A stretch of DNA of 64,000 bases, from NCBI GenBank assembly GCA_022695795.1, contig MU404196.1, forward strand, positions 9,451-73,450. Reading direction: 5' to 3'. Origin of the DNA: Biscogniauxia marginata (taxonomy: Eukaryota; Ascomycota; Sordariomycetes; Xylariales; Xylariaceae). Of the stretch, positions 1 to 64,000 are shown one piece after another (positions within the stretch are counted from its first letter, which is position 1; the number at the start of each line of letters is the position of its first letter). Under the pieces are notes generated by a model, which had not been told where the DNA came from, searched no databases, and worked only from the letters and a program-made list of their open reading frames with translations. The position numbers and the translations under genes are program-made.

Positions 1-117
1 TTAATAATAAAAATAAGAAATTAATAATAAAAATAAGAAATTAATAATAAAAATAAGAAATTAATAATAAAAATAAGAAATTAATAATAAAAATAAGAAA
101 TTAATAATAAAAATATA
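1..117. repeat. 20-bp AT-only tandem repeat
   Basis: Between five and six head-to-tail copies of a 20-base unit (ttaataataa followed by aaataagaaa) run from the window edge to about 117, where they fade into a TA-rich run. The array probably continues outside the window. It lies directly upstream of the retrotransposon at 159 and contains no C. Confidence 0.9.
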
Positions 118-158
118 TATAATATAATAAAAAGTAAAAAAATATTAAAATACTTTAT

Positions 159-634
159 TATTACGAACTAACCAGGGTAAGTAATTAAATGACAGGGGTA
201 TTATTCCCACTGTTCTTACTTTTACACCGGACATAAATCTTAAAAAGGAAAGTAACCTATTATCACGTGATATAAATATATATAAATAAAACTTATTTAA
301 TAACATTTAATAAAGAATGAATATGTGTAAATAAGACTCATTTAAAAGTATTTAATATACTAATTATAAGGAATAAAAAATAAAATAAATAAATATAAAA
401 AGAACGGTGTTTTTTATATGTTTAATTATTTATTCTAGTTTTTTAGCTATTAATTTAAGATTATAGTTATTTTTTAATATTATAATAAAAATACCTTAAA
501 ATCTCTTTAACGAATAAAGCATAATAAATCTTTTAAATTAACTTTAATTTATTATTACCTTTAAATTAAAAAAACTTAATACGTACTTATTTATAAAGTT
601 AGTTAATTAGGAACATATAAAGAGGTTCGTTACA
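159..634 (+). repeat. 5' LTR of the left retrotransposon
   Basis: Starts TATTACGAAC (ancestral TGTTACGAAC altered by G-to-A) and ends GGTTCGTTACA. Its first 130 bases are visibly less mutated than the same part of the 3' LTR, keeping words such as gacagggg and caccggacat. It contains a TCACGTGAT palindrome near 265. Confidence 0.9.
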
Positions 635-710
635 TTTTAATAGCTCTTTAATTAGTACTTAATATTAATTTAAAAGAAAGGACTTTTAATTAAACCGTTT
701 TAAAATAAGT

Positions 711-3700
711 ATGCCTCTTAAAACTAAAGAATAATAAAAAAAGAAATAAATAAAAGAATAATAATTAATAAGTTTTTAAATAAAAGCTTTAGATTTTTTT
801 ATGGTATAATAAAAAGGTTTAAAAAAATTAATATAAAAGTTAATTATAATTATAATTAAAAAAGAGCCTTAAAAAGACATTTCTAAAACTTAATAAAAAG
901 AATCATTTAAGAAAAAAGAAAAAGAGGGAAAAAAAGCACCTAAAAATAAAAATAAAAATATAAAATAACCTTTATTTCTTAGAGATAAATAGCTAAAGCC
1001 ACCTTTATATAATAGCGACCTTAATAACTTAAATGACGAAAATAATATAATAGCCCTCGATATAAAAGGTTTTAAACTAATTATACTTAATAAGTATAAT
1101 AAGTTAAGTGATTTAAAAGGATTTTTAATTTAAACCGAAACTTATTTACGGTTTTATCACGAAATAATTACTACTAAGAAATAAAAGGTTTTTATAATAT
1201 TTTAATTCCTCGTCGAAATTACTTTAACTTAGTTTTAACTAGTATTAAAAGATTATTTAAATAATAAACAAAATGTCTAAAAAGACATAAAAAAGTCTTT
1301 AAAGATTATAAGGAGTTTAAAAAACAACTTAAGTTTATATTTAATAACTTAATTTTTAAGTAATAAACTAAAGCTTGATTTTATAAATTATAATAAGATA
1401 AAAAGGCCTTAAATTATATTATTAAGTTTAAGAAACTCGTAAATTAGTTATAATTACTTATTAAAAGCCTATATTATTTATTTTATTAAGAATTAAAAAA
1501 CTATATAAAACAAATTTATATAAAAAAAGGAACTTAGAAAAGTTTAATAATTACATTATAATAGTAATTATTATTAATAACGAAAACTTCGAACAGTACT
1601 TTAAAAAAACGATATAGCGAAAAAACGGCAATTAACAAAAAGAAGGAAATTATAAAAGTGGTACCGAAATAAAAAAAGGCATTAAAACTAAGTTAAACCT
1701 TATTAAAATTAACGCTGCTTAAAAGAAGCAAAAAAAACAAGATAAATTAACTATTAAGTGTTTTAATTATAAGAAAAAAAGACATTATAAAAACGAGTAT
1801 CGAAATCTTAAGAAATAAAAACTAAAAATAAAAGAGATTTCTTAACTTAAAAAAAAACCTTCGAAATAAAGGTTTATTTTAAAGATAATAAAGAAATAAA
1901 TTAAATATTTATTATTATTATTATTAAAGTAAAAAAAGACAAGAAAGTTCTTATAAAAAAATTATAAATATTATTAAATTAATCGTAAAGACTATTTAAA
2001 ACACGATTACTTATATTTAAAGTACTTTACACTAAAACAAGCCAAGTAAAAATATAATAAAAGCGAATTACTATACGAATATAATACTTATAAACTAGGA
2101 TACGACTTAGAAATTAAGTTAAACTATAATAAACTATATTAAAGCCATTATAACGACGATAAATACGAAACATATTAAAGAAAAAGTAAATATAATAATT
2201 TAAATTAAAAGTTTTATATAAATAATAATTATGATGTTTATTAAAACTTAAATAATGCTAATTAATTTAATAAATTATTAAGCGAAAAACTTAAAATAAA
2301 GTTAAAAATAATAAAATAACTAAAAAAAGAATATATATCATTATATTAAAGCTTTTATATTAATAACGCTTGTTAAATACATTAAAGCTTTAAGGATAAA
2401 GTTGGTTATTATCTCTAAAAACCGGAAAGTAATAATACGAAAAAAAACGAATATATTTATAATAACGTCTCACGATAGCCATAATATTTTAAAGCATATT
2501 ATTTTTACTTAAATTCCGAAAGAAATAACAAAATAATCGTTAAGGGTTATATATATTATATTTTAATATTATACGATATACACGATTTACTTAAAATGGG
2601 TTTTGAAAAAGCCGAAATTAAAAAAGAATTATATTTTTTATATTAACTCGAAAAACGAGTTAAATATAACACTAGTTTATTTGGTTTTATAAGAAAGCAC
2701 TTAATAAAATAATAAGTAAAATTACGTGTAATTAAACTAAGTTATAAATAAATCGTTAAAGTATACTTTAAAAAAAAAGAAGAGTTTTTAGAAATATATA
2801 TAAATTTATAAAGAAAAATCAAATTACTTTTAATAAATAAAACCGAGGATTATACCTTTTATTCGAAAATAATTTAAAACCTTAAAAAGCTTCGAATTAA
2901 TAAAAAATAGATTTAAACTATAAAAAGGCCCTTGAAAAGGAATTAAAGTTTTAATATATAAAATTTTATATAAAAATAAACCTTTTACCTCTTATTACTT
3001 AAAAAGTAATTAAAGAAACTATTTAAATAACAATTACTAAAAACACGTTTTTATAAAAGCTTAAAAATAAAAAAATATTAAAACCGTAACGACTTAAAAA
3101 AACCCAAAAAAGAAGAGACGTAAAAAACCAAAAAACGGTAAAAGCTCTTATTAATAAAGCAACGAGAAGCTATAAATAATAAGTCTTTATACGAAGTTTA
3201 ATTAAGACTTAATAATAATATTATAATTAAAATTAAGTATAATAAAAAGGAATATAAAGCCCTTATAAACTTAAAAGTAAATAAAAATTATATTTTAATT
3301 AAAGTAACTTAAAAAGATAATATATTATAAATATATAAATAAAGTTTATATAAATTATAAAACTTTAAAAAATATATATTTAGTTATAAAAATAATAAAG
3401 TATTAAAAAAGATAATTATTTTCTTAGTAACTATTTAAAAACATCTCGAGTAAATCATTTTTAATATTATATATATATTAAGTCATAATATAATCCTAAA
3501 AATAATTTAATTTAAAAAAATAATTCACAAATAAATTTTAAAATAAACACGCTTTATTAAGATTAAAATTAAAAAGAGTTAATCACGACGAGTTATAAAA
3601 TAAGTATCATAAATAACACTAAAAAAACGAATATAAAGACGAAACATATTATTTATATAATTCGAGTAATTAAGCTTAAAAATCTAATAAAAAGAGTATT

Positions 3701-6680
3701 ACGTAAGTATCTTTATTTCTATAAATTATTTAAAAATAAAACAAAAAAATTATTAAAATATAACTAATAAAATCATTAAATCCATTTTAAAAAAAGGAAA
3801 ATAACTAAAATTATTCTTAATATGTTTTATAAATCAAGAAAAATAAAAAGCACTATAAAAAGGAATTTAAAAGAATCTTAATAAAGAATATATTTAAGAA
3901 TTAAAGTCTTTATTAAGATACCTAGTAATTATAATATTAAAGGTCGATAAAAAGGAAAAGTAACATATTAATAAAAAAGGAAATTTAATATAATAACGAG
4001 TAATTAACTATCGACATTTTAATAAAATAACAAAAAAGAATAAATATTTATTATTATTAATAAAACTTATAAAAAGGCAAATTAATAAGGCTTAAATTTT
4101 TATAGTATTAAATTTTCGTAATAGTTATTATATAATTAAAATAACTAAAAAACACGAATAATACACTGCCTTTCGAACGGTATATAAATATTATAAATAT
4201 AAAGTTATGTTATTTAAACTTATTAACGTACTTATTACATTTTAATATATAATTATAATAGTTTTTCGTAAGTTTTTAAATAAATTTTTATTTATTTATT
4301 TAAACGATATATTAATTTATTTAAAAAACGAGAAGAAGTATAAAAAACATGTAAAACAAGTGTTAAAAGCTTTAAACAGGGTAAACTTACTTATTTATTT
4401 AATTAAAAGTAAATAACATATTAAAAAACTAAATTATTTAAGGTTTATAATAAGTTTAAAAAAATCTATATTTAAAAAGGAAAAATAGCAATAATTAAAA
4501 ATTAATTAAAACTTAAAAGTGTTATAAATATATACGCATTTCTTAGTTTTATTAATTACGTTAAATAACTTATTTAAGATTTCGGGCGAATCATTAAACT
4601 ATTAATAGAATTAATTACTTTAATAAAAACAAAAAAAGCCTTTTATTTTACTAAAAAAGCTAAATAAGCTTTTTAATAACTAAAAAAAGTTATAATTAAT
4701 AACGTTATATATAAACTTTTAAACGAAAAAAAAAACGATTAAGGATAAACGCCTTAAATTTCGTCATTAAAGTAATTTTAAAGTAATTAAAAAAACAATA
4801 AAAAATGATATCTAGTCGCGTACCTATTTAAGGCATTATATAATGCTAAACTAAACTATTAAATCTATAATAAAGAACTATTAATAATTATTAAAACATT
4901 AAAAGAATAAGAATTATAATTTAATAGAATTAAAAAACCTATTAATATTTATTTAAATTATACGAACCTTACACGATTTATAATAATATAAACGCTTAAT
5001 TAAAAATATAAGCGTTAAATTATTTTTCTATTTAAATTCAATTTTAAAATTCATTATATTAAAAGAAAAAAATATTTAAATAAATCTTTTTAGCAAAAAA
5101 AGAGATTATAAGTTAAAAATTAATAAAAGAGATATTTAAATATTTAAATAATAAAATAACGGATTAATTATATTAACTTATATGCGAATTAATATAAGAA
5201 ATTAAAAATAACGTTTTAAAGAAAGTTATAATTAAAAAAAAAGTAATTATAATCTTAATAAAGATCTAATAACGAATTTTTTTCGTATAAAAAAAGGTTT
5301 ATATATTAAAACGAGTATAAAACGAATTTGTTAAGGAATTTTATAAACACCCCTTACATGGTTACTAAGGAATTTTTAAAACGTTAAAACGACTTTAAAA
5401 AGAATTTGATTTTCTAAAAATGCGATAAACAATTAAAAGAATTATAAAGAATTATAATGTTTATAATAAAGTTAAAGCATTATAATATAAACCATATAAA
5501 TTATTATAATTAACTTAAATACCTAATAAAGCGTAACATATAATTATATAAAATTTCGTAATAAAACTTCTTAAGTTAAAAGATCTTATTATAAAAGTAC
5601 TTTATAATAACATATAAGTAATTATTAATAAACTTACGAAATATATTTACTTTTTACCGTTTAATAAGTTAAGTATAATAAAATAACTAGTTTTTAGTTT
5701 CTTAAAAAAGTACGTTAATAAATATGAATTATTAAAACGTATTATTTTAAATAAAAATAAATTATTTACGTTAAAATTTTAAATTAATTTAATAAAACGA
5801 ATAAAAATTAAATAAAAGTTATTTATAATGTATTATTCCTAAATAAATAAATAAATAAAAAGATTAAACTAAATAATAAAATAATATTTTAAAAGCTATA
5901 TTAATTAAGAAATAAATAACTAAATAAAATTATTATTAATAGTTTAAATAATATATAACACCTTAATTAACGAAGATATAAAAATGTCACTATATAAAGC
6001 AGTATATAATTAAAAAACAGAAATCCAAAAATAATTAATCGAACTTATAAAAATATTAAAAGTCGAAATAAAAGCCTTGAGAGTAAAGGTATTATCTAAA
6101 AAGGTTTAAGTAGTATAACGACGGTTATAAAAAGAATTATAATTTATTTAAGATAAAATAACAAAGTATTATAATAAAAAAGAATTAAAAGACTAATTCT
6201 TAAAAAAAGAAATATAGTTTATTTATTTCGTTAATAACAAGGCGTAATAATAAAAACGCTTTAAATTAAAATAAAACGGCTTAATAAAAAACTTAAATTT
6301 AAGAAATTAAAACTATATAAAATCGAGAAAGTCATTTTAAATATTAATTATAAATTAAAACTATTAAAAGAATTTAAAGTATATTTAGTTTTTTATATAT
6401 TATTATTAAAACTAATATTAAAAAACGCCTTATTAAAAATTAATTAAAATTTTTAAAAAATTAAATAAATATAAAATAAAAAGAATTTTAAACTTAAAAA
6501 AGATTAATAATTAGTTATAATATTTAATTAAATAAAAAAGATATTTATTAAAGGAAAATATATAAAAACCACTTAAACACTTAATAAACTTAAAAAACGC
6601 GCTTAATAAATTTTATCAACAAAACCCGGATTAGCTAAAAAGGCTTAAAATTTAAAATCTTGGTTTAAAAAAGACAAGTT
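711..6680 (+). pseudogene. gag-pol relic of the left retrotransposon
   Basis: An ATG at 711 begins a lysine-rich start like the Met-Pro-Pro-Lys start in the younger element at 51888. A CX2CX4HX4C gag zinc knuckle lies at 1759-1800, with Cys 2 and Cys 4 now Tyr. The reverse-transcriptase catalytic box reads Tyr-Leu-Asn-Asp at 4297-4308 (YLDD with one G-to-A), followed by the ILIY context usual in the family. A chromodomain-like stretch at about 6450-6650 keeps QYL, KRY and an FYQQNP ending, with Trp codons turned to stops. RNase H and integrase should lie between, but they are too decayed for me to mark. In-frame stops occur throughout. Confidence 0.85.
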
Positions 6681-6689
6681 AAAAAAGGG

Positions 6690-7220
6690 AACGGCCTCGG
6701 AAGTAATTTTAACTTACTTAATTAAAGATTATTATTTAACTTAAAAACGTTTTTACTCTTTTTTTAAACGTTTTTGCTTTTTTAGTTTATTTAAATTTTA
6801 AAGATTATATTAAAGCATTTTTAAACCTTTCTTTTTAATAACTCTTTTTAACGATAAAGCCGTTTTATTCGAGTTATAATTTCGGTTATTTCTCGGTGAA
6901 GTCGTTTTAAGGCTTCCTCGGCTTAACGTTTTTATAAAAATAACCGCTTCTTTTTATGATTTAGATTTTAAAAAGAGCTAAAAAGAATTCTTATTTTATT
7001 ATATTAACGTTAATAAAAAACGCATTTATTACATTTCTTTGATATTTTAAACGACATTACACATTTTAAGTTATAATTAAAACAATAAAAATAAAGTATA
7101 ATATTAATATTAAAGCTTATTTAGTTAATTTAATTAATAAGCTTTTTATAACTTTGCTTTTAATTTTCATAACGACGCTTAATATTAAAATTAATAAATA
7201 TAAAAAAAAGACTTATTAAA
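6690..7220 (-). pseudogene. Antisense Zn2Cys6-like ORF relic, left element
   Basis: On the strand opposite to pol, between the chromodomain and the 3' LTR, a reading frame shows the spacing CX2CX6CX9CX2CX6C over 7001-7093. Positions 1 and 6 are TAT (Tyr), as expected if TGT/TGC was hit by RIP. After it comes a charged, Leu/Lys/Glu-rich stretch (about 6700-6960, including the word RLHREI) that looks like a coiled coil. Several stops interrupt it. The same arrangement is present in three other copies in this window. The overall boundaries are estimates. Confidence 0.65.
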
Positions 7221-7259
7221 TAATCTTTAAAAATAAAGATTTTAAAAAGGAAGAAATAA

Positions 7260-7735
7260 TATTACGAATTAATTAAGGTAAGTAATTAAATAATAAAGGT
7301 ATTATTCTTATTATTTTTACTTCTACATTAAATATAGATTTTAAAAAAGAAAATAATCTATTATTACGTAATATAAAAATATAAAAATAAAACTTATTTA
7401 ATAATATTTAATAAAGAATAAATATATATAAATAAGACTTATTTAAAAGTATTTAATATATTAATTATAAGGAATAAAAAATAAAATAAATAAGTATAAA
7501 AAGAATAATGTTTTTTATATGTTTAATTAATTATTTTAATTTTTTAGCTATTAATCTAAGATTATAATTACTTTTTAATATTATAATAAGAGTACCTTGA
7601 AATCTCTTTAACAAATAAAGCATAGTAAATCTCTTGAACTAACTTTAATTCATTATTACCTTCAAATCAAGAAAACCTAGTACGTACTTACTTATAAAGT
7701 CAGTTAACTAGGAACACACAGGGAGGTTTGTTACA
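7260..7735 (+). repeat. 3' LTR of the left retrotransposon
   Basis: 476 bp, the same length as the 5' LTR. Starts TATTACGAAT and ends GGTTTGTTACA, followed by the target duplication tttat. Its last 130 bases are less mutated than the same part of the 5' LTR, so the mutation load is lowest at the two outer edges of the element. Confidence 0.92.
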
Positions 7736-7740
7736 TTTAT

Positions 7741-8850
7741 AACGATAAAAAAATAAAAAAATATTTTATTTTATTTTATTAAATTTTAATTAAATTTATA
7801 AAAGAAAAGTTATAAAAAGTCGTTTTTAAGTTTAAAAAATTAACTTATAAATTACGAAGTATATTATATTTAATATATTAACAAATTTAAACCTAAAAAA
7901 TTAAAAGTAACAAAATCGAAATTAATTAAAATAATTTAAAGCATTTAAATTTAAAAACATTATAAAAAAATCTAAAAAATTTAACGTTATTATAAGCGAA
8001 ATAAATAAAACAAATAATAATTAAAACTATAATAAAAACAAATAAAAATCGAAATTTAAATTTAAAACCGAAAAATCCGAAAAATCTAAATCGAAATCTA
8101 GCTTAAAATTAAACGTTAAAATAAAAATAAAAATAATAACGAAAACGATAAAAACGACAAAAAATAATAATAAAAAAGACGCTAAAAAAGAGTAAAAAAA
8201 TTAAAAAAAGCTAAAAAATTTACTATTAATAAATTGTTTAAAACTAACTATGTTAATTAATAAATTTAAATAATTTAATTTAATTTTAAGATATATAACT
8301 TTTAAAAACCTCGAAAACTAAAAATTATTTATTATTAATTACAAATATTTACATATTATAAAGATTTTATAATTTATATATAAAAACGATTTATAATATA
8401 AAAATTTATTAATTTATTTTTATTATATAAATTTATAAATTAAAAATTAAACCTTTTTAATTAAAATTTTCATAAATTATAAATAATATTATTAATAAAA
8501 AATTATAAGCGAAAAAGTAAATTAAGCTTAAAATTAAAATTTCGGTAATAATTTTTATTATTAAAAAGGTTTAACTATATAAACTAATTCGTAGTTTCTT
8601 CGAATTAAAATAATTTTCTTCACATTTTATGTTTTATAACTTTTAATTTAATTAACCACTTTTAAAAACCCATTTTCTTTTATTATTAATTAATGATAAA
8701 ATAAATAATTAAAACTACGAAAATTATAAAAACTAGCTTATTTACTTATATAACTTACTCGCTTATAAGACACGTTAATATATAAAAATATATTTATATT
8801 TTAAATGTATTATATTTATATAAATTCCTTATTAAGCTTTTCGGTGTTAA
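7741..8850. other. AT-rich RIP-type sequence, unassigned
   Basis: AT-rich sequence with scattered CG dinucleotides and no usable reading frame. It includes a degenerate run with repeated cgaaa/ccgaaaa words at about 8045-8110. I see no match to the LTRs or to recognisable pol motifs. It is probably another old repeat. Composition switches to normal at about 8850. Confidence 0.6.
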
Positions 8851-9359
8851 TAAAATATCGCGCATTACATCCTGGTTATATCAATGTAGATAAATGATCC
8901 ATCATAGATGTGTTGGTGGCTAGCTGGACATGTATATCTACCTCATATAGAATTTTATTTGGATCGGCTTATTTAGAACGACTCGGCGTCGTATCTCGTA
9001 AGGCAATTTATTAAAGTACCATTGCATATCATATCGTACAGCTGAGGATCTGAATGCCGAGTATTCGCATGGGCGCTTCCCCCCTTTATCTCCTCCCCCC
9101 CTCATGTTGCACAGCTGCTCGCTTTCTTTTGCTGCACAGGCAGAGATGAGCGAGGAGTGAGGCATAGATGACCGGTCTAGAGGCCTTAGTTTCTGGCCAA
9201 TGCTCATCGCTCCAATGGTCGTCTTGCGGTGCTGATTGGACTTGGGTCTCATATAGTGTCCTTCCTAGCCCTCCCCAATGCAACCATGTCCATGACGCAC
9301 AACACCGCCACATTAACTTCCCGGCCTAATAGTGCTGCCCGACCTCGGATGCCATTTCT
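8851..9359. other. Intergenic, 3' side of the bS6m gene
   Basis: Normal composition begins here. I see no credible gene; open frames of 75-104 codons overlap in several phases and look random. The stretch probably holds the 3' UTR of the minus-strand gene that ends at 9360. Confidence 0.6.
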
Positions 9360-10055
9360 TCACTGAGACCACTCGATGTCCTTAAAGCGGCTCAGAGTGC
9401 CGAGCTTGCCGTCGCCCAGCTTGACGCTCGTGTGCCGGATCATGCGTGGGTCCAGCGCCAACATCTTTCGCACAGCCTCTTGCGTCTGTACGCTCGAGTC
9501 GAACCGCATAGCGAAGTAGTGCCCCACGTGGTGCCGCATCTGGTGCACGCTGATGGCCTTGGGCAGCGAGAAGACCCCCCAGTTCGAGATACCCCGTATC
9601 ACGCCCTTTTGCTGGAGGACTAGCTGTCCTGCACTGAGGACGATTCTAGAGTGGTGGGTGCGTTGTTAGTAATGGCAGACGGTTTGAGCATTTGCAGCTC
9701 GCTAGGAGAAAAGCGGTTGGAGTCTATGTTTTGCTGATAGAGCGTGGACTAGAGCCGCCGGTTATTGCGTCTCTCTTGACCAGATCGAGCATTTCGCCAC
9801 AGCTGAGGACACCTTTGAATAGGTAGGCAGATGTTCGGATTGGACAGAGGCACTTGTCACATCCACATCATAAGGATAGATCTAGTTATCAGTAGGAAAA
9901 TGGGCGTTGACATACTCTTTCACCTCGGCAAGATTGCCAGGGCGGACCTATACACAACAAATTCCGCGTCAGCCCGAGTCCTGGCCCGTTTTCTAGCCCT
10001 CGCTGTTCATGGCCTTTAGATGTATACTCACGATCCCGATAAGCTCGTATAGCAT
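9360..10055 (-). CDS. MRP17: Mitochondrial small-subunit ribosomal protein bS6m
   Basis: Nuclear gene for the mitochondrial version of bacterial ribosomal protein S6, a structural protein of the mitoribosomal small subunit. Three exons read on the minus strand: 10055-10032, 9947-9916 and 9645-9360, giving 113 residues. Donors are GTGAGT and GTATGT, acceptors are TATAG and TCTAG, and phases agree (the second junction splits a Glu codon). The first exon encodes only MLYELIGI, the usual S6 N-terminus. The third carries the family hallmarks RGISNWGVFSLPK, GHYFAMRFD and DPRMIRHTSVKLGDGKL. Length fits fungal Mrp17 proteins. There is no separate presequence, which is common for bS6m. The gene lies about 500 bases from the RIP-degraded block. 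Confidence 0.95.
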
Positions 10056-12238
10056 CTTCCTTTCCCGGCAGTCTCAAAGGCTTCTCCGGACGCACCCGAC
10101 CGTGTAAGCAGATGCGGCGAACAATTGAGAGCAACGATATGCAATGTGTTCTGCTCGACGGCAAGCGACACCTAGGTAAATTGCAAATCGGGCCCAACGG
10201 TCGCGGCAGATAGTCTATATGCTCAGTTGAGATTGTCGTCGAGGTATACGACACGTACTGGCTACCCCCAGGCTTACTCACTACAGATACCAGGTAGATG
10301 CTGTCGAGATGACGGATTGGGGAATTTCCAGCTGGGAGAAGCTTTTCCCATCTATCGATTCCTATCACTGATAAGATTCTGCCGTGTCCCCACGGACCCA
10401 CCCAGTAATGACATTGCCGAACCGCTGCTATCAGCACGTGACTTCTAGCTACGTACCTCCTATCGGATACCTGCATATATTTGTGTACCTAGGTACCACT
10501 TAGGTACCCGACATAAGCTCTCAAGGTACCTACTGTACGTGGGTACTATTATATGTAACTACATGTGCTACTATACCTATATACAGTATTTCACATTTCC
10601 AGATAATACCTATGGACTTCCACAATGTTATGCTAGGTACGGATTAGATACCTAGCTAGGTATTGACAGGTACAGACGAGGGGGTGGGATTAAGACGCAA
10701 TCAATATTCCGACCAGAGGGGGAGGGGGGTCAACCAAATTTTCTTCTTTTCCCATCTCCACCACCTCCACCCCTCCTCATCCCTCCCCTCCCCCCCGTCT
10801 GGATGTTAGTCGGAAAGATTCTTTTTTGATGAGCGCAAACAACGTGGCATATTTTTATTAGGATGCATACCCCATGTCCGAGGTGGGCGGCAGGGGAGGG
10901 CCTGGAGATTTATGCACATACTGATCTGCCGCTACTGTACGATGACCAACCATCCTTGTAACGTGCTCGATGTTATACATACGTACATCTAACTTATGTA
11001 TCTACACCGGCATGTGAGTACCTACGTACCTACATAGGTACTTATCACCGTACATCATGTACGTGCATGCCAGATCGTCGGTAATTAACGGCTACGGCAT
11101 GCGCCGGGGGTTTAGCCTCTTCCCGGAGAGCAGGAATGTTGCATTCATTCTCCGTCACGTACATTGTTTGCAACGGCTCTCAACATGCATAGGAGAATAG
11201 AAGTTACAACGAGAAATCAAAGCACTCCACTTTTTTGCTGTTGCTCTCCCCTATCCCAGTTTTTCTCTTTCCTTAGGCTGTGTAGCTAATAATGTACAGT
11301 CTCAATTGTGATCTAACAGAACAGTGCTGGATGCGACACAGGCAGCCGCACGGGAAGAGGCCTATATATATATGCAGCCCTACGGCCCTTCGTATTAACG
11401 TGTCCTGGACTAGCTTGAATCATCTGTCCACTCGTCTAACCATTGTACCGGATAGAAACAGAGACCTCCTTCTCTGTTCTGCTCTATAGTTGGGGAAGTG
11501 CCGATTCCGTCATAAGATGCCGTTGGACAGCCGCCGTCCAATCCTGTCTTCCATTCATCCATGCAACCGTGCCCGAATTGAAGAACGAAACGAGAATAAA
11601 TGGAATATCGAGAACAACGCGAGCGTGGAAGAAGAAAGGAAAGAGGAGAAAAAAAAAAAGAGAAATGCCTTTGCGGTGACGCGATAGTATAATTAATTCC
11701 CCGCGAACAGCGAAGACTTGTAGTGTCCGTCCGTCGGCAGTTTTAGACAGGTTTGTTGAGTATTGATACCACCCTTCTAGTCGAATTCAGCTGCTACCGC
11801 CTGCACCTGTCTGTAAGATGTTGAACCTCGCGCACGCCGCATAGAATCTTCGCGTAGTCCCGTCTAGCCTCATCCATTCCGAAATAGGAAAATTCGTTTA
11901 GGACAGACTGTCCAATGCAAATCAACGCCGAAAAACATGTCCCTGTAGCCTCGGGAAACCACCAACTCCTGCAATGAAGCTAGGTACAAACAGAAAAGAA
12001 GGGGGAGAAGGGACAAAAAAGAAAATCGATGTGTCGTGACGAGGGACGAGATTGAAGAAACACAAGGGTGGTGTTTGATGTGTTGATGGCGGATGCTATG
12101 GGGAGGGCCGAAGTAGACTGATATCTCGTAGACGTGAGGAGCAGCATTCTCACGCTTATCCGCCACGTTCTTGCACCTATTTCATCAGTATTGCTAGGGG
12201 CGAACCGCGCGGGAAACTGTGACTCCAAGACAAGCCAA
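10056..12238. other. Intergenic region with TACCTAGGTA-type palindromes
   Basis: About 2.2 kb without a supportable gene. It holds many short palindromic words of the type CCTAGGTA / GGTACC (10485-10530, 10630-10680, 11015-11045), a pyrimidine-rich tract near 10735-10800, and AG-rich sequence near 11625-11665. It should contain the 5' region of the bS6m gene and the 3' UTR of the gene ending at 12239. Confidence 0.6.
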
Positions 12239-14596
12239 TTACTCTTCAGAGTCTTCATCCGGCATCGTCTCGGATTTCATGTTATTCCACGTGTCCTCAA
12301 GCTGGGCGCTGTACAAGCGATTAGCTACGACACAATGTATGATGCGAAAGACGGAACTACTTACCCAGTGGTTTTCACCAGTTTCATGCCCTTCTTCTTC
12401 GCAAAGTGGAGGAATCGTTTTTTGGTTCGCTCTCTCTTGAAACACGCAAGAACATTACCCCTTTTTTCATCCATTATAACCGCATGGATTTTTTGACTGT
12501 CAGGCGCGTACTGGATTTCCTTAACTTCTTGCAACGTCAGATCGAAGTTGATTGGTTTCTGGTAAAAGCCCCAGGTCACATTAGGGTATACATCGCGTAA
12601 TACTTGGTGTTCAAATAGGTTTTTGTCCTGTTTCCAGGTCCAGTATTGTGTAACCTCAGTGCTGGTCGTCAGCGTTCGTGTCTTGATCTGGTACACACGC
12701 CAGTCTAGATGCATTATTCGTCCTGCTGAAAACGAATCTGTCGACGTGTAGCCTTCATATTCGAGATCATCCTCTGATTCTTGTTTGGAAGCGGCCGGCT
12801 CTAGGCGTTGGCGTTTCTGTAAGCGGGGTGTTGCCGGTTCGAGATATCCTGGCAGTGCTCCCTGAAGCCCCTGCTGATGCAGTTGTTGCTGCAACTCTTC
12901 CATGTTCGGAGGGGTGTCTTCGGCATCGACTTGGCCTATCGATCTTCGTCCTTTCCGTCGAATCGTGCCTCCCGCACCGCTCGATTCCCTCTTGGCTTTT
13001 TTAGCTGCGGTTTTCTCTGGGTCCTTTTCGCCGACTTTATATCCCGATGGCCTTCCAATGTTACCAAACCCATGCTTCTCTCGCAAGAATTTCAACTTGG
13101 CGTCATGGTACAGGTCATGGGTTGTCTTTGATAAGCTGAATTTGTCACCTTGCACCATGGCTATCTCGTACATCCGCTGCCGCAGCCATTCGATGGGTGT
13201 CACCTCGAGATCAAACTTCTTCAGCTCCTCGTGTACGTTGACCAGTCGGAACATAGTGTCGTAGTTGATGAATGTCTTGTAGAACTTGCCCATTAGTTCT
13301 TTGCTGACGAATTGATATGGGTGAAATGACTCGTCTCTTAGGAAGTCAATCACAGATTGGCCGCGATTAACCTGGCGATTCGCAAGGAAGACAGTGTGCC
13401 GAACGGCCTCGGGAGTTCGACGAAGTTGCTCCAGCTTTTCCTTCCATTTGTCCAGCTGGGGTTGAATAATGCTCTCTAACGGCTCCCACTCCGGGTTCCA
13501 GTATGGGTGCTTCTCATCGATTCGCTCAAGGGGAATGCCGGCATACATCGCGGGCTCTACTACAACTGATCCATTGTCCTTGATGACTAGATTGTCGCGA
13601 GTAATCTCCTTACCGTCACTCGTGTTCGTCTCTGGTGCAGGACTGCCGGCAGGCGGAACAGATCCCTTCGCACTTGGCAGAGACTTACGACCTGATGGAG
13701 ACCTGGCCTTGGTCTCGAGAGGATTCTCGGGAGTGACTTCACGATATAGAGTAAGCCAGGGTTCACAAGCAAGTTGCGCGACACCTGATGGAAAAAGACT
13801 TACGGGGTTTGGCAGTAGGCGACCGCACCACGGCAGAAAAGCCTGGAAGACTGTGCCGCTGCTGCTTGGGCTTCAGCGGTCTGTCTCTAGCACGGTTAGT
13901 GGTATAGGTCTCAGGAGCGGCGGTGTCTATCTCAGCAGTCAAGCCATTCGAAGAAGTACCGGGACGGGAGCGGTTAGTACTATGCCGTAAAGGCATAGCT
14001 CGAGATGTCGGCGAATCTTGTTCGTCTACGGGATTGTGATATATGCTGCTGAGGAGATTGCCCGGATCGGCTGGAGGCTCGTCGTCCTCCTCTCGGCGGC
14101 CACGCCGGCGAGAACCGTTGATACTAGTCCATCCGCCGCTCCCGGGGGTGGGAGGTGGCATATCTCGGTTAAACAAGCGACCATTCGTCTTTGGCTGGGT
14201 GTTCTCCTTGGCAGCGATTTCATTCTCGCGTGCACGTGCGAACCACTCCTGTTGCGATCGGTCCTCCTCTTGACGTTGCGCTAACAAGCGAGCTCGCGTG
14301 ACCTCGTATTCCTGAGATAAACGCTCTTGCTCTTTCTCCTGGTACTGAATACTAGCCTCGACGGCATGGACCTGGTTCTGAAGTTGAGACTTTTTATCAT
14401 ATAGGTCGACAAGACTATGTCTGCACTTGTCTTGGCGAAGTGCATATTCATGGTTCAGCTTGGCATCTTCCTCATTTCGCGTTGCTCTGGTGGACTGCCA
14501 GTGGTTTTCTTGCAGTGCAATCCAGTCCTCCCGGCCCATGGGCTCTTTCTTCCCCGACATGGTGCCTGTTGGAGGCGTTTCAGTACCAACTGACAT
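12239..14596 (-). CDS. Conserved-looking 744-residue protein, function unknown
   Basis: I do not recognise the family. Three exons on the minus strand: 14596-13804, 13736-12365 and 12308-12239. Phases agree across a 67-bp intron (GTAAGT donor, CTTAC branch-like site) and a 56-bp intron (GTAAGT/CAG), giving 744 residues. The N-terminal 110 residues are highly charged and Gln/Glu-rich, like a coiled coil. The middle, to about residue 300, is low-complexity and Ser/Pro/Arg-rich. A compact, probably folded region follows, with motifs such as GIPLERIDEKHPYW, FHPYQFVSKELM and TPIEWLRQRMYEIA. A basic linker leads to a second folded segment (VTQYWTWKQDKNLFEHQVL) that ends in a Lys/Arg-rich stretch and an acidic tail supplied by the last exon. 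The mix of charged linkers and basic patches suggests a nuclear or chromatin protein, which is inference only. Alternative: the first intron boundary could differ. Confidence 0.85.
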
Positions 14597-17500
14597 GCAC
14601 GCCTTTGCCTAAGGGTAGTAGCTCGTTAGATGGGGGAGGTCAGGTTGGTCTAGCAATTCAAGATGGATGATGGCCATGTGGTTTTGATAATACGGCAAAG
14701 GAATATAGAATACCGTGCTGTGGTATACTGGAGTTATAGATAGTGGGAAAGAGTGATACTGAACACTCGGGGGAAAAGGTGATAGGCATATTAGGATGGA
14801 TGCATAACATGCGCCAACCCAAATGTGAGGTAATGCGATTTGCATCCTTTGGCCGATGTCAAGCAAGGGTTAAAAAGAAAAGATGCAAGATCGTACAGGG
14901 AGGTATCGAGTGTGGGGACGCGGATCATCTAGTCGCGTGTTCTTGGTATAGAAAGGGTCATACGGTACGGCGGATTGTGGTGAAACAGATCAAAAGAGAC
15001 GTTTGGATAGAGAAAAGAAACACTCGAGAGAGAAAAAGAGAGAAAAAAGCCATCGAAAGATGGAAACGGATAGAAAGAATGTCAAGCCATACTTACCTTA
15101 CTGAATCCTCCAAATTAATGGGAGCTGTTTTTTTTTCTTTTCCAATGAGCCTCACGAAGTTGACTGATTCATAAGACCAGAGAGGCTAATGATCTTGTCG
15201 TTGGAATGTCGGCTGCGATACGAGTTAGAGTATACGCCACGTTTAAAGATGGAGGGGCAAGACGGAAAAAAGAGAGAAGGAAATGGCTGAAAGTATAGAG
15301 AGTAAGGACAGGTAAGAGATAGTAGGTAGATATTAATGGTAATAGTGGTGATGGTTTACTGGTGATGCACTGACTAAAAAAGTAATAATAATTACCTAGG
15401 TACCTGTTAGTGCCGGTTTGGGAGGGAGGGGTGGAGGTAGAATGTAGCAGTGGAAGAAATAGTACTTAGTGATGGTGGTGGTGAGGGTGGTGGAGGTGGT
15501 AGCGAAGTGGAAGAAGACCTTAGTCCACTTTAGTAGGTCGAGTGAAACGGGCTGGGAGGGCAGAGCTAAGGGCTGGAGGACAGCTAGGTAATGAGTTAAA
15601 ATGCAAAGTAGGGGGGGGGTGGAAATGAAGTAGTTGCGTGGATTTTCTTTTTCCAAAAAGGCTAAGGTTAGATGATGTTTGTGCTCTCTCACGCGATCGC
15701 AAAACGAGGCGAGGGATAGAATGTAATCATCCAAATGAGTTTCCCCGTGACTTAGGTAGTGACTAGTAAATGCGATGATATGTACCTGTAAGATGGTGCA
15801 GGAATTCACCCACAGACGACTACTAGATCCGGACGTCGACTTGCGGCACTGTGTATCTCCTTTATTTTCCAATCTGGAAGGGGGTCAGCATTAATAAGAA
15901 GGGAAGGGGGCCTAATGCGAATAGTGCACATTAATAGAAAGGGACAGGGGGGGTGTGTCTATGGTGTAGCTGAGATGACGAGATAGGATTGGATGCTCGA
16001 TGTTGTTGGTCGATCATGTAGATGGCGGAGAGTATAGTCAAATGCATGTACATGAGGTGCAGGGCGTACGCAGGCGGTTCCGGTGCACGGGTATGTACTA
16101 ACTGGGTACCGCACCCAGCTAGCTAAGTTGCATACCTTAAGTACCCTAGGTAGTACCTAGTGAATAGAGTGGGAAATGCAGGACAATGCGCGTTGGGGAG
16201 GAAGGGGGGAAGAAGAGAAAACCTGCAATCAACTTGCCTTCGTAGAAACGACGGAGAGGATGTGGGTGGTACTATCATGTATGTTCTGATGCAAAATAAT
16301 AACCCGTAGGAGAGGACGTGGCCAGTCTATTGTTGTTTGGCCTATCTGGTGTCGATAGCGTTGCTGCTGGTGATAATGCGGCTCAAGTCTGAGTCTACAG
16401 CAACATGGATGCGGTCGGGGGCGTCAGTTGTAAGAGTTAAGTGGCACTCCGAGCCTGGGCTCTGGAGTGGGCGGATAAAAGATGGCCGGCAGAATTCGTC
16501 TCGTACACTCCTGGCAGTGCACTAGTCCGAGGCCGCGCAGATAGAAAAAGTCGAGGATCGAGTCCCGGATTCGATGCGTGTCAAGTCACAGGCGTGTTGG
16601 TGACGATGGAAAAAATCGAAGCAGGTAGGAGCAGAACGTAATTGCCTACCTAGGTTAGTGGTGATGGTGGACTTTTCAGATAGAACGCGCAATCACATGA
16701 TATGCTTGTCCTCTCTAACTATGTAGGTACCTGGTCGTGATGAGTGGGCAGGAGAAGGAAAGATGGGAATAGGAATAGTAGTCGTGGTTGCAGGTCGAAT
16801 AGTCTCAAGGGGGGAGGGGAAACAGATAGAAATCTATGGCCGGCTCTATTAAGAGAATCTACACGTGTATTAAGGGATGAGCCTTTTTTTTAATTAGTCT
16901 AAACGTAGGTAGCTGACTTTTTCCATTGTTCCCTCCAACCTTAGTAGACTACTTTTAAGGGACTATCGTATTGTACCTATTGTCGAGTGGTACTATCTAA
17001 CCTACCTTGTAGTATGCGCGTGTAGGCATGTAAGTACTATGTATGCATGTCTCTTGGAGAAACACGGTGGGGAAGGGTTTAAGAAAGTAAGAAAGAGAAG
17101 AAAAAAAAAGGCTCCTAACTTAATGTTAGATCCGAAGAAAAAAATAATAATAGGCGTGCAGGGATTATTTGAGTTGGCAATTTGGTAGGTCATCACGGTC
17201 GTGTACATTGGGCAGTGCGGCGATACTGAGGTTTATTATTGGCGCAACATGACAATGCCACTATTTCTCTACCTAGACGTTTTCCGAGGGCCGACCGAGT
17301 TAAAGTGAAGGCATGCGCATGTCGCTTATTGTTCCTGCAAACTCATGTTCACCCCGAGGGGCTAGATATCTATTTCCTAGCTTTTAATAGGCAGGGTTCG
17401 TATACGTATATACAGTATCTAGATATATGCACGGAGTGTGTAGACCATCTATATGATAAGTCCGCACCGTGCGACCTCGTCTGCTCCGTCGCGCGACTAT

Positions 17501-19401
17501 GCGGATATAGTACACTAGGTTACATGCGTGTGTATGTAGGATCAGATATATGCAAGCCATATATACATAGTAGGTACGGCCGATCAATACACACGGCCAA
17601 TTTGAATTTTAAAAGCTTGTAATAAATGTGGCAAGTCGTCGATTCATTAGTACGGAAAACGGAAGAGAAAAATAACAAGTTTAGTAGACGACCTATACCT
17701 GATAAAACATAACATGGCTGCGCTTAAACGACTGATGATTGGCTCGACCTGATTGGCGTTTTTTGTACGAAACCGTCTAATCCCGCCGGGATACGATGAA
17801 AAAAAGATTGATGATGATAATAATAATAATAATAGCGCGCTCGAGGCATTAGTAGTACATGTATATATTACTAATGATACCTTACATGGGAGCTATATAT
17901 GTATTAAACCCGATTCATCCAATCTGATCTGACAGTAAACTTCATCTATATGCGCACTTGTTTATCTCCTCAATGCGTATTACACACATACCCTTGTCCT
18001 ATATACCATGATTATAAAAGTCGCATGTAAGTGACGTGCACCAAAAGAAAACTAGAACGATTTTTTTTTCTTTTCTTTCTTTCTATCTTTTCCCCAACGT
18101 TCTTGTATCCTTCTCTTCTTCTCTTGAAATGTAGGAATAGTTGAAAGAATAAAATAAAAGCAAAGAAAAGGGGGGCGAAAGGAAAAAGAGACGGGAAAGA
18201 AAGATTATGCTGGATACCACCAGATTAGATGAAGGCTAGTAAGTGGCACTTTATAATTTTGGCATCATATTGGAAATCATTATTATTGGTAGCTAGACCT
18301 TACCAACATACAAGCAATAAATTGTCTTGTTGGTCGTATTCTGTACCGGAAGACGCACATAATCAAAAAGCCACACATGCATGATCCCTCATATCAATGC
18401 CTCGATACGTATATATGTAGCAAGTGCAAGGATTCGCCGCGTAGTACCAATTCAAAAGGGGGGCCATTTACTGGGCTAGGGATATAAGATGCGATACTAG
18501 CAGGTCATCAAACGGGCTCCGACGGCCTAGTTATCCAAACTTGAGAGTGGCTGTCAGAGAAATTGATTGGTTTCAATCGGCACTGGCCGAGGGATGGTTC
18601 TACCGACTAGTAGTAATAGTAGTAGTAGTAGTACCAAACGCGGGCATTGCGTATATGTAAGACTATTAAGGACAACAGGTCATAATAAAATAATAATACT
18701 AATACTAATGCTAATAAGCACCTAATACTACTAATAAATGTCAGCAAGTCTACGGAAACAGGGAGGAACACAGACGAGGGACCCGAAGGGAGGAGGGGGT
18801 TTCGGTACAAGATAATTGAACCCAAATACATAGGTTAGGTAGGATTTCGCAATTCGCCATTCGTCATTCGCCCCGACTATCCTCAGCACTATTCCGTGCT
18901 CCATCAGCACTATACTTTTTGCCAAGTCCTTCGCTTTTTCGCTCGTAACAGTAATAGAGTTCTCCTAGGCTATTCCGAAACTCTCGTCGACTAGGTATAT
19001 CACACTCCACTCTAATGCTCCGTTTCACATCATACATGTATGTGTGTAGTATCACACATGTACCCAGACACAAAGGCAAATTGTTAGCACCCAGCTTGCA
19101 TATTAATTAACCCTTCAAAACATTACGCATACGTCGGTAAGCATACGAGGTACCCGAAACAGGTATGATGTTTATCAATCCCACACATCGGCGGCTAGCT
19201 GTGCATTGCGGTACGATCAAGCCGACGCCGATCAGATGACAGAAGCACAACCAGGAGATGCTAAAGAGTCAACGGCAGGGAGATTTCGCTTCTATACAGT
19301 TCTCACCAATGTACAAGGCCTACGAACATTCACTTCCCTTCCCTGTCCAGTGCATCCTGACCAGCGTCGATAGCAATGAATCTATGGCTCTAAGATGGCC
19401 T
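14597..19401. other. 4.8-kb gene-free euchromatic stretch
   Basis: Normal base composition but no supportable gene on either strand. Open frames up to 158 codons are compositionally odd and have no recognisable domain. It contains purine-rich stretches (14980-15080), more CCTAGGTA-type palindromes (15395-15405, 16100-16160, 16640-16660, 16725), a C/T-rich tract at 18060-18125, a TAA microsatellite at 17815-17834 and GTA/TAG triplet repeats at 18605-18635. It must include the promoter of the gene starting at 14596 and the 3' UTR of COX4. A long non-coding transcript cannot be excluded. Confidence 0.55.
18060..18128 (+). repeat. C/T-rich tract
   Basis: About 65 bases almost entirely C and T, with a T8 run and repeated TTCT words. 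Such tracts are common just upstream of fungal transcription starts, but I find no downstream gene on this strand to assign it to. Confidence 0.5.
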
Positions 19402-20295
19402 TTACCAATACTGCGGCTTAACATAATCGGCAAAGGTCTTGGGCTCCTCGTAGCCGTGGTGGTCGTGGTGACCGTGGCCGTCGTCCTGGGGTCCAACGTA
19501 CTCCATCTTGTAAACGCTACCACATTCTGGGCATCGCTCAATCGGCCGCTCGCGGGACATCTTTATTAGAAACGTCATGTTGTTAGCAAGCCCCATATGC
19601 ATGACTGCCTTTAGCATCAAGGTGGTCTGTCGACAGCAAGCTGAGGGGAAGGACGTACGCCAAGCCATGTGACAACGTGGGAGTCGGCAGGGGATCCAGT
19701 GCAACCGGCATACTGCTCATCACCGGCAGACTTGACCGTGATTGGGTTGTCGAGGGTTCCTGATTCGACAGTCAGCACAGTCCTATCACCATAGCTATTG
19801 CCGCAGTGCAGTCTCACCTTTCCGCGAAGAATCCAGAGGCCGCATGTCAAATATGTCCACACCCTCCATCTTGCCGAGGATTTCCAATCGCTCCAGACCA
19901 GTCGCCTGCTCGAGATCGGTAGGGACAGTGCCGGGGGCAGCACCGGGACCGATAAGGTCTTCCTCGGTCTTGATTTCTGTGTTGGGGGTCCCGTCAATAA
20001 AAGGCGATCCACGACCAACCAATCCTCATATACCGGTATCAATTGCGGCGAGGGAAATCCGTACCGTGGAAGGACTTGATCTTCTGACCGACGCTGGCGT
20101 GAGGCTCGACGTTCTTCGCGTCTCCTAGGCATGCTGGGTTAGCTCTGGCGGTCGTAGTTCGGACATCGTACGATGCATGTTCGGCCGGGGTGGGCGGGCC
20201 TTACGGTGAATAACGGAAGCAGTGAAGCTACGTCGGACAACCGGGGAGACGGCAGCCCTGCGGGCGACGGCTACGGCGGAGCGTTGCAGGAACAT
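19402..20295 (-). CDS. COX4: Cytochrome c oxidase zinc-binding subunit (fungal Cox4)
   Basis: Nuclear-encoded subunit of respiratory complex IV in the inner mitochondrial membrane; yeast Cox4 corresponds to mammalian COX5B. Five exons on the minus strand: 20295-20205, 20124-20065, 19976-19818, 19759-19659 and 19560-19402, giving 189 residues with phases that all agree. The first exon is a classic matrix-targeting sequence (Arg/Ala/Ser-rich, MFLQRSAVAVARRAAV). The mature part has GLERLEILGKMEGVDIFDM, the zinc-site Cys and His in CTGSPADSH, and the second Cys pair in RCPECGSVYK. A His-rich segment (DDGHGHHDHHGYE) precedes the end YVKPQYW, an extension beyond yeast Cox4 that I believe is common in filamentous fungi. 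All four zinc ligands are present. The start is chosen because it opens the targeting peptide; an in-frame upstream ATG at 20421 adds a sequence unlike a presequence. Confidence 0.96.
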
Positions 20296-20539
20296 GACGG
20301 CAATTGAGGTGTGTTGGTCGGCTGGTCGGTTAGTGACGTTGATGAAGAGATGCACAGACAGGTGGAGAGAAGAGAGGGATTTGGGGCTGGTTTGATTTGA
20401 TGATGCGGCTTCGCAACCCAACCGCTGCCAATTGACAAGGCCCTTTCCTGATCTGGGACTTAGCCGGGAAAAATCACCTGGTTAGTTAGTATTTTCCCGA
20501 TCACGTGGTCCTCTAGCCCGTAAGGGATAATACGGGCCT

Positions 20540-20733
20540 CTTTAATTAAGTCTTGATTTATAAAATATAAAAACACTTATATATAAATAATTATATTATT
20601 TATATTATATTTTTAAAGTCGTTATTTATTTATTAATATTATATTTTAATAATATTATTTAAAAATATATAAATAAATAAAATAAGTTTTTATATAAAAA
20701 TTTTTTAAAATTATAATTTTATTAAAAATAATT
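20540..20733. other. AT-rich patch beside the hairpin element
   Basis: A sharp switch to almost pure A/T between the COX4 upstream region and the inverted-repeat element, inside otherwise normal DNA. No frame or motif is visible. Probably an old RIP-mutated repeat fragment. Confidence 0.55.
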
Positions 20734-20976
20734 TGAAAAATCCCGGACTTTTTTTAATTATATAATTATATAGTTTAATTAAAAAAATTAAAAAAAAATT
20801 AAAAACTTAAATATATAAAGAAAAATAATAAAATGATTTATATATTTTATTTTTATTTTTATTTTTCGTGGTTTTTTTTATGTTTTTTAATTTCGATTTT
20901 TTTGGATTTTATTTTTAATTAATTAAACTATATAATTATATAACTAAAAAAAAAAAGTTCGAGGCTTTTCCGATTT
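20734..20976. mobile_element. Small inverted-repeat (MITE-like) hairpin element, AT-rich
   Basis: The ends are imperfect inverted repeats of about 45 bases. The left arm (20734-20781) runs from gaaaaatcccggac into a T tract and the word tatatagtttaatta. The right arm (20920-20976) reads the same on the other strand, from ggaaaagcctcgaac to tatatagtttaatta. The inner arms are also partly self-complementary, so most of the 240 bases could fold as one hairpin. There is no coding capacity. A short non-autonomous DNA element mutated by RIP fits best. I could not identify a target duplication. Confidence 0.55.
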
Positions 20977-22370
20977 TTACATGTGAAGTTATTATGTTGA
21001 GGCCATTTAAATCCTTTTATATAAGGTTCGTAATTAACTAGACAAACTACTAGACTTGCGAGAATTTCCTATATCAGGAGAATTATAAACCTGACACGTA
21101 TTCTCTACTTTGCGAACTACGATAGCCTAAGGACATGTGCGGCATCGAGTTAGGCCTATCAGGTGACGACTAACCGACTTTGAAGTACGGCTCATAGAGT
21201 TTCTTACAATATACCTATATTTACGTCGTTTCGCCAGAGTAACCACTTTCGTATCTTCTAACACAAATAACCATACGATTTATGCGGCATTACTCACTAT
21301 ACACACTTATTGGAGCTGTTAGTCTTCTTCCAATGTCGAATTACAAATGTGGAAAGTAATTCACTGACCTGCCCCTAGCTAGAATGCAGGCTGGCTAGAT
21401 TCTACTTTCTTGACTACTAGGAGCAGTAGCTAAATGTTGGATAATACACCGTCAAATGCTCTTCGCTAATCACCGTCTCTAAAAGGAGAACGTTATTCCA
21501 AACCGTAAGTTTACTAGGGTTGAGCTAGGAATCGCCAAGGCTATCACTTATAATAATACTGTCGTAGGTATATTTACAGAATAATCAGTAATCCCTGAAA
21601 TACGTCGAAAGTAATCCAGGAACTAGACAGTGGCCATCTTTAGGATGAGTCATATTATGTGATTAATATACATGTACCCTCGTGTGCGAGTCAATGATCT
21701 GTTGGTCTCCTTCACACACTTGGGCTCAACGCCTTGGGATGCAGTAACACGGGAAGGCTTTTGGCACGTAAATAGACCATATAAACAGTCAATCGTTTTC
21801 ATAGATTATTGAATCCACAATATTTTGGCTGAATTTCATTTATCGCTACAAAATTAGGGTGAATGATGTACAGAAAAGATAAGTATCTATAAACAGTAGT
21901 CTACGTTCTTAGTGATATTTGCTTGCAAAACTGACATTATTGTTATATCCCCGTTATAGACCACCACTACCATAATCAAGACATGTATCAACTAGAATCC
22001 AACCAAGGTATTTTAGGGGGACACGAACTTGATCTTAATAATTTGGTATTGACTGACTTTGGGCTAGGCAAGGCCTGAATAGAGACCAGATTTATGTGAA
22101 TTAGAAGTCGGCCCTAAGGTGGGCGGCCAAAATACTGCCTATCTTGAGTTATTCTCATCGTTGTCAACGATTGAGTTGATGGTGTCAGTGAGGCTAGGAG
22201 GACGCTTGATAGATATTTACGTGATAGGGGGGTAATATAGTACCGACTACGTATATATCATTGGAACAGTAGGCGTGACACATGTCTTATGAGGGCGAAT
22301 AGTGGATGAGCGATTCTCCCTATGCGATCAAGCAGGTAATCAAGCATACAGGGGGTGTATCTCATTTCGG
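20977..22370. other. Intergenic, no gene seen
   Basis: 1.4 kb of moderately AT-rich sequence with no frame worth calling. It holds the 3' UTR of the Nudix gene. Otherwise nothing recognisable; possibly a decayed unique or repeat sequence. Confidence 0.5.
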
Positions 22371-22949
22371 TCAAATCTTGCCCTTTTTCTCTTCGAAGGC
22401 CTTATAAATCGCATCTTCTTGGGCTTTGTCCGTATAAACCAGGTCAACATTACCGCATCTCTTGGCGCGAGCCTCCTCCTCGCTAGCCCAGACGAAGGCC
22501 TGGTGCTCGTTCGAGTCTATCAGAACGTCGTATCCCTCGACCTCTACGATGAAGGTGAACTTGCGCAGACGCCGGCCCCGCCGCGTGCAGAAGATGTCAT
22601 TGACCCCAAGCTCATTACCGATGATCTTGGCACGGAGACCGCTCTCTTCCCATAGTTCTCGAGCCAAACCATGCAGTATCGTCTCGTCCTCAAAAGTGCA
22701 GCCTCCACCGGGGACCTCCCATCGAAGCGGCATCGAATCGTGCGCGGCGCGTTGGACTAGCAGGAGCTTGCCGTCCGGGTTGAAGACGCAGGCTCCCACA
22801 GCGATGCCGTCGAGATCATTGTACGTGTTGAGGAACTCTTGTAACGGGTAGTTGAAGCTGGCTACCCGGGGAACCACAGCGAAAGCTGTGGGAGCTGGTG
22901 GTGCCGAGACGGAGCCTGCTTCTGCTGCTGGTTGCTGGATCTCCGGCAT
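22371..22949 (-). CDS. Nudix hydrolase
   Basis: Single-exon 192-residue protein of the Nudix superfamily, which hydrolyses nucleoside diphosphates linked to another group. The Nudix box GX5EX7REUXEEXGU is complete, in the stretch that begins PGGGCTFED and ends ARELWEESGL (about residues 79-105). The strand before it is GKLLLVQRAAHDSMPLRWEV. The first 40 residues are Ala/Pro-rich with no clear targeting signal, so a cytosolic location is likely. Substrate cannot be read from the box; the small size and lack of extra domains are typical of housecleaning Nudix enzymes. It is followed on the same strand, 980 bases upstream, by the acyltransferase gene. Confidence 0.92.
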   Translation of the reverse strand: MPEIQQPAAEAGSVSAPPAPTAFAVVPRVASFNYPLQEFLNTYNDLDGIAVGACVFNPDGKLLLVQRAAHDSMPLRWEVPGGGCTFEDETILHGLARELWEESGLRAKIIGNELGVNDIFCTRRGRRLRKFTFIVEVEGYDVLIDSNEHQAFVWASEEEARAKRCGNVDLVYTDKAQEDAIYKAFEEKKGKI

Positions 22950-23928
22950 ATCGGTTTATTCTTTGCCGTGCTCGAGAGAAGTACGCCGGTCTTCTTAATA
23001 TGTGCTCTTAATCTCGAAACAATCCAGAGAAGAACGCAGAATGGGGCAGTTGTAGGAAGCAATTTTTATGGGAAGGACTGAAAGCAGCAGCTTTAAGTAT
23101 AGGGCAAAATATTTACTAGTGCTCTCTGATGAAATATTCCGCTGGCAAGTGGTCGTTTAGCCGCTAAGATGAAGGGTCGTATAAAGTATGCTTTTGGAAA
23201 TATAGAAACACACGAGGCAAGGAACTAACTAGAGCCTTGATTGGAATTGAGCGTTTGTTGGTGGTGCAGGTGGCCACTAACTTGGGAAACAAGCATGTAC
23301 ATAATACATGTGCCTACCTCCGTGAGTTACCTTGAAGTGCATGTTGCGTGTACATCGTATGGAATTACCTTAGGTAGGACCGTTGCATACTTTTGTGTTT
23401 AGTCATTTTTAGTATCTTTTTACACATTGGTCAGACGCCAAAGTCTAGTCGTATACTAGGTTGGTTATGGGCTAAAACCGTATGCACTGCGTTATCGCAG
23501 GTAGTCTAACCTAGTACCTACCTCCTAAGGTCCCTAAGCTTCTGCAGTGCATAAGCGAGCGACAGGGACACTGGCGTTGGATCTTGTGCACGATTTCTAG
23601 AGACTTAGATGTGGCAAGCCAATCAAACGTATGTTGTCTGAGATACGCGACTACATACCTAGGTATGTAGGACTACGGCTTATGACTTACGACTTGCGAC
23701 TTAGAAATACGGGCATTGCACTTCAAGCTTCAATTGGTACCAGCAGTCTTGGCCGTCGGTGACTATTATCCCCGTTACTTTCTATATAATGGAACCGACA
23801 AGAGATTGTTCGTAAGGGTGGCAATGATTGATCACACGAAAACGCAATACGCTTGAGCGAGTTTATAGAAACCGTCTCATATAAGGAATCATTGTAGTTA
23901 CAGTGGCCTCTAGTCTAAGAAACGATGC
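22950..23928. other. Intergenic between Nudix and acyltransferase genes
   Basis: About 1 kb with no gene. It should contain the Nudix promoter and the acyltransferase 3' UTR. Two CCTAGGTA-like words occur near 23510 and 23657. Confidence 0.55.
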
Positions 23929-25356
23929 TTAATGATGCTGCTGTATAGCGCACTTCTTCTCGAGCCATCTAGCAAGGTCTGTCGAGGGGATATCGATGGT
24001 CCTCCAGAATAAATCGGAGACCCATATGACGATAGGGAAATACAATGCAGTAGAGACCACGAAACTAACTGTGTAAGCCCAATACTCTTCCCGGCCAATA
24101 TGCTGCCAGCAAGCTTCTAACAGCCAGGCCCCGATGGTACGGTTTCCCAGACCGTGCACTAAATAAAGAGAAAAACTAATGCGACCAAGATAGCGGGCGG
24201 GTCGGGTCAGAAAAATCGACTGGACTGACGGCAGGAAGACCAGGGGACCGACGATCAGGATTGCGCTGACGGCCAACCAATAACGGCGGCGATACGAAGT
24301 GAACGGCCAAATATATCTTGACCACATATACCCAGGCGTCTTCGTGTTGTGGTCCCGTGGGTATCCTGAAAGAAAGGCGCCGACAACCAAAGTTAGAATA
24401 AGAAGCAGGTTGACCAGCTTGCTTCTCGGCGAGTTCGTTGGCTTCTCTAGCAGTACCTCAAGTTCAGCGAGGAGCATGCCGGAAATGAAAAGGGCCACGT
24501 CCCAGCGCCTATGTCCGAAGCAATGAATAATGAGCACTGTTTCGACGGCCAATCGGAACAAAGCTCGCGTTTGTGCTAGCCCAAGTACTAACAGGAAGAC
24601 GACCATCGACGCTCGGAATTCCACGGCGATCGACCATAGCTGTGGGTTGTAAAAACCGTTGAACTTGGCTTGCCAATCCCAGAGATTGGACTCTAGATCA
24701 AGGTACCCAAGGTAAGCAGCAAGCCCATGCTTAAAGGGTTTCCCATTGACCTCATCTGGAATGGGGATGATTTCGAGGTAGGCGCAGATGAAAGCTATCG
24801 TGCTGGACGCGAAAGCCGGGATAAACAAGCGAACCGCGCGGCGAAATGTAAGGGATGTAAGCCCAGAGAACAACTCCATATACTCCTGCCGGTGCATTCG
24901 TTGAATGAAGCGGTGTGATAGTACGAATCCCGAGATGACGAAAAACAAGGCCACCATCGCCGCGCCAGAATGGATAAGCCGGACGAAGGGCAGTAACCAG
25001 AACGATCTATTGTCCTGGTATCCCCATCCTGAGTTTACAGAAGGATACGATATATGACTCCAGTGGAGTATGAAGACGATGAGTGAAGCGACACCTCGAA
25101 CACCGTCGAGATATTCAGTCGCATGCCTTTTTCTCGGCAAACAACTTTGCTCTGCTGCATTACACGGCGGTGAAGACTTCCTCCCTAGGAAGCTTGGCTT
25201 CAAGAAGGCAAGACATCGCCAGATAACTCCACGAAACAAAAGAGACCGAAGGTCACTATGCCAGGCAGATGATCTTATATTTGTCAAGTTCTCTGAGGGT
25301 GGTTGGGGTAGGAGAGGGTCTTCATATTCCTTGAGGAAGGAGTTCGCGGCATACAT
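23929..25356 (-). CDS. Acyltransferase-3 family integral membrane protein
   Basis: Single-exon 475-residue protein of the acyltransferase-3 (OafA/NolL-like) family. These multi-span proteins move acyl groups, usually acetyl, onto sugars or small molecules. The family N-terminal signature is clear: YLDGVRGVASLIVFILHWSH at about residues 82-101, including the conserved Arg and His. It is followed by FFVISGFVLSHR and the Arg-rich loop FRRAVRLFIPAF. NPQLWSIAVEFRASMV and the terminal ARYLGRISFSLYLVHG are also typical. About ten hydrophobic helices are visible. An 80-residue cytosolic N-terminal extension precedes the domain, common in fungal members. The acceptor cannot be predicted. It lies beside P450, Stealth and FAD-oxidase genes, so a role in tailoring a metabolite or glycan is possible. 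Confidence 0.93.
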   Translation of the reverse strand: MYAANSFLKEYEDPLLPQPPSENLTNIRSSAWHSDLRSLLFRGVIWRCLAFLKPSFLGRKSSPPCNAAEQSCLPRKRHATEYLDGVRGVASLIVFILHWSHISYPSVNSGWGYQDNRSFWLLPFVRLIHSGAAMVALFFVISGFVLSHRFIQRMHRQEYMELFSGLTSLTFRRAVRLFIPAFASSTIAFICAYLEIIPIPDEVNGKPFKHGLAAYLGYLDLESNLWDWQAKFNGFYNPQLWSIAVEFRASMVVFLLVLGLAQTRALFRLAVETVLIIHCFGHRRWDVALFISGMLLAELEVLLEKPTNSPRSKLVNLLLILTLVVGAFLSGYPRDHNTKTPGYMWSRYIWPFTSYRRRYWLAVSAILIVGPLVFLPSVQSIFLTRPARYLGRISFSLYLVHGLGNRTIGAWLLEACWQHIGREEYWAYTVSFVVSTALYFPIVIWVSDLFWRTIDIPSTDLARWLEKKCAIQQHH

Positions 25357-27254
25357 GGCAGCGATTAATATCTATAATAATGCGTATCTCTCGCTAGGTA
25401 TCTTGAAAATATTACAAAAGCATGTAAGATCAAAAGGAGGTCAAGGCCCGTGAGTATCGAGATACCAATTTCATGGGAAAAATGAAAGAAATGAATATTT
25501 TAGCGTAAGAGGGGCACGTCAGGAAGTAAAATGCCTAGGCGTGCTACCGATGTGAATTCTAAGAAGACCAATGTTGTTGTTTTTAGCACTATAACAGTAG
25601 TATGATGGTATAGGTTGTTCATGTTGGTTATCCCAGGAGCTCTGTACGCGGATCTCAAAGTCATGGAGATATGCCGAAATGAGGGCATGAACCGAGCAGA
25701 TATACCACGCACTGTGCCCAAGATCCTTAACCTCTGGCTACGGAGAATTCAGGCTTGCCTAGCTTCTTCAAGCTTTTGCTTATTTGCAGATCTTAGCTAC
25801 GCTAAATTACAGATATAGGAGCTAGATGTAGACAGTTTTTTCTTTTAAGCCCTCACAGTATTTCTAGTATCTTGACCCAAATGGGATCGTTGCTGCACGA
25901 ACAAGACCTGTTTATTAGAAACTGAATCAAAAGGCTTGTGCTCTCACAAAGGCTTTGACTAGCTGACCAATCCATATCGGCCAAGTCTCAAGCTCATTTC
26001 ATTCACTTGCTCAGGATAATTCATGGGTCACCAACTACAGACCCGGCCATTTAGCTTGCCTCTTCTCTTCCCGTTTCCTCATTGCCTCCTTCCTATTGCA
26101 TTTCTTTTCATGTGATTACAAGAGACCAAATAATGACAACAACACGAAGTTACATACTGACATCATTCGAATCACCGTGGTGATACAAAGGTCGGCAACA
26201 CAAAGGGATAGGCAATGTGAGAAACCCAAGTAAGACATGCTGCTATTTAATCTCGATCTCAACTGCCAAGATTACACCTCCTCACAAGTCTGTTAGTGAG
26301 GTCCGAAAAGAAAAAGAAAAAAGAAGAAGAAGGAAAAAGCCAAGATGAAAGGCTGCCGCTGTCCCGGGCAAAGGAATTCCTCTCCTTGGTCACTTACGCA
26401 GAAACTATATAATTGATGTATTGCAATTCTAGCACCACACCTACAGGCGTCCTATTTAGTGCTGGCATGACAGTGCCGAACTTTTGTGCTATCTATTCCT
26501 GCCACTTTAATATATTCTAACTCGCACTAAACAATTACTGTACATGCCACTGTGATATTCTCGGTTGCGTTAGTGACGCCTGTGGTAATATGGCGGCACG
26601 ATTATGACCTAATTATAGGACCACGGCATAGAATACCTTGAAATACAAGACAGACTTTGTGGGTCCTGTAACCAAGGATGAGCTGCCCCTATTCTTTACC
26701 ATTTTATATAATCGACTGAACTGTCAAGTCACTCACGGAAAAGGGAAAGATAACTTCTCTTATGCCTGTGTCATACCATGTCTCCATTCATGAATACCAA
26801 CTAACCAAACTGCACTCTATATATCCCCGTCGAAGCCTGGGCCCGAAACTTCTAAAATTCTTTGCTTCATCCGTCCTAGTAGCTTGTAGCCCGGCCGACC
26901 TAATCTAAGTCGTCCTATCTTTACATTATCCTTTTTATAGAAGTGAGACGTCGACAAAACATCCACATTTGGTATGTGAACACGCGATCTACGTTCCTTA
27001 CGGCAAGTTAAACGTCACCAACTCCCTACTGCATCGACGACACACAAATGGAAAGAGACCCTTGAATGATATTTCTGTCAAATTGGAAAAGGTTTTATCA
27101 CTTGTTACATTCAAACTACAAGGGGACTTCTAAGGCAGATTGGAAAATCATACTAGTCATAACATCGAGCCCGGGCAAGGACGATTAACTCAAAAATGGT
27201 GAAGGAGAAAACCCACACCACCCAAGTCTGCCCTATTCTGACCATTTCACGACA
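25357..27254. other. Divergent intergenic region between acyltransferase and Stealth genes
   Basis: 1.9 kb separating two divergently transcribed genes, so it should hold both promoters. No gene is seen. It has an A/G-rich run at 26305-26345. CT-rich blocks and several TATATA words occur between 26800 and 26900. Confidence 0.6.
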
Positions 27255-29285
27255 ATGTCATCGCCGAGACCGCCTCGTCTCTATACGAAGATCCCAAGTT
27301 CTCCAATAGAACCGAGGAATATCCCCTCTCGCCGCATACGAAGAATTATCTGCTTAGTTGGCTTTCTTATAATAGTATGGTTGGTGGTCAACAAATGGGA
27401 GCCGGCGGAATTGACGACTGGACATTATCCGAGCTTCCAGCTAATGCGAAAGCCTTCCCCAGACAGTACGCGGGTACAATGGACTTCGGGCGGCGCAGTT
27501 ATACCAGCGATACGAGGCGGTGGACAAGAACATCCATCGGGGAAGGAAAGATTGAAATTTCACCACCAATTGCCTGATGTGGTCAGGATACCTTTTGGGG
27601 AGGCAGTGGAGGATGTTGAGCTCGATGGGTGGGAGGACGAATGGTTTTCTTCAGGCAACTACAACGTGGAGAAGAATGGCCCGCTAGCTGAGCCGAAAAT
27701 CGACTTCGTATATAACTGGGTTAACGGCTCAGATGAGGCCTTCAGGGATATCAGACATGTTTATGAGTTGGAATCTCCCCTCAACGATGAGGCCGGCAAG
27801 TGGATCTCGCAACATGGAATCAACCGCTATCGTGACTGGGATGAATTAAAATATTCCTTACGCAGCCTCGACGTTTATGCTAAGGGATTTATCAACAAGA
27901 TCCAGCTACTTGTCAACTCTGTTGGAAGTAATTTATATCGGACCGATGGGCATCATATGCATCCACAGCGCCCTTCCTGGCTTAGGGACGATGAAGCCAC
28001 CAATGAGCACGTTCAAGTTCTTAGCCACGAATCGTTCTTTCGTGACGAAGATAAGGAATGTCTCCCAACCTTTAATTCACTATCTATTGAATCTCAAATC
28101 TATATGACGCCTTCGTCAACTGATCAGCTCGTCGCTTTATCCGACGACATGTTCCTTGGCATGCCTCATGCTGCTTCGGACTTCTACTCTCCTCTGTTTG
28201 GTCCCACGATGGGCTTCAAGACCGACCATTATAATGTTAAGAATCTTGGCGGTAAAGATCAGATACCTTCTTTCGGTGAAAAGCCGTTCGTCTATTACAC
28301 GTCCTACTTACTAAACCATAGATTCGGTCAGCGTGATCGTCACGTGCAGGCTCATTTCGGTCATTCAGTTTCTCGTGCGGTAGTTCGCGAGGCAATGGCT
28401 TCTTTCCCGAAACCCTCGGCTAAAGGTGCTTGCGAACGGTTCCGTGGTGAATCCCGTTTTCAGATTTATCCCTGGTATGCGAGCTTCCATTACAGCATAG
28501 AGAGGTTCAGGGAAGCTCTCCTCTGGTCGTTTATTATGTCCCGCTCCGACGCCAACTCTGATGGCTACATCGACTGGACAGAACGACAACATCTGCTTGA
28601 CGCTGTCAAACCGGGTTGGCAGCAACTAGCGATCAAAGATCCTTCGAAGCCTGCACCTCAGCCTCAAGACCGGGACCGAATGTATTACAAGCTCCCTAGT
28701 ATCCTTCAAAAGGCAGGCTTGCAACCTCCCAGGGTCAATATTAACATCTTGTGGACGTCGCTTGATGGTCCTGAGATGACTCGTAATGTCAAATGCACGG
28801 ACTTTAGCATCGACAAGTGTCTTGGGGACTCTTTCGCCTCACCACTATCTGACTTGACTTCCCCCAACCCAGACTTCACAGCCTCTAACATCTTTTCCCG
28901 TCTATCTTTCCATCATCCAAAGTGCGGCGATTGCCTCATAAAGTTCCTTTTAGCCTCCGCACCTCGCGGCCTCGAGCCACTGCTCCCATCAAAGGACTCC
29001 AAGCATCGAGATCGAGAGATTGTCGTCAAAGCCTTGAAGAAATATCAGCATACGATTATCGATACGGACGTCATGAAGTTTGTCATGGTGAAGGACGCGG
29101 AGCAGGCCGAGACAGAATTGCTACAGCGGGCAGTCCAGAAGGGGAAGGCATTTGGTCAGTGGTGTCTAAATGATGATGTGATGACGGAGAATAGCGCTCA
29201 AGTCGATAAAGTAAAGAATGTAATGGGCCAGGTTTTCGAAGCCCTCTGGCCCGGGAGAGGAAGATGGGAGAAAGATGATATATAA
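27255..29285 (+). CDS. Stealth-family sugar-phosphate transferase with EF-hand loop
   Basis: Single-exon 676-residue type II membrane protein. A short basic N-terminus, one hydrophobic anchor (about residues 29-46, with ICLVGFLIIVWLVV) and a large, probably Golgi-lumenal domain. The Stealth regions appear in order: CR1 with IDFVYNWVNGSDEAF (about 149-163); CR2 with RDWDELKYSLRSLDVY (about 195) through FNSLSIES to LSDDMFLG (about 302); CR3-like HVQAHFGHSVSRAVVREAM; and a C-terminal CR4-like part. The family transfers hexose-1-phosphate from nucleotide sugars (animal GNPTAB, bacterial capsule transferases); fungal members are often annotated XptA-like. Between CR3 and CR4 lies a canonical 12-residue EF-hand loop, DANSDGYIDWTE (432-443), as also described for GNPTAB, suggesting calcium binding. 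The likely role is adding phosphodiester-linked sugar to glycans or glycoproteins; the acceptor is unknown. Confidence 0.92.
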   Translation: MSSPRPPRLYTKIPSSPIEPRNIPSRRIRRIICLVGFLIIVWLVVNKWEPAELTTGHYPSFQLMRKPSPDSTRVQWTSGGAVIPAIRGGGQEHPSGKERLKFHHQLPDVVRIPFGEAVEDVELDGWEDEWFSSGNYNVEKNGPLAEPKIDFVYNWVNGSDEAFRDIRHVYELESPLNDEAGKWISQHGINRYRDWDELKYSLRSLDVYAKGFINKIQLLVNSVGSNLYRTDGHHMHPQRPSWLRDDEATNEHVQVLSHESFFRDEDKECLPTFNSLSIESQIYMTPSSTDQLVALSDDMFLGMPHAASDFYSPLFGPTMGFKTDHYNVKNLGGKDQIPSFGEKPFVYYTSYLLNHRFGQRDRHVQAHFGHSVSRAVVREAMASFPKPSAKGACERFRGESRFQIYPWYASFHYSIERFREALLWSFIMSRSDANSDGYIDWTERQHLLDAVKPGWQQLAIKDPSKPAPQPQDRDRMYYKLPSILQKAGLQPPRVNINILWTSLDGPEMTRNVKCTDFSIDKCLGDSFASPLSDLTSPNPDFTASNIFSRLSFHHPKCGDCLIKFLLASAPRGLEPLLPSKDSKHRDREIVVKALKKYQHTIIDTDVMKFVMVKDAEQAETELLQRAVQKGKAFGQWCLNDDVMTENSAQVDKVKNVMGQVFEALWPGRGRWEKDDI

Positions 29286-29887
29286 TTTACTGTCATATGA
29301 CGTTCTATCTTTACTAGCCTAGGATTCTCATAATATGAAGTATGCGGCGCGAAAGTATCTGAAGATAGTGTCTCAAAACTGGAATGACCTAGAAACCTGG
29401 TCACATGAAAATAAGGCTATTAGTATTTGAGAGATTTTGTTGGGCAGAGTCCGAGACGATGACTAATACGTCACCATGCAACCCAATGACTGAGATACGA
29501 TTTGTTGCCCTACTCAAGTTCTTTGCCACTATGAAAATCACTCTTATTTTCAGTCTGATGCCCCGGGGGTTGCTCATAACATAGCAACCTTCAAAACGAA
29601 GACCATATACAGTTTTCCGTAAGGTTTATGCATTCCCATCATGATTGTTTTTGCCAAGTAGTAAAAGTAGCTTTATATTGTTGGGTTATGTATAGATAAT
29701 TCGTCGATTCAAGTCTAGTGGTTGGTTGACTTATATGCAACCCGAACCCGACTACGTAGTATGACGCTAGAACCGTCAATCTGTTTAGCCTCCATTATAT
29801 ATATCCCTGAAATAATGTCTGCCACAAGTGTATTCCATCTTACCTATGTAAAAATCTTGACAGAGAAGAACACATGGATGTTGGGCG
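29286..29887. other. Convergent intergenic region
   Basis: 600 bases between the 3' ends of the Stealth gene (+) and the P450 gene (-). No gene. It should contain both polyadenylation regions. Confidence 0.7.
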
Positions 29888-32025
29888 TTATTTTCGAGGT
29901 TCGAAAACACAAAGAACCTCTCCTGGCTGACAAGTGACCTGGTCTTTCATATCGCGCCACATCGTGTCTGGATTATAATCCGGGGCGAAACGGACGTTAT
30001 AATCCCGAAGCAAAATGGCCGTAACGAGACGAAGTTCGACGTAGGCCATACTCTTGCCAAGGCAGTACCTAGCGCCGTAGGAGAATGGAGCATAGGCCCG
30101 CTTGTCGCGGATGAGTTCCGGTCGCGAATACCATCGCTCGGGGATAAAATCATCAGGATATGCAAAGGAAGATTCCACTACAAGAGGTTCGAAATGAATT
30201 AGTATATGGTTTTCCGTTAATTCACCGACTTGTGTATAACATCTATACTGCAACCAAAAATGCCTAGGTCGTACGTACTTCTGTGGATGACGAACTTCGG
30301 CGCCGTGACTTTGGTTCTTGGCGGAATAAGAACGTCATCAACCATCAAGCCGTTGGGGCCTGTGATTCGCGATCCTCCCGTCATTGCCGGCGGAACTAAC
30401 CGGAGTGCTTCGTGCATGACACCATTAAGATGCGGAAGGGTGGCAAGTGTATTTCCATCAGTCACATCGATACTATCAATCTCGGCCTGGATCTTTGCGG
30501 CATGCTCGGGATACTTGGAAAGGAACCACCATGTACCAATCAGAGCAGCTCGCGTGGTATCACTGCATGTAGGTAATCAGTATACGTTTCTACTCTGGGA
30601 AACATTAAAGCCGGAATTATTCTCCAAAATCAAATTAAGAGGGTGACAGGCAGACATTGAAATGAAACTTGTGCGAATCGAACAAAAGATAATCTGTTTA
30701 GAATGCGGAGAGATATAAAAGATGTAAAACAGGATGCTTGAGGAGAGCAAATAAACCGACCTTCCTGCGACAACAGCTGTCACCGCTGTACCAGCCAAGT
30801 GAAGATCTCGTGACTTGAGGTCTTTGACTTTTTCATGTCTATAATACTCATCAATGAAAAAGGAAGCCATATCTAATTTTCCCTCGTGATCGCCTTGCTG
30901 TGGATGTAAGAATAGTTATGCTGTTAGTCTTCTCATTTATACACTATATCTGAACTTAGAGGCTTAACTCACAGCAAGACGTGCTTTCATGTGGCCCTCG
31001 CAGAACTGAACCATGCGGTGCCAGTCTCTAATCCTTCCATACCATGGGAAGAACGTGAACCCCATGAGAGCAATCCAGATGGCATCCCCCAGGGGACCAG
31101 CCACAGCCAGAGCACGGTCCCTATGTCGGATAGCTGGATGTGTGAACTTCGAGTTCAGCAAGTTAAAATCCTTGCCGAAAAGCACTTCTCCCATGACATC
31201 GAAAGAGAACCAGGACATGACCTCGTCGAGGTCGACAGGCTGCGTTCCATAAGTTCCGATGCAACGAGAGAGCGCCTCGGCTAGGTGTGCTATTCGAGGA
31301 TGGTAATCATTCATAGCTGAAGAAGATGTGAGTTTATCAATTAAGCGAGAGAAGTCATACACTCTTTGCACACCTTTGGTTGATAGTGACGAGGCCCAGA
31401 CTTTGCGTCCCTCCTTGTGCTCCTGTTTATCGCGAGTGAAGATAGCCGAGGATCGTGGCCGAATGATATCGTACCATACGTCCTTATCCGTGTCATTTCC
31501 GAATCCATCGAGCAATTCAAAAGCAGCAGGGTGGAAAATAGTGATCTCATTAGGACCTAAGTGTAGCCACGCTTAGCGAATAGATCTAGTGCAAACTTGA
31601 ACCATACAAGCGTGGATGAGAATTGACTCACCTGTCCGCACAACATTTCCATATTGTTCATATATCTTTCGTTGGAATAAGAAATTAGTCGAGTAGCGGA
31701 TATGCCAAATATGCCAAAATTTAGTCACAGCCGCAATCTTAGGACCAGGGAAAGACGAGATGCGATGGAAGAAAAGACGATATATAGTCATGCTCGAAAA
31801 CAACCCCACAAAGTAACCGGCAGCAACAACAATGCTGCGGCGGCAAGCATCGACAAGGGAGTCCTTAGTGCTCCCGTGATTAAAGCAATACACCAAAGAA
31901 ACCCCGAGGAAAAGGTGAGCAATAGTTATGTGCGGGATATGCAAGTGCCAATCCCCATGTTTGAAGAGGCCTTGGTGCGCGATCAGACCGCCAAAAGCGG
32001 CTATTAGCACCAAATGGTGGCCCAT
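29888..32025 (-). CDS. Cytochrome P450 monooxygenase, five exons
   Basis: Exons on the minus strand: 32025-31632, 31556-30973, 30897-30761, 30562-30279 and 30177-29888, giving 562 residues with consistent phases and GT..AG ends. The N-terminus has two or three hydrophobic helices (first 90 residues) before the proline-rich hinge FPGPKIAAV, so it is ER-anchored. P450 landmarks are complete: I-helix AGSDTTR (370-376, the Ser codon split by intron 3), K-helix ExxR as EALR (423-426), PERW (479-482), and the heme loop FSYGARYCLG (498-507) with Cys505 as the iron ligand. The enzyme should be active if expressed. Multiple N-terminal helices resemble secondary-metabolism P450s of the tryprostatin-hydroxylase-like type, but I cannot assign a CYP family. 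Neighbours include an FAD oxidase and an acyltransferase. Confidence 0.95.
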
Positions 32026-33479
32026 GGTATCGGTAAAGTTAATTTATAAGTGGGATACTGCGTGTGTCCACAGGATATCGCAGTAACGCCGCACGAAGCA
32101 GGGGCGGAGGAAGAGGGGGGTGCTGACTTAAATGTCTGTGAGCTAAGGGAGAAAAAAAAAAGATTGATGCCGAAGGCGGATGTGCTATAGATATGATAGA
32201 TGTGGTATAAACAGGCGTGGATATATCAAAGCCGGCCGATAAGGATAACAAGCAAGGTGGTCGGTTGGAAAAATTGTTTCCTATAGAAGCTTCAATGGGC
32301 CGACCTATCGAAAGCAGCATTAACTAATTTGACCAATAAACATAGTTGACAAACCATAGTTCGTTAAGCTAGTTACGCAAGGGGCAGGGATAGATAAAGT
32401 TAATATGTACTGCACACAACCAACAGTTATATCAATCCTAGTAAACTCAACTACGTGCGTCCGTGTTTGCTAGGGTATGTATCTATAGAGGATTCGAGCC
32501 TATCGCCAATCAAGAACTTCCAACTTTCAAATCAACATGTATGGGGAAATCATGAACATATGATGACCATTTTATGACTACCTACTTGGCAGGTACCCGT
32601 CTTGTCTCCCTGTCCGCTCCCTTCCTAATAGGATTCTCAGGGTTACATAGGCAGTTTATGGTACACTTCGTATACTGTACGTGCATATGTGAGGGGGACG
32701 AAAGTAGGTTTGCTAAAGTATGCCCCCACATCACACAAATACTAGGTATTATGCACGCACTAAAATAGTGCGCGACTTTTAAGGTGTTAGCTATATTGAC
32801 ATATACATGCCTCGGTAAGAGGACTAGGACTAAGACCCGCGCCGGTACTACCTAAATTATTATTTATTCACTATTAAATTAACTAATAGCTATGATAATA
32901 ATAATAAAAGGAAACCTCGATGATATACATATAATAGAATAAAAGTTAAAAATCAAGTTAGGAGCTAACTTTTATTTTATTATATATACCTATGTACGTA
33001 TGCATGGTACATGTATATCAGAGATCGTTAAGTGCCGTCCGAACTTTCCGGAAGTAGTCTGAGCCACTTACTAGCATAAGCCTCTTCGGGCCTGGTTCAG
33101 GACTGTAATCCCATTTATCTCGTAATTGCATATATTATTGAATCTAGATTTACGGTCTGACTACCTACGTTCCTGGTGCGTATATTCATTCGTTCATTCG
33201 ACTAGTCATGCCAAGTCAGTCAGCTGTACGATCAGACATAAGCTTATGTAAGAGCATGGCAACATCAGCGGTCAAACATATGTAGAGGCAAAAGCCACGT
33301 AGGAGGGAGGAGGGGAAGAGGGATGGGAAGAAGATCGTGCATCTCATTAGTAACTAATTTACAGAATCGAAGACTAGAATAGAATACATTTCATATATAC
33401 ATACGTAACTTTTGGGAAACCTGCATCTTCACTCAACCATCGCCTTTTAGAGCACAGCAGCCCTAAGCTTTCCACCGTA
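32026..33479. other. Intergenic between P450 and rhodopsin-domain genes
   Basis: 1.45 kb with the P450 promoter and the 3' UTR of the downstream gene. No credible gene is seen. An AT-rich stretch with ATAATAATAATAAAA lies near 32895. Short frames here lack domain-like composition. Confidence 0.6.
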
Positions 33480-34770
33480 TCAAGATGCAATGCCCACTGA
33501 ATGGCCATTTTTGAGGTTCCTGTCAGGCGACGACTCTACCGAAACTCGGAATTCTTGGTTCATTATGATGCCCCCCTGTTGATGCAATGCTCTCTCGCTG
33601 TCACTAAGAAGTCGAAAGTCGTCTCTAGCCGGCCGGCTCAGAACACGTGAACCCCCGAATGTCTTCAAGGAGAGGCCTCGATGATGGGGTCTGGAGTCAT
33701 TATTACTTGAGCCCCCTGTCTTCAAGTAGCTTGTGATCTTAGCCGGCGATAATCTGTTGAGTAAAGGTCCAAGTGCAGGTATATTCGCTGCGAGGATTCC
33801 TAGCCAACACTCTAGATGGCTCTGCAGTGCTAGAGTATATAAGTCGTAAACCAGGTCATCGCCGTGTCCTGGCTGTACTGTGTCAATCATGCGCCATATC
33901 AATATACCAATAACTCTGGTCCAGCGTAGCACCAGTTAGCATATGCGCTCAATAAATGCCTACAAGTAACCAAAGCTAAGGCTCAAGATAAAATATTGGA
34001 GACATGGATACGTACCCAAGTCCCAGGCTAAACATAGCAGTGACACCCAGCTTCTTATTCGTCGGCATCTGAAGCTTCCAGACAACAGGAATAGGCAGGG
34101 TCACGACGGCAAAGTCGAGAAACAAGTTCACTGCTACCGAGGCTATCTCCTGGACCTCCAAAGGCCGACAGTTTGTTTGCGACAAAATCGGGTCCCAAGC
34201 TGCCCATACTGGATGACAGACTGTTATAAAGAACGGGATGAACACGACCGGATAGAGTGCGCATAGGGCGATCAAGACATAGACGGCCCTCCTGAACCCG
34301 ACATCTGTGCGGAAAATATCCAAGTACATGACGAGAACAGCAACCTTGCAGGATGTCGTCGATAGGGTCCAGGTAAAGAAACTCGACGTCACCAGCTATT
34401 TGGCACGGGCTCCGTTAACTTTACACTTATTAAAGAGGACAAGAGAAGCCTTTCTCACCTTAATCTGTACTGCGACCTGAGACCACTCTAGACTTGCGGT
34501 ATGGAAACCGAGTCCATTGTGAATAGCTATATGAACGTTAACGTGTTGGTGCGGAGATGTTTGCTAAGAGGTAGAACACCAACCCCATAACGTAACTCCC
34601 TCCAAGGCCAGCAGCGAGCATACGGAGAAGACGATGATATAGTCATCCAGACGAAGAGACCTTCGCTTCACCTTAATGAGCGTGTAGAAGCGCAAGCACA
34701 GCGCGGTAAGATTAAGAATAGTGAATATGACGATCCATATGATCAGGTCTCGACCGTGTGGACTGATCAT
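33480..34770 (-). CDS. Fungal rhodopsin-domain (PTH11/SAT4-like) seven-helix protein
   Basis: Four exons on the minus strand: 34770-34584, 34526-34459, 34395-34016 and 33915-33480, giving 356 residues with agreeing phases. The last intron uses a CTAAC branch site (about 33932) and acceptor GACCAG; the preceding AGs lead to an in-frame stop. Seven hydrophobic segments are visible, starting with DLIIWIVIFTILNLTALCL and then LDDYIIVFSVCSLLALEGV. The seventh is LALQSHLECWLGILAANIPA. Motifs NGLGFH after helix 2, a Cys-rich loop with CHPVWAAWDP and TNCRP, and LDFAVVTLPIPVVWKL fit the fungal rhodopsin-domain family of plasma-membrane proteins. The C-terminal tail of about 100 residues is hydrophilic and Ser/Arg-rich. 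Members often sit near secretion or metabolite genes, but their biochemical role is mostly unknown. No retinal-binding Lys is claimed. Confidence 0.9.
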
Positions 34771-36456
34771 GGTGTCGACGTGCTCGGCCTTTGACGGGTA
34801 CGGCGGGTGGCGTTCATCAGTTAGGGACTATTTTCACAATTACCTAAATCCCCCAAGACGAGGAACAGGAGATGAGGGGTGCAAATGCAAGGCTTAAAGC
34901 TGGTCCGCGCATGTGGCATGCGGCGTGTCCCCAAGAGCTGGCGAGTATTTATCAACCTGTCTTGGCCGAGGATGACATGGATTGACTTCCTCCTTATTCT
35001 CTAAGGAATGCATGGCATCTGCATGATGCAAGTAGTGTGTGGCATCGCCCACTTAGCCATCCATTCTATAATACCACCCACCATTAACTACTCATCAAGG
35101 TAGCAGCAGAAGGATCACGTAATCATATTTCACGCCGTAGGAGAACGGGGTCACGTCTCGCCATATTAGGGCCAGGCAAGCTAGACTGCTTCTTGCCCTC
35201 GCGATGATTGACGTAGCTTGGCAAGGCACTCTTGTCAGATCAGTTGCAGATACCCACAGTAGCTAGACTAAGCAGTAATCCACATCTTGCTAGTCTTGAA
35301 AGTTCAGGTCTACTTGATCGACATTCTTCACAATGCCTGATTCAATTATCGACGAATTGCAGAGCGAGCGTCGCATGCAGTCAGATTCAGTATCACGCGC
35401 TATTCGCCCTCCCCCGCCGGAACCGATACCACCCCTCCCTTCCCGAAGGCAGAGGAGAAGAGAAAGAATATGAAAAGAAGGATAAAACGCTCAGTATGTA
35501 TCATGTAGTCCGGCTTGGCTGAAGAATGTATCTACGCAAGTGCTATAATTACCCTACGGGTCTTTATCCATTTCCGTCACAGTGGCATTTTCAATATTAC
35601 CTACATATGTAGGTATTCAGCTCTGCCATAGCGATCCTATAATTTTTTACTTATTTGTAGCTTAAGTAGCCCAATCTGATCAGTAACCTAGACCTAGGTA
35701 ATGTAGGAATGAACAAGTACATTTGTTGTTACACTCAGGAGAAGAGTTGAAGTGCATGATGAATTGATAAAATAATATATTCGAAATATCTGGAAAGAAG
35801 AATATATATATAGGTACCTATTTATGACACGAGAAGATACTACAGGTAGGCTCTCCTATAGGAATGGTGGGCTCCGGGGAGGGAGGGGTGCGGAGTAAAC
35901 CATAAACGTTGGCAAGCCACGGACAGGGGAACAAATCCAACCCTAGGCAAGATTCCTGGCATCAGTTATTCGCTACCACGCGACAAAAGTTCCGCGCACA
36001 TGAATACAGCAGTGTAAGCCGCAGCGGGGCCATCAGACTCTTGACCACAACCCAACTAATATCAAATATCAACTCCTTCCGAGTCCAGCCCGCTTCAGCT
36101 CTCATAAGCCCGCGGAGTAGCGCCAACGCCTCATCTCCACGGCTGCCCGGTTGCCAGGCATGTTATGTGTATTGGTGATTACCTTCTGCTCTTCTCCCTG
36201 CGGTAGCCACTCACCAGCCATCACCGGCTAGCCTTCCCCTTACATTCCTGGCCCCCGGTCTTACGGCCGCCATGTGTTCGTATGCATTCATTTCTTCTCC
36301 CCTGGCTCTAGCGCCGTCCTGCCACGTGGGCCGGGGTGCTCAGCTGCATCGTCGACGACTTTGGATTTCTCATTTAGAGGAGGTTAAATCATCTGGAGCT
36401 TCAACCTTCATTCCATTCATACTACTTCTTAATTCCTTCGCTGCAGAGAGACAATC
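34771..36456. other. Divergent promoter region of rhodopsin-domain and FAD-oxidase genes
   Basis: 1.7 kb between divergent starts at 34770 and 36457. No gene is supportable. It includes CCTAGGTA/TAGGTACC words near 35690 and 35812, and a C/T-rich 5' leader region before 36457. Confidence 0.6.
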
Positions 36457-38196
36457 ATGAGTTCCCGTCACCTGATTGGTCTTGTGCAACTGCTCGCCCT
36501 CGGGGCTGCAGCTGCTCTCCGCGGCTGCAATGCCAATCTCTGTCGTTCCATTCCCGGCGACTCCTCTTGGCCGACCCGGAGCGAGTGGGACAGCTTGAAC
36601 CAATCTGTCTCCGGAAAGCTCATTGCCACCATCCCTATCGCTGCTCCTTGCCACGCTACTGCTGCCGTGTCTGGTCAATCTAACCTTAGTTCGCTGTTCA
36701 ACGAGGATGCATGCGAAGTATTGCGTAGTACTTGGTTCTTCCCCGAGACTCATCTGCCCTCTGCGTCCTCGCCTATGGCCTATCAGTTCACAAACAACAG
36801 CTGCAACCCCTTTTTAGACCCCGATACCTCATGCACCTTAGGGTATCACGTCGCATATACGATAAACGCAACTGAAGTTTCCGACATTCAAGCCGCTATC
36901 CGATTTGTTCAGAAGCATAATATCCGCCTTGTGATCCGGAACACTGGCCATTGTTATCTGGGCAAGTCTACGGGAGCACATGCTCTTGCTATATGGACTC
37001 GCCATATAAAGTCTCTTGACCTCGTCGAGGAATACAGCGGCACTAATTATACGGGTCCCGCCATCAAGATAGGCGCGGGCGTGGAGGGCCTCGAGGCTTA
37101 CGAGTTCGCACATTCGCATGGGCTCATGATTGTTGGGGGGAACGCCCCAACTGTAGGACTTGCTGGTGGATTTACCCAAGGCGGTGGCATTGGGCTTCTG
37201 TCTTCCAAGTTCGGGCTCAGCGCCGACCAGGTGCTTGAGTGGGAGGTTGTTACAGGCACTGGAAAGTTTGTCACAGCAAGCGCCCAGGAGAACCCTGATC
37301 TCTTCTGGGCCTTGCGCGGAGGAGGAGGGAGCACATATGGCGTCGTCGTCTCCATGACCGTCAAGGCGTTCCCAGAAACTTCCATTTCGGCAGCCTACAT
37401 GACGGTCATCAAGAACGGTACCAATGAGGATGCCCTCTATTCTTCTCTGGGCACGTTTTTGCAGTCGCTACCGGAATTGGTGGATGCTGGGGCCTGGGTG
37501 GTTTTCGTAGCTACGCCCCAGGTCTTCCTGATCATGCCAGCCATGGCTCCTGGGCTACACCCGACCGAGCTTGACGGGTACCTTCAGCCATTTATGGACA
37601 AAATGGACCAAGCTGGGCTAGTATATGATTATTCCTCGGCAGAATATCCCGACTTCTTGGCAGGTTATCGTCACAATTCCGCAACGTCGACCTGGAACGT
37701 TTCAGACAATAATCTCGGTGGCCGATTAATCCCCCGTGAACTTGTGAACGATAATAGCAGTACAGAGGCCTTGGTGGAGGCCATTCGATACATAAGCTCT
37801 GAGACGATCATGTCCGGGGTGGCTTTCAATGTCGCGAATGGTGTTGCTTCGGCAGATGATGTAGCGGTCAATCCTTACTTCCGCAAAACACTCTTTAGCG
37901 CGACTCTCGGCACGGCGATCGATTACACTAACTTTGACCTGAACAAGGCAGCGCAAGATAAGCTGACGTATGACCTGGTCCCCAAACTGAAGGCGCTCAC
38001 TCCAAATGGCGCGGCGTATTTAAATGAGGCCGACTTCCAGGAGCCTGACTTCCAGACAACTTTCTACGGGGATCATTACGCCAAGCTGCTGTCGATTAAA
38101 CAAACCTACGACCCCCAAGACATCTTCTACGCCAGAACAGCAGTCGGAAGCGACCGTTGGCAAGAAGGGCAAGATGGAAGACTGTGCAAGAAATAA
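36457..38196 (+). CDS. Secreted BBE-type FAD-linked oxidase
   Basis: Single-exon 579-residue flavoprotein of the FAD_binding_4 + BBE (berberine-bridge / 6-hydroxy-D-nicotine oxidase-like) group. These enzymes use covalently bound FAD and O2 to oxidise alcohols, amines or metabolite scaffolds. A hydrophobic signal peptide (about residues 1-20) and many N-x-S/T sites point to secretion. The FAD domain starts at about 128. The likely flavin-attaching His is His165 in IRNTGHCYLG; GGFTQGGGIGLLSSKFGLSA and WALRGGGGSTYGVV follow. A second cysteinyl FAD link is not evident, since the usual Cys position is not Cys. The C-terminal BBE segment (about 517-567) ends DIFYARTAVGSDRW. Length is normal and no stop or frameshift is seen. 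The substrate is unknown; nearby P450 and acyltransferase genes make a tailoring role plausible. Confidence 0.94.
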   Translation: MSSRHLIGLVQLLALGAAAALRGCNANLCRSIPGDSSWPTRSEWDSLNQSVSGKLIATIPIAAPCHATAAVSGQSNLSSLFNEDACEVLRSTWFFPETHLPSASSPMAYQFTNNSCNPFLDPDTSCTLGYHVAYTINATEVSDIQAAIRFVQKHNIRLVIRNTGHCYLGKSTGAHALAIWTRHIKSLDLVEEYSGTNYTGPAIKIGAGVEGLEAYEFAHSHGLMIVGGNAPTVGLAGGFTQGGGIGLLSSKFGLSADQVLEWEVVTGTGKFVTASAQENPDLFWALRGGGGSTYGVVVSMTVKAFPETSISAAYMTVIKNGTNEDALYSSLGTFLQSLPELVDAGAWVVFVATPQVFLIMPAMAPGLHPTELDGYLQPFMDKMDQAGLVYDYSSAEYPDFLAGYRHNSATSTWNVSDNNLGGRLIPRELVNDNSSTEALVEAIRYISSETIMSGVAFNVANGVASADDVAVNPYFRKTLFSATLGTAIDYTNFDLNKAAQDKLTYDLVPKLKALTPNGAAYLNEADFQEPDFQTTFYGDHYAKLLSIKQTYDPQDIFYARTAVGSDRWQEGQDGRLCKK

Positions 38197-40960
38197 ACAA
38201 CCCCCCCACCCCGAAGGATCGATAACGAACCAAAGCATTCATTGCATAATCATGAGGGGGGGGTTGTGTGGCCATTACTTTAGCATGTACATTTCATTCA
38301 CATGGCACATACAGAGGGGGGGGGAAGGCATAGGCACAAGCTAGATAACATTTTAATAGTCTAATCAGGAGCATCCATAGATCATCATAGAACATTTGAG
38401 CTATAAAAGTAACTGCGCTGCTTCGATCATGTCTCTTTGGGGAGGGAGGGAGTATGTTTCCCGTCCTTATAAAGAATAGTTACACTTTATCTACCAGTGA
38501 CAAGGGTATCCTTTTTCTTCCAAGAAAAAGGGGGGCATTGCCAGCAGGGTACCTGCTTGTAGGATCCGAGTCGCTGTCGTGAAAGGATATCTTTAAGAAC
38601 GATCAGCAGCAGTGCAATTGATCCTTGCTGCGGGAGGATGTAAACTAAGTATGAATACACTAGACTAGGCACGGGAGGACCCATGCTGCTAACCACAGTA
38701 CCTACCTACCTAGTTGAAGGGGCATACAGGCGCATACAGGAGTTATATGTCGCCTAGGTACCTAAGGTAGTAAGTATACTCCATACAACCTGACCTCGTG
38801 TGTAACTGGAGCAAAAGGCACACGGGCTTCGGTTTCCTGGCATTTGCAGAGGTGATCTACGCATACATACATAGATCGCACCATGAAACCAAAAAAGGGC
38901 GTGTTATCCTGGGACCAAACTTGCGAGCAGCAAATCGTCAGGTTGCAGCGGGAACGCATGTGGCCTTTTGGACGTCGCAACCGAATAGTTCGCCGACTGG
39001 CACATGGTGCAATTCTTGTTTTAAAAGCAGGGTCTCGTTTTAGTTACTACTAGTGTACGCCAGCGCCAGGCTCGGTCCGAGAGATATACTATTACGGGCC
39101 CCCTACTAGTATATTACACTAGCGTTCCAGGCTTCACCCCGGGCCAGGGCTTAATTCGTCACCCAAGTGCTAGTGTACGGTTTGAACTACTTCATGCTTG
39201 TTACTAATAATTACATATCTCGCCATATCCATACACTGTAGTCGATAGGCTCCCAATAACACACCGTCTTTGATGCACATGGCCGGCTTCTCCAGTACCT
39301 ACCAAAGCTGGGGAAACATGTCTTGCTTTGACCCATTACATGCATACATATCGATTTATCCAATTGTATTCTCGTCCCGTCAGTTTACATATTCGGCTAC
39401 GGTTTAATTCGTAGCACCTACCTGTATCTCGCCCGCGTGTCGGCTGCGAATTTGCCACATTTTCTACGTCGCCAAGATCGCTTATGCACTCATCCCCATC
39501 CGCCAGTAAGTAGTGGGCATGATTCGAACGTCGGAACGTAACGCCCATACAACTCGGTGTTGCAGTGCATGGCACATATCGTTTGCCAAGTATATCTATT
39601 CTTGAGCCTCGTTTGTAAGTTTCGTATACAAGCGACAGATGTAGGATTTTTCACCGAAGATGCAGGATAGCGCCAGGTTAGGCCCATCATTATCCACAGG
39701 AGGCATAAAGAAGCGGAGGCAGACGTAAGTACATACACCACGCAGGCCAAGGCAGAGCTAAAAAGAGCAAGATAGGAGGACTATGCAATCTGTAAATACG
39801 TACTTCTTAAACACGGTTACCAAGGTAACTATCTCGTTGAAGAACTTGACTAATCTAGGTTCGTCTTGCCATAGTACTTCTCTTATAGATAATATACATG
39901 CCGTAGGACGATGAATGCTTCTGTCCGAACCCGTTGACCATGCTTACCTATGGAATACCTATAACCTCCCAGCCCGTAGATCGTTAGGAGGCGCCCTTAT
40001 CGACTTGCGGGGTTGCTGAGGTAATTATAGGTACAGTTGCGCCTTACTCATTCACCGGTCTCAACAGCACACAACATATATATAATGGATATACAACTAC
40101 AGATATAGATTATAATTTCGTCATTGACGTCGCGGATCATCGTCTCGTAGCGCAAAATTCCCTCTCTCAGTTAGCCATCGGGGAAAAAGTTGCATTCAGA
40201 CTCGCGCTATTTAGCCTATCCACCTAGCCATGTTTGTCAGGTGATAGGCTAGGTATTTACCCTAGTGGTAATCAAGGTGTGCCACTTTGATGCATGTAAT
40301 CATCGTGAGAGCTCGCCCATCTTAAAACGCTCCCTACAGATTACGAAACCGAAGGAACTCTGCAATATACCTGTGCACCGCAGGTAATGTCCATCTGCCG
40401 GTGACACGTAAGAATAGCTACCTAGACCGGCCCGTGTCTCCTTGAGTTGCAATAGGCAGTATAATTTGTGCCCGGTGATGTCAAGTCTTAGAATTTGAGA
40501 CCCGTAGACTCAGCACCACGACGATGGATATACTCGTGCAGGACTCGCCATTGTGAGTGTGGCCCGCCTCCCGCAACGCTGTCTACATGCCTATCACTAT
40601 CACAGCTGTTAAAGAAGACTCGCTATGAGACAAGCCTGGTTCTGATTGAACGTTCTTAAAACGACGATTGTTACTAGTTCCGGGGTTTAAAACAGGTAAA
40701 CAAACATATCAAGTAGTGGCCTGTGAAAAACTGCCCATGAAACCATAAAATCGTTGTGCACTTGGTCGCGATAAGCGGCGTAGACGCCTAAAGAATCTTC
40801 GCCATCTTTCTATCGTCAAGTCTTTATTTCGTACACGTAGAAGCTTAAGTGTTAATAGAGACTAGTGTGACCAGGGCCAACCTATATTATACACGGCTTA
40901 ATAAAGCACGCCACTATATAGATAAAGGAACCGTGCAGCAAACCGACTAATTAAGGTTGA
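38197..40960. other. Gene-free distal part of the island
   Basis: 2.8 kb of normal composition without a supportable gene. The 3' UTR of the FAD oxidase is followed by G-runs at about 38255-38327 and palindromic CCTAGGTA words at 38700-38770. Weak minus-strand frames at 39336-39750 have no domain I know. The region may include decayed sequence approaching the heterochromatic block. Confidence 0.5.
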
Positions 40961-40996
40961 GGGCTGGGGGCTGGGGGCGGGGGACGGGGGATGGGG
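40959..40996 (+). other. G-run cluster (G-quadruplex-type motif) at the block border
   Basis: Six runs of three or more G separated by one to three bases (ggg ct ggggg ct ggggg c ggggg ac ggggg at gggg). This satisfies the G3+N1-7 quadruplex rule several times over. It ends about 15 bases before composition falls to the AT-rich block. Confidence 0.7.
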
Positions 40997-41238
40997 AACA
41001 CCGATTTTCTCGTTCATATACACCTATTCTAGTTATTACAATTAATATGTTATAAGTCTCATTTCTCTTTACACCATTAAAAACTAATAAAAACTAATAA
41101 TATTATATATTAATCATTTAAATTAAAGTGGAATATATAATAATTTTATTAATTAATTAATTAATATAAATTTTATAAGAAATAAATCTTTATTAAATTT
41201 ATTTATTTTTAAATATAATTTTAAATAATTATTATTAA

Positions 41239-41880
41239 TAACATATTTTATAAATAAGTAAATAAAATAAGCTTATAAATGAAATTTTATAATAATTATA
41301 CTTTTAATTATTAATAATTATTATTATTTAAATTTTTATATTTAGTTTTATATTTTAAAAATTAAATATTTTTTAATATTAAACATTTAGTTTTTTAACG
41401 CGTAATTTATATTTATTATTATTATTAATTTATATAAAATTAAATTAAATTAAAATTTTAAAAAGTAATTTGAAAAAATCTTAATATTTATAAAAATAAT
41501 AATTTATATAATTAAATATAAACGATATTATTTAAAAATTAATTATTATAAGTTAATAATAATTTATAACGTTTTAAAATAACTTTATAAAAGTAAATTA
41601 ATAATATATTTATATAATTAATAACGTACTATATAAGCAAGTAAACAAAACAAGCTCGTAAACGAAATTTTATAATTATTATATTTCTAATTATTAAAAA
41701 TTATTTACGTCGTATCGAAATTAATTAATTATTATTATTATTTAAACCGTTTTATTTAACTTTATACTTTAAAAATTAAATACATTTTTTATATTAAATA
41801 TTTAGTTTTTAAAAGCGTAATTTATATTACTTAACTAAGAATTAATACATTTATTATTATTTTTAAAACGCATAAAATTA
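41239..41880. repeat. Diverged direct repeat of an unknown family
   Basis: Copy 1 begins taacatattttataaataag and copy 2 begins taacgtactatataagcaag; both continue through the shared words gaaattttataat, ttattattattatttaaa and cgtaatttatat. A third partial copy is at 59237-59345. Copy 2 keeps more C and G, so copy 1 looks more heavily RIP-mutated. Confidence 0.65.
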
Positions 41881-42357
41881 TAATTATATATATATATATA
41901 TATATATATTATATTAATTAACTTAATTTAACAACTAAAAATATTATTTAAAACTCGAATTAATTATATTATTACTTATAAACAACGCTATTTAAATATT
42001 CTTAATATTATATTATAACGACGATTTAAAAATATATTTACGTGATTAATCGTTATATTAAATTTCCAAAAACTTATACTTTATAAAAAGATTATAATTG
42101 TTTAACATATTATTAATTTAAATAATTAATTTTTTGGTTTTTATTACGTTATTAAAATAATAAATATCTTATTACGCGATTGCGACGTAAAGCGCGTTAA
42201 ATAAAATTAAGCTTTTAATTTTATATAATAATAAAAAACCTTTTAAACGTATTTAAATAAATAAATAATTAATTAAAAAGCTTTTTATAAAGATTTAAAT
42301 ATATATTAAAATTAATATAAATTAATATATAATATAATTATAAAATATAATATTTAA

Positions 42358-42422
42358 AAAGAAAATTTATATAATTTTAATAAAAGAAAATTTATATAAT
42401 TTTAATAAAAGAAAATTTATAA
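42358..42422. repeat. 25-bp tandem repeat, about 2.5 copies
   Basis: The word gaaaatttatataattttaa followed by taaaa recurs head to tail. Low-complexity array inside RIP-mutated DNA. Confidence 0.75.
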
Positions 42423-43411
42423 TCGAAATAATTATTAAAATTAATAAAATAATAATAAATATAAAACGATATAAATAATTATAATAAACTTAATAAAGTA
42501 ATTAAAAATAAGTTATAATTATTTAAGTTATAAATGTTATTAATTACTTTTTATTATTATATATTATTTTAACTAAGAAAAAACACCTCATTTCGTAATA
42601 TTATAATAACTTATTATTATTAAATAATAATTAAATTATAAATAAGCTTAATATAAACTTTATAAAGTATTTTTATAAATACACGAAAAAAAAAGATAAA
42701 AAGAATTATACGTTTTTTAATTTTAAATAATTATAAAAGTTATTATTATAAAAAAATATTATTATACTTTATATATTTAATTATTCATTATATAAGTTTT
42801 AACTTTTTAACTTTATATATTTTAATATTTTAAAATAAATATATAATAATTATTTATAAGGTTTAATAAACCGTTATTATATTTATATTATAAAAAAACT
42901 TTTTAATTAACTTTATAAAAAATTTCGTTATTATAATAATTATTTCGAATATATAAATTAATTTTTTTAATTTAAAAAAGATTATTATTATATTACTTTT
43001 TATATAAAAAGTATATATACCCTCTTTTAACCTCGATATAAATTAAGTATTTTAAAAAGTTAAAACACTTATAATAACTTATAAAATGTTTTTATAATTT
43101 AATTATATTATAAATAAAGTTAAAAAACACTAAAAAAGTTCTTTTATAAGTATTATAAATATTTATAATTAACTTATAAAAATTACTTTAATATTAATAT
43201 ATAAAGTGTTTTTATTACGAAATAAAATTACTTGTTTTCGAGAAATAAACTACATTTTTAATAAGCGACGTAAAACTAAAAATAAGTAATTATAAATAAA
43301 AAGATTATTTAATATAAAAAAAGGAGTAACTTTATAAATTAAAAAAAATAATATTATAATTAATAATAAAAAGGGGGGGCCTTGAAAAAAAGTAATAACT
43401 AAATAAAAACG

Positions 43412-43725
43412 TGTGACGAACCTCCTTATGTATTCCTAGTTAATTAACTTCACAAGTAAATACGTACTAGGTTTTCTTATTTTAAAGGTAATAGTAAATT
43501 AAGATTAGTTTAAGAGATTTCAAGGTATTTTCATTATAGTATTAAAGAGTAATTATAGTTTTAGATTAATAGCTAAAGAATAAATAACTAGATACATAAA
43601 AAATCCCATCTTTTTTATACTTATTTTCCTTTATATATGTTTTTTTTATTTAGTATATTAAATACCGAAAGAATTAAACTTAATTAAATAAACACTTTTA
43701 ATTGAATTACGTGATGTTATATTAC
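43412..43725 (-). repeat. Truncated LTR, subtype C, reverse orientation
   Basis: Starts TGTGACGAACCTCC (the 3' end of an LTR on the minus strand). It matches the solo LTR at 60740-61144 read in reverse, including the cccatcttttt, tatatatg and ttacgtgatg blocks. It stops at attac where the next LTR begins. The missing piece is the kind found at 53383-53473. Confidence 0.7.
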
Positions 43726-44195
43726 TATGACGAACCTCTTTATATGTTCCTAGTTAGTTAACTTCACAAGTAAATACGTACTAAGTTTTCTTAATTTAAA
43801 GGTAATAATAAATTAAGATTAATTCAAGAGATTTATAATGCTTTATTCGTTAAAGAGATTTTAAAGTACTTTTATTATAATATTAAAAAGTAATTATAAT
43901 TTTAAATTAATAGCTAAAAAACTAAAATAATTAATTAAATATAAAGGGAATTTTAATTTACTTATATTTATTCCTTATTTCTTATACTTTTTATTTTAAT
44001 ATATTAAATACTTATTAAATTTAACTAGATTTTAAATCACTTTAAATTTAGTTATTAATACTCTCTTTAGATCTTAGATTTATTAAGATCCTAGTCACGT
44101 GATGTTACATTATATTTTCCCTTTGAGAAGCTTGTTTCGGGGTATTCTTAACCCGTCCCGTCCCCTGGTCCCTTTAAACCAGTTGGTTCGTAACA
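43726..44195 (-). repeat. LTR, subtype B, reverse orientation
   Basis: 470 bp from TATGACGAACC to GGTTCGTAACA. It shares the subtype-specific segment with the LTR at 53474-53922, here read in reverse: cttgtttcggggtattctta, then the cccgtcccgtcccctggtcc word and aaccagttggttcg. It also carries CACGTGATG. Confidence 0.8.
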
Positions 44196-44847
44196 AATTA
44201 TAAAGAATTATAATGTTTATAATAAAACTAAAGCATTACAATATAAATTATATAAATTACTATAACTAACTTAGATACCTAAAAAAACATAGTATATAAT
44301 TATATGGGATTTCGTAATAAAACTCCTTAAATTAAAAAATCCTGTTATAAAAGTACCTTATAACAACATATAAGTAATTATTAATAAATTCATGAAATAT
44401 ATTTACTTTTTACCATTTAATAAGTTAAACATAGCAAAATAATTGGTTTTTGGTTTTTTAAAAAAGTACGTTAATAAACTAGCTTAATAAAACGAATAAA
44501 AGTTAAATAAAAGTTATTTATAGCGTATTATTCCTAGTTAAATGAATAAATAAAAAAACTAAATTAAATAATAAAATAATATCTCCGAAACTATATTAAC
44601 TAAGAAATTAATAACTTAAATAGCATATAACACTTCGATTAACGAGAATATAAAAATGTCATTATATAAAGTAATATATAATTAAAAAGCGGAAATTTAA
44701 AAACAACTAATTAAACTTATAAAAGCCTTAAAAGCAGGGGTATTATTCGAAAAAATCTAAGTAATATAATTACGATTATAAAAAGAATTATAATTTATTT
44801 AAAATAAAATAACAAAGTATTATAATAAAAAAAGAATTAAGGGATGT
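44196..44847 (+). pseudogene. Older pol (integrase-region) fragment, left part
   Basis: Aligns with the left retrotransposon at about 5440-6185 (shared words aattataaagaattataatg, caacatataagtaattatta and others) in plus orientation. It ends at the 5-bp target site aggga where the younger element is inserted, and resumes at 52478. Heavily RIP-mutated. Confidence 0.8.
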
Positions 44848-45351
44848 GACGAACCTCCCTGTGTGTTCCTAGTCAGCTGACTTCACAGGTAAGTACGTAC
44901 TAGGTTTTCTTAATTTAAAGGTAATAGTAGGTTAAGATTGGTTTAATTGATTTAGAATGTTATGTTCGTTAAAGAGGTTTTAAAGTACTTTCATTATAAT
45001 ATTAAAAAGTGACTATAGTTTTAGATTAATAGCTAAAAAACTAGAATAAATAATTAAAAATAAAAGAAATCTTATTCTTCTTATATTAAATTTCCTTCTG
45101 GGATAATACCTAACATCTTTAATTATTCTCTCTTATTCTTTATAAGAATAACAAAGAATATAATCATTCTTTCTCACTCTTTGTAAGAGCAATAGAGAAT
45201 ATAATTATTCTCTCTCGTTCTTTGTAAGAGTAATAAAGAATATAATTATTCTCTTTTATTCTTTGTGAGAGTTATAGAGAATGTTATTATATGTTACGTA
45301 ACCCGTGTTTATATGACCCTCCACCTTTCTAACCCTTGTTAATTCGTAACA
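44848..45351 (-). repeat. 3' LTR of the nested element
   Basis: Starts TGTGACGAACC and ends ATTCGTAACA in plus coordinates. Contains a four-unit tandem array (45121-45283). The sequence just inside (45352-45367) is ttatttctctctttta, a polypurine tract on the element's sense strand, as expected beside a 3' LTR. Confidence 0.9.
45121..45283. repeat. Four 41-bp tandem repeats in the LTR
   Basis: Four copies of a 41-base unit carrying ttattctctctc, then attctttgtaagag and caacagagaata. Each junction, agagaatataattattctct, is nearly palindromic. The same array is at 52242-52403 in the other LTR. On the sense strand it lies in the upstream (U3-like) half. Confidence 0.8.
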
Positions 45352-45417
45352 TTATTTCTCTCTTTTAATTTGTTTTGTCTTTAAAACGCTTTAAGTTAAT
45401 ACTCACTATTCTTTATT

Positions 45418-45990
45418 ATGTTTTTAGGTAGAATAATTAAACGTTCTTAACTAGATTCGAAAAAGAGTTTCACTAAATATCGTTATAAGCTGGTTTTTGC
45501 GATTACCGAGTTTAGTTTCGAAGTTATACCGTGTTCTCGTTATTTCGATCGAGGCTTTACTTATAAAATGTTAAAAAGTCGCAAAAAGTGTTAGAATTAT
45601 ATTAAAGCAAACATTCTTTAATATAATGGAAATCGCATTTCTTTTAATTCCCTAAAAAACATTCGTTTAGAAAAACTACGTATTAATAGGGAGAAATATA
45701 TAGCTTTTAAGGAGCACCGACGTATTCTTTAAAGCCTTTAAAAGCTCTCGGCTTGTATATCCCGCTTAAATTAATAATCCAAGTTTCTTCGCGAGCGGGG
45801 AGTAAAATTTATTTAGCGTAAACTTAAAAACTTGGATAAATTAAAAGAGTAAAAGCTTTTTAAAGCAAAATAATAACGTCTTAATAAAGAATAGCAGCGT
45901 ATAAAGGAATCGCTACGTCAACTTGAATCTAAGTAAGGCGTGCTTGCTTCGGGGGTTTTCCCCTCCTTTAACTAGTCTCGACTAGGTTAC
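45418..45990 (+). pseudogene. Antisense Zn2Cys6-like + coiled-coil ORF, best-preserved copy
   Basis: Runs opposite to the element's own genes, between the 3' LTR and the chromodomain end of pol. An in-frame ATG at 45418 lies 38 codons before a six-cysteine pattern CX2CX6CX8CX2CX7C at 45532-45624. Cys 1 and 4 are intact (IPCSR and RKKC); Cys 2, 3, 5 and 6 are TAT. Downstream is a Lys/Arg/Leu/Glu/Gln-rich region of about 100 codons that includes IRLEKLRINREKYIAFKEHR, FLRERGVKF and KESLRQLESK, with stops mostly at expected Gln positions. A zinc cluster followed by a coiled coil is the layout of GAL4-type regulators. Function is unknown. The 3' end is approximate. Confidence 0.7.
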
Positions 45991-46019
45991 GAACCAGGTT
46001 CTTAAATCCCTCTAAGCGA

Positions 46020-49000
46020 TCTGGGTTTTAGCGGTGAAAGTTCTTAAGTTTATTTATCAAATTCTTTAAATGTTTAAGTGGTTTTTAAGTGTTCTCTTTT
46101 GGTGGGTAGCCCTTTTACTTAACAAAATATTGTAGTTAACTTTCGATTCGTCTCGAATTTAATATCTTTTTTACTTCGTATTTATTAGGGTTTTCTTTAA
46201 ATTTTAGTTGGTTTTTTAGTATAACGTTATTTAGTACTGGTTTTAAAAGTGAAATATGAAATATAGGATATATTTTAAATCTTTTTAATAGTGTTAATTT
46301 ATAATTAATTTTCGAAATAACCTTTTTAATTTTATATAGTCCTAATTTCTTAAATTTAAGTTTTTTGCTAAGTCGCTTTGTTTTAATTTAAGGTGTTTTT
46401 AATGTTACGTCTTATCATTAACAAAGTAAGTAAATCATGTTTCTTCTTTTAAGAATTAGTCCTTTAATTCTTTTTTTATTATAATACTTTATTATTTTAT
46501 TTTAAATAAACTATAATTTTTTTTGTAGCCGTTATTATATTACTTAAATCTTTTCGGATAGTACTTTTATTCTCGGGGCCTCTGTTTCGACTCTTGGTGC
46601 TTCCGTGAGTTTAATTGGTTATCTTTAAACTTCCGCTTTTTACTTGTATATTGCCTTGTGTAGTGATATTTTCATGTTTTCGTTAATCGAAATGTTATAT
46701 GTTATTTAAGCTATTAATAATAACTTTACTTAGTTATTTATTTCTTAGTTAATATAACTTCGTAAATATTATTTCATTATTTAGTTTAGTTTTTTTGTTT
46801 ACCCGTTTATTTAGGGGTAATACATTATAAACAACTTTTATTTAATTCCTATTCGTTTTATTAGGCTGGTTCAAAATTTTGACGTAAATAACTTGTCTCT
46901 ATTTAAAATAACGCGTTTTAATAGCCTATATTTACTAACGTATTCTCTTAAAAAGTTAAAAACTAATTATTCTGCTATGCTCGATTCGTTAAATAGTAAG
47001 AAATAGGCGTATTTCGTGAGTCTATTAACAATTACCCATATGTTGTTATAATGTATTCCTATAGTAAGATCTTTTAACTTTAAAAGTTTCACTACAAAGT
47101 CCTATGCAATTATATTCCATGCTTTGTCAGGTATTTAAGTTAATTGTAATAATTTATATAGTTTATATCGTAATGCTTTAGCCTTATTATATATGTTATA
47201 ATTCTTCATAATTCTTTTAATTGTTTATCATATTCCTAGAAAGTCGAATTCTTTTTGAAGTCGTTTTATTGTTTTGAAAATCCCTTGGTAGCTATGTAGA
47301 GAATATTTATGAAATTCTTTAACGAATTCGTTTTGTACTTATTCTAATACGTATACTTTTTCCTTGTACGAGAGAAGTTCGTCGCTAGATCCTTATTAAA
47401 ACTATAATTATTTTTCTTTTTAATTGTAATTTTCCTTAAACCGTTATTTCTAGTTTCTTATTTTAATTCGCATGTAAATTAATATAATTAATTCGTTATT
47501 TTGTTGTTTAAATATTTAAATATCTCTTTTGTTAATTTTTAATTTATAATCTCCCTTTTTATTAAGAAGATCTATTTAGATATTTTCCTTTCCCCTGATA
47601 TATTAGATTCTAAAATTGAATTTAAACAAAAAGATTATTTAACGCTTATGTCTTTAATTAAGTGTTTGTGTTATTATAAATCGTGTAAGGTTTTTATGGT
47701 TTAAGTAAATATCGATAGGTTCCTTAGTTCCGCTAAGCCATGATTCTTATTCTTCTAGTGCTTTAATGATTATTAATAGTTCCTTGTCGTAAATTTAATA
47801 GTTTAATTTAACACTATATAATGCTTTGAATAGGTACGCAACTAGGTATCATTTTTTATTATTTTTTAGTTGCTTTAAGACTGCTTTAATAGCGAAATTT
47901 AAGGCGTTTATCCTTAGTCGTTTCTTTTTATTTTCGTTTAGAAGTTTATATATAACCTCACTAGTTATAACTTCCTTTAGCTGCTAAAAAGCCTGTTTAG
48001 CTTCTTTAGTGAAATGGAAAGCCTCTCTTGTTTTTACTAGGGTAGTTAATTCTGTTAATAGTTTAGTAATACGCTTAAAATCTTTAATGAGTTGTTTAAT
48101 ATAATTAATAAAGCCAAGAAATACGCGTATATTTATAACACTCCTAGGTTCTAGTTAATCCTTAATTACTGCTATTTTTCCCTTTTAAATGCGGATTTCT
48201 TCTAGACTTATTATAAACCCTAAATAGTTTAGTTTCTTGATATGCTATTTACTTTTAATTAGATGAACGAGTAGATTCGCCTTCTCCAGGGTTTTCAATA
48301 CTTGCTTTATATGTTTCTTATGCTTCTTCTCGTTTTTTAAGTAAATTAGTATATCATTTAAGTAAACAAATACAAATTTGTTTAGAAACTTGCGAAAAAC
48401 TATTATAATTATATATTAAAATATAACGAGTATATTAATAAATTTAAATAACATAACTTTATACTTATAATATCTATATATTATTTAAAAAGCTATATAT
48501 TATTTATGTTTTTTAGTCATTTTAATTATATAATATTTATTACGAAGGTTTAATATTATAAAGATTTAAGCTTTACTAATTTATCCTTTTATAAGTTTCA
48601 TTAGTGGTAACGAGTATTCGTTTTTCTTGGTTATTTTATTGAGGTGTCGGTAATTGATCACTCGTCGCCACACTAGGTTTTCTTCTTTATCGACACGTTA
48701 TTTTCCGTTTTTGTCGACTTTGGGTACCATAATTGCCGGGTATTTTAACGAGGATTCTAACTCTCGAATATATCCCTTATCTAGATCCTCTTAAATTCCC
48801 TTTTATAGTGCTTTTTATTTTTCTTGATTTATAAAATATATTAAGAATAATTTTGGTTATTTTCTTTTTTTAAAGTGGATTTAGTGATTTCATTAGCTAT
48901 GTTTTAGTAATTCTTTTTTTATTTTATTTTTAAATAATTTATAGAAATGAAGGTACTTACGCGGTACTCTTTTCGTTAAATTTTTAGGTTTAGTTACTCG

Positions 49001-51888
49001 AATTATATAAGCGATATGTTTCGTTTTTATATTTGTTTCTTTGGAGTTACTTGTGGTACTTATCTCGTAATTTATAGTGGTTAACTCCTCTTATTTTTAA
49101 TTTTAATGAAGCGTGTTTATCTCGAAATTTATTTGTGAATTACCTTTTTTAAGTTAATTCATTCTTAAGATTATATCGTGATTTAATATGTATATAATGT
49201 TAAGGATGACTTATTTAGAATGCCTTTAGATAGTTATCAAGAGAGGAATTATTTCTTTTAACACCTTACTATTCTCGTAACTAAATATGTTTCCTTTAAA
49301 GTTTTATAGTTTGTACGGATTTTATTTATATACTTATAGTATTTTGTCTTTTTAAGTTACCTTTATTGAAATATAACTTTTATTTACTCCTAAATTTATT
49401 AGGGCTTTATATTTTTTTTTATTATACTTAACTCTGGTTATAATAGTGTTATTAAGTCTCGATTGGACTTTATATAAGGACTTATTATTTATAGCTTCTC
49501 GCTGCTTTACTAGCGAGAGCCTTTGCCGTTTTTTGGTTTTCTACGTCTCTTCTCCTTTAGTTTTTTTTTAATTGTTATAACCCGGATGTCCTTTTATTTT
49601 TAGGCTTTCATAAAAGCGTGTTTCCAGCAATTATTACTTAAATAGTCTCTTTAATTACCTTTCACGTAATAAGGGGTGAGAGGTTTATCTTTTATATAAA
49701 ACCTTACATATTAAAACTTTAATTTTTTTTCGAGAGCCTTTTTATAACTTAAGTTTGTTTTATTAACTCGGAATTTCTTAAAGTTTTAAATTATCCTCGA
49801 ATAAAATAAATAATTATTAAGTTTATTTGCTAAAGGTATCTCGATGTCTTTCCTTAAATTTATATTAATTTTTAAAAGTTTTCCTTTTTTTTTGAGGTAT
49901 GTTTTAATAATTCGTTTATAGCCCTGTTTAGTCGCACGTGTTTTTGCTTGTTATTTTGTTAAGTATTTCCTTATAAAACTAAATAAACCGGTATCGTATT
50001 TAGTTCGTTTTTTGAGTTATTATGGAAAATATAATCCCTTTTATAATTCCCATAATTCTTCCTTAATCTCGTTTTCTTCGAAACCTGCTTCAAGTAAGTC
50101 GTGTACATCGCATGGTACCGAGGTATAACACATGCAACCCTTGGCAATTATTTCGTTACTTCTTTCGGAATCGAGGTGAAGATAACATGCTCGAGAAAAA
50201 TGTGGCTAACGTGGGGTATTATCGCAAATGCATTTATTTTCTTCCGTGTCGTCATTTTTTAGTTTTTGAGAATAATAGCCGGCTTTATCTTTAAAACTTT
50301 TGTGTACTTAATAGGCGTTATTAATATAAAAGCTTTAATAAACATTATAACTATTATTTATACAAAACCTTTAATTTAAGCTATTATGCTGGCTTTTTCC
50401 TTAATAGGTTTCGCATTTGTCGTTTTTATAGTGGTTTTAATGTAAATCACTATGGTTTGACTTAATTCCTAAGTCGTATTTTAACTTGTAGTTATCACAC
50501 ATGTATAATAATTCGCCTTCGTTATATCTTTATTTAGCTTATTTTAATGTAAAATATCCTAGATATAAGTGGTTATTCTTTGAATAGTCTTTGCGGTTAA
50601 CTTAATAAGATTTATAAACTCCTTTTATAAAGGTCTCCTTAATCTTTTCTGCTTTAATAATACCGATAATAAATACTTAGTTTATTTCTTCGTTATTTTT
50701 AAATTAAACCCTTGCCTCGGCGACTTTTTTCTCGGGTTAAAGAATCCCTCTTATTCTTAGTTCCTGTTTCTTAAGACTTCGGTATTCGTTTTTATAATAT
50801 CCTTTCTTTCTGCAATTAAAACACTTAATAGTTAATTTATTTCGTTTTTTTTGTTCCTTTTAAACAACGTTGATTTTAATAAGGTTTAACTTAGTTTTAG
50901 TGCTTTTCCTGGTTTTAATACCGCTTTTGTGATTTCCTCTTTTTAGCTAATCGCTATTCCTTCGTTATACCGTCTTTTTCTTTTTAAGGTACCGTTTAAA
51001 GTTCTCGTTATTAATGGTAATTGCCATTATAACGTAATTATTAAACTTTTTTAGGTTCCTTTCTTTATATAGGTTTATTTTATATAACTTATTCTTTATA
51101 TGGTTTTTTAATTCTTGATAAAACAAGTAATATAGGCTTTTAATAGGTAGTTATAATTAACTTGCGAGTTTCTTGAACTTAATAGCGTAATTTAAAGCCT
51201 TTTTATTTTGTCATAGTTTATGAAGTCGAGCTTCGGCTTGTTACTTGAGGATTAAATTACCGAATATAAACCTGAGTTGTTTTTTAAACTCCTTATAATT
51301 CTTGAAAACTTTTTTCGTGTTTTTTTGGGCGTTTAATCCGTTTTCTAGATGATTTTTTAATACTAGTTAAAACCAGGTTAAAGCGGTTCCGGCGAGGAGC
51401 TGGGATATCGTGAAAACCTTTTATTCCTTAGTAGTAATTGTTTTATAATAGAATCGTAAGTAGGTTTTAGCCTAAATTAAAAATCTTTTTAAATCGCTTG
51501 ATTTATTATATTTGCTAGGTGTAATTAGTTTAAAACCCTTTACGTCGGGGGTTATTATATTATTTTCGTTATTTGAGTTATTAAGGTCGCTATCGTTTAA
51601 GGGTGGTTACTTATCTTTAAGAGGTAGAAGTCGTTTTGCTTATTTGTTTTCTTTTTTAAGTATTTCTTTTTTCTCCTTTTCTTCTTCCTTAAATGATTTT
51701 TTTTGCTGGGCTTTTAAAATGTCCTCTTATGACTCTTTTTTAGCTATAACTATAATGAACTTTTATATTAGTTCTTTTAAACCTTTTAATTGTACCATAA
51801 AAAGACTTAAAGTTTTCGTTTAAGAGCTTGTTAATTGTTATTCTTTTATTTATTTATTTTTTTGTTGCTTTTTAGTTTTAGGGGGCAT
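46020..51888 (-). pseudogene. gag-pol of the nested element
   Basis: The gag start is ATG at 51888 (MPPKTKKQQK), followed by stops. The zinc knuckle at 50783-50823 keeps Cys 1, Cys 2 (CFNC) and has Tyr at the His and last Cys. The RT box Tyr-Leu-Asn-Asp at 48353-48364 sits in FVFVY..ILIYLKNEKK. The chromodomain-like end at about 46030-46135 keeps KGYPPKENT and KPLKHLKNLI with a stop at the expected Trp. Order and spacing match the left element. Protease, RNase H and integrase are presumably present but not marked individually. Confidence 0.85.
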
Positions 51889-51965
51889 GCTTGTCTTGGG
51901 ACTTGTTCGACTAAAAGTCCCTCTTTTTAAACTAATGTTAAGTACTAATTAAGGAGCTATTAAAA

Positions 51966-52472
51966 TGTGACGAACCTCCCTATATGTTCCTAGTTAGCTG
52001 ACTTCATAGGTAAGTACGTACTAGGTTTTCTTGATTTGAAGGTAATAATGGGTTAAGATTAGTTTAATTGATTTAGAATGTTATGTTCGTTAAAGAGGTT
52101 TCAAAGTACTTTCATTATAATATTAAAAAGTGACTATAGTTTTAGATTAATAATTAAGGAACTAGAATAAATAACTAAAAACAAGAGAAATCTTATCTTT
52201 TTTATATTAAATTTCCTTTTGGGATAATACTTAATATCCTTAATTATTCTCTCTCATTCTTTGTAAGAGCAACAGAGAATATAATTATTCTTTCTCACTC
52301 TTTATAAAAGCAATAGAGAATATAACTATTCTCTCTCGTTCTTTGTGAGAGTAACAGAGAATATAATTATTCTCTCTTATTCTTTGTGAGAGCCACAGAG
52401 AATGCTATTATATGTCACATGACCCGTGTTCACATGACCCTCCACCTTTCCAACCCCTGTTGGTTCGTAACA
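51966..52472 (-). repeat. 5' LTR of the nested element
   Basis: 507 bp, starts TGTGACGAACC and ends GGTTCGTAACA in plus coordinates; the two ends are near-perfect inverted repeats of 11 bases. It keeps more C/G than its partner LTR. It contains the 4 x 41-bp array at 52242-52403 and a TCACATGACC / TTCACATGACC pair. Confidence 0.92.
52242..52403. repeat. Four 41-bp tandem repeats in the 5' LTR
   Basis: Same array as in the partner LTR. Units differ by transitions only in most positions. The half-units (attctctctc .. gagagtaacagagaat) can pair with each other, so each unit could fold as a hairpin. Confidence 0.8.
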
Positions 52473-52477
52473 AGGGA

Positions 52478-53382
52478 CTAATTTTTAAGAGAAGAAATAT
52501 AGTTTATTTATTTCGTTAATAACAAAGCGTAATAACAAAAACGCCTTAAATTAAAATAAAACGGCTTAATAAAAAACTTAAGTTTAAAAAATTAAGACTA
52601 TATAAAATCAAGAAAGTTATCTCGAATATTAATTATAAATTAAAATTATTAAAAGAATCTAGAATATATTTAGTTTTTTATATATTGTTATTAAAATTAA
52701 TATTAAAAAACGCCTCGTTAAAAACCTGAAACGAGATTAAAAAAAAACTAAATAAATACGAGATAAAAAAATACTAAATTTAAAAAGGGTTAATAATTAA
52801 TTATAATATTTAGTTAAATAAAAAAGGTATTTATTAAAAGAAAATATATAAAAACTATTTAAGTACTTAATAAACTTAAAAGACGCGTTTAATAAGTTTT
52901 ATCGATAAAACCTAGATTAACTAAAAAGGCCTGGAAGTTAAAATCTTAATTTAAGAAAAATAAGTCGAAAAAGGGAACAATCTTAAAAATAACTTTAGTT
53001 TAATCGGCTAAGAATTATTATTTTAAGTAAAGGCGTTTTTACTTTTTCTTTAAACGTTTTTATTTTTTTAACTTTAGTTTTTCGAGTTTTTTTATAAAAG
53101 AAAAACCACGTTTTAACATTTTTAAACCCCTTTTTTATAAATACTTTTTTTGTTTACAAAAATAAGTAAAACGACTAGCGAGGGCTTAAAGCTCCTTTTC
53201 CGCTTTGCGATACTTGTTAGTAATACGATTTTTCTCGCGATTAAGATCCGCTAAATTAGACATTTTGATACTAAAACCGTCGTAATGATTACGAGCTTTA
53301 ACCGCATAATAAAAATATATTTTAAATTAAAACATTATAAAGTAACGAAAATCCATTTTAAAATAATAGGAATAAGGAAATA
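52478..53382 (+). pseudogene. Older pol fragment, right part, with chromodomain and antisense ORF
   Basis: Continues the fragment 44196-44847 exactly after the target site. It matches the left element from about 6190 onward. The chromodomain-like region is at about 52740-52940. On the minus strand, 53282-53374 holds the Zn2Cys6-like pattern CX2CX6CX8CX2CX7C with all six positions now Tyr codons. It is followed by a charged coiled-coil-like stretch (NLADLNREKNRITNKYRKAE) down to about 53000. This is the most heavily altered of the four antisense copies. Confidence 0.75.
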
Positions 53383-53473
53383 CCTTATAACTATATTAAA
53401 AACGTTTTTAATAAAGGTAATTAAACACAAACTAAGAATATACAAACTAATAATCCCCTTTTTATAATGTAAT
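53383..53473 (+). repeat. 5' piece of an LTR, subtype C
   Basis: Matches the first 90 bases of the solo LTR at 60740, including the tttttaataaaggtaattaa and caaactaagaatatacaaac words. It is cut at gtaat by the following LTR. It probably was the 3' LTR of the older element fragment at 52478. Confidence 0.65.
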
Positions 53474-53922
53474 TATTACGAACCAACTGGTTTAAAGGGA
53501 CCAAGGGACGGAACGGGTTAAGAATACCTCGAAATAAGCTTCTTAAAAGGAAGATGTAATGTAACATCACGTGACTAGGATCTTAATAAATCTAAGATCT
53601 AAAGAGAGTATTAATAACTAAATTTAAAGTGATTTAAAATCTAGTTAAATTTAATAGGTATTTAATATATTAAAGTAAAAAGTATAAAAAATAAAGAATA
53701 AATATAAGTAAATTAAAATTCTTTTTATATTTAATTATTAATTTAAAACTATAATTACTTTTTAATATTATAATAAAAATACCTTAAAATCTCTTTAACG
53801 AACAAGACATTATAAACCTCTTAAATTAATTTTAATTTATTATTACCTTTAAATCAAGAAAACCTAATACATATTCACTTATAAAGTTAGTTAACTAAGA
53901 ATACACAAAAAAGTTCGTTACA
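53474..53922 (+). repeat. LTR, subtype B (5' LTR of a plus element)
   Basis: 449 bp from TATTACGAACC to GTTCGTTACA. The subtype B marker (aaccaactggtttaaaggga) is close to its start. It is followed immediately by the internal start ttttaatagctc that also follows the other 5' LTRs in the window. Confidence 0.85.
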
Positions 53923-56730
53923 TTTTAATAGCTCTTTAATTAGTGTTTAATATTAATTCAAGAAAAAGGGACTCTCGGTTAAACCGTTTTAAGATAAGTA
54001 TACCCCTTAAAACTAAAGAGTAATAAGAAAAAAACAAATAAAAAAATAATAGTTAATAAGCTATTAAATAAAAGCTTTAAATTTTTTATAATATAATAAA
54101 AGGATTTTAAAAAACCAATACAAGAATTAATTATAATTATAACTAAAAAAGAGCCTTAAAAGAACACCTTTAAAGCTTAGCAAAACAAATCATCTAAGGA
54201 AGAAAAAAAAGAGAAAAAAACACCTAAAAAAGAAAATAAACAAGCAAAACAACCCTTACCTCCTAAAGATAAACAGCCAAAACCACTTTTAAACAATAGC
54301 GACCTTAACAACTTAAACGATAAAAACAATATAACGACCCCCGATATAAAAGATTTTAAACTAATTATACTTAATAAATATAATAAGTTAAGTAATTTAA
54401 AATGATTTTTAATTTAAGCCGGAACTTATTTACGGTTTTATTATAAAATAATTACTATTAAAAAATAAAGGGTTTTCACGATATTCTAGCTTCTTATTAG
54501 AACTACTTTAACCTAGTTTTAACTAGTATTAACAAATCACTTAAATAATAAACAAAACGTTTAAAAAGACATAAAAAAGGTCTTTAAAAATTATAAAGAG
54601 TTTAAAAAACAACTTAAGTTTATATTTAGCAACTTAATCCTTAAATAACAAGTTAAAGCTCGACTTCACAAATTATAACAAAACAAAAAGGCCTTAAATT
54701 ACGCTATTAAATTTAAAAAACTCGCAAGCTAATTATAACTACTTATTAAAAGCCTATATTACTTATTTTATTAAAAACTAAAAAACCATATAAAAATGAA
54801 TTATATAAAATAAATTTATATAAAGAAAAAAACCCAAAAAAGTTTAATAAATACGTTATAATAATAATAATTATTAATAACGAAAACTTTAAACGGTACC
54901 TTAAAAAAATAATATAGCGAAAAAACGGCGATTAGCAAAAAAAAGGAAATCATAAAAGCAGTGCCGAAACAAAAAAAAGCACTAAAACTAAATTAAACCT
55001 TATTAAAATCAACGCCGCTTAAAAAAAGCAAAAAACGCGAAATAAGTCGACTATTAAGTGTTTTAATTATAAAAAGAAAAAACATTATAAAAACGAATAC
55101 CGAAATCTCAAGAAACAAAAACTAAAAACAAAAGGAATTCCTTAACCGAAAAAAAAACCTTTAAAATAAGAATTTATTTCGAAAATAATAAAAAAGTAAA
55201 CTAAGTATTTATTATTACTACTATCAAGACAAAAAAAGACGAAAAAATCCCTATAAAAAAAGTAATAATATCCGTCAAAATTATAAAAGAAAAACTTATA
55301 AATATTACTTAAGATATTATCGCTTACTCGCTATAATTCATAAAAGTTATAAATGCTATTAAGTTAATCTCTAGAACTATCCAGAGCACGGTTACTTATA
55401 CTTAAAGTATTTCACGCTTAAACAAGCCAAATAAAAATATAACAAAAACGAATTATTATATAAATATAATACCTATAAATTAAGATACGACTTAAGAGTT
55501 AAGTCGGACTATAATGAATTACATTAAAGCCACTATAATAATAATAAATGCGAAATACATTAAAGAAAAAATAAATATAATAACTTACATTAAAAGTTTT
55601 ATATAAATAATAATTATAATGTTTATTAAAACTTAAACAATATTAATTAACTTAATAGGTTATTAAGTGAAAAACTTAAATTAAAGCTAAAAATAGTAAA
55701 ATAACTAAAAAGCGAAACATTTCAACTTAATAAAAATAAAATGATAAAATCACAAAAGGAATATATATCACTATATTAAAGCTTTTATATTAACAACGCT
55801 TATTAAATATATAAAAGCTTTAAAAATAAAACCAGTTATTATTCTTAAGAACTAGAAAGTAATAATATAAAAAAGAATAAATATATTTATAATAACGTTT
55901 CATAATAGTTACATTATTTTAAAACATGTTATTTTTACTTAAGTTCCGAAAAAAGTAACGAAATAATTATTAAGGGTTATATATATTACATTTTAATACC
56001 ATGCGATATATATAATTTACTTGAAACGGGTTTCGAAAAAAACGAAATTAAAAAAGAATTATATTTTTTATATTAGTTTGAAAAACGAGCTAAATATTAT
56101 ACTAGTTTATTCGGTTTTATAAAGAAGCACTTAATAAAATAACAAGTAAAAATACGTACGACTAAATTAAACTATAAACAAATCGTTAAAATATATATTA
56201 AAAAAGAAAAAAAGAGTCTAGAAATATTAAATTACCCTTAATAAATAAATCTAAGAATTATGCCTTTTATTCGAAGATAATTTAGAACTTTAAAAGGCTT
56301 CGAATTAATAAAAAAATAAACTTAAACTATAAAAAGGCCCTCGAAAAAGAATTAAAGTTTTAATATATAAAGTTTTATATAAAAAACAAACTTTTTACTC
56401 CTTATTACTTAAAAAATAATTAAAAAAACTATTTAAATAATAATTACTAAAAATACGCTTTTATAAAAGCCTAAGAATAGAAAAATATTAAGGCTGTAAC
56501 AACTTAAAAAAACCTAAAAAAGAAAAGACGTAAAAAACTAAAAAACGACAAAAGCTCTTGCTAATAAGGTAACGAGAAGCCATAAATAATAAGTCTTTAT
56601 ACGAAGTCTAGTTAAAACTTAATAATATTATTATAACTAAAATTAAGTATAATAAAAGGGAATATAAAGCCTTTATAAATTTAAAAGTAAATAAAAGTTA
56701 TGTTTTAACCGAGGTAACTTAAAAGAATAA
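53923..56730 (+). pseudogene. Internal (gag and 5' pol) part of a plus retroelement
   Basis: Aligns with the left element from 635 to about 3300. The gag start codon near 54000 is now ATA. The gag zinc knuckle at 55059-55100 has Cys replaced by Tyr at the second position. It ends at 56730, where another LTR starts; the rest of this element is not found in the window. Confidence 0.8.
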
Positions 56731-57483
56731 TATGACGAACCTCCTTGTGTATTCCTAGTTAATTAACTTCACAAGTAAATATGTACTGGGTTTTCTTAAT
56801 TTAAAGGTAATAGTGGATTAAGATTAGTTCAAGTGATTTATAATATTTTATTCGTTAAAGAGATTTCAAGGTATTTTCATTATAATGTTAAAAAGTAATT
56901 ATAATCTTAGATTAATAACTAAAAAACGAGAAACTAATTATATAAGAAATTTTAATTTATTTATATTTTTTTCTTTTATATAAAACAATTAAATCGGTGA
57001 ATCGCTCGTTACCCACTTATAATTCATCGAATTACCTTAAATTAATAAATCGCTTGTTATTTATTCTTGATTTACCGAATCACCTTTGTTTATATAACTT
57101 GTACGTGAAATCTATAACATTATTCTTCCCTTTTAAGGATCTTTGTCTTGAAGATAAAAAGGTCCTAAAAACCTTATTTATTATTCTTAATTTCCTTAAT
57201 TTTATTTTCTTTGTTATGTTTTACTATATAACTAAAAACCGAAAAGAAGTTATTTCGCGACGTATTGAGAAACTAATAAAAAATAGAGTTACTTTTTTAA
57301 AACTAATTATTTTAAACGGAAAAAAAGAAATGGCTTGTTTTTTTTGCGAATAATTTAAGAAGAAGTATATAGTTTTTAAAGACTTAAGCCATTGTTTGGA
57401 ATATATTCGTTTAAAACGCATTTATTATGACGTTTTTGGTATTTCGCGTAAAGGTGTAGTTAAAATTATTAAGTAATTTTAAA

Positions 57484-57787
57484 AAGTTAAAAAAGCTATA
57501 AATAAAGCGGTAATAACTATAAATAAAGCGGTAATAACTATAAATAAAGCGGTAATAACTATAAATAAAGCGGTAATAACTATAAATAAAGCGGTNNNNN
57601 NNNNNNNNNNNNNNNNNNNNNNNNNNNNNNNNNNNNNNNNNNNNNNNNNNNNNNNNNNNNNNNNNNNNNNNNNNNNNNNNNNNNNNNNNACTATAAATAA
57701 AGCGGTAATAACTATAAATAAAGCGGTAATAACTATAAATAAAGCGGTAATAACTATAAATAAAGCGGTAATAACTATAAATAAAAC
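57484..57787. repeat. 21-bp minisatellite containing the assembly gap
   Basis: Head-to-tail copies of a 21-base unit (ataaataaagcggt plus aataact): five before and five after the gap, the last with an altered end (aaaacgcgtcg). The unit length is three times seven, keeping the antisense frame. The copies are nearly identical although the surrounding DNA is heavily mutated. Confidence 0.9.
57596..57689. other. Assembly gap (94 N)
   Basis: N run inside the 21-bp repeat. The 94-base size does not keep the 21-base phase between the flanking units (the phase would need 88 or 109), so the size is probably an estimate and the true repeat number is unknown. Confidence 0.95.
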
Positions 57788-59236
57788 GCGTCGTTTTTAA
57801 ACATAAAAAAGTCTTTAATTTAAAAAGCTATAAAGAATAATTACTTAAAGTTTTAATTTTATTAAGAAATTAAAGCGTGTTAAGTTTAAGGAGGCGGAGG
57901 AGCAATAACGCTTTAATAAAGAGTTATAACGTAAAGAGGGAGGGCCGTGTTAATCTGGACTTGTTTAAGACTTGTTTATTACGTAGATTTTCCCTTTTTT
58001 TTTTAACGATTTAAACCTCGACGTTTAGGCCCTCTTAGCCGGTCTGGATTCTGGCGGTAGAAGTTTTCAATTTCCTTTATTAAGTTCTTTAAATGCTTAA
58101 ATAGTTCCTAAGTGTTTTTTTTAGTGGGTAACCTTTTTATTTAAAAAAATATTATAATTAATTTTTAACTCGTTTTAAATTTAATATTTTTTCTACTTTG
58201 TATTTATTAGGGTTTTCTTTAAATTTTAATTGGTTTTTTAGTAAGGCGTTTTTTAGTGTTAGTTTTAAAAGTGAAACATGAAATATAAGATGTACTTTAA
58301 ATCTTTTTAGTAGTACTAGTTTATAATTGATTTTCGAAATAATCTTTTTAATTTTATATAGTTTTAATTTAAGGTATTTTTAATGTTACGCCTTGTTATT
58401 AGCAGAGTAAGTAAATTATGTCTTTTTTTTTAAGAATTAATCCCTTAATTTTTTTTGTTATAATATTTTGTTATTTTATTTTGAATAAATTATAATTCTT
58501 TTTATAGTCGTTATTGTACTACTTGGATTTTTTTGGATAATACTTTTGCTTTCGGGGCTTTTATTTCGATTTTTAGTGTTTTTATGAGTTTAATTAGTTG
58601 TTTTTGGATTTCCGCTTTTTACTTATATATTGCCTCGTATAATAACATTTTTATGTCCTTATTAATCGAAGTGTTATATGTTATTTAGGTTATTAGTAGT
58701 AATTTTACTTAATTATTTATTTCCTAGTTAATATAGCTTCGTAGATATTGTTTTATTATTTAGTTTAGTTTTTTTATTTATTCGTTTATTTAGGGATAAT
58801 ACGTTATAAATAATTTTTGTTTGATTTTTATTCGTTTTATTAGGTTAATTTAAAATTTTAAAGTGAATAATTTATCTTTATTTAAAATAATGCGTTTTAG
58901 TAATTTATGTTTATTAATATATTTTCTTAGGAAACTAAAGGTTAATTGTTTTGTTGTGCTTAATTCGTTAAATAGTAAGAAGTAGGCGTATTTTGTGAGT
59001 TTATTAACAATTACCTATATATTGTTATAAGGTACTCCTATGGTGGGATTTTTTAACTTAGGAAGTTTTATTACGAAATCTTATATAATTATATGCTATG
59101 CTTTGTTAGGTATTTAAGTTAGTTATAATAATTTATATAGTTTATATTGTGATGTTTTAACCTTATTATAAATGTTGTAATTCTTTATAATTCTTTTAAT
59201 TATTTATCGTATTCCTAGAAAATTAAATTCTTTTTA

Positions 59237-59475
59237 GTTATTACACTTTTAATTATTAAAAATTATTTATACCGCATCGAAATTAATTAATTATTATTAT
59301 TATTTAAATCGTTTTATTTAGTTTTTTAAAACGTAATTTATATTATTTAATTTATTATATTTTTCGAGTTAAAACCCCTTAAAATTAAAATAATAAATAA
59401 ATAATAAATAAAATTAATTATAACTCCTTAAAATTTAAATTATTAAATATCTTTTTATTTATTATATAAGTACGT
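59237..59475. repeat. Partial copy of the 41.2-kb repeat family, then AT-rich filler
   Basis: 59237-59345 resembles 41680-41830 (shared ttaattattaaaaattattt and cgaaattaattaattattat words). The remainder to 59475 is AT-rich with no motif. Confidence 0.6.
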
Positions 59476-59880
59476 TGTTACGATCCACTCAAACCAAAGG
59501 GGTCTTTTTAAGCAAGGTTAATAAACCAGTGACGAAGTAATTTTAAGTAATCACTTAAGCCGACTAAGGATAAGATCTATTATGATTTAAATACGACTAA
59601 ATCACGATAAATTTATATAAAATAATTAAGGATAATAATAAGTATTACTCTTAAAAATAATTATATAAATAACTTAAAATTTTTTATATATTTAGTTATT
59701 CATTTTAGTTTTTTAGTTATTAATTTAAAGTTATAATTACTTTTTAATATTATAATAAAAATACCTTAAAATCTTTTAAATTAACCTCGATTTATTATTA
59801 CTTTTAAAATAAGAAAACTTAATATATATTTATTTATAAAGTTAATTAACTAAAAAAACATAAAAAAAAAGTTCGTTATA
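59476..59880 (+). repeat. 5' LTR of a plus element running off the window
   Basis: 405 bp, starts TGTTACGATCCACTC and ends GTTCGTTATA. Its 5' half differs from subtypes B and C (cactcaaaccaaaggggtct), while its 3' half matches all the LTRs in the window. It is followed by the common internal start ttttaataac. Confidence 0.8.
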
Positions 59881-62800
59881 TTTTAATAACTTTTTAATTA
59901 GTATTTAATATTAATTTTAAAAAAAGACTTTTAATTAAACCGTTTTAAAATAAGTATGTTTTTTAAAACTAAAAAATAATAAAAAAAGAAATAAATAAAA
60001 AATTAATAATTAATAAGCTTTTAAATGAAAACTTTAAATTTTTTTACGGTATAATAAAAAATTAAAAAAAAACCAATATAAAAATTAATTATAATTATAA
60101 TTAAAAAAGCCTTAAAAAACACCTTTAAAGCTTAACAAAAAAATCGTCTAAAAAAAAAAGAGGAAAAAATACTTAAAAAAGAAAACAAATAAACAAAATA
60201 ACCTTTACTTCTTAAAAATAAATAGCCAAAATTACTTTTAAACGACGAAAACGATATAACAACCCTCGATATAAAAAGTTTTAAATTAATTATATTTAAT
60301 AAATATAATAAATATAATAAATTAAATAATTTAAAAGGATTTTTAATTTAAACTAAAACTTATTTACGGTTTTATTACGGAATAATTATTATTAAAGAAT
60401 AAAAAGTTTTTATAATATTTTAACCTAGTTTTAATTAATATTAAAAAATCACTTAAATAATAAACTAAACACTTAAAAAGATATAAAAAAAGTCTTTAAA
60501 ATTATAAGAAGTTTAAAAAACAACTTAAATCTATATTTAATAATTTAATTTTTAAGTAATAAGTTAAAATTTAACTTTATAAATTATAATAAAATAAAAA
60601 GGCTTTAAATTATACTATTAAAATTAAAAAACTCGTAAGTTAATTATAATTACTTATTAAAAACTAAAAACTATATAAAAATGAATTATATAAAATAAAT
60701 CTATATAAAAAAAGAACTTAAAAAGGTTTAATAATTATATGTTATAAACTAACTATGTTAAAAGGGTTTTTAGTAAGGGTAGTCAAACACGGACCAAGAA
60801 TGTACGGACCAGTGGTCCCCTCTTTATAATGTGATGTAATATCACGTGACTTAATTAGAGGTGTTTATTTAATTAAGTTTAATTCTCTTGATATTTAACA
60901 TACTAAATAAGAAAAACATATATAAAGGAGAATAAGTATAAAAAAGATGGGATTTTTTATATATTTAATCGTTTATTTTTTAGTTATTAATTTAAAACTA
61001 TAATTACTTTTTAATATTATAATAAAAGTACCTTGAAATCTCTTAAATTAATCTTAATTCACTATTATTTTTAAATCAAGAAAACTTAGTACGTACTTAC
61101 CTATAAAGTTAGTTAACTAGGAACATATAAGGAGGTTCGTTATATTACGTTATAATAATAATAATTATTAATAATAAAAACTTTAAACGGTATTTAAAAA
61201 AAAACGATATAACGAAAGAACGGCGATTAACAAAAAAAAAGAAATTATAAAAACGGTATTAAAATAAAAAAAAGTATTAAAATTAATATTACTTAAAAAG
61301 AGTAAAAAAACGAAATAAGTTAACTATTAAATGTTTTAATTATAAAAAAAATATTATAAAAACGAGTATTAAAGTTTTAAGAAATAAAAACCAAGAATAA
61401 AAAGGATTTTTTAACTTAAAAAAAAACTTTTAAAATAAAGGTTTTTTTTGAAAATAACAAAAAAGTAAATTAAGTATTTATTATCGTTATTATTAAAATA
61501 AAAAAAGACGAAAAAATCCTTATAAAAATTATAATATTTATTAAGGTTATAAAAAAGAAGCTTATAAATATTACTTAAAGTATTATCGCTTATTTATTAT
61601 AATTCGCGAAAATTATAAATATTATTAAGTTAACTTTAAAAATTACTTAAAATATAATTATTTATATTTAAAGTATTTTATATTAAAACAAGTTAAATAA
61701 AAATATAATACTTATAAATTAAAATATAACTTAAAAATTAAATTAAATTATAATAAATTATATTAAAAGTTTTATATAAATAATAATTACGATGTTTATT
61801 AAAACTTAAATAATATTAATTAACTTAATAAGTTATTAAGTGAAAAACTTAAATTAAAGCTAAAAATAATTAAATAATTAAAAAACGAAATATTTTACTT
61901 TAATAAAAATAAAATTATAAAATCATAAAAAGAATATATATCGCTATATAAAAGCTTTAAAAATAAAGCTAGTTATTATTTTTAAAAACTAAAAAGTAAT
62001 AACATAAAAAAAAACGAATATATTTATAATAACGTCTTATAATAGTTACGTTATTTAAAATTTTATTATTTTTACTTAAATTTCGAAAAAAGTAATTAAG
62101 TAATTATTAAAAGTTATATATATTATATTTTAATACTTTACAATATATATAAATTACTTAAACGGGTTTTAAAGAAAACAAAGTCGAGAAGAAATTATAA
62201 AAATTATAGAAAAATTATATTTTTTATATTAACTCGAAAAACGAGTTAAATATAATATTAATTTATTTAGTTTTATAAAAAATACTTAATAAAATAATAA
62301 ATAAAAATATATATAACTAAATTAAACTATAAACGAATTATTAAAATATACTTTAAAAAAAAGAGAATTTCTAAAAATATATATAAACTTATAAAGAAAT
62401 ATTAAGTTACTTTTAATAAATAAACCCGAGAATTATATTTTTTATTTGAAAATTATTTAAAATCTTAAAAGTTTTCGAATTAATAAAAAAATAGATTTAA
62501 GTTATAAAAAAGCCTTTAAAAAATTAAAATTTTAATATATAAGGTTTTATATAAAAAATAAACTTTTTATTTTTTATTACGTAAAAAGTAATTAAAAAGA
62601 TTATCGAAATAATAATTATTAAAAACACGTTTTTATAAAAACCTAAAAATAAAACGAAATTAAAGCCGTAACAACTCGAAAAAACTTAAAAAAGAAAAAA
62701 CGGTAAAAGCTTTCGCTAGTAAAGTAATAAGAAGTTATAAATAATAAGTTTTTATACGAAGTTTAATTAAAACTTAATAATATTATTATAATTAAAGTTA

Positions 62801-64000
62801 AATATAATAAAAAAGGTATAAAGCCTTTATAAACTTAAAAATAAATAAAAAATAAATTTTAATTAAAATAACTTAAAAAGATAATATATTATAAATATAT
62901 AAATAAAGTTTATATAAATTACGGAACTTTAAAAAATATATTTAATTATGAAAATATTAAAATATTAAAAAAACAATTTCTTTCTTAGTAATTATTTAAA
63001 AACATTTTAAATAAATTATTTTTAATATTATATATATATTAAATCACAATATAATTCTAAAAATGAATTAATTTAAAAAAAGTAACTTATAAATAGATTT
63101 CGAAATAAATACGCTTTATTAAGATTAAAATTAAAAAAAAATTAATTATTACGAATTATAAAATAAGTATTACAAATAATACTAAAAAAACGAATATAAA
63201 AATAAAATATATCGCTTATATAATTTAAGTAACTAAATTTAAAGATTTAACGAAAAGAGTACTACGTAAATATTTTCGTTTTTATAAATAATTAAAACTA
63301 TTTTTAATATATCTTATAAATCAAGAAAAATAAAAGGCACTATAAAAAGGAATTTAAAAAGACCTTAATAAAGAATATATTTAAAAGTCGAAATCCTTAT
63401 TAAAATACCTAGTTATTATAATACTAAAAATCGACAAAAACGAAAAGTAACATATTAATAAAAAAGGAAATTTAATATAATAATAAGTAATTAACTATTA
63501 ATACCTTAATAAAGTAATAAAAAAACGAATACTTATTACTATTAATAAAACTTATAAAAAGGTAAATTAATAAGGCCTAAATCTTTATAACACTAAATCT
63601 TCGTAATAATTATTATATAATTAAAATAGCTAAAAAACACGAATAATACACCGCTTTTTAAACGATATATAAATATTATAAATATAAAGTTATGCCATTT
63701 AAGCTTATTAACGCACCCGCTATATTTCAACATATAATTATAATAGTTTTTCGTAAGTTTCTAAATAAATTCGTATTTGTTTACTTAAACAATATATTAA
63801 TTTACTTAAAAAATATAAAAAAAATATAAAAAAAATATAAAATAAGTATTAAAAGCCCTAAAAAAGGTAAACCTACTTATTTATCTAACTAAAAATAAAT
63901 AACATATTAAAAATTAAACTATTTAAAGTTTATATAATAAGTCTAAAAAAATCCAAATTTAAAAAGGAAAAATAATAATAATCAAAAATTAATTAAAACT
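59881..64000 (+). pseudogene. gag-pol relic, cut by window end and by a solo LTR
   Basis: The gag start ATG is at 59956. A zinc-knuckle relic lies near 61332, after the inserted LTR. The RT box reads Tyr-Leu-Asn-Asn at 63782-63793 (two positions altered from YLDD). Collinear with the left element to about 4500. Very heavily RIP-mutated, with small deletions as well as transitions. The 3' half lies beyond the window. Confidence 0.85.
60740..61144 (+). repeat. Solo LTR, subtype C, inserted in gag
   Basis: 405 bp from TGTTATAAACTAAC to GTTCGTTATA, interrupting the gag relic. The 5-bp flanks are ttata (60735-60739) and ttacg (61145-61149), compatible with one duplicated site altered by transitions. 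There is no internal sequence, so it is a product of LTR-LTR recombination. It keeps more G/C in its 5' half than the host element, so it is younger. Confidence 0.82.

What the first reader, a model, noticed from the sequence alone, without database searches (positions are those of the whole stretch)
45418..45990. Antisense Zn(II)2Cys6-like gene inside a Ty3/gypsy family
Four copies (7001-7093 minus, 45532-45624 plus, 53282-53374 minus, 57336-57428 plus) each show six cysteine or RIP-derived tyrosine codons over exactly 93 bp. The spacing is CX2CX6CX8CX2CX7C in three copies and CX2CX6CX9CX2CX6C in one. Each lies between the chromodomain and the 3' LTR and is antisense to pol. A coiled-coil-like region follows. 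This is the architecture of fungal GAL4-type regulators. Antisense extra ORFs are known in some plant Ty3/gypsy lineages; I do not know of a described fungal Zn2Cys6 case. It could control the element's own transcription or its targeting.
Basis: partly seen in the sequence, partly recalled or inferred. Interest (0 to 1): 0.78.

Follow-up and report, generated by a model that had tools for sequence, protein, structure and literature searches.

The report
Swappable antisense zinc-cluster retrotransposon gene
A family of mostly decayed fungal jumping genes carries, on the opposite strand near one end, a gene for a zinc-cluster protein of DNA-binding type, and elements with nearly the same body carry quite different versions of that gene, each with its own repeats in the neighbouring control region.

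Summary
Its last 197 bp overlap the end of pol; the six-Cys segment does not. The genome gives at least 150 matches, nearly all RIP-broken. Two stop-free copies and 36 database proteins form one family; 35 of the 36 keep six Cys. Nineteen of 20 isolated Cys segments hit Pfam Zn_clus, the best just over its cut-off. Transversions, which RIP does not make, are fewest at codon position 2 in 21 of 21 pairs.

An antisense gene here is not new: Boty elements carry brtn. What I found in no listing is the behaviour. Elements of nearly one body carry antisense genes differing at 15-28% of sites (pol ends 0.4-1.8%; one pair end to end, 17 transversions in 5,935 sites). The block ends at or just before the pol stop and inside the LTR. 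Three gene types travel with their own U3 repeats, which hold ATTCTY/RAGAAT inverted pairs at type-specific spacing. I read it as a dimeric regulator swapped with its binding sites. Binding and regulation are untested.

The parts
45418..46077 (+). antisense frame (219 codons plus stop, RIP-broken), window copy, gene type A
   Evidence: 20 close copies, 17 of which keep the frame throughout (L013, L017 and L020 shift)
45532..45624 (+). six-Cys (Zn2Cys6-like) segment; Cys or Tyr at six positions
45646..45870 (+). long-helix (coiled-coil-like) part; approximate, by alignment to the AlphaFold2 helix 76-145 of P0001
45881..46077 (.). tail-to-tail overlap of the antisense frame with the end of pol
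45881..49540 (-). pol, RIP-broken, read in one frame: RVT_1, RT_RNaseH, Integrase_H2C2, SH3_Tf2-1 and chromodomain end
   Evidence: Chromo by Pfam in L050
44845..45351 (.). 3' LTR (TGTGACGAAC...TTCGTAACA), 66 bp from the antisense ATG
   Evidence: edges read by eye
51966..52472 (.). 5' LTR of the same element (far edge extrapolated by two bases)
   Evidence: edges read by eye
45120..45290 (.). 41-bp x 4.2 tandem array in U3, type A, holding ATTCTY-N13/N23-RAGAAT inverted pairs
52241..52403 (.). the same 41-bp array in the 5' LTR
45070..45880 (.). exchange block: U3 half of the LTR, leader and unique part of the antisense gene (approximate limits; the LTR limit lies between about 45070 and 45248)
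7001..7093 (-). second window copy, gene type C (X9/X6 spacing), same type as stop-free L061
53282..53374 (-). third window copy, type D; pol end close to that of the 7001 copy, antisense gene very different
57336..57428 (+). fourth window copy, type E; frame runs into a 21-bp tandem repeat with an assembly gap

Best explanation
Shown: the element family carries an antisense protein gene convergent with pol, encoding about 190-230 aa with a divergent Zn2Cys6 segment, a predicted long helix and a C-terminal tail. The frame was under purifying selection. The gene and the adjoining U3 half of the LTR form a block that differs between elements of near-identical pol (gag too in the one pair compared end to end), and gene types A, B and B2 each go with their own U3 repeats. 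Inferred: the gene is transcribed from the 3' LTR side, since its ATG is 66 bp from the LTR. The protein dimerises through the helix, as GAL4-type proteins do, and binds inverted half-sites (ATTCTY N12-13 RAGAAT) in U3, setting the transcription of its own element, more likely as a limiting autoregulator than as an activator. Because regulator and site must match, they travel together when template switching during reverse transcription makes chimaeras.
Confidence: 0.55

Rival explanations
1. The protein works after transcription: it tethers the integration complex to chromatin or helps its nuclear import, and varied Cys domains give varied targets.
For: A Zn2Cys6-plus-coil protein is nuclear and DNA-binding by type (established knowledge); the element also has a chromodomain; a nuclear role is suggested for plant antisense ORFs (PMC7264820, passages).
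Against: Does not explain why the variable block includes U3 and type-specific repeats.
Confidence: 0.17
2. The antisense transcript matters (dsRNA and silencing, or interference with pol mRNA 3' ends); the protein is secondary.
For: Convergent, overlapping genes; the dsRNA idea is raised for plant elements in PMC7264820 (passages).
Against: Constraint falls on codon positions and on six Cys across 35 of 36 database proteins, which RNA pairing does not need.
Confidence: 0.07
3. The protein counters host defence (RIP, silencing or a nuclear restriction factor), and its diversity reflects an arms race.
For: High diversity next to near-constant pol.
Against: Differences show a purifying bias over the whole unique frame; the co-varying U3 repeats are unexplained; 149 of 150 matches carry stops anyway.
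Confidence: 0.08
4. Exchange is real but carries no function: adjacent 3'-end sequence is shuffled by recombination, and the U3 repeats are neutral minisatellites.
For: Neighbourhood alone predicts co-transfer; arrays or pairs are missing in some loci and types.
Against: The same inverted pair recurs in three U3 arrays of different unit length, though common descent of the arrays is not excluded; the gene itself is constrained.
Confidence: 0.12
5. Chance Cys/Tyr pattern in AT-rich RIPped DNA, or a by-product of pol coding.
For: Tyr codons are common in such DNA (established knowledge).
Against: Simulation mean 0.03 against 4; stop-free copies and 36 homologues; the Cys segment lies about 256 bp outside pol.
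Confidence: 0.01

Closest known systems
brtn of Boty-like Ty3/gypsy elements (Botrytis cinerea, Sclerotinia; Zhao et al. 2011)
   Same: Fungal Ty3/gypsy; one extra gene, antisense, between pol and the 3' LTR (PMC7264820 passages; PMC8365987 passages). A Monilinia transcript matches both truncated Pol and BRTN (PMC5987419 passages), as an overlap would give. [quoted passage not shown]
   Different: The 2011 paper and the BRTN sequence are not held, so homology was not tested. I recall, without having seen it here, that BRTN was described with a GAL4-like Zn2Cys6 domain. No passage that I read speaks of exchange or of co-varying U3 repeats.
Fungal Zn(2)-Cys(6) regulators (GAL4, PUT3, LAC9, HAP1; Pfam PF00172)
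   Same: Six Cys at allowed spacing, long helix behind, weak but consistent profile matches.
   Different: Reduced basic loop; borderline Pfam score; about 190-230 aa; encoded by a retroelement.
Antisense ORFs of plant Ty3/gypsy elements (Grande gene23, RIRE2, Retand)
   Same: Position and orientation (PMC7264820 passages).
   Different: No Zn2Cys6 domain is named in the passages read; different hosts.
Lambdoid phage immunity regions; HTLV-1 HBZ (both recalled)
   Same: Analogy only: a regulator exchanged together with its sites; an antisense regulator made from the 3' LTR.
   Different: No kinship.

Membership tests
Fungal Zn(2)-Cys(6) cluster proteins (PF00172) | six Cys, CX2CX6CX5-12CX2CX6-8C (spacing recalled) | tested here: met
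   33 of 37 rows CX2CX6CX8CX2CX6C, one with X9, one with X11 between Cys2 and Cys3; two rows without match (P0036 lacks the segment, L050 has Tyr at Cys3)
Fungal Zn(2)-Cys(6) cluster proteins (PF00172) | Pfam score at or over 21 bits | tested here: inconclusive
   whole proteins: 5 of 10 with a hit at E <= 1, 12.0-18.1 bits; isolated Cys segment of member 1 of 20: 21.7 bits
Fungal Zn(2)-Cys(6) cluster proteins (PF00172) | basic loop between Cys2 and Cys3 | tested here: inconclusive
   0 to 4 K/R, most often 2
Fungal Zn(2)-Cys(6) cluster proteins (PF00172) | coiled-coil dimerisation element | tested here: inconclusive
   AlphaFold2 helix 76-145; no dimer modelled
Fungal Zn(2)-Cys(6) cluster proteins (PF00172) | fold of solved members | tested here: inconclusive
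Fungal Zn(2)-Cys(6) cluster proteins (PF00172) | zinc and DNA binding | not testable with these tools
   needs protein
brtn of Boty-like elements | antisense gene between pol and 3' LTR of a fungal Ty3/gypsy element | tested here: met
   that the host is a fungus rests on RIP-like decay and on relatives
brtn of Boty-like elements | sequence kinship with BRTN | not testable with these tools
   paper and sequence not held
Ty3/gypsy chromodomain elements | RT, RNase H, integrase, chromodomain in this order | tested here: met
   (Integrase_H2C2 25.2 against cut-off 25.5; the integrase core was not hit)

The most novel reading that the evidence does not exclude
The block is an identity cassette of the retrotransposon: antisense regulator plus its U3 operator repeats. 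Lineages that share one gag-pol body trade it by template switching. Each type would set an 'immunity group', limiting its own copies but not those of other types, as heteroimmune phages swap repressor and operators. The spacing of one shared half-site (13/23, 13/24, 12/22) would set the specificity, as spacing does for GAL4-family dimers.
Probability: 0.2. Interest if true: 0.87.

Novelty: new variant of a known kind. Interest (0 to 1): 0.67.

Why it matters
The function of antisense extra genes of LTR retrotransposons is unknown (stated in PMC7264820, passages). Here the protein type, a candidate binding site and a natural experiment (same body, different cassettes) come together, so a regulatory role becomes directly testable. 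If true, retrotransposons sort themselves into exchangeable regulatory groups, a behaviour known from phages and plasmids.

Tried and rejected
Chance pattern: rejected. Constraint from pol: rejected for the Cys segment, about 256 bp beyond the pol stop. RIP as the source of differences between types: rejected, since only transversions were counted. Long divergence of whole elements: rejected for the pair compared end to end (17 transversions in 5,935 sites, an outer LTR part included; my sum of the bins) and, by pol ends only, for the other types. Homogenised pol alone: less likely, since L051 shares its cassette with L064 and L065 (0 of 386 sites each) while its pol end differs from theirs (8/441, 11/468) and is closer to that of L033 (3/504) (small counts, difference not tested).

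Led nowhere: protein search with 12 broken readings (0 of 1,483 candidates); Pfam on those readings (no Zn_clus up to E 10); the pol-frame positive control (10 or fewer transversions in four of five comparisons; in the fifth, L059, the flank turns into other sequence); the LTR-side negative control has only about 160 sites per comparison. Foldseek 'pdb' gave no result. BRTN homology could not be tested. I first read type C U3 as free of the half-site word; one search shows single words there but no pair. Paper searches for an antisense Zn2Cys6 gene or its exchange in fungal elements: (30 of 59 papers listed); no title or abstract start listed speaks of it, but I opened passages of only seven papers.

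Full report
WHAT IS THERE. The element around the finding runs on the minus strand between LTRs at 51966-52472 and 44845-45351 (edges read by eye; repeats). Pol pieces, stops read as X, match RVT_1, RT_RNaseH, RT_RNaseH_2 and SH3_Tf2-1, with Integrase_H2C2 just under its cut-off; the chromodomain is recognised in the less decayed copy L050. On the plus strand, starting 66 bp inside the 3' LTR, the antisense frame runs 45418-46077. Pol ends at 45881-45883, so the two genes overlap tail to tail by 197 bp. The six-Cys segment (45532-45624) is about 256 bp clear of pol.

THE OBSERVATION. All four copies read as stated, and the two patterns occur nowhere else in the 32 kb of AT-rich window DNA (4 against a simulated mean of 0.03, maximum 1 in 60 runs). 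A DNA search finds 45 matches (40 of 78 candidates scored), 20 of them at 79-100% identity over at least 422 of 471 bases. One search, with a database protein as query, finds 103 matches, of which 2 are stop-free: L050 (C118:1-2266) and L061 (C2:903600-904900). Of the twenty close copies 17 keep one frame throughout and many stop positions are shared. Cys codons TGY decaying to TAY fit G-to-A change in TG, the complement of C-to-T in CA, the RIP preference as established from Neurospora (recalled).

STOP-FREE RELATIVES. L050 has a 230-aa frame at about 50% G+C, with Cys at five of six positions and Tyr at the third; L053, of the same type, has Cys there, and in type A L036 has it. L061 has all six, with the X9/X6 spacing of the 7001 copy, and differs from that copy by 2 transversions in 116 codons. 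Database searches gave 2 proteins and then 36. Ten of the 36 carry an organism name (Apiospora, Corynascus, Neoarthrinium, Cordyceps, Thyridium, Fusarium), all 'hypothetical' or 'uncharacterized'; four of these names were looked up and are Sordariomycetes, the other two genera by recall. None of the 36 has a precomputed Pfam domain. In the 37-row alignment the six Cys positions hold Cys in 37, 36, 35, 36, 36 and 36 rows; the gaps are P0036, which lacks the segment, and the one Tyr is L050.

SELECTION. RIP makes transitions only, so I counted transversions by codon position of the antisense frame, outside the pol overlap. In 21 of 21 pairs among seven representatives (types A, B, B2, F, H, two of C; D and E left out) position 2 has the fewest; position 3 exceeds position 1 in 17, equals it in 2 and is lower in 2; equality of the three positions is rejected at 0.05 in 11 of 21 (pairs are not independent). 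Examples: L050-L051 17, 15, 45 (p 1.7e-5); L033-L050 32, 19, 32 (p 0.13). One search, with D and E included, has position 2 lowest in 15 of 15 type means but p < 0.05 in only 3. In the 40-codon Cys segment alone position 2 is lowest in 7 of 15 and none reaches p < 0.05, so the constraint shown by this test rests on the frame as a whole; that on the Cys rests on the protein alignment. A strip upstream of the gene shows no bias (four comparisons, p 0.64-0.97, about 160 sites each; a fifth had no transversion).

ASSOCIATION. The pol end lies on the opposite strand, tail to tail, in 40 of 40 loci (L031-L060, the best protein matches, and L062-L071, picked by me to spread over types) and beside all four window copies (where the copy at 45418 is L033). 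L061 is outside this count: gag-like sequence (by eye) instead of pol lies against its gene.

EXCHANGE. Copies fall into antisense types: A (L031-L049, the window copy among them as L033), B (L050, L052-L058, L060), B2 (L051, L059, L064, L065), C (L061, the 7001 copy, with L068 and L071 as relatives), F (L062, L063, L066, L067), H (L069, L070), D (53282) and E (57336). In the pairs of different type listed with pol ends 0.4-1.8% apart, the gene strip up to the pol end (with up to about 40 bp of leader in L062-L071) differs by 15-28% transversions: L033-L050 2/492 against 78/436, L070-L071 5/444 against 117/418 and, within the window, the 7001 and 53282 copies 4/220 against 126/537. Types E, and D or the 7001 copy against the rest, have pol ends 5-10% apart, so no such contrast is claimed for them. 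The reverse also occurs: L051 has the cassette of L064 and L065 (0/386 each) on a pol end nearer to that of L033 (3/504, against 8/441 and 11/468). Fitted breakpoints against L050 lie at 672-685 for five type A copies, where the pol stop is 678-680, and at 647 and 620 for the two B2 copies, 30-60 bp before the stop. Along one whole type B copy compared piece by piece with the window element, gag-pol with an outer LTR part has 17 transversions in 5,935 sites (my sum of bins), the outer 3' LTR 4/225, the U3-to-gene strip 73/448. This is the only pair in which gag was compared. Strip by strip against L033, the seven B and two B2 copies differ in the outer LTR by 4-8% (type A copies among themselves 0.4-2.2%), in inner LTR, leader and gene by 8-31%, and in pol by 0.3-0.7%, except L060 with 18/694.

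U3 REPEATS. At about 130-315 bp upstream of the antisense ATG there is a type-specific tandem array: A 41 bp (or 82) in 12 of 17 loci; B 50 bp (55 in one) in 8 of 8; B2 40 bp in 2 of 3; C 44 and 45 bp in L061 and the 7001 copy, none in L075. None was found at this place for F, H, D and E, one locus each. In this zone ATTCTY is followed by RAGAAT at a gap of 13 in 14 of 17 type A loci (mostly with 23 as well), at 13 and 24 in 8 of 8 type B, and at 12 and 22 in 3 of 3 type B2; no pair with a gap of 0-30 occurs in the 7 loci of types C, D, E, F and H, nor in the outer part of the same strips in any of the 35 loci (ten of these arrays also). The un-RIPped L050, cut by the contig end, shows ATTCTC-N13-GAGAAT (my reading). 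Repeat units and copies are not independent, and descent of the three arrays from one is not excluded; the evidence is the word pair kept, at type-specific spacing, in arrays of different unit length.

HOW IT PROBABLY WORKS. Inferred: a dimeric DNA-binding protein, made from the 3' LTR side, acts on U3 of its own element, and its site travels with it. I hold this at 0.55; the antisense gene itself and its exchange I regard as shown. The rivals are integration tethering, RNA effects, counter-defence and neutral co-transfer.

WHAT IS KNOWN. Antisense genes in this place are published: brtn of Boty (cited in PMC8365987, outline and passages; PMC7264820, passages; PMC4227169, passages; PMC5987419, passages). 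[quoted passage not shown] The original 2011 paper is not held, so I could not check its domain statement; I recall a GAL4-like domain being named there. Also looked at, passages only: PMC7014384, PMC3158057 and PMC4039746, none bearing on the antisense gene. No title or abstract start listed speaks of exchange of such a gene. Hence 'new variant of a known kind'.

Noticed in passing
L050 (G000:C118:1-2266): A copy with about 50% G+C over the antisense gene and no stop in it, at a contig end, while 149 of 150 matches carry stops.
   Followed up: partly
L061 (G000:C2:903600-904900), 106-705 + and 401-856 -: A rearranged copy in which an antisense gene overlaps a gag-like frame instead of pol; pol seems to be lost between them.
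   Followed up: no
window 57496-57788: 21-bp tandem repeat inside the antisense frame of the 57336 copy, with a run of N (assembly gap).
   Followed up: no
window 9000-41000: Gene island of about 35-54% G+C between RIPped blocks of 10-30%; holds a Stealth-like gene (27189-29285), an acyltransferase (23929-25371) and an FAD/BBE oxidoreductase (36433-38196).
   Followed up: no
P0021, P0023, P0024, P0028, P0033, P0034 in alignment A3: Six database proteins carry an extra hydrophobic stretch at one place behind the Cys segment, which looks like a retained intron.
   Followed up: no
L060 against L033, pol strip: 18 transversions in 694 sites where the other type B copies have 2-4; not explained.
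   Followed up: no
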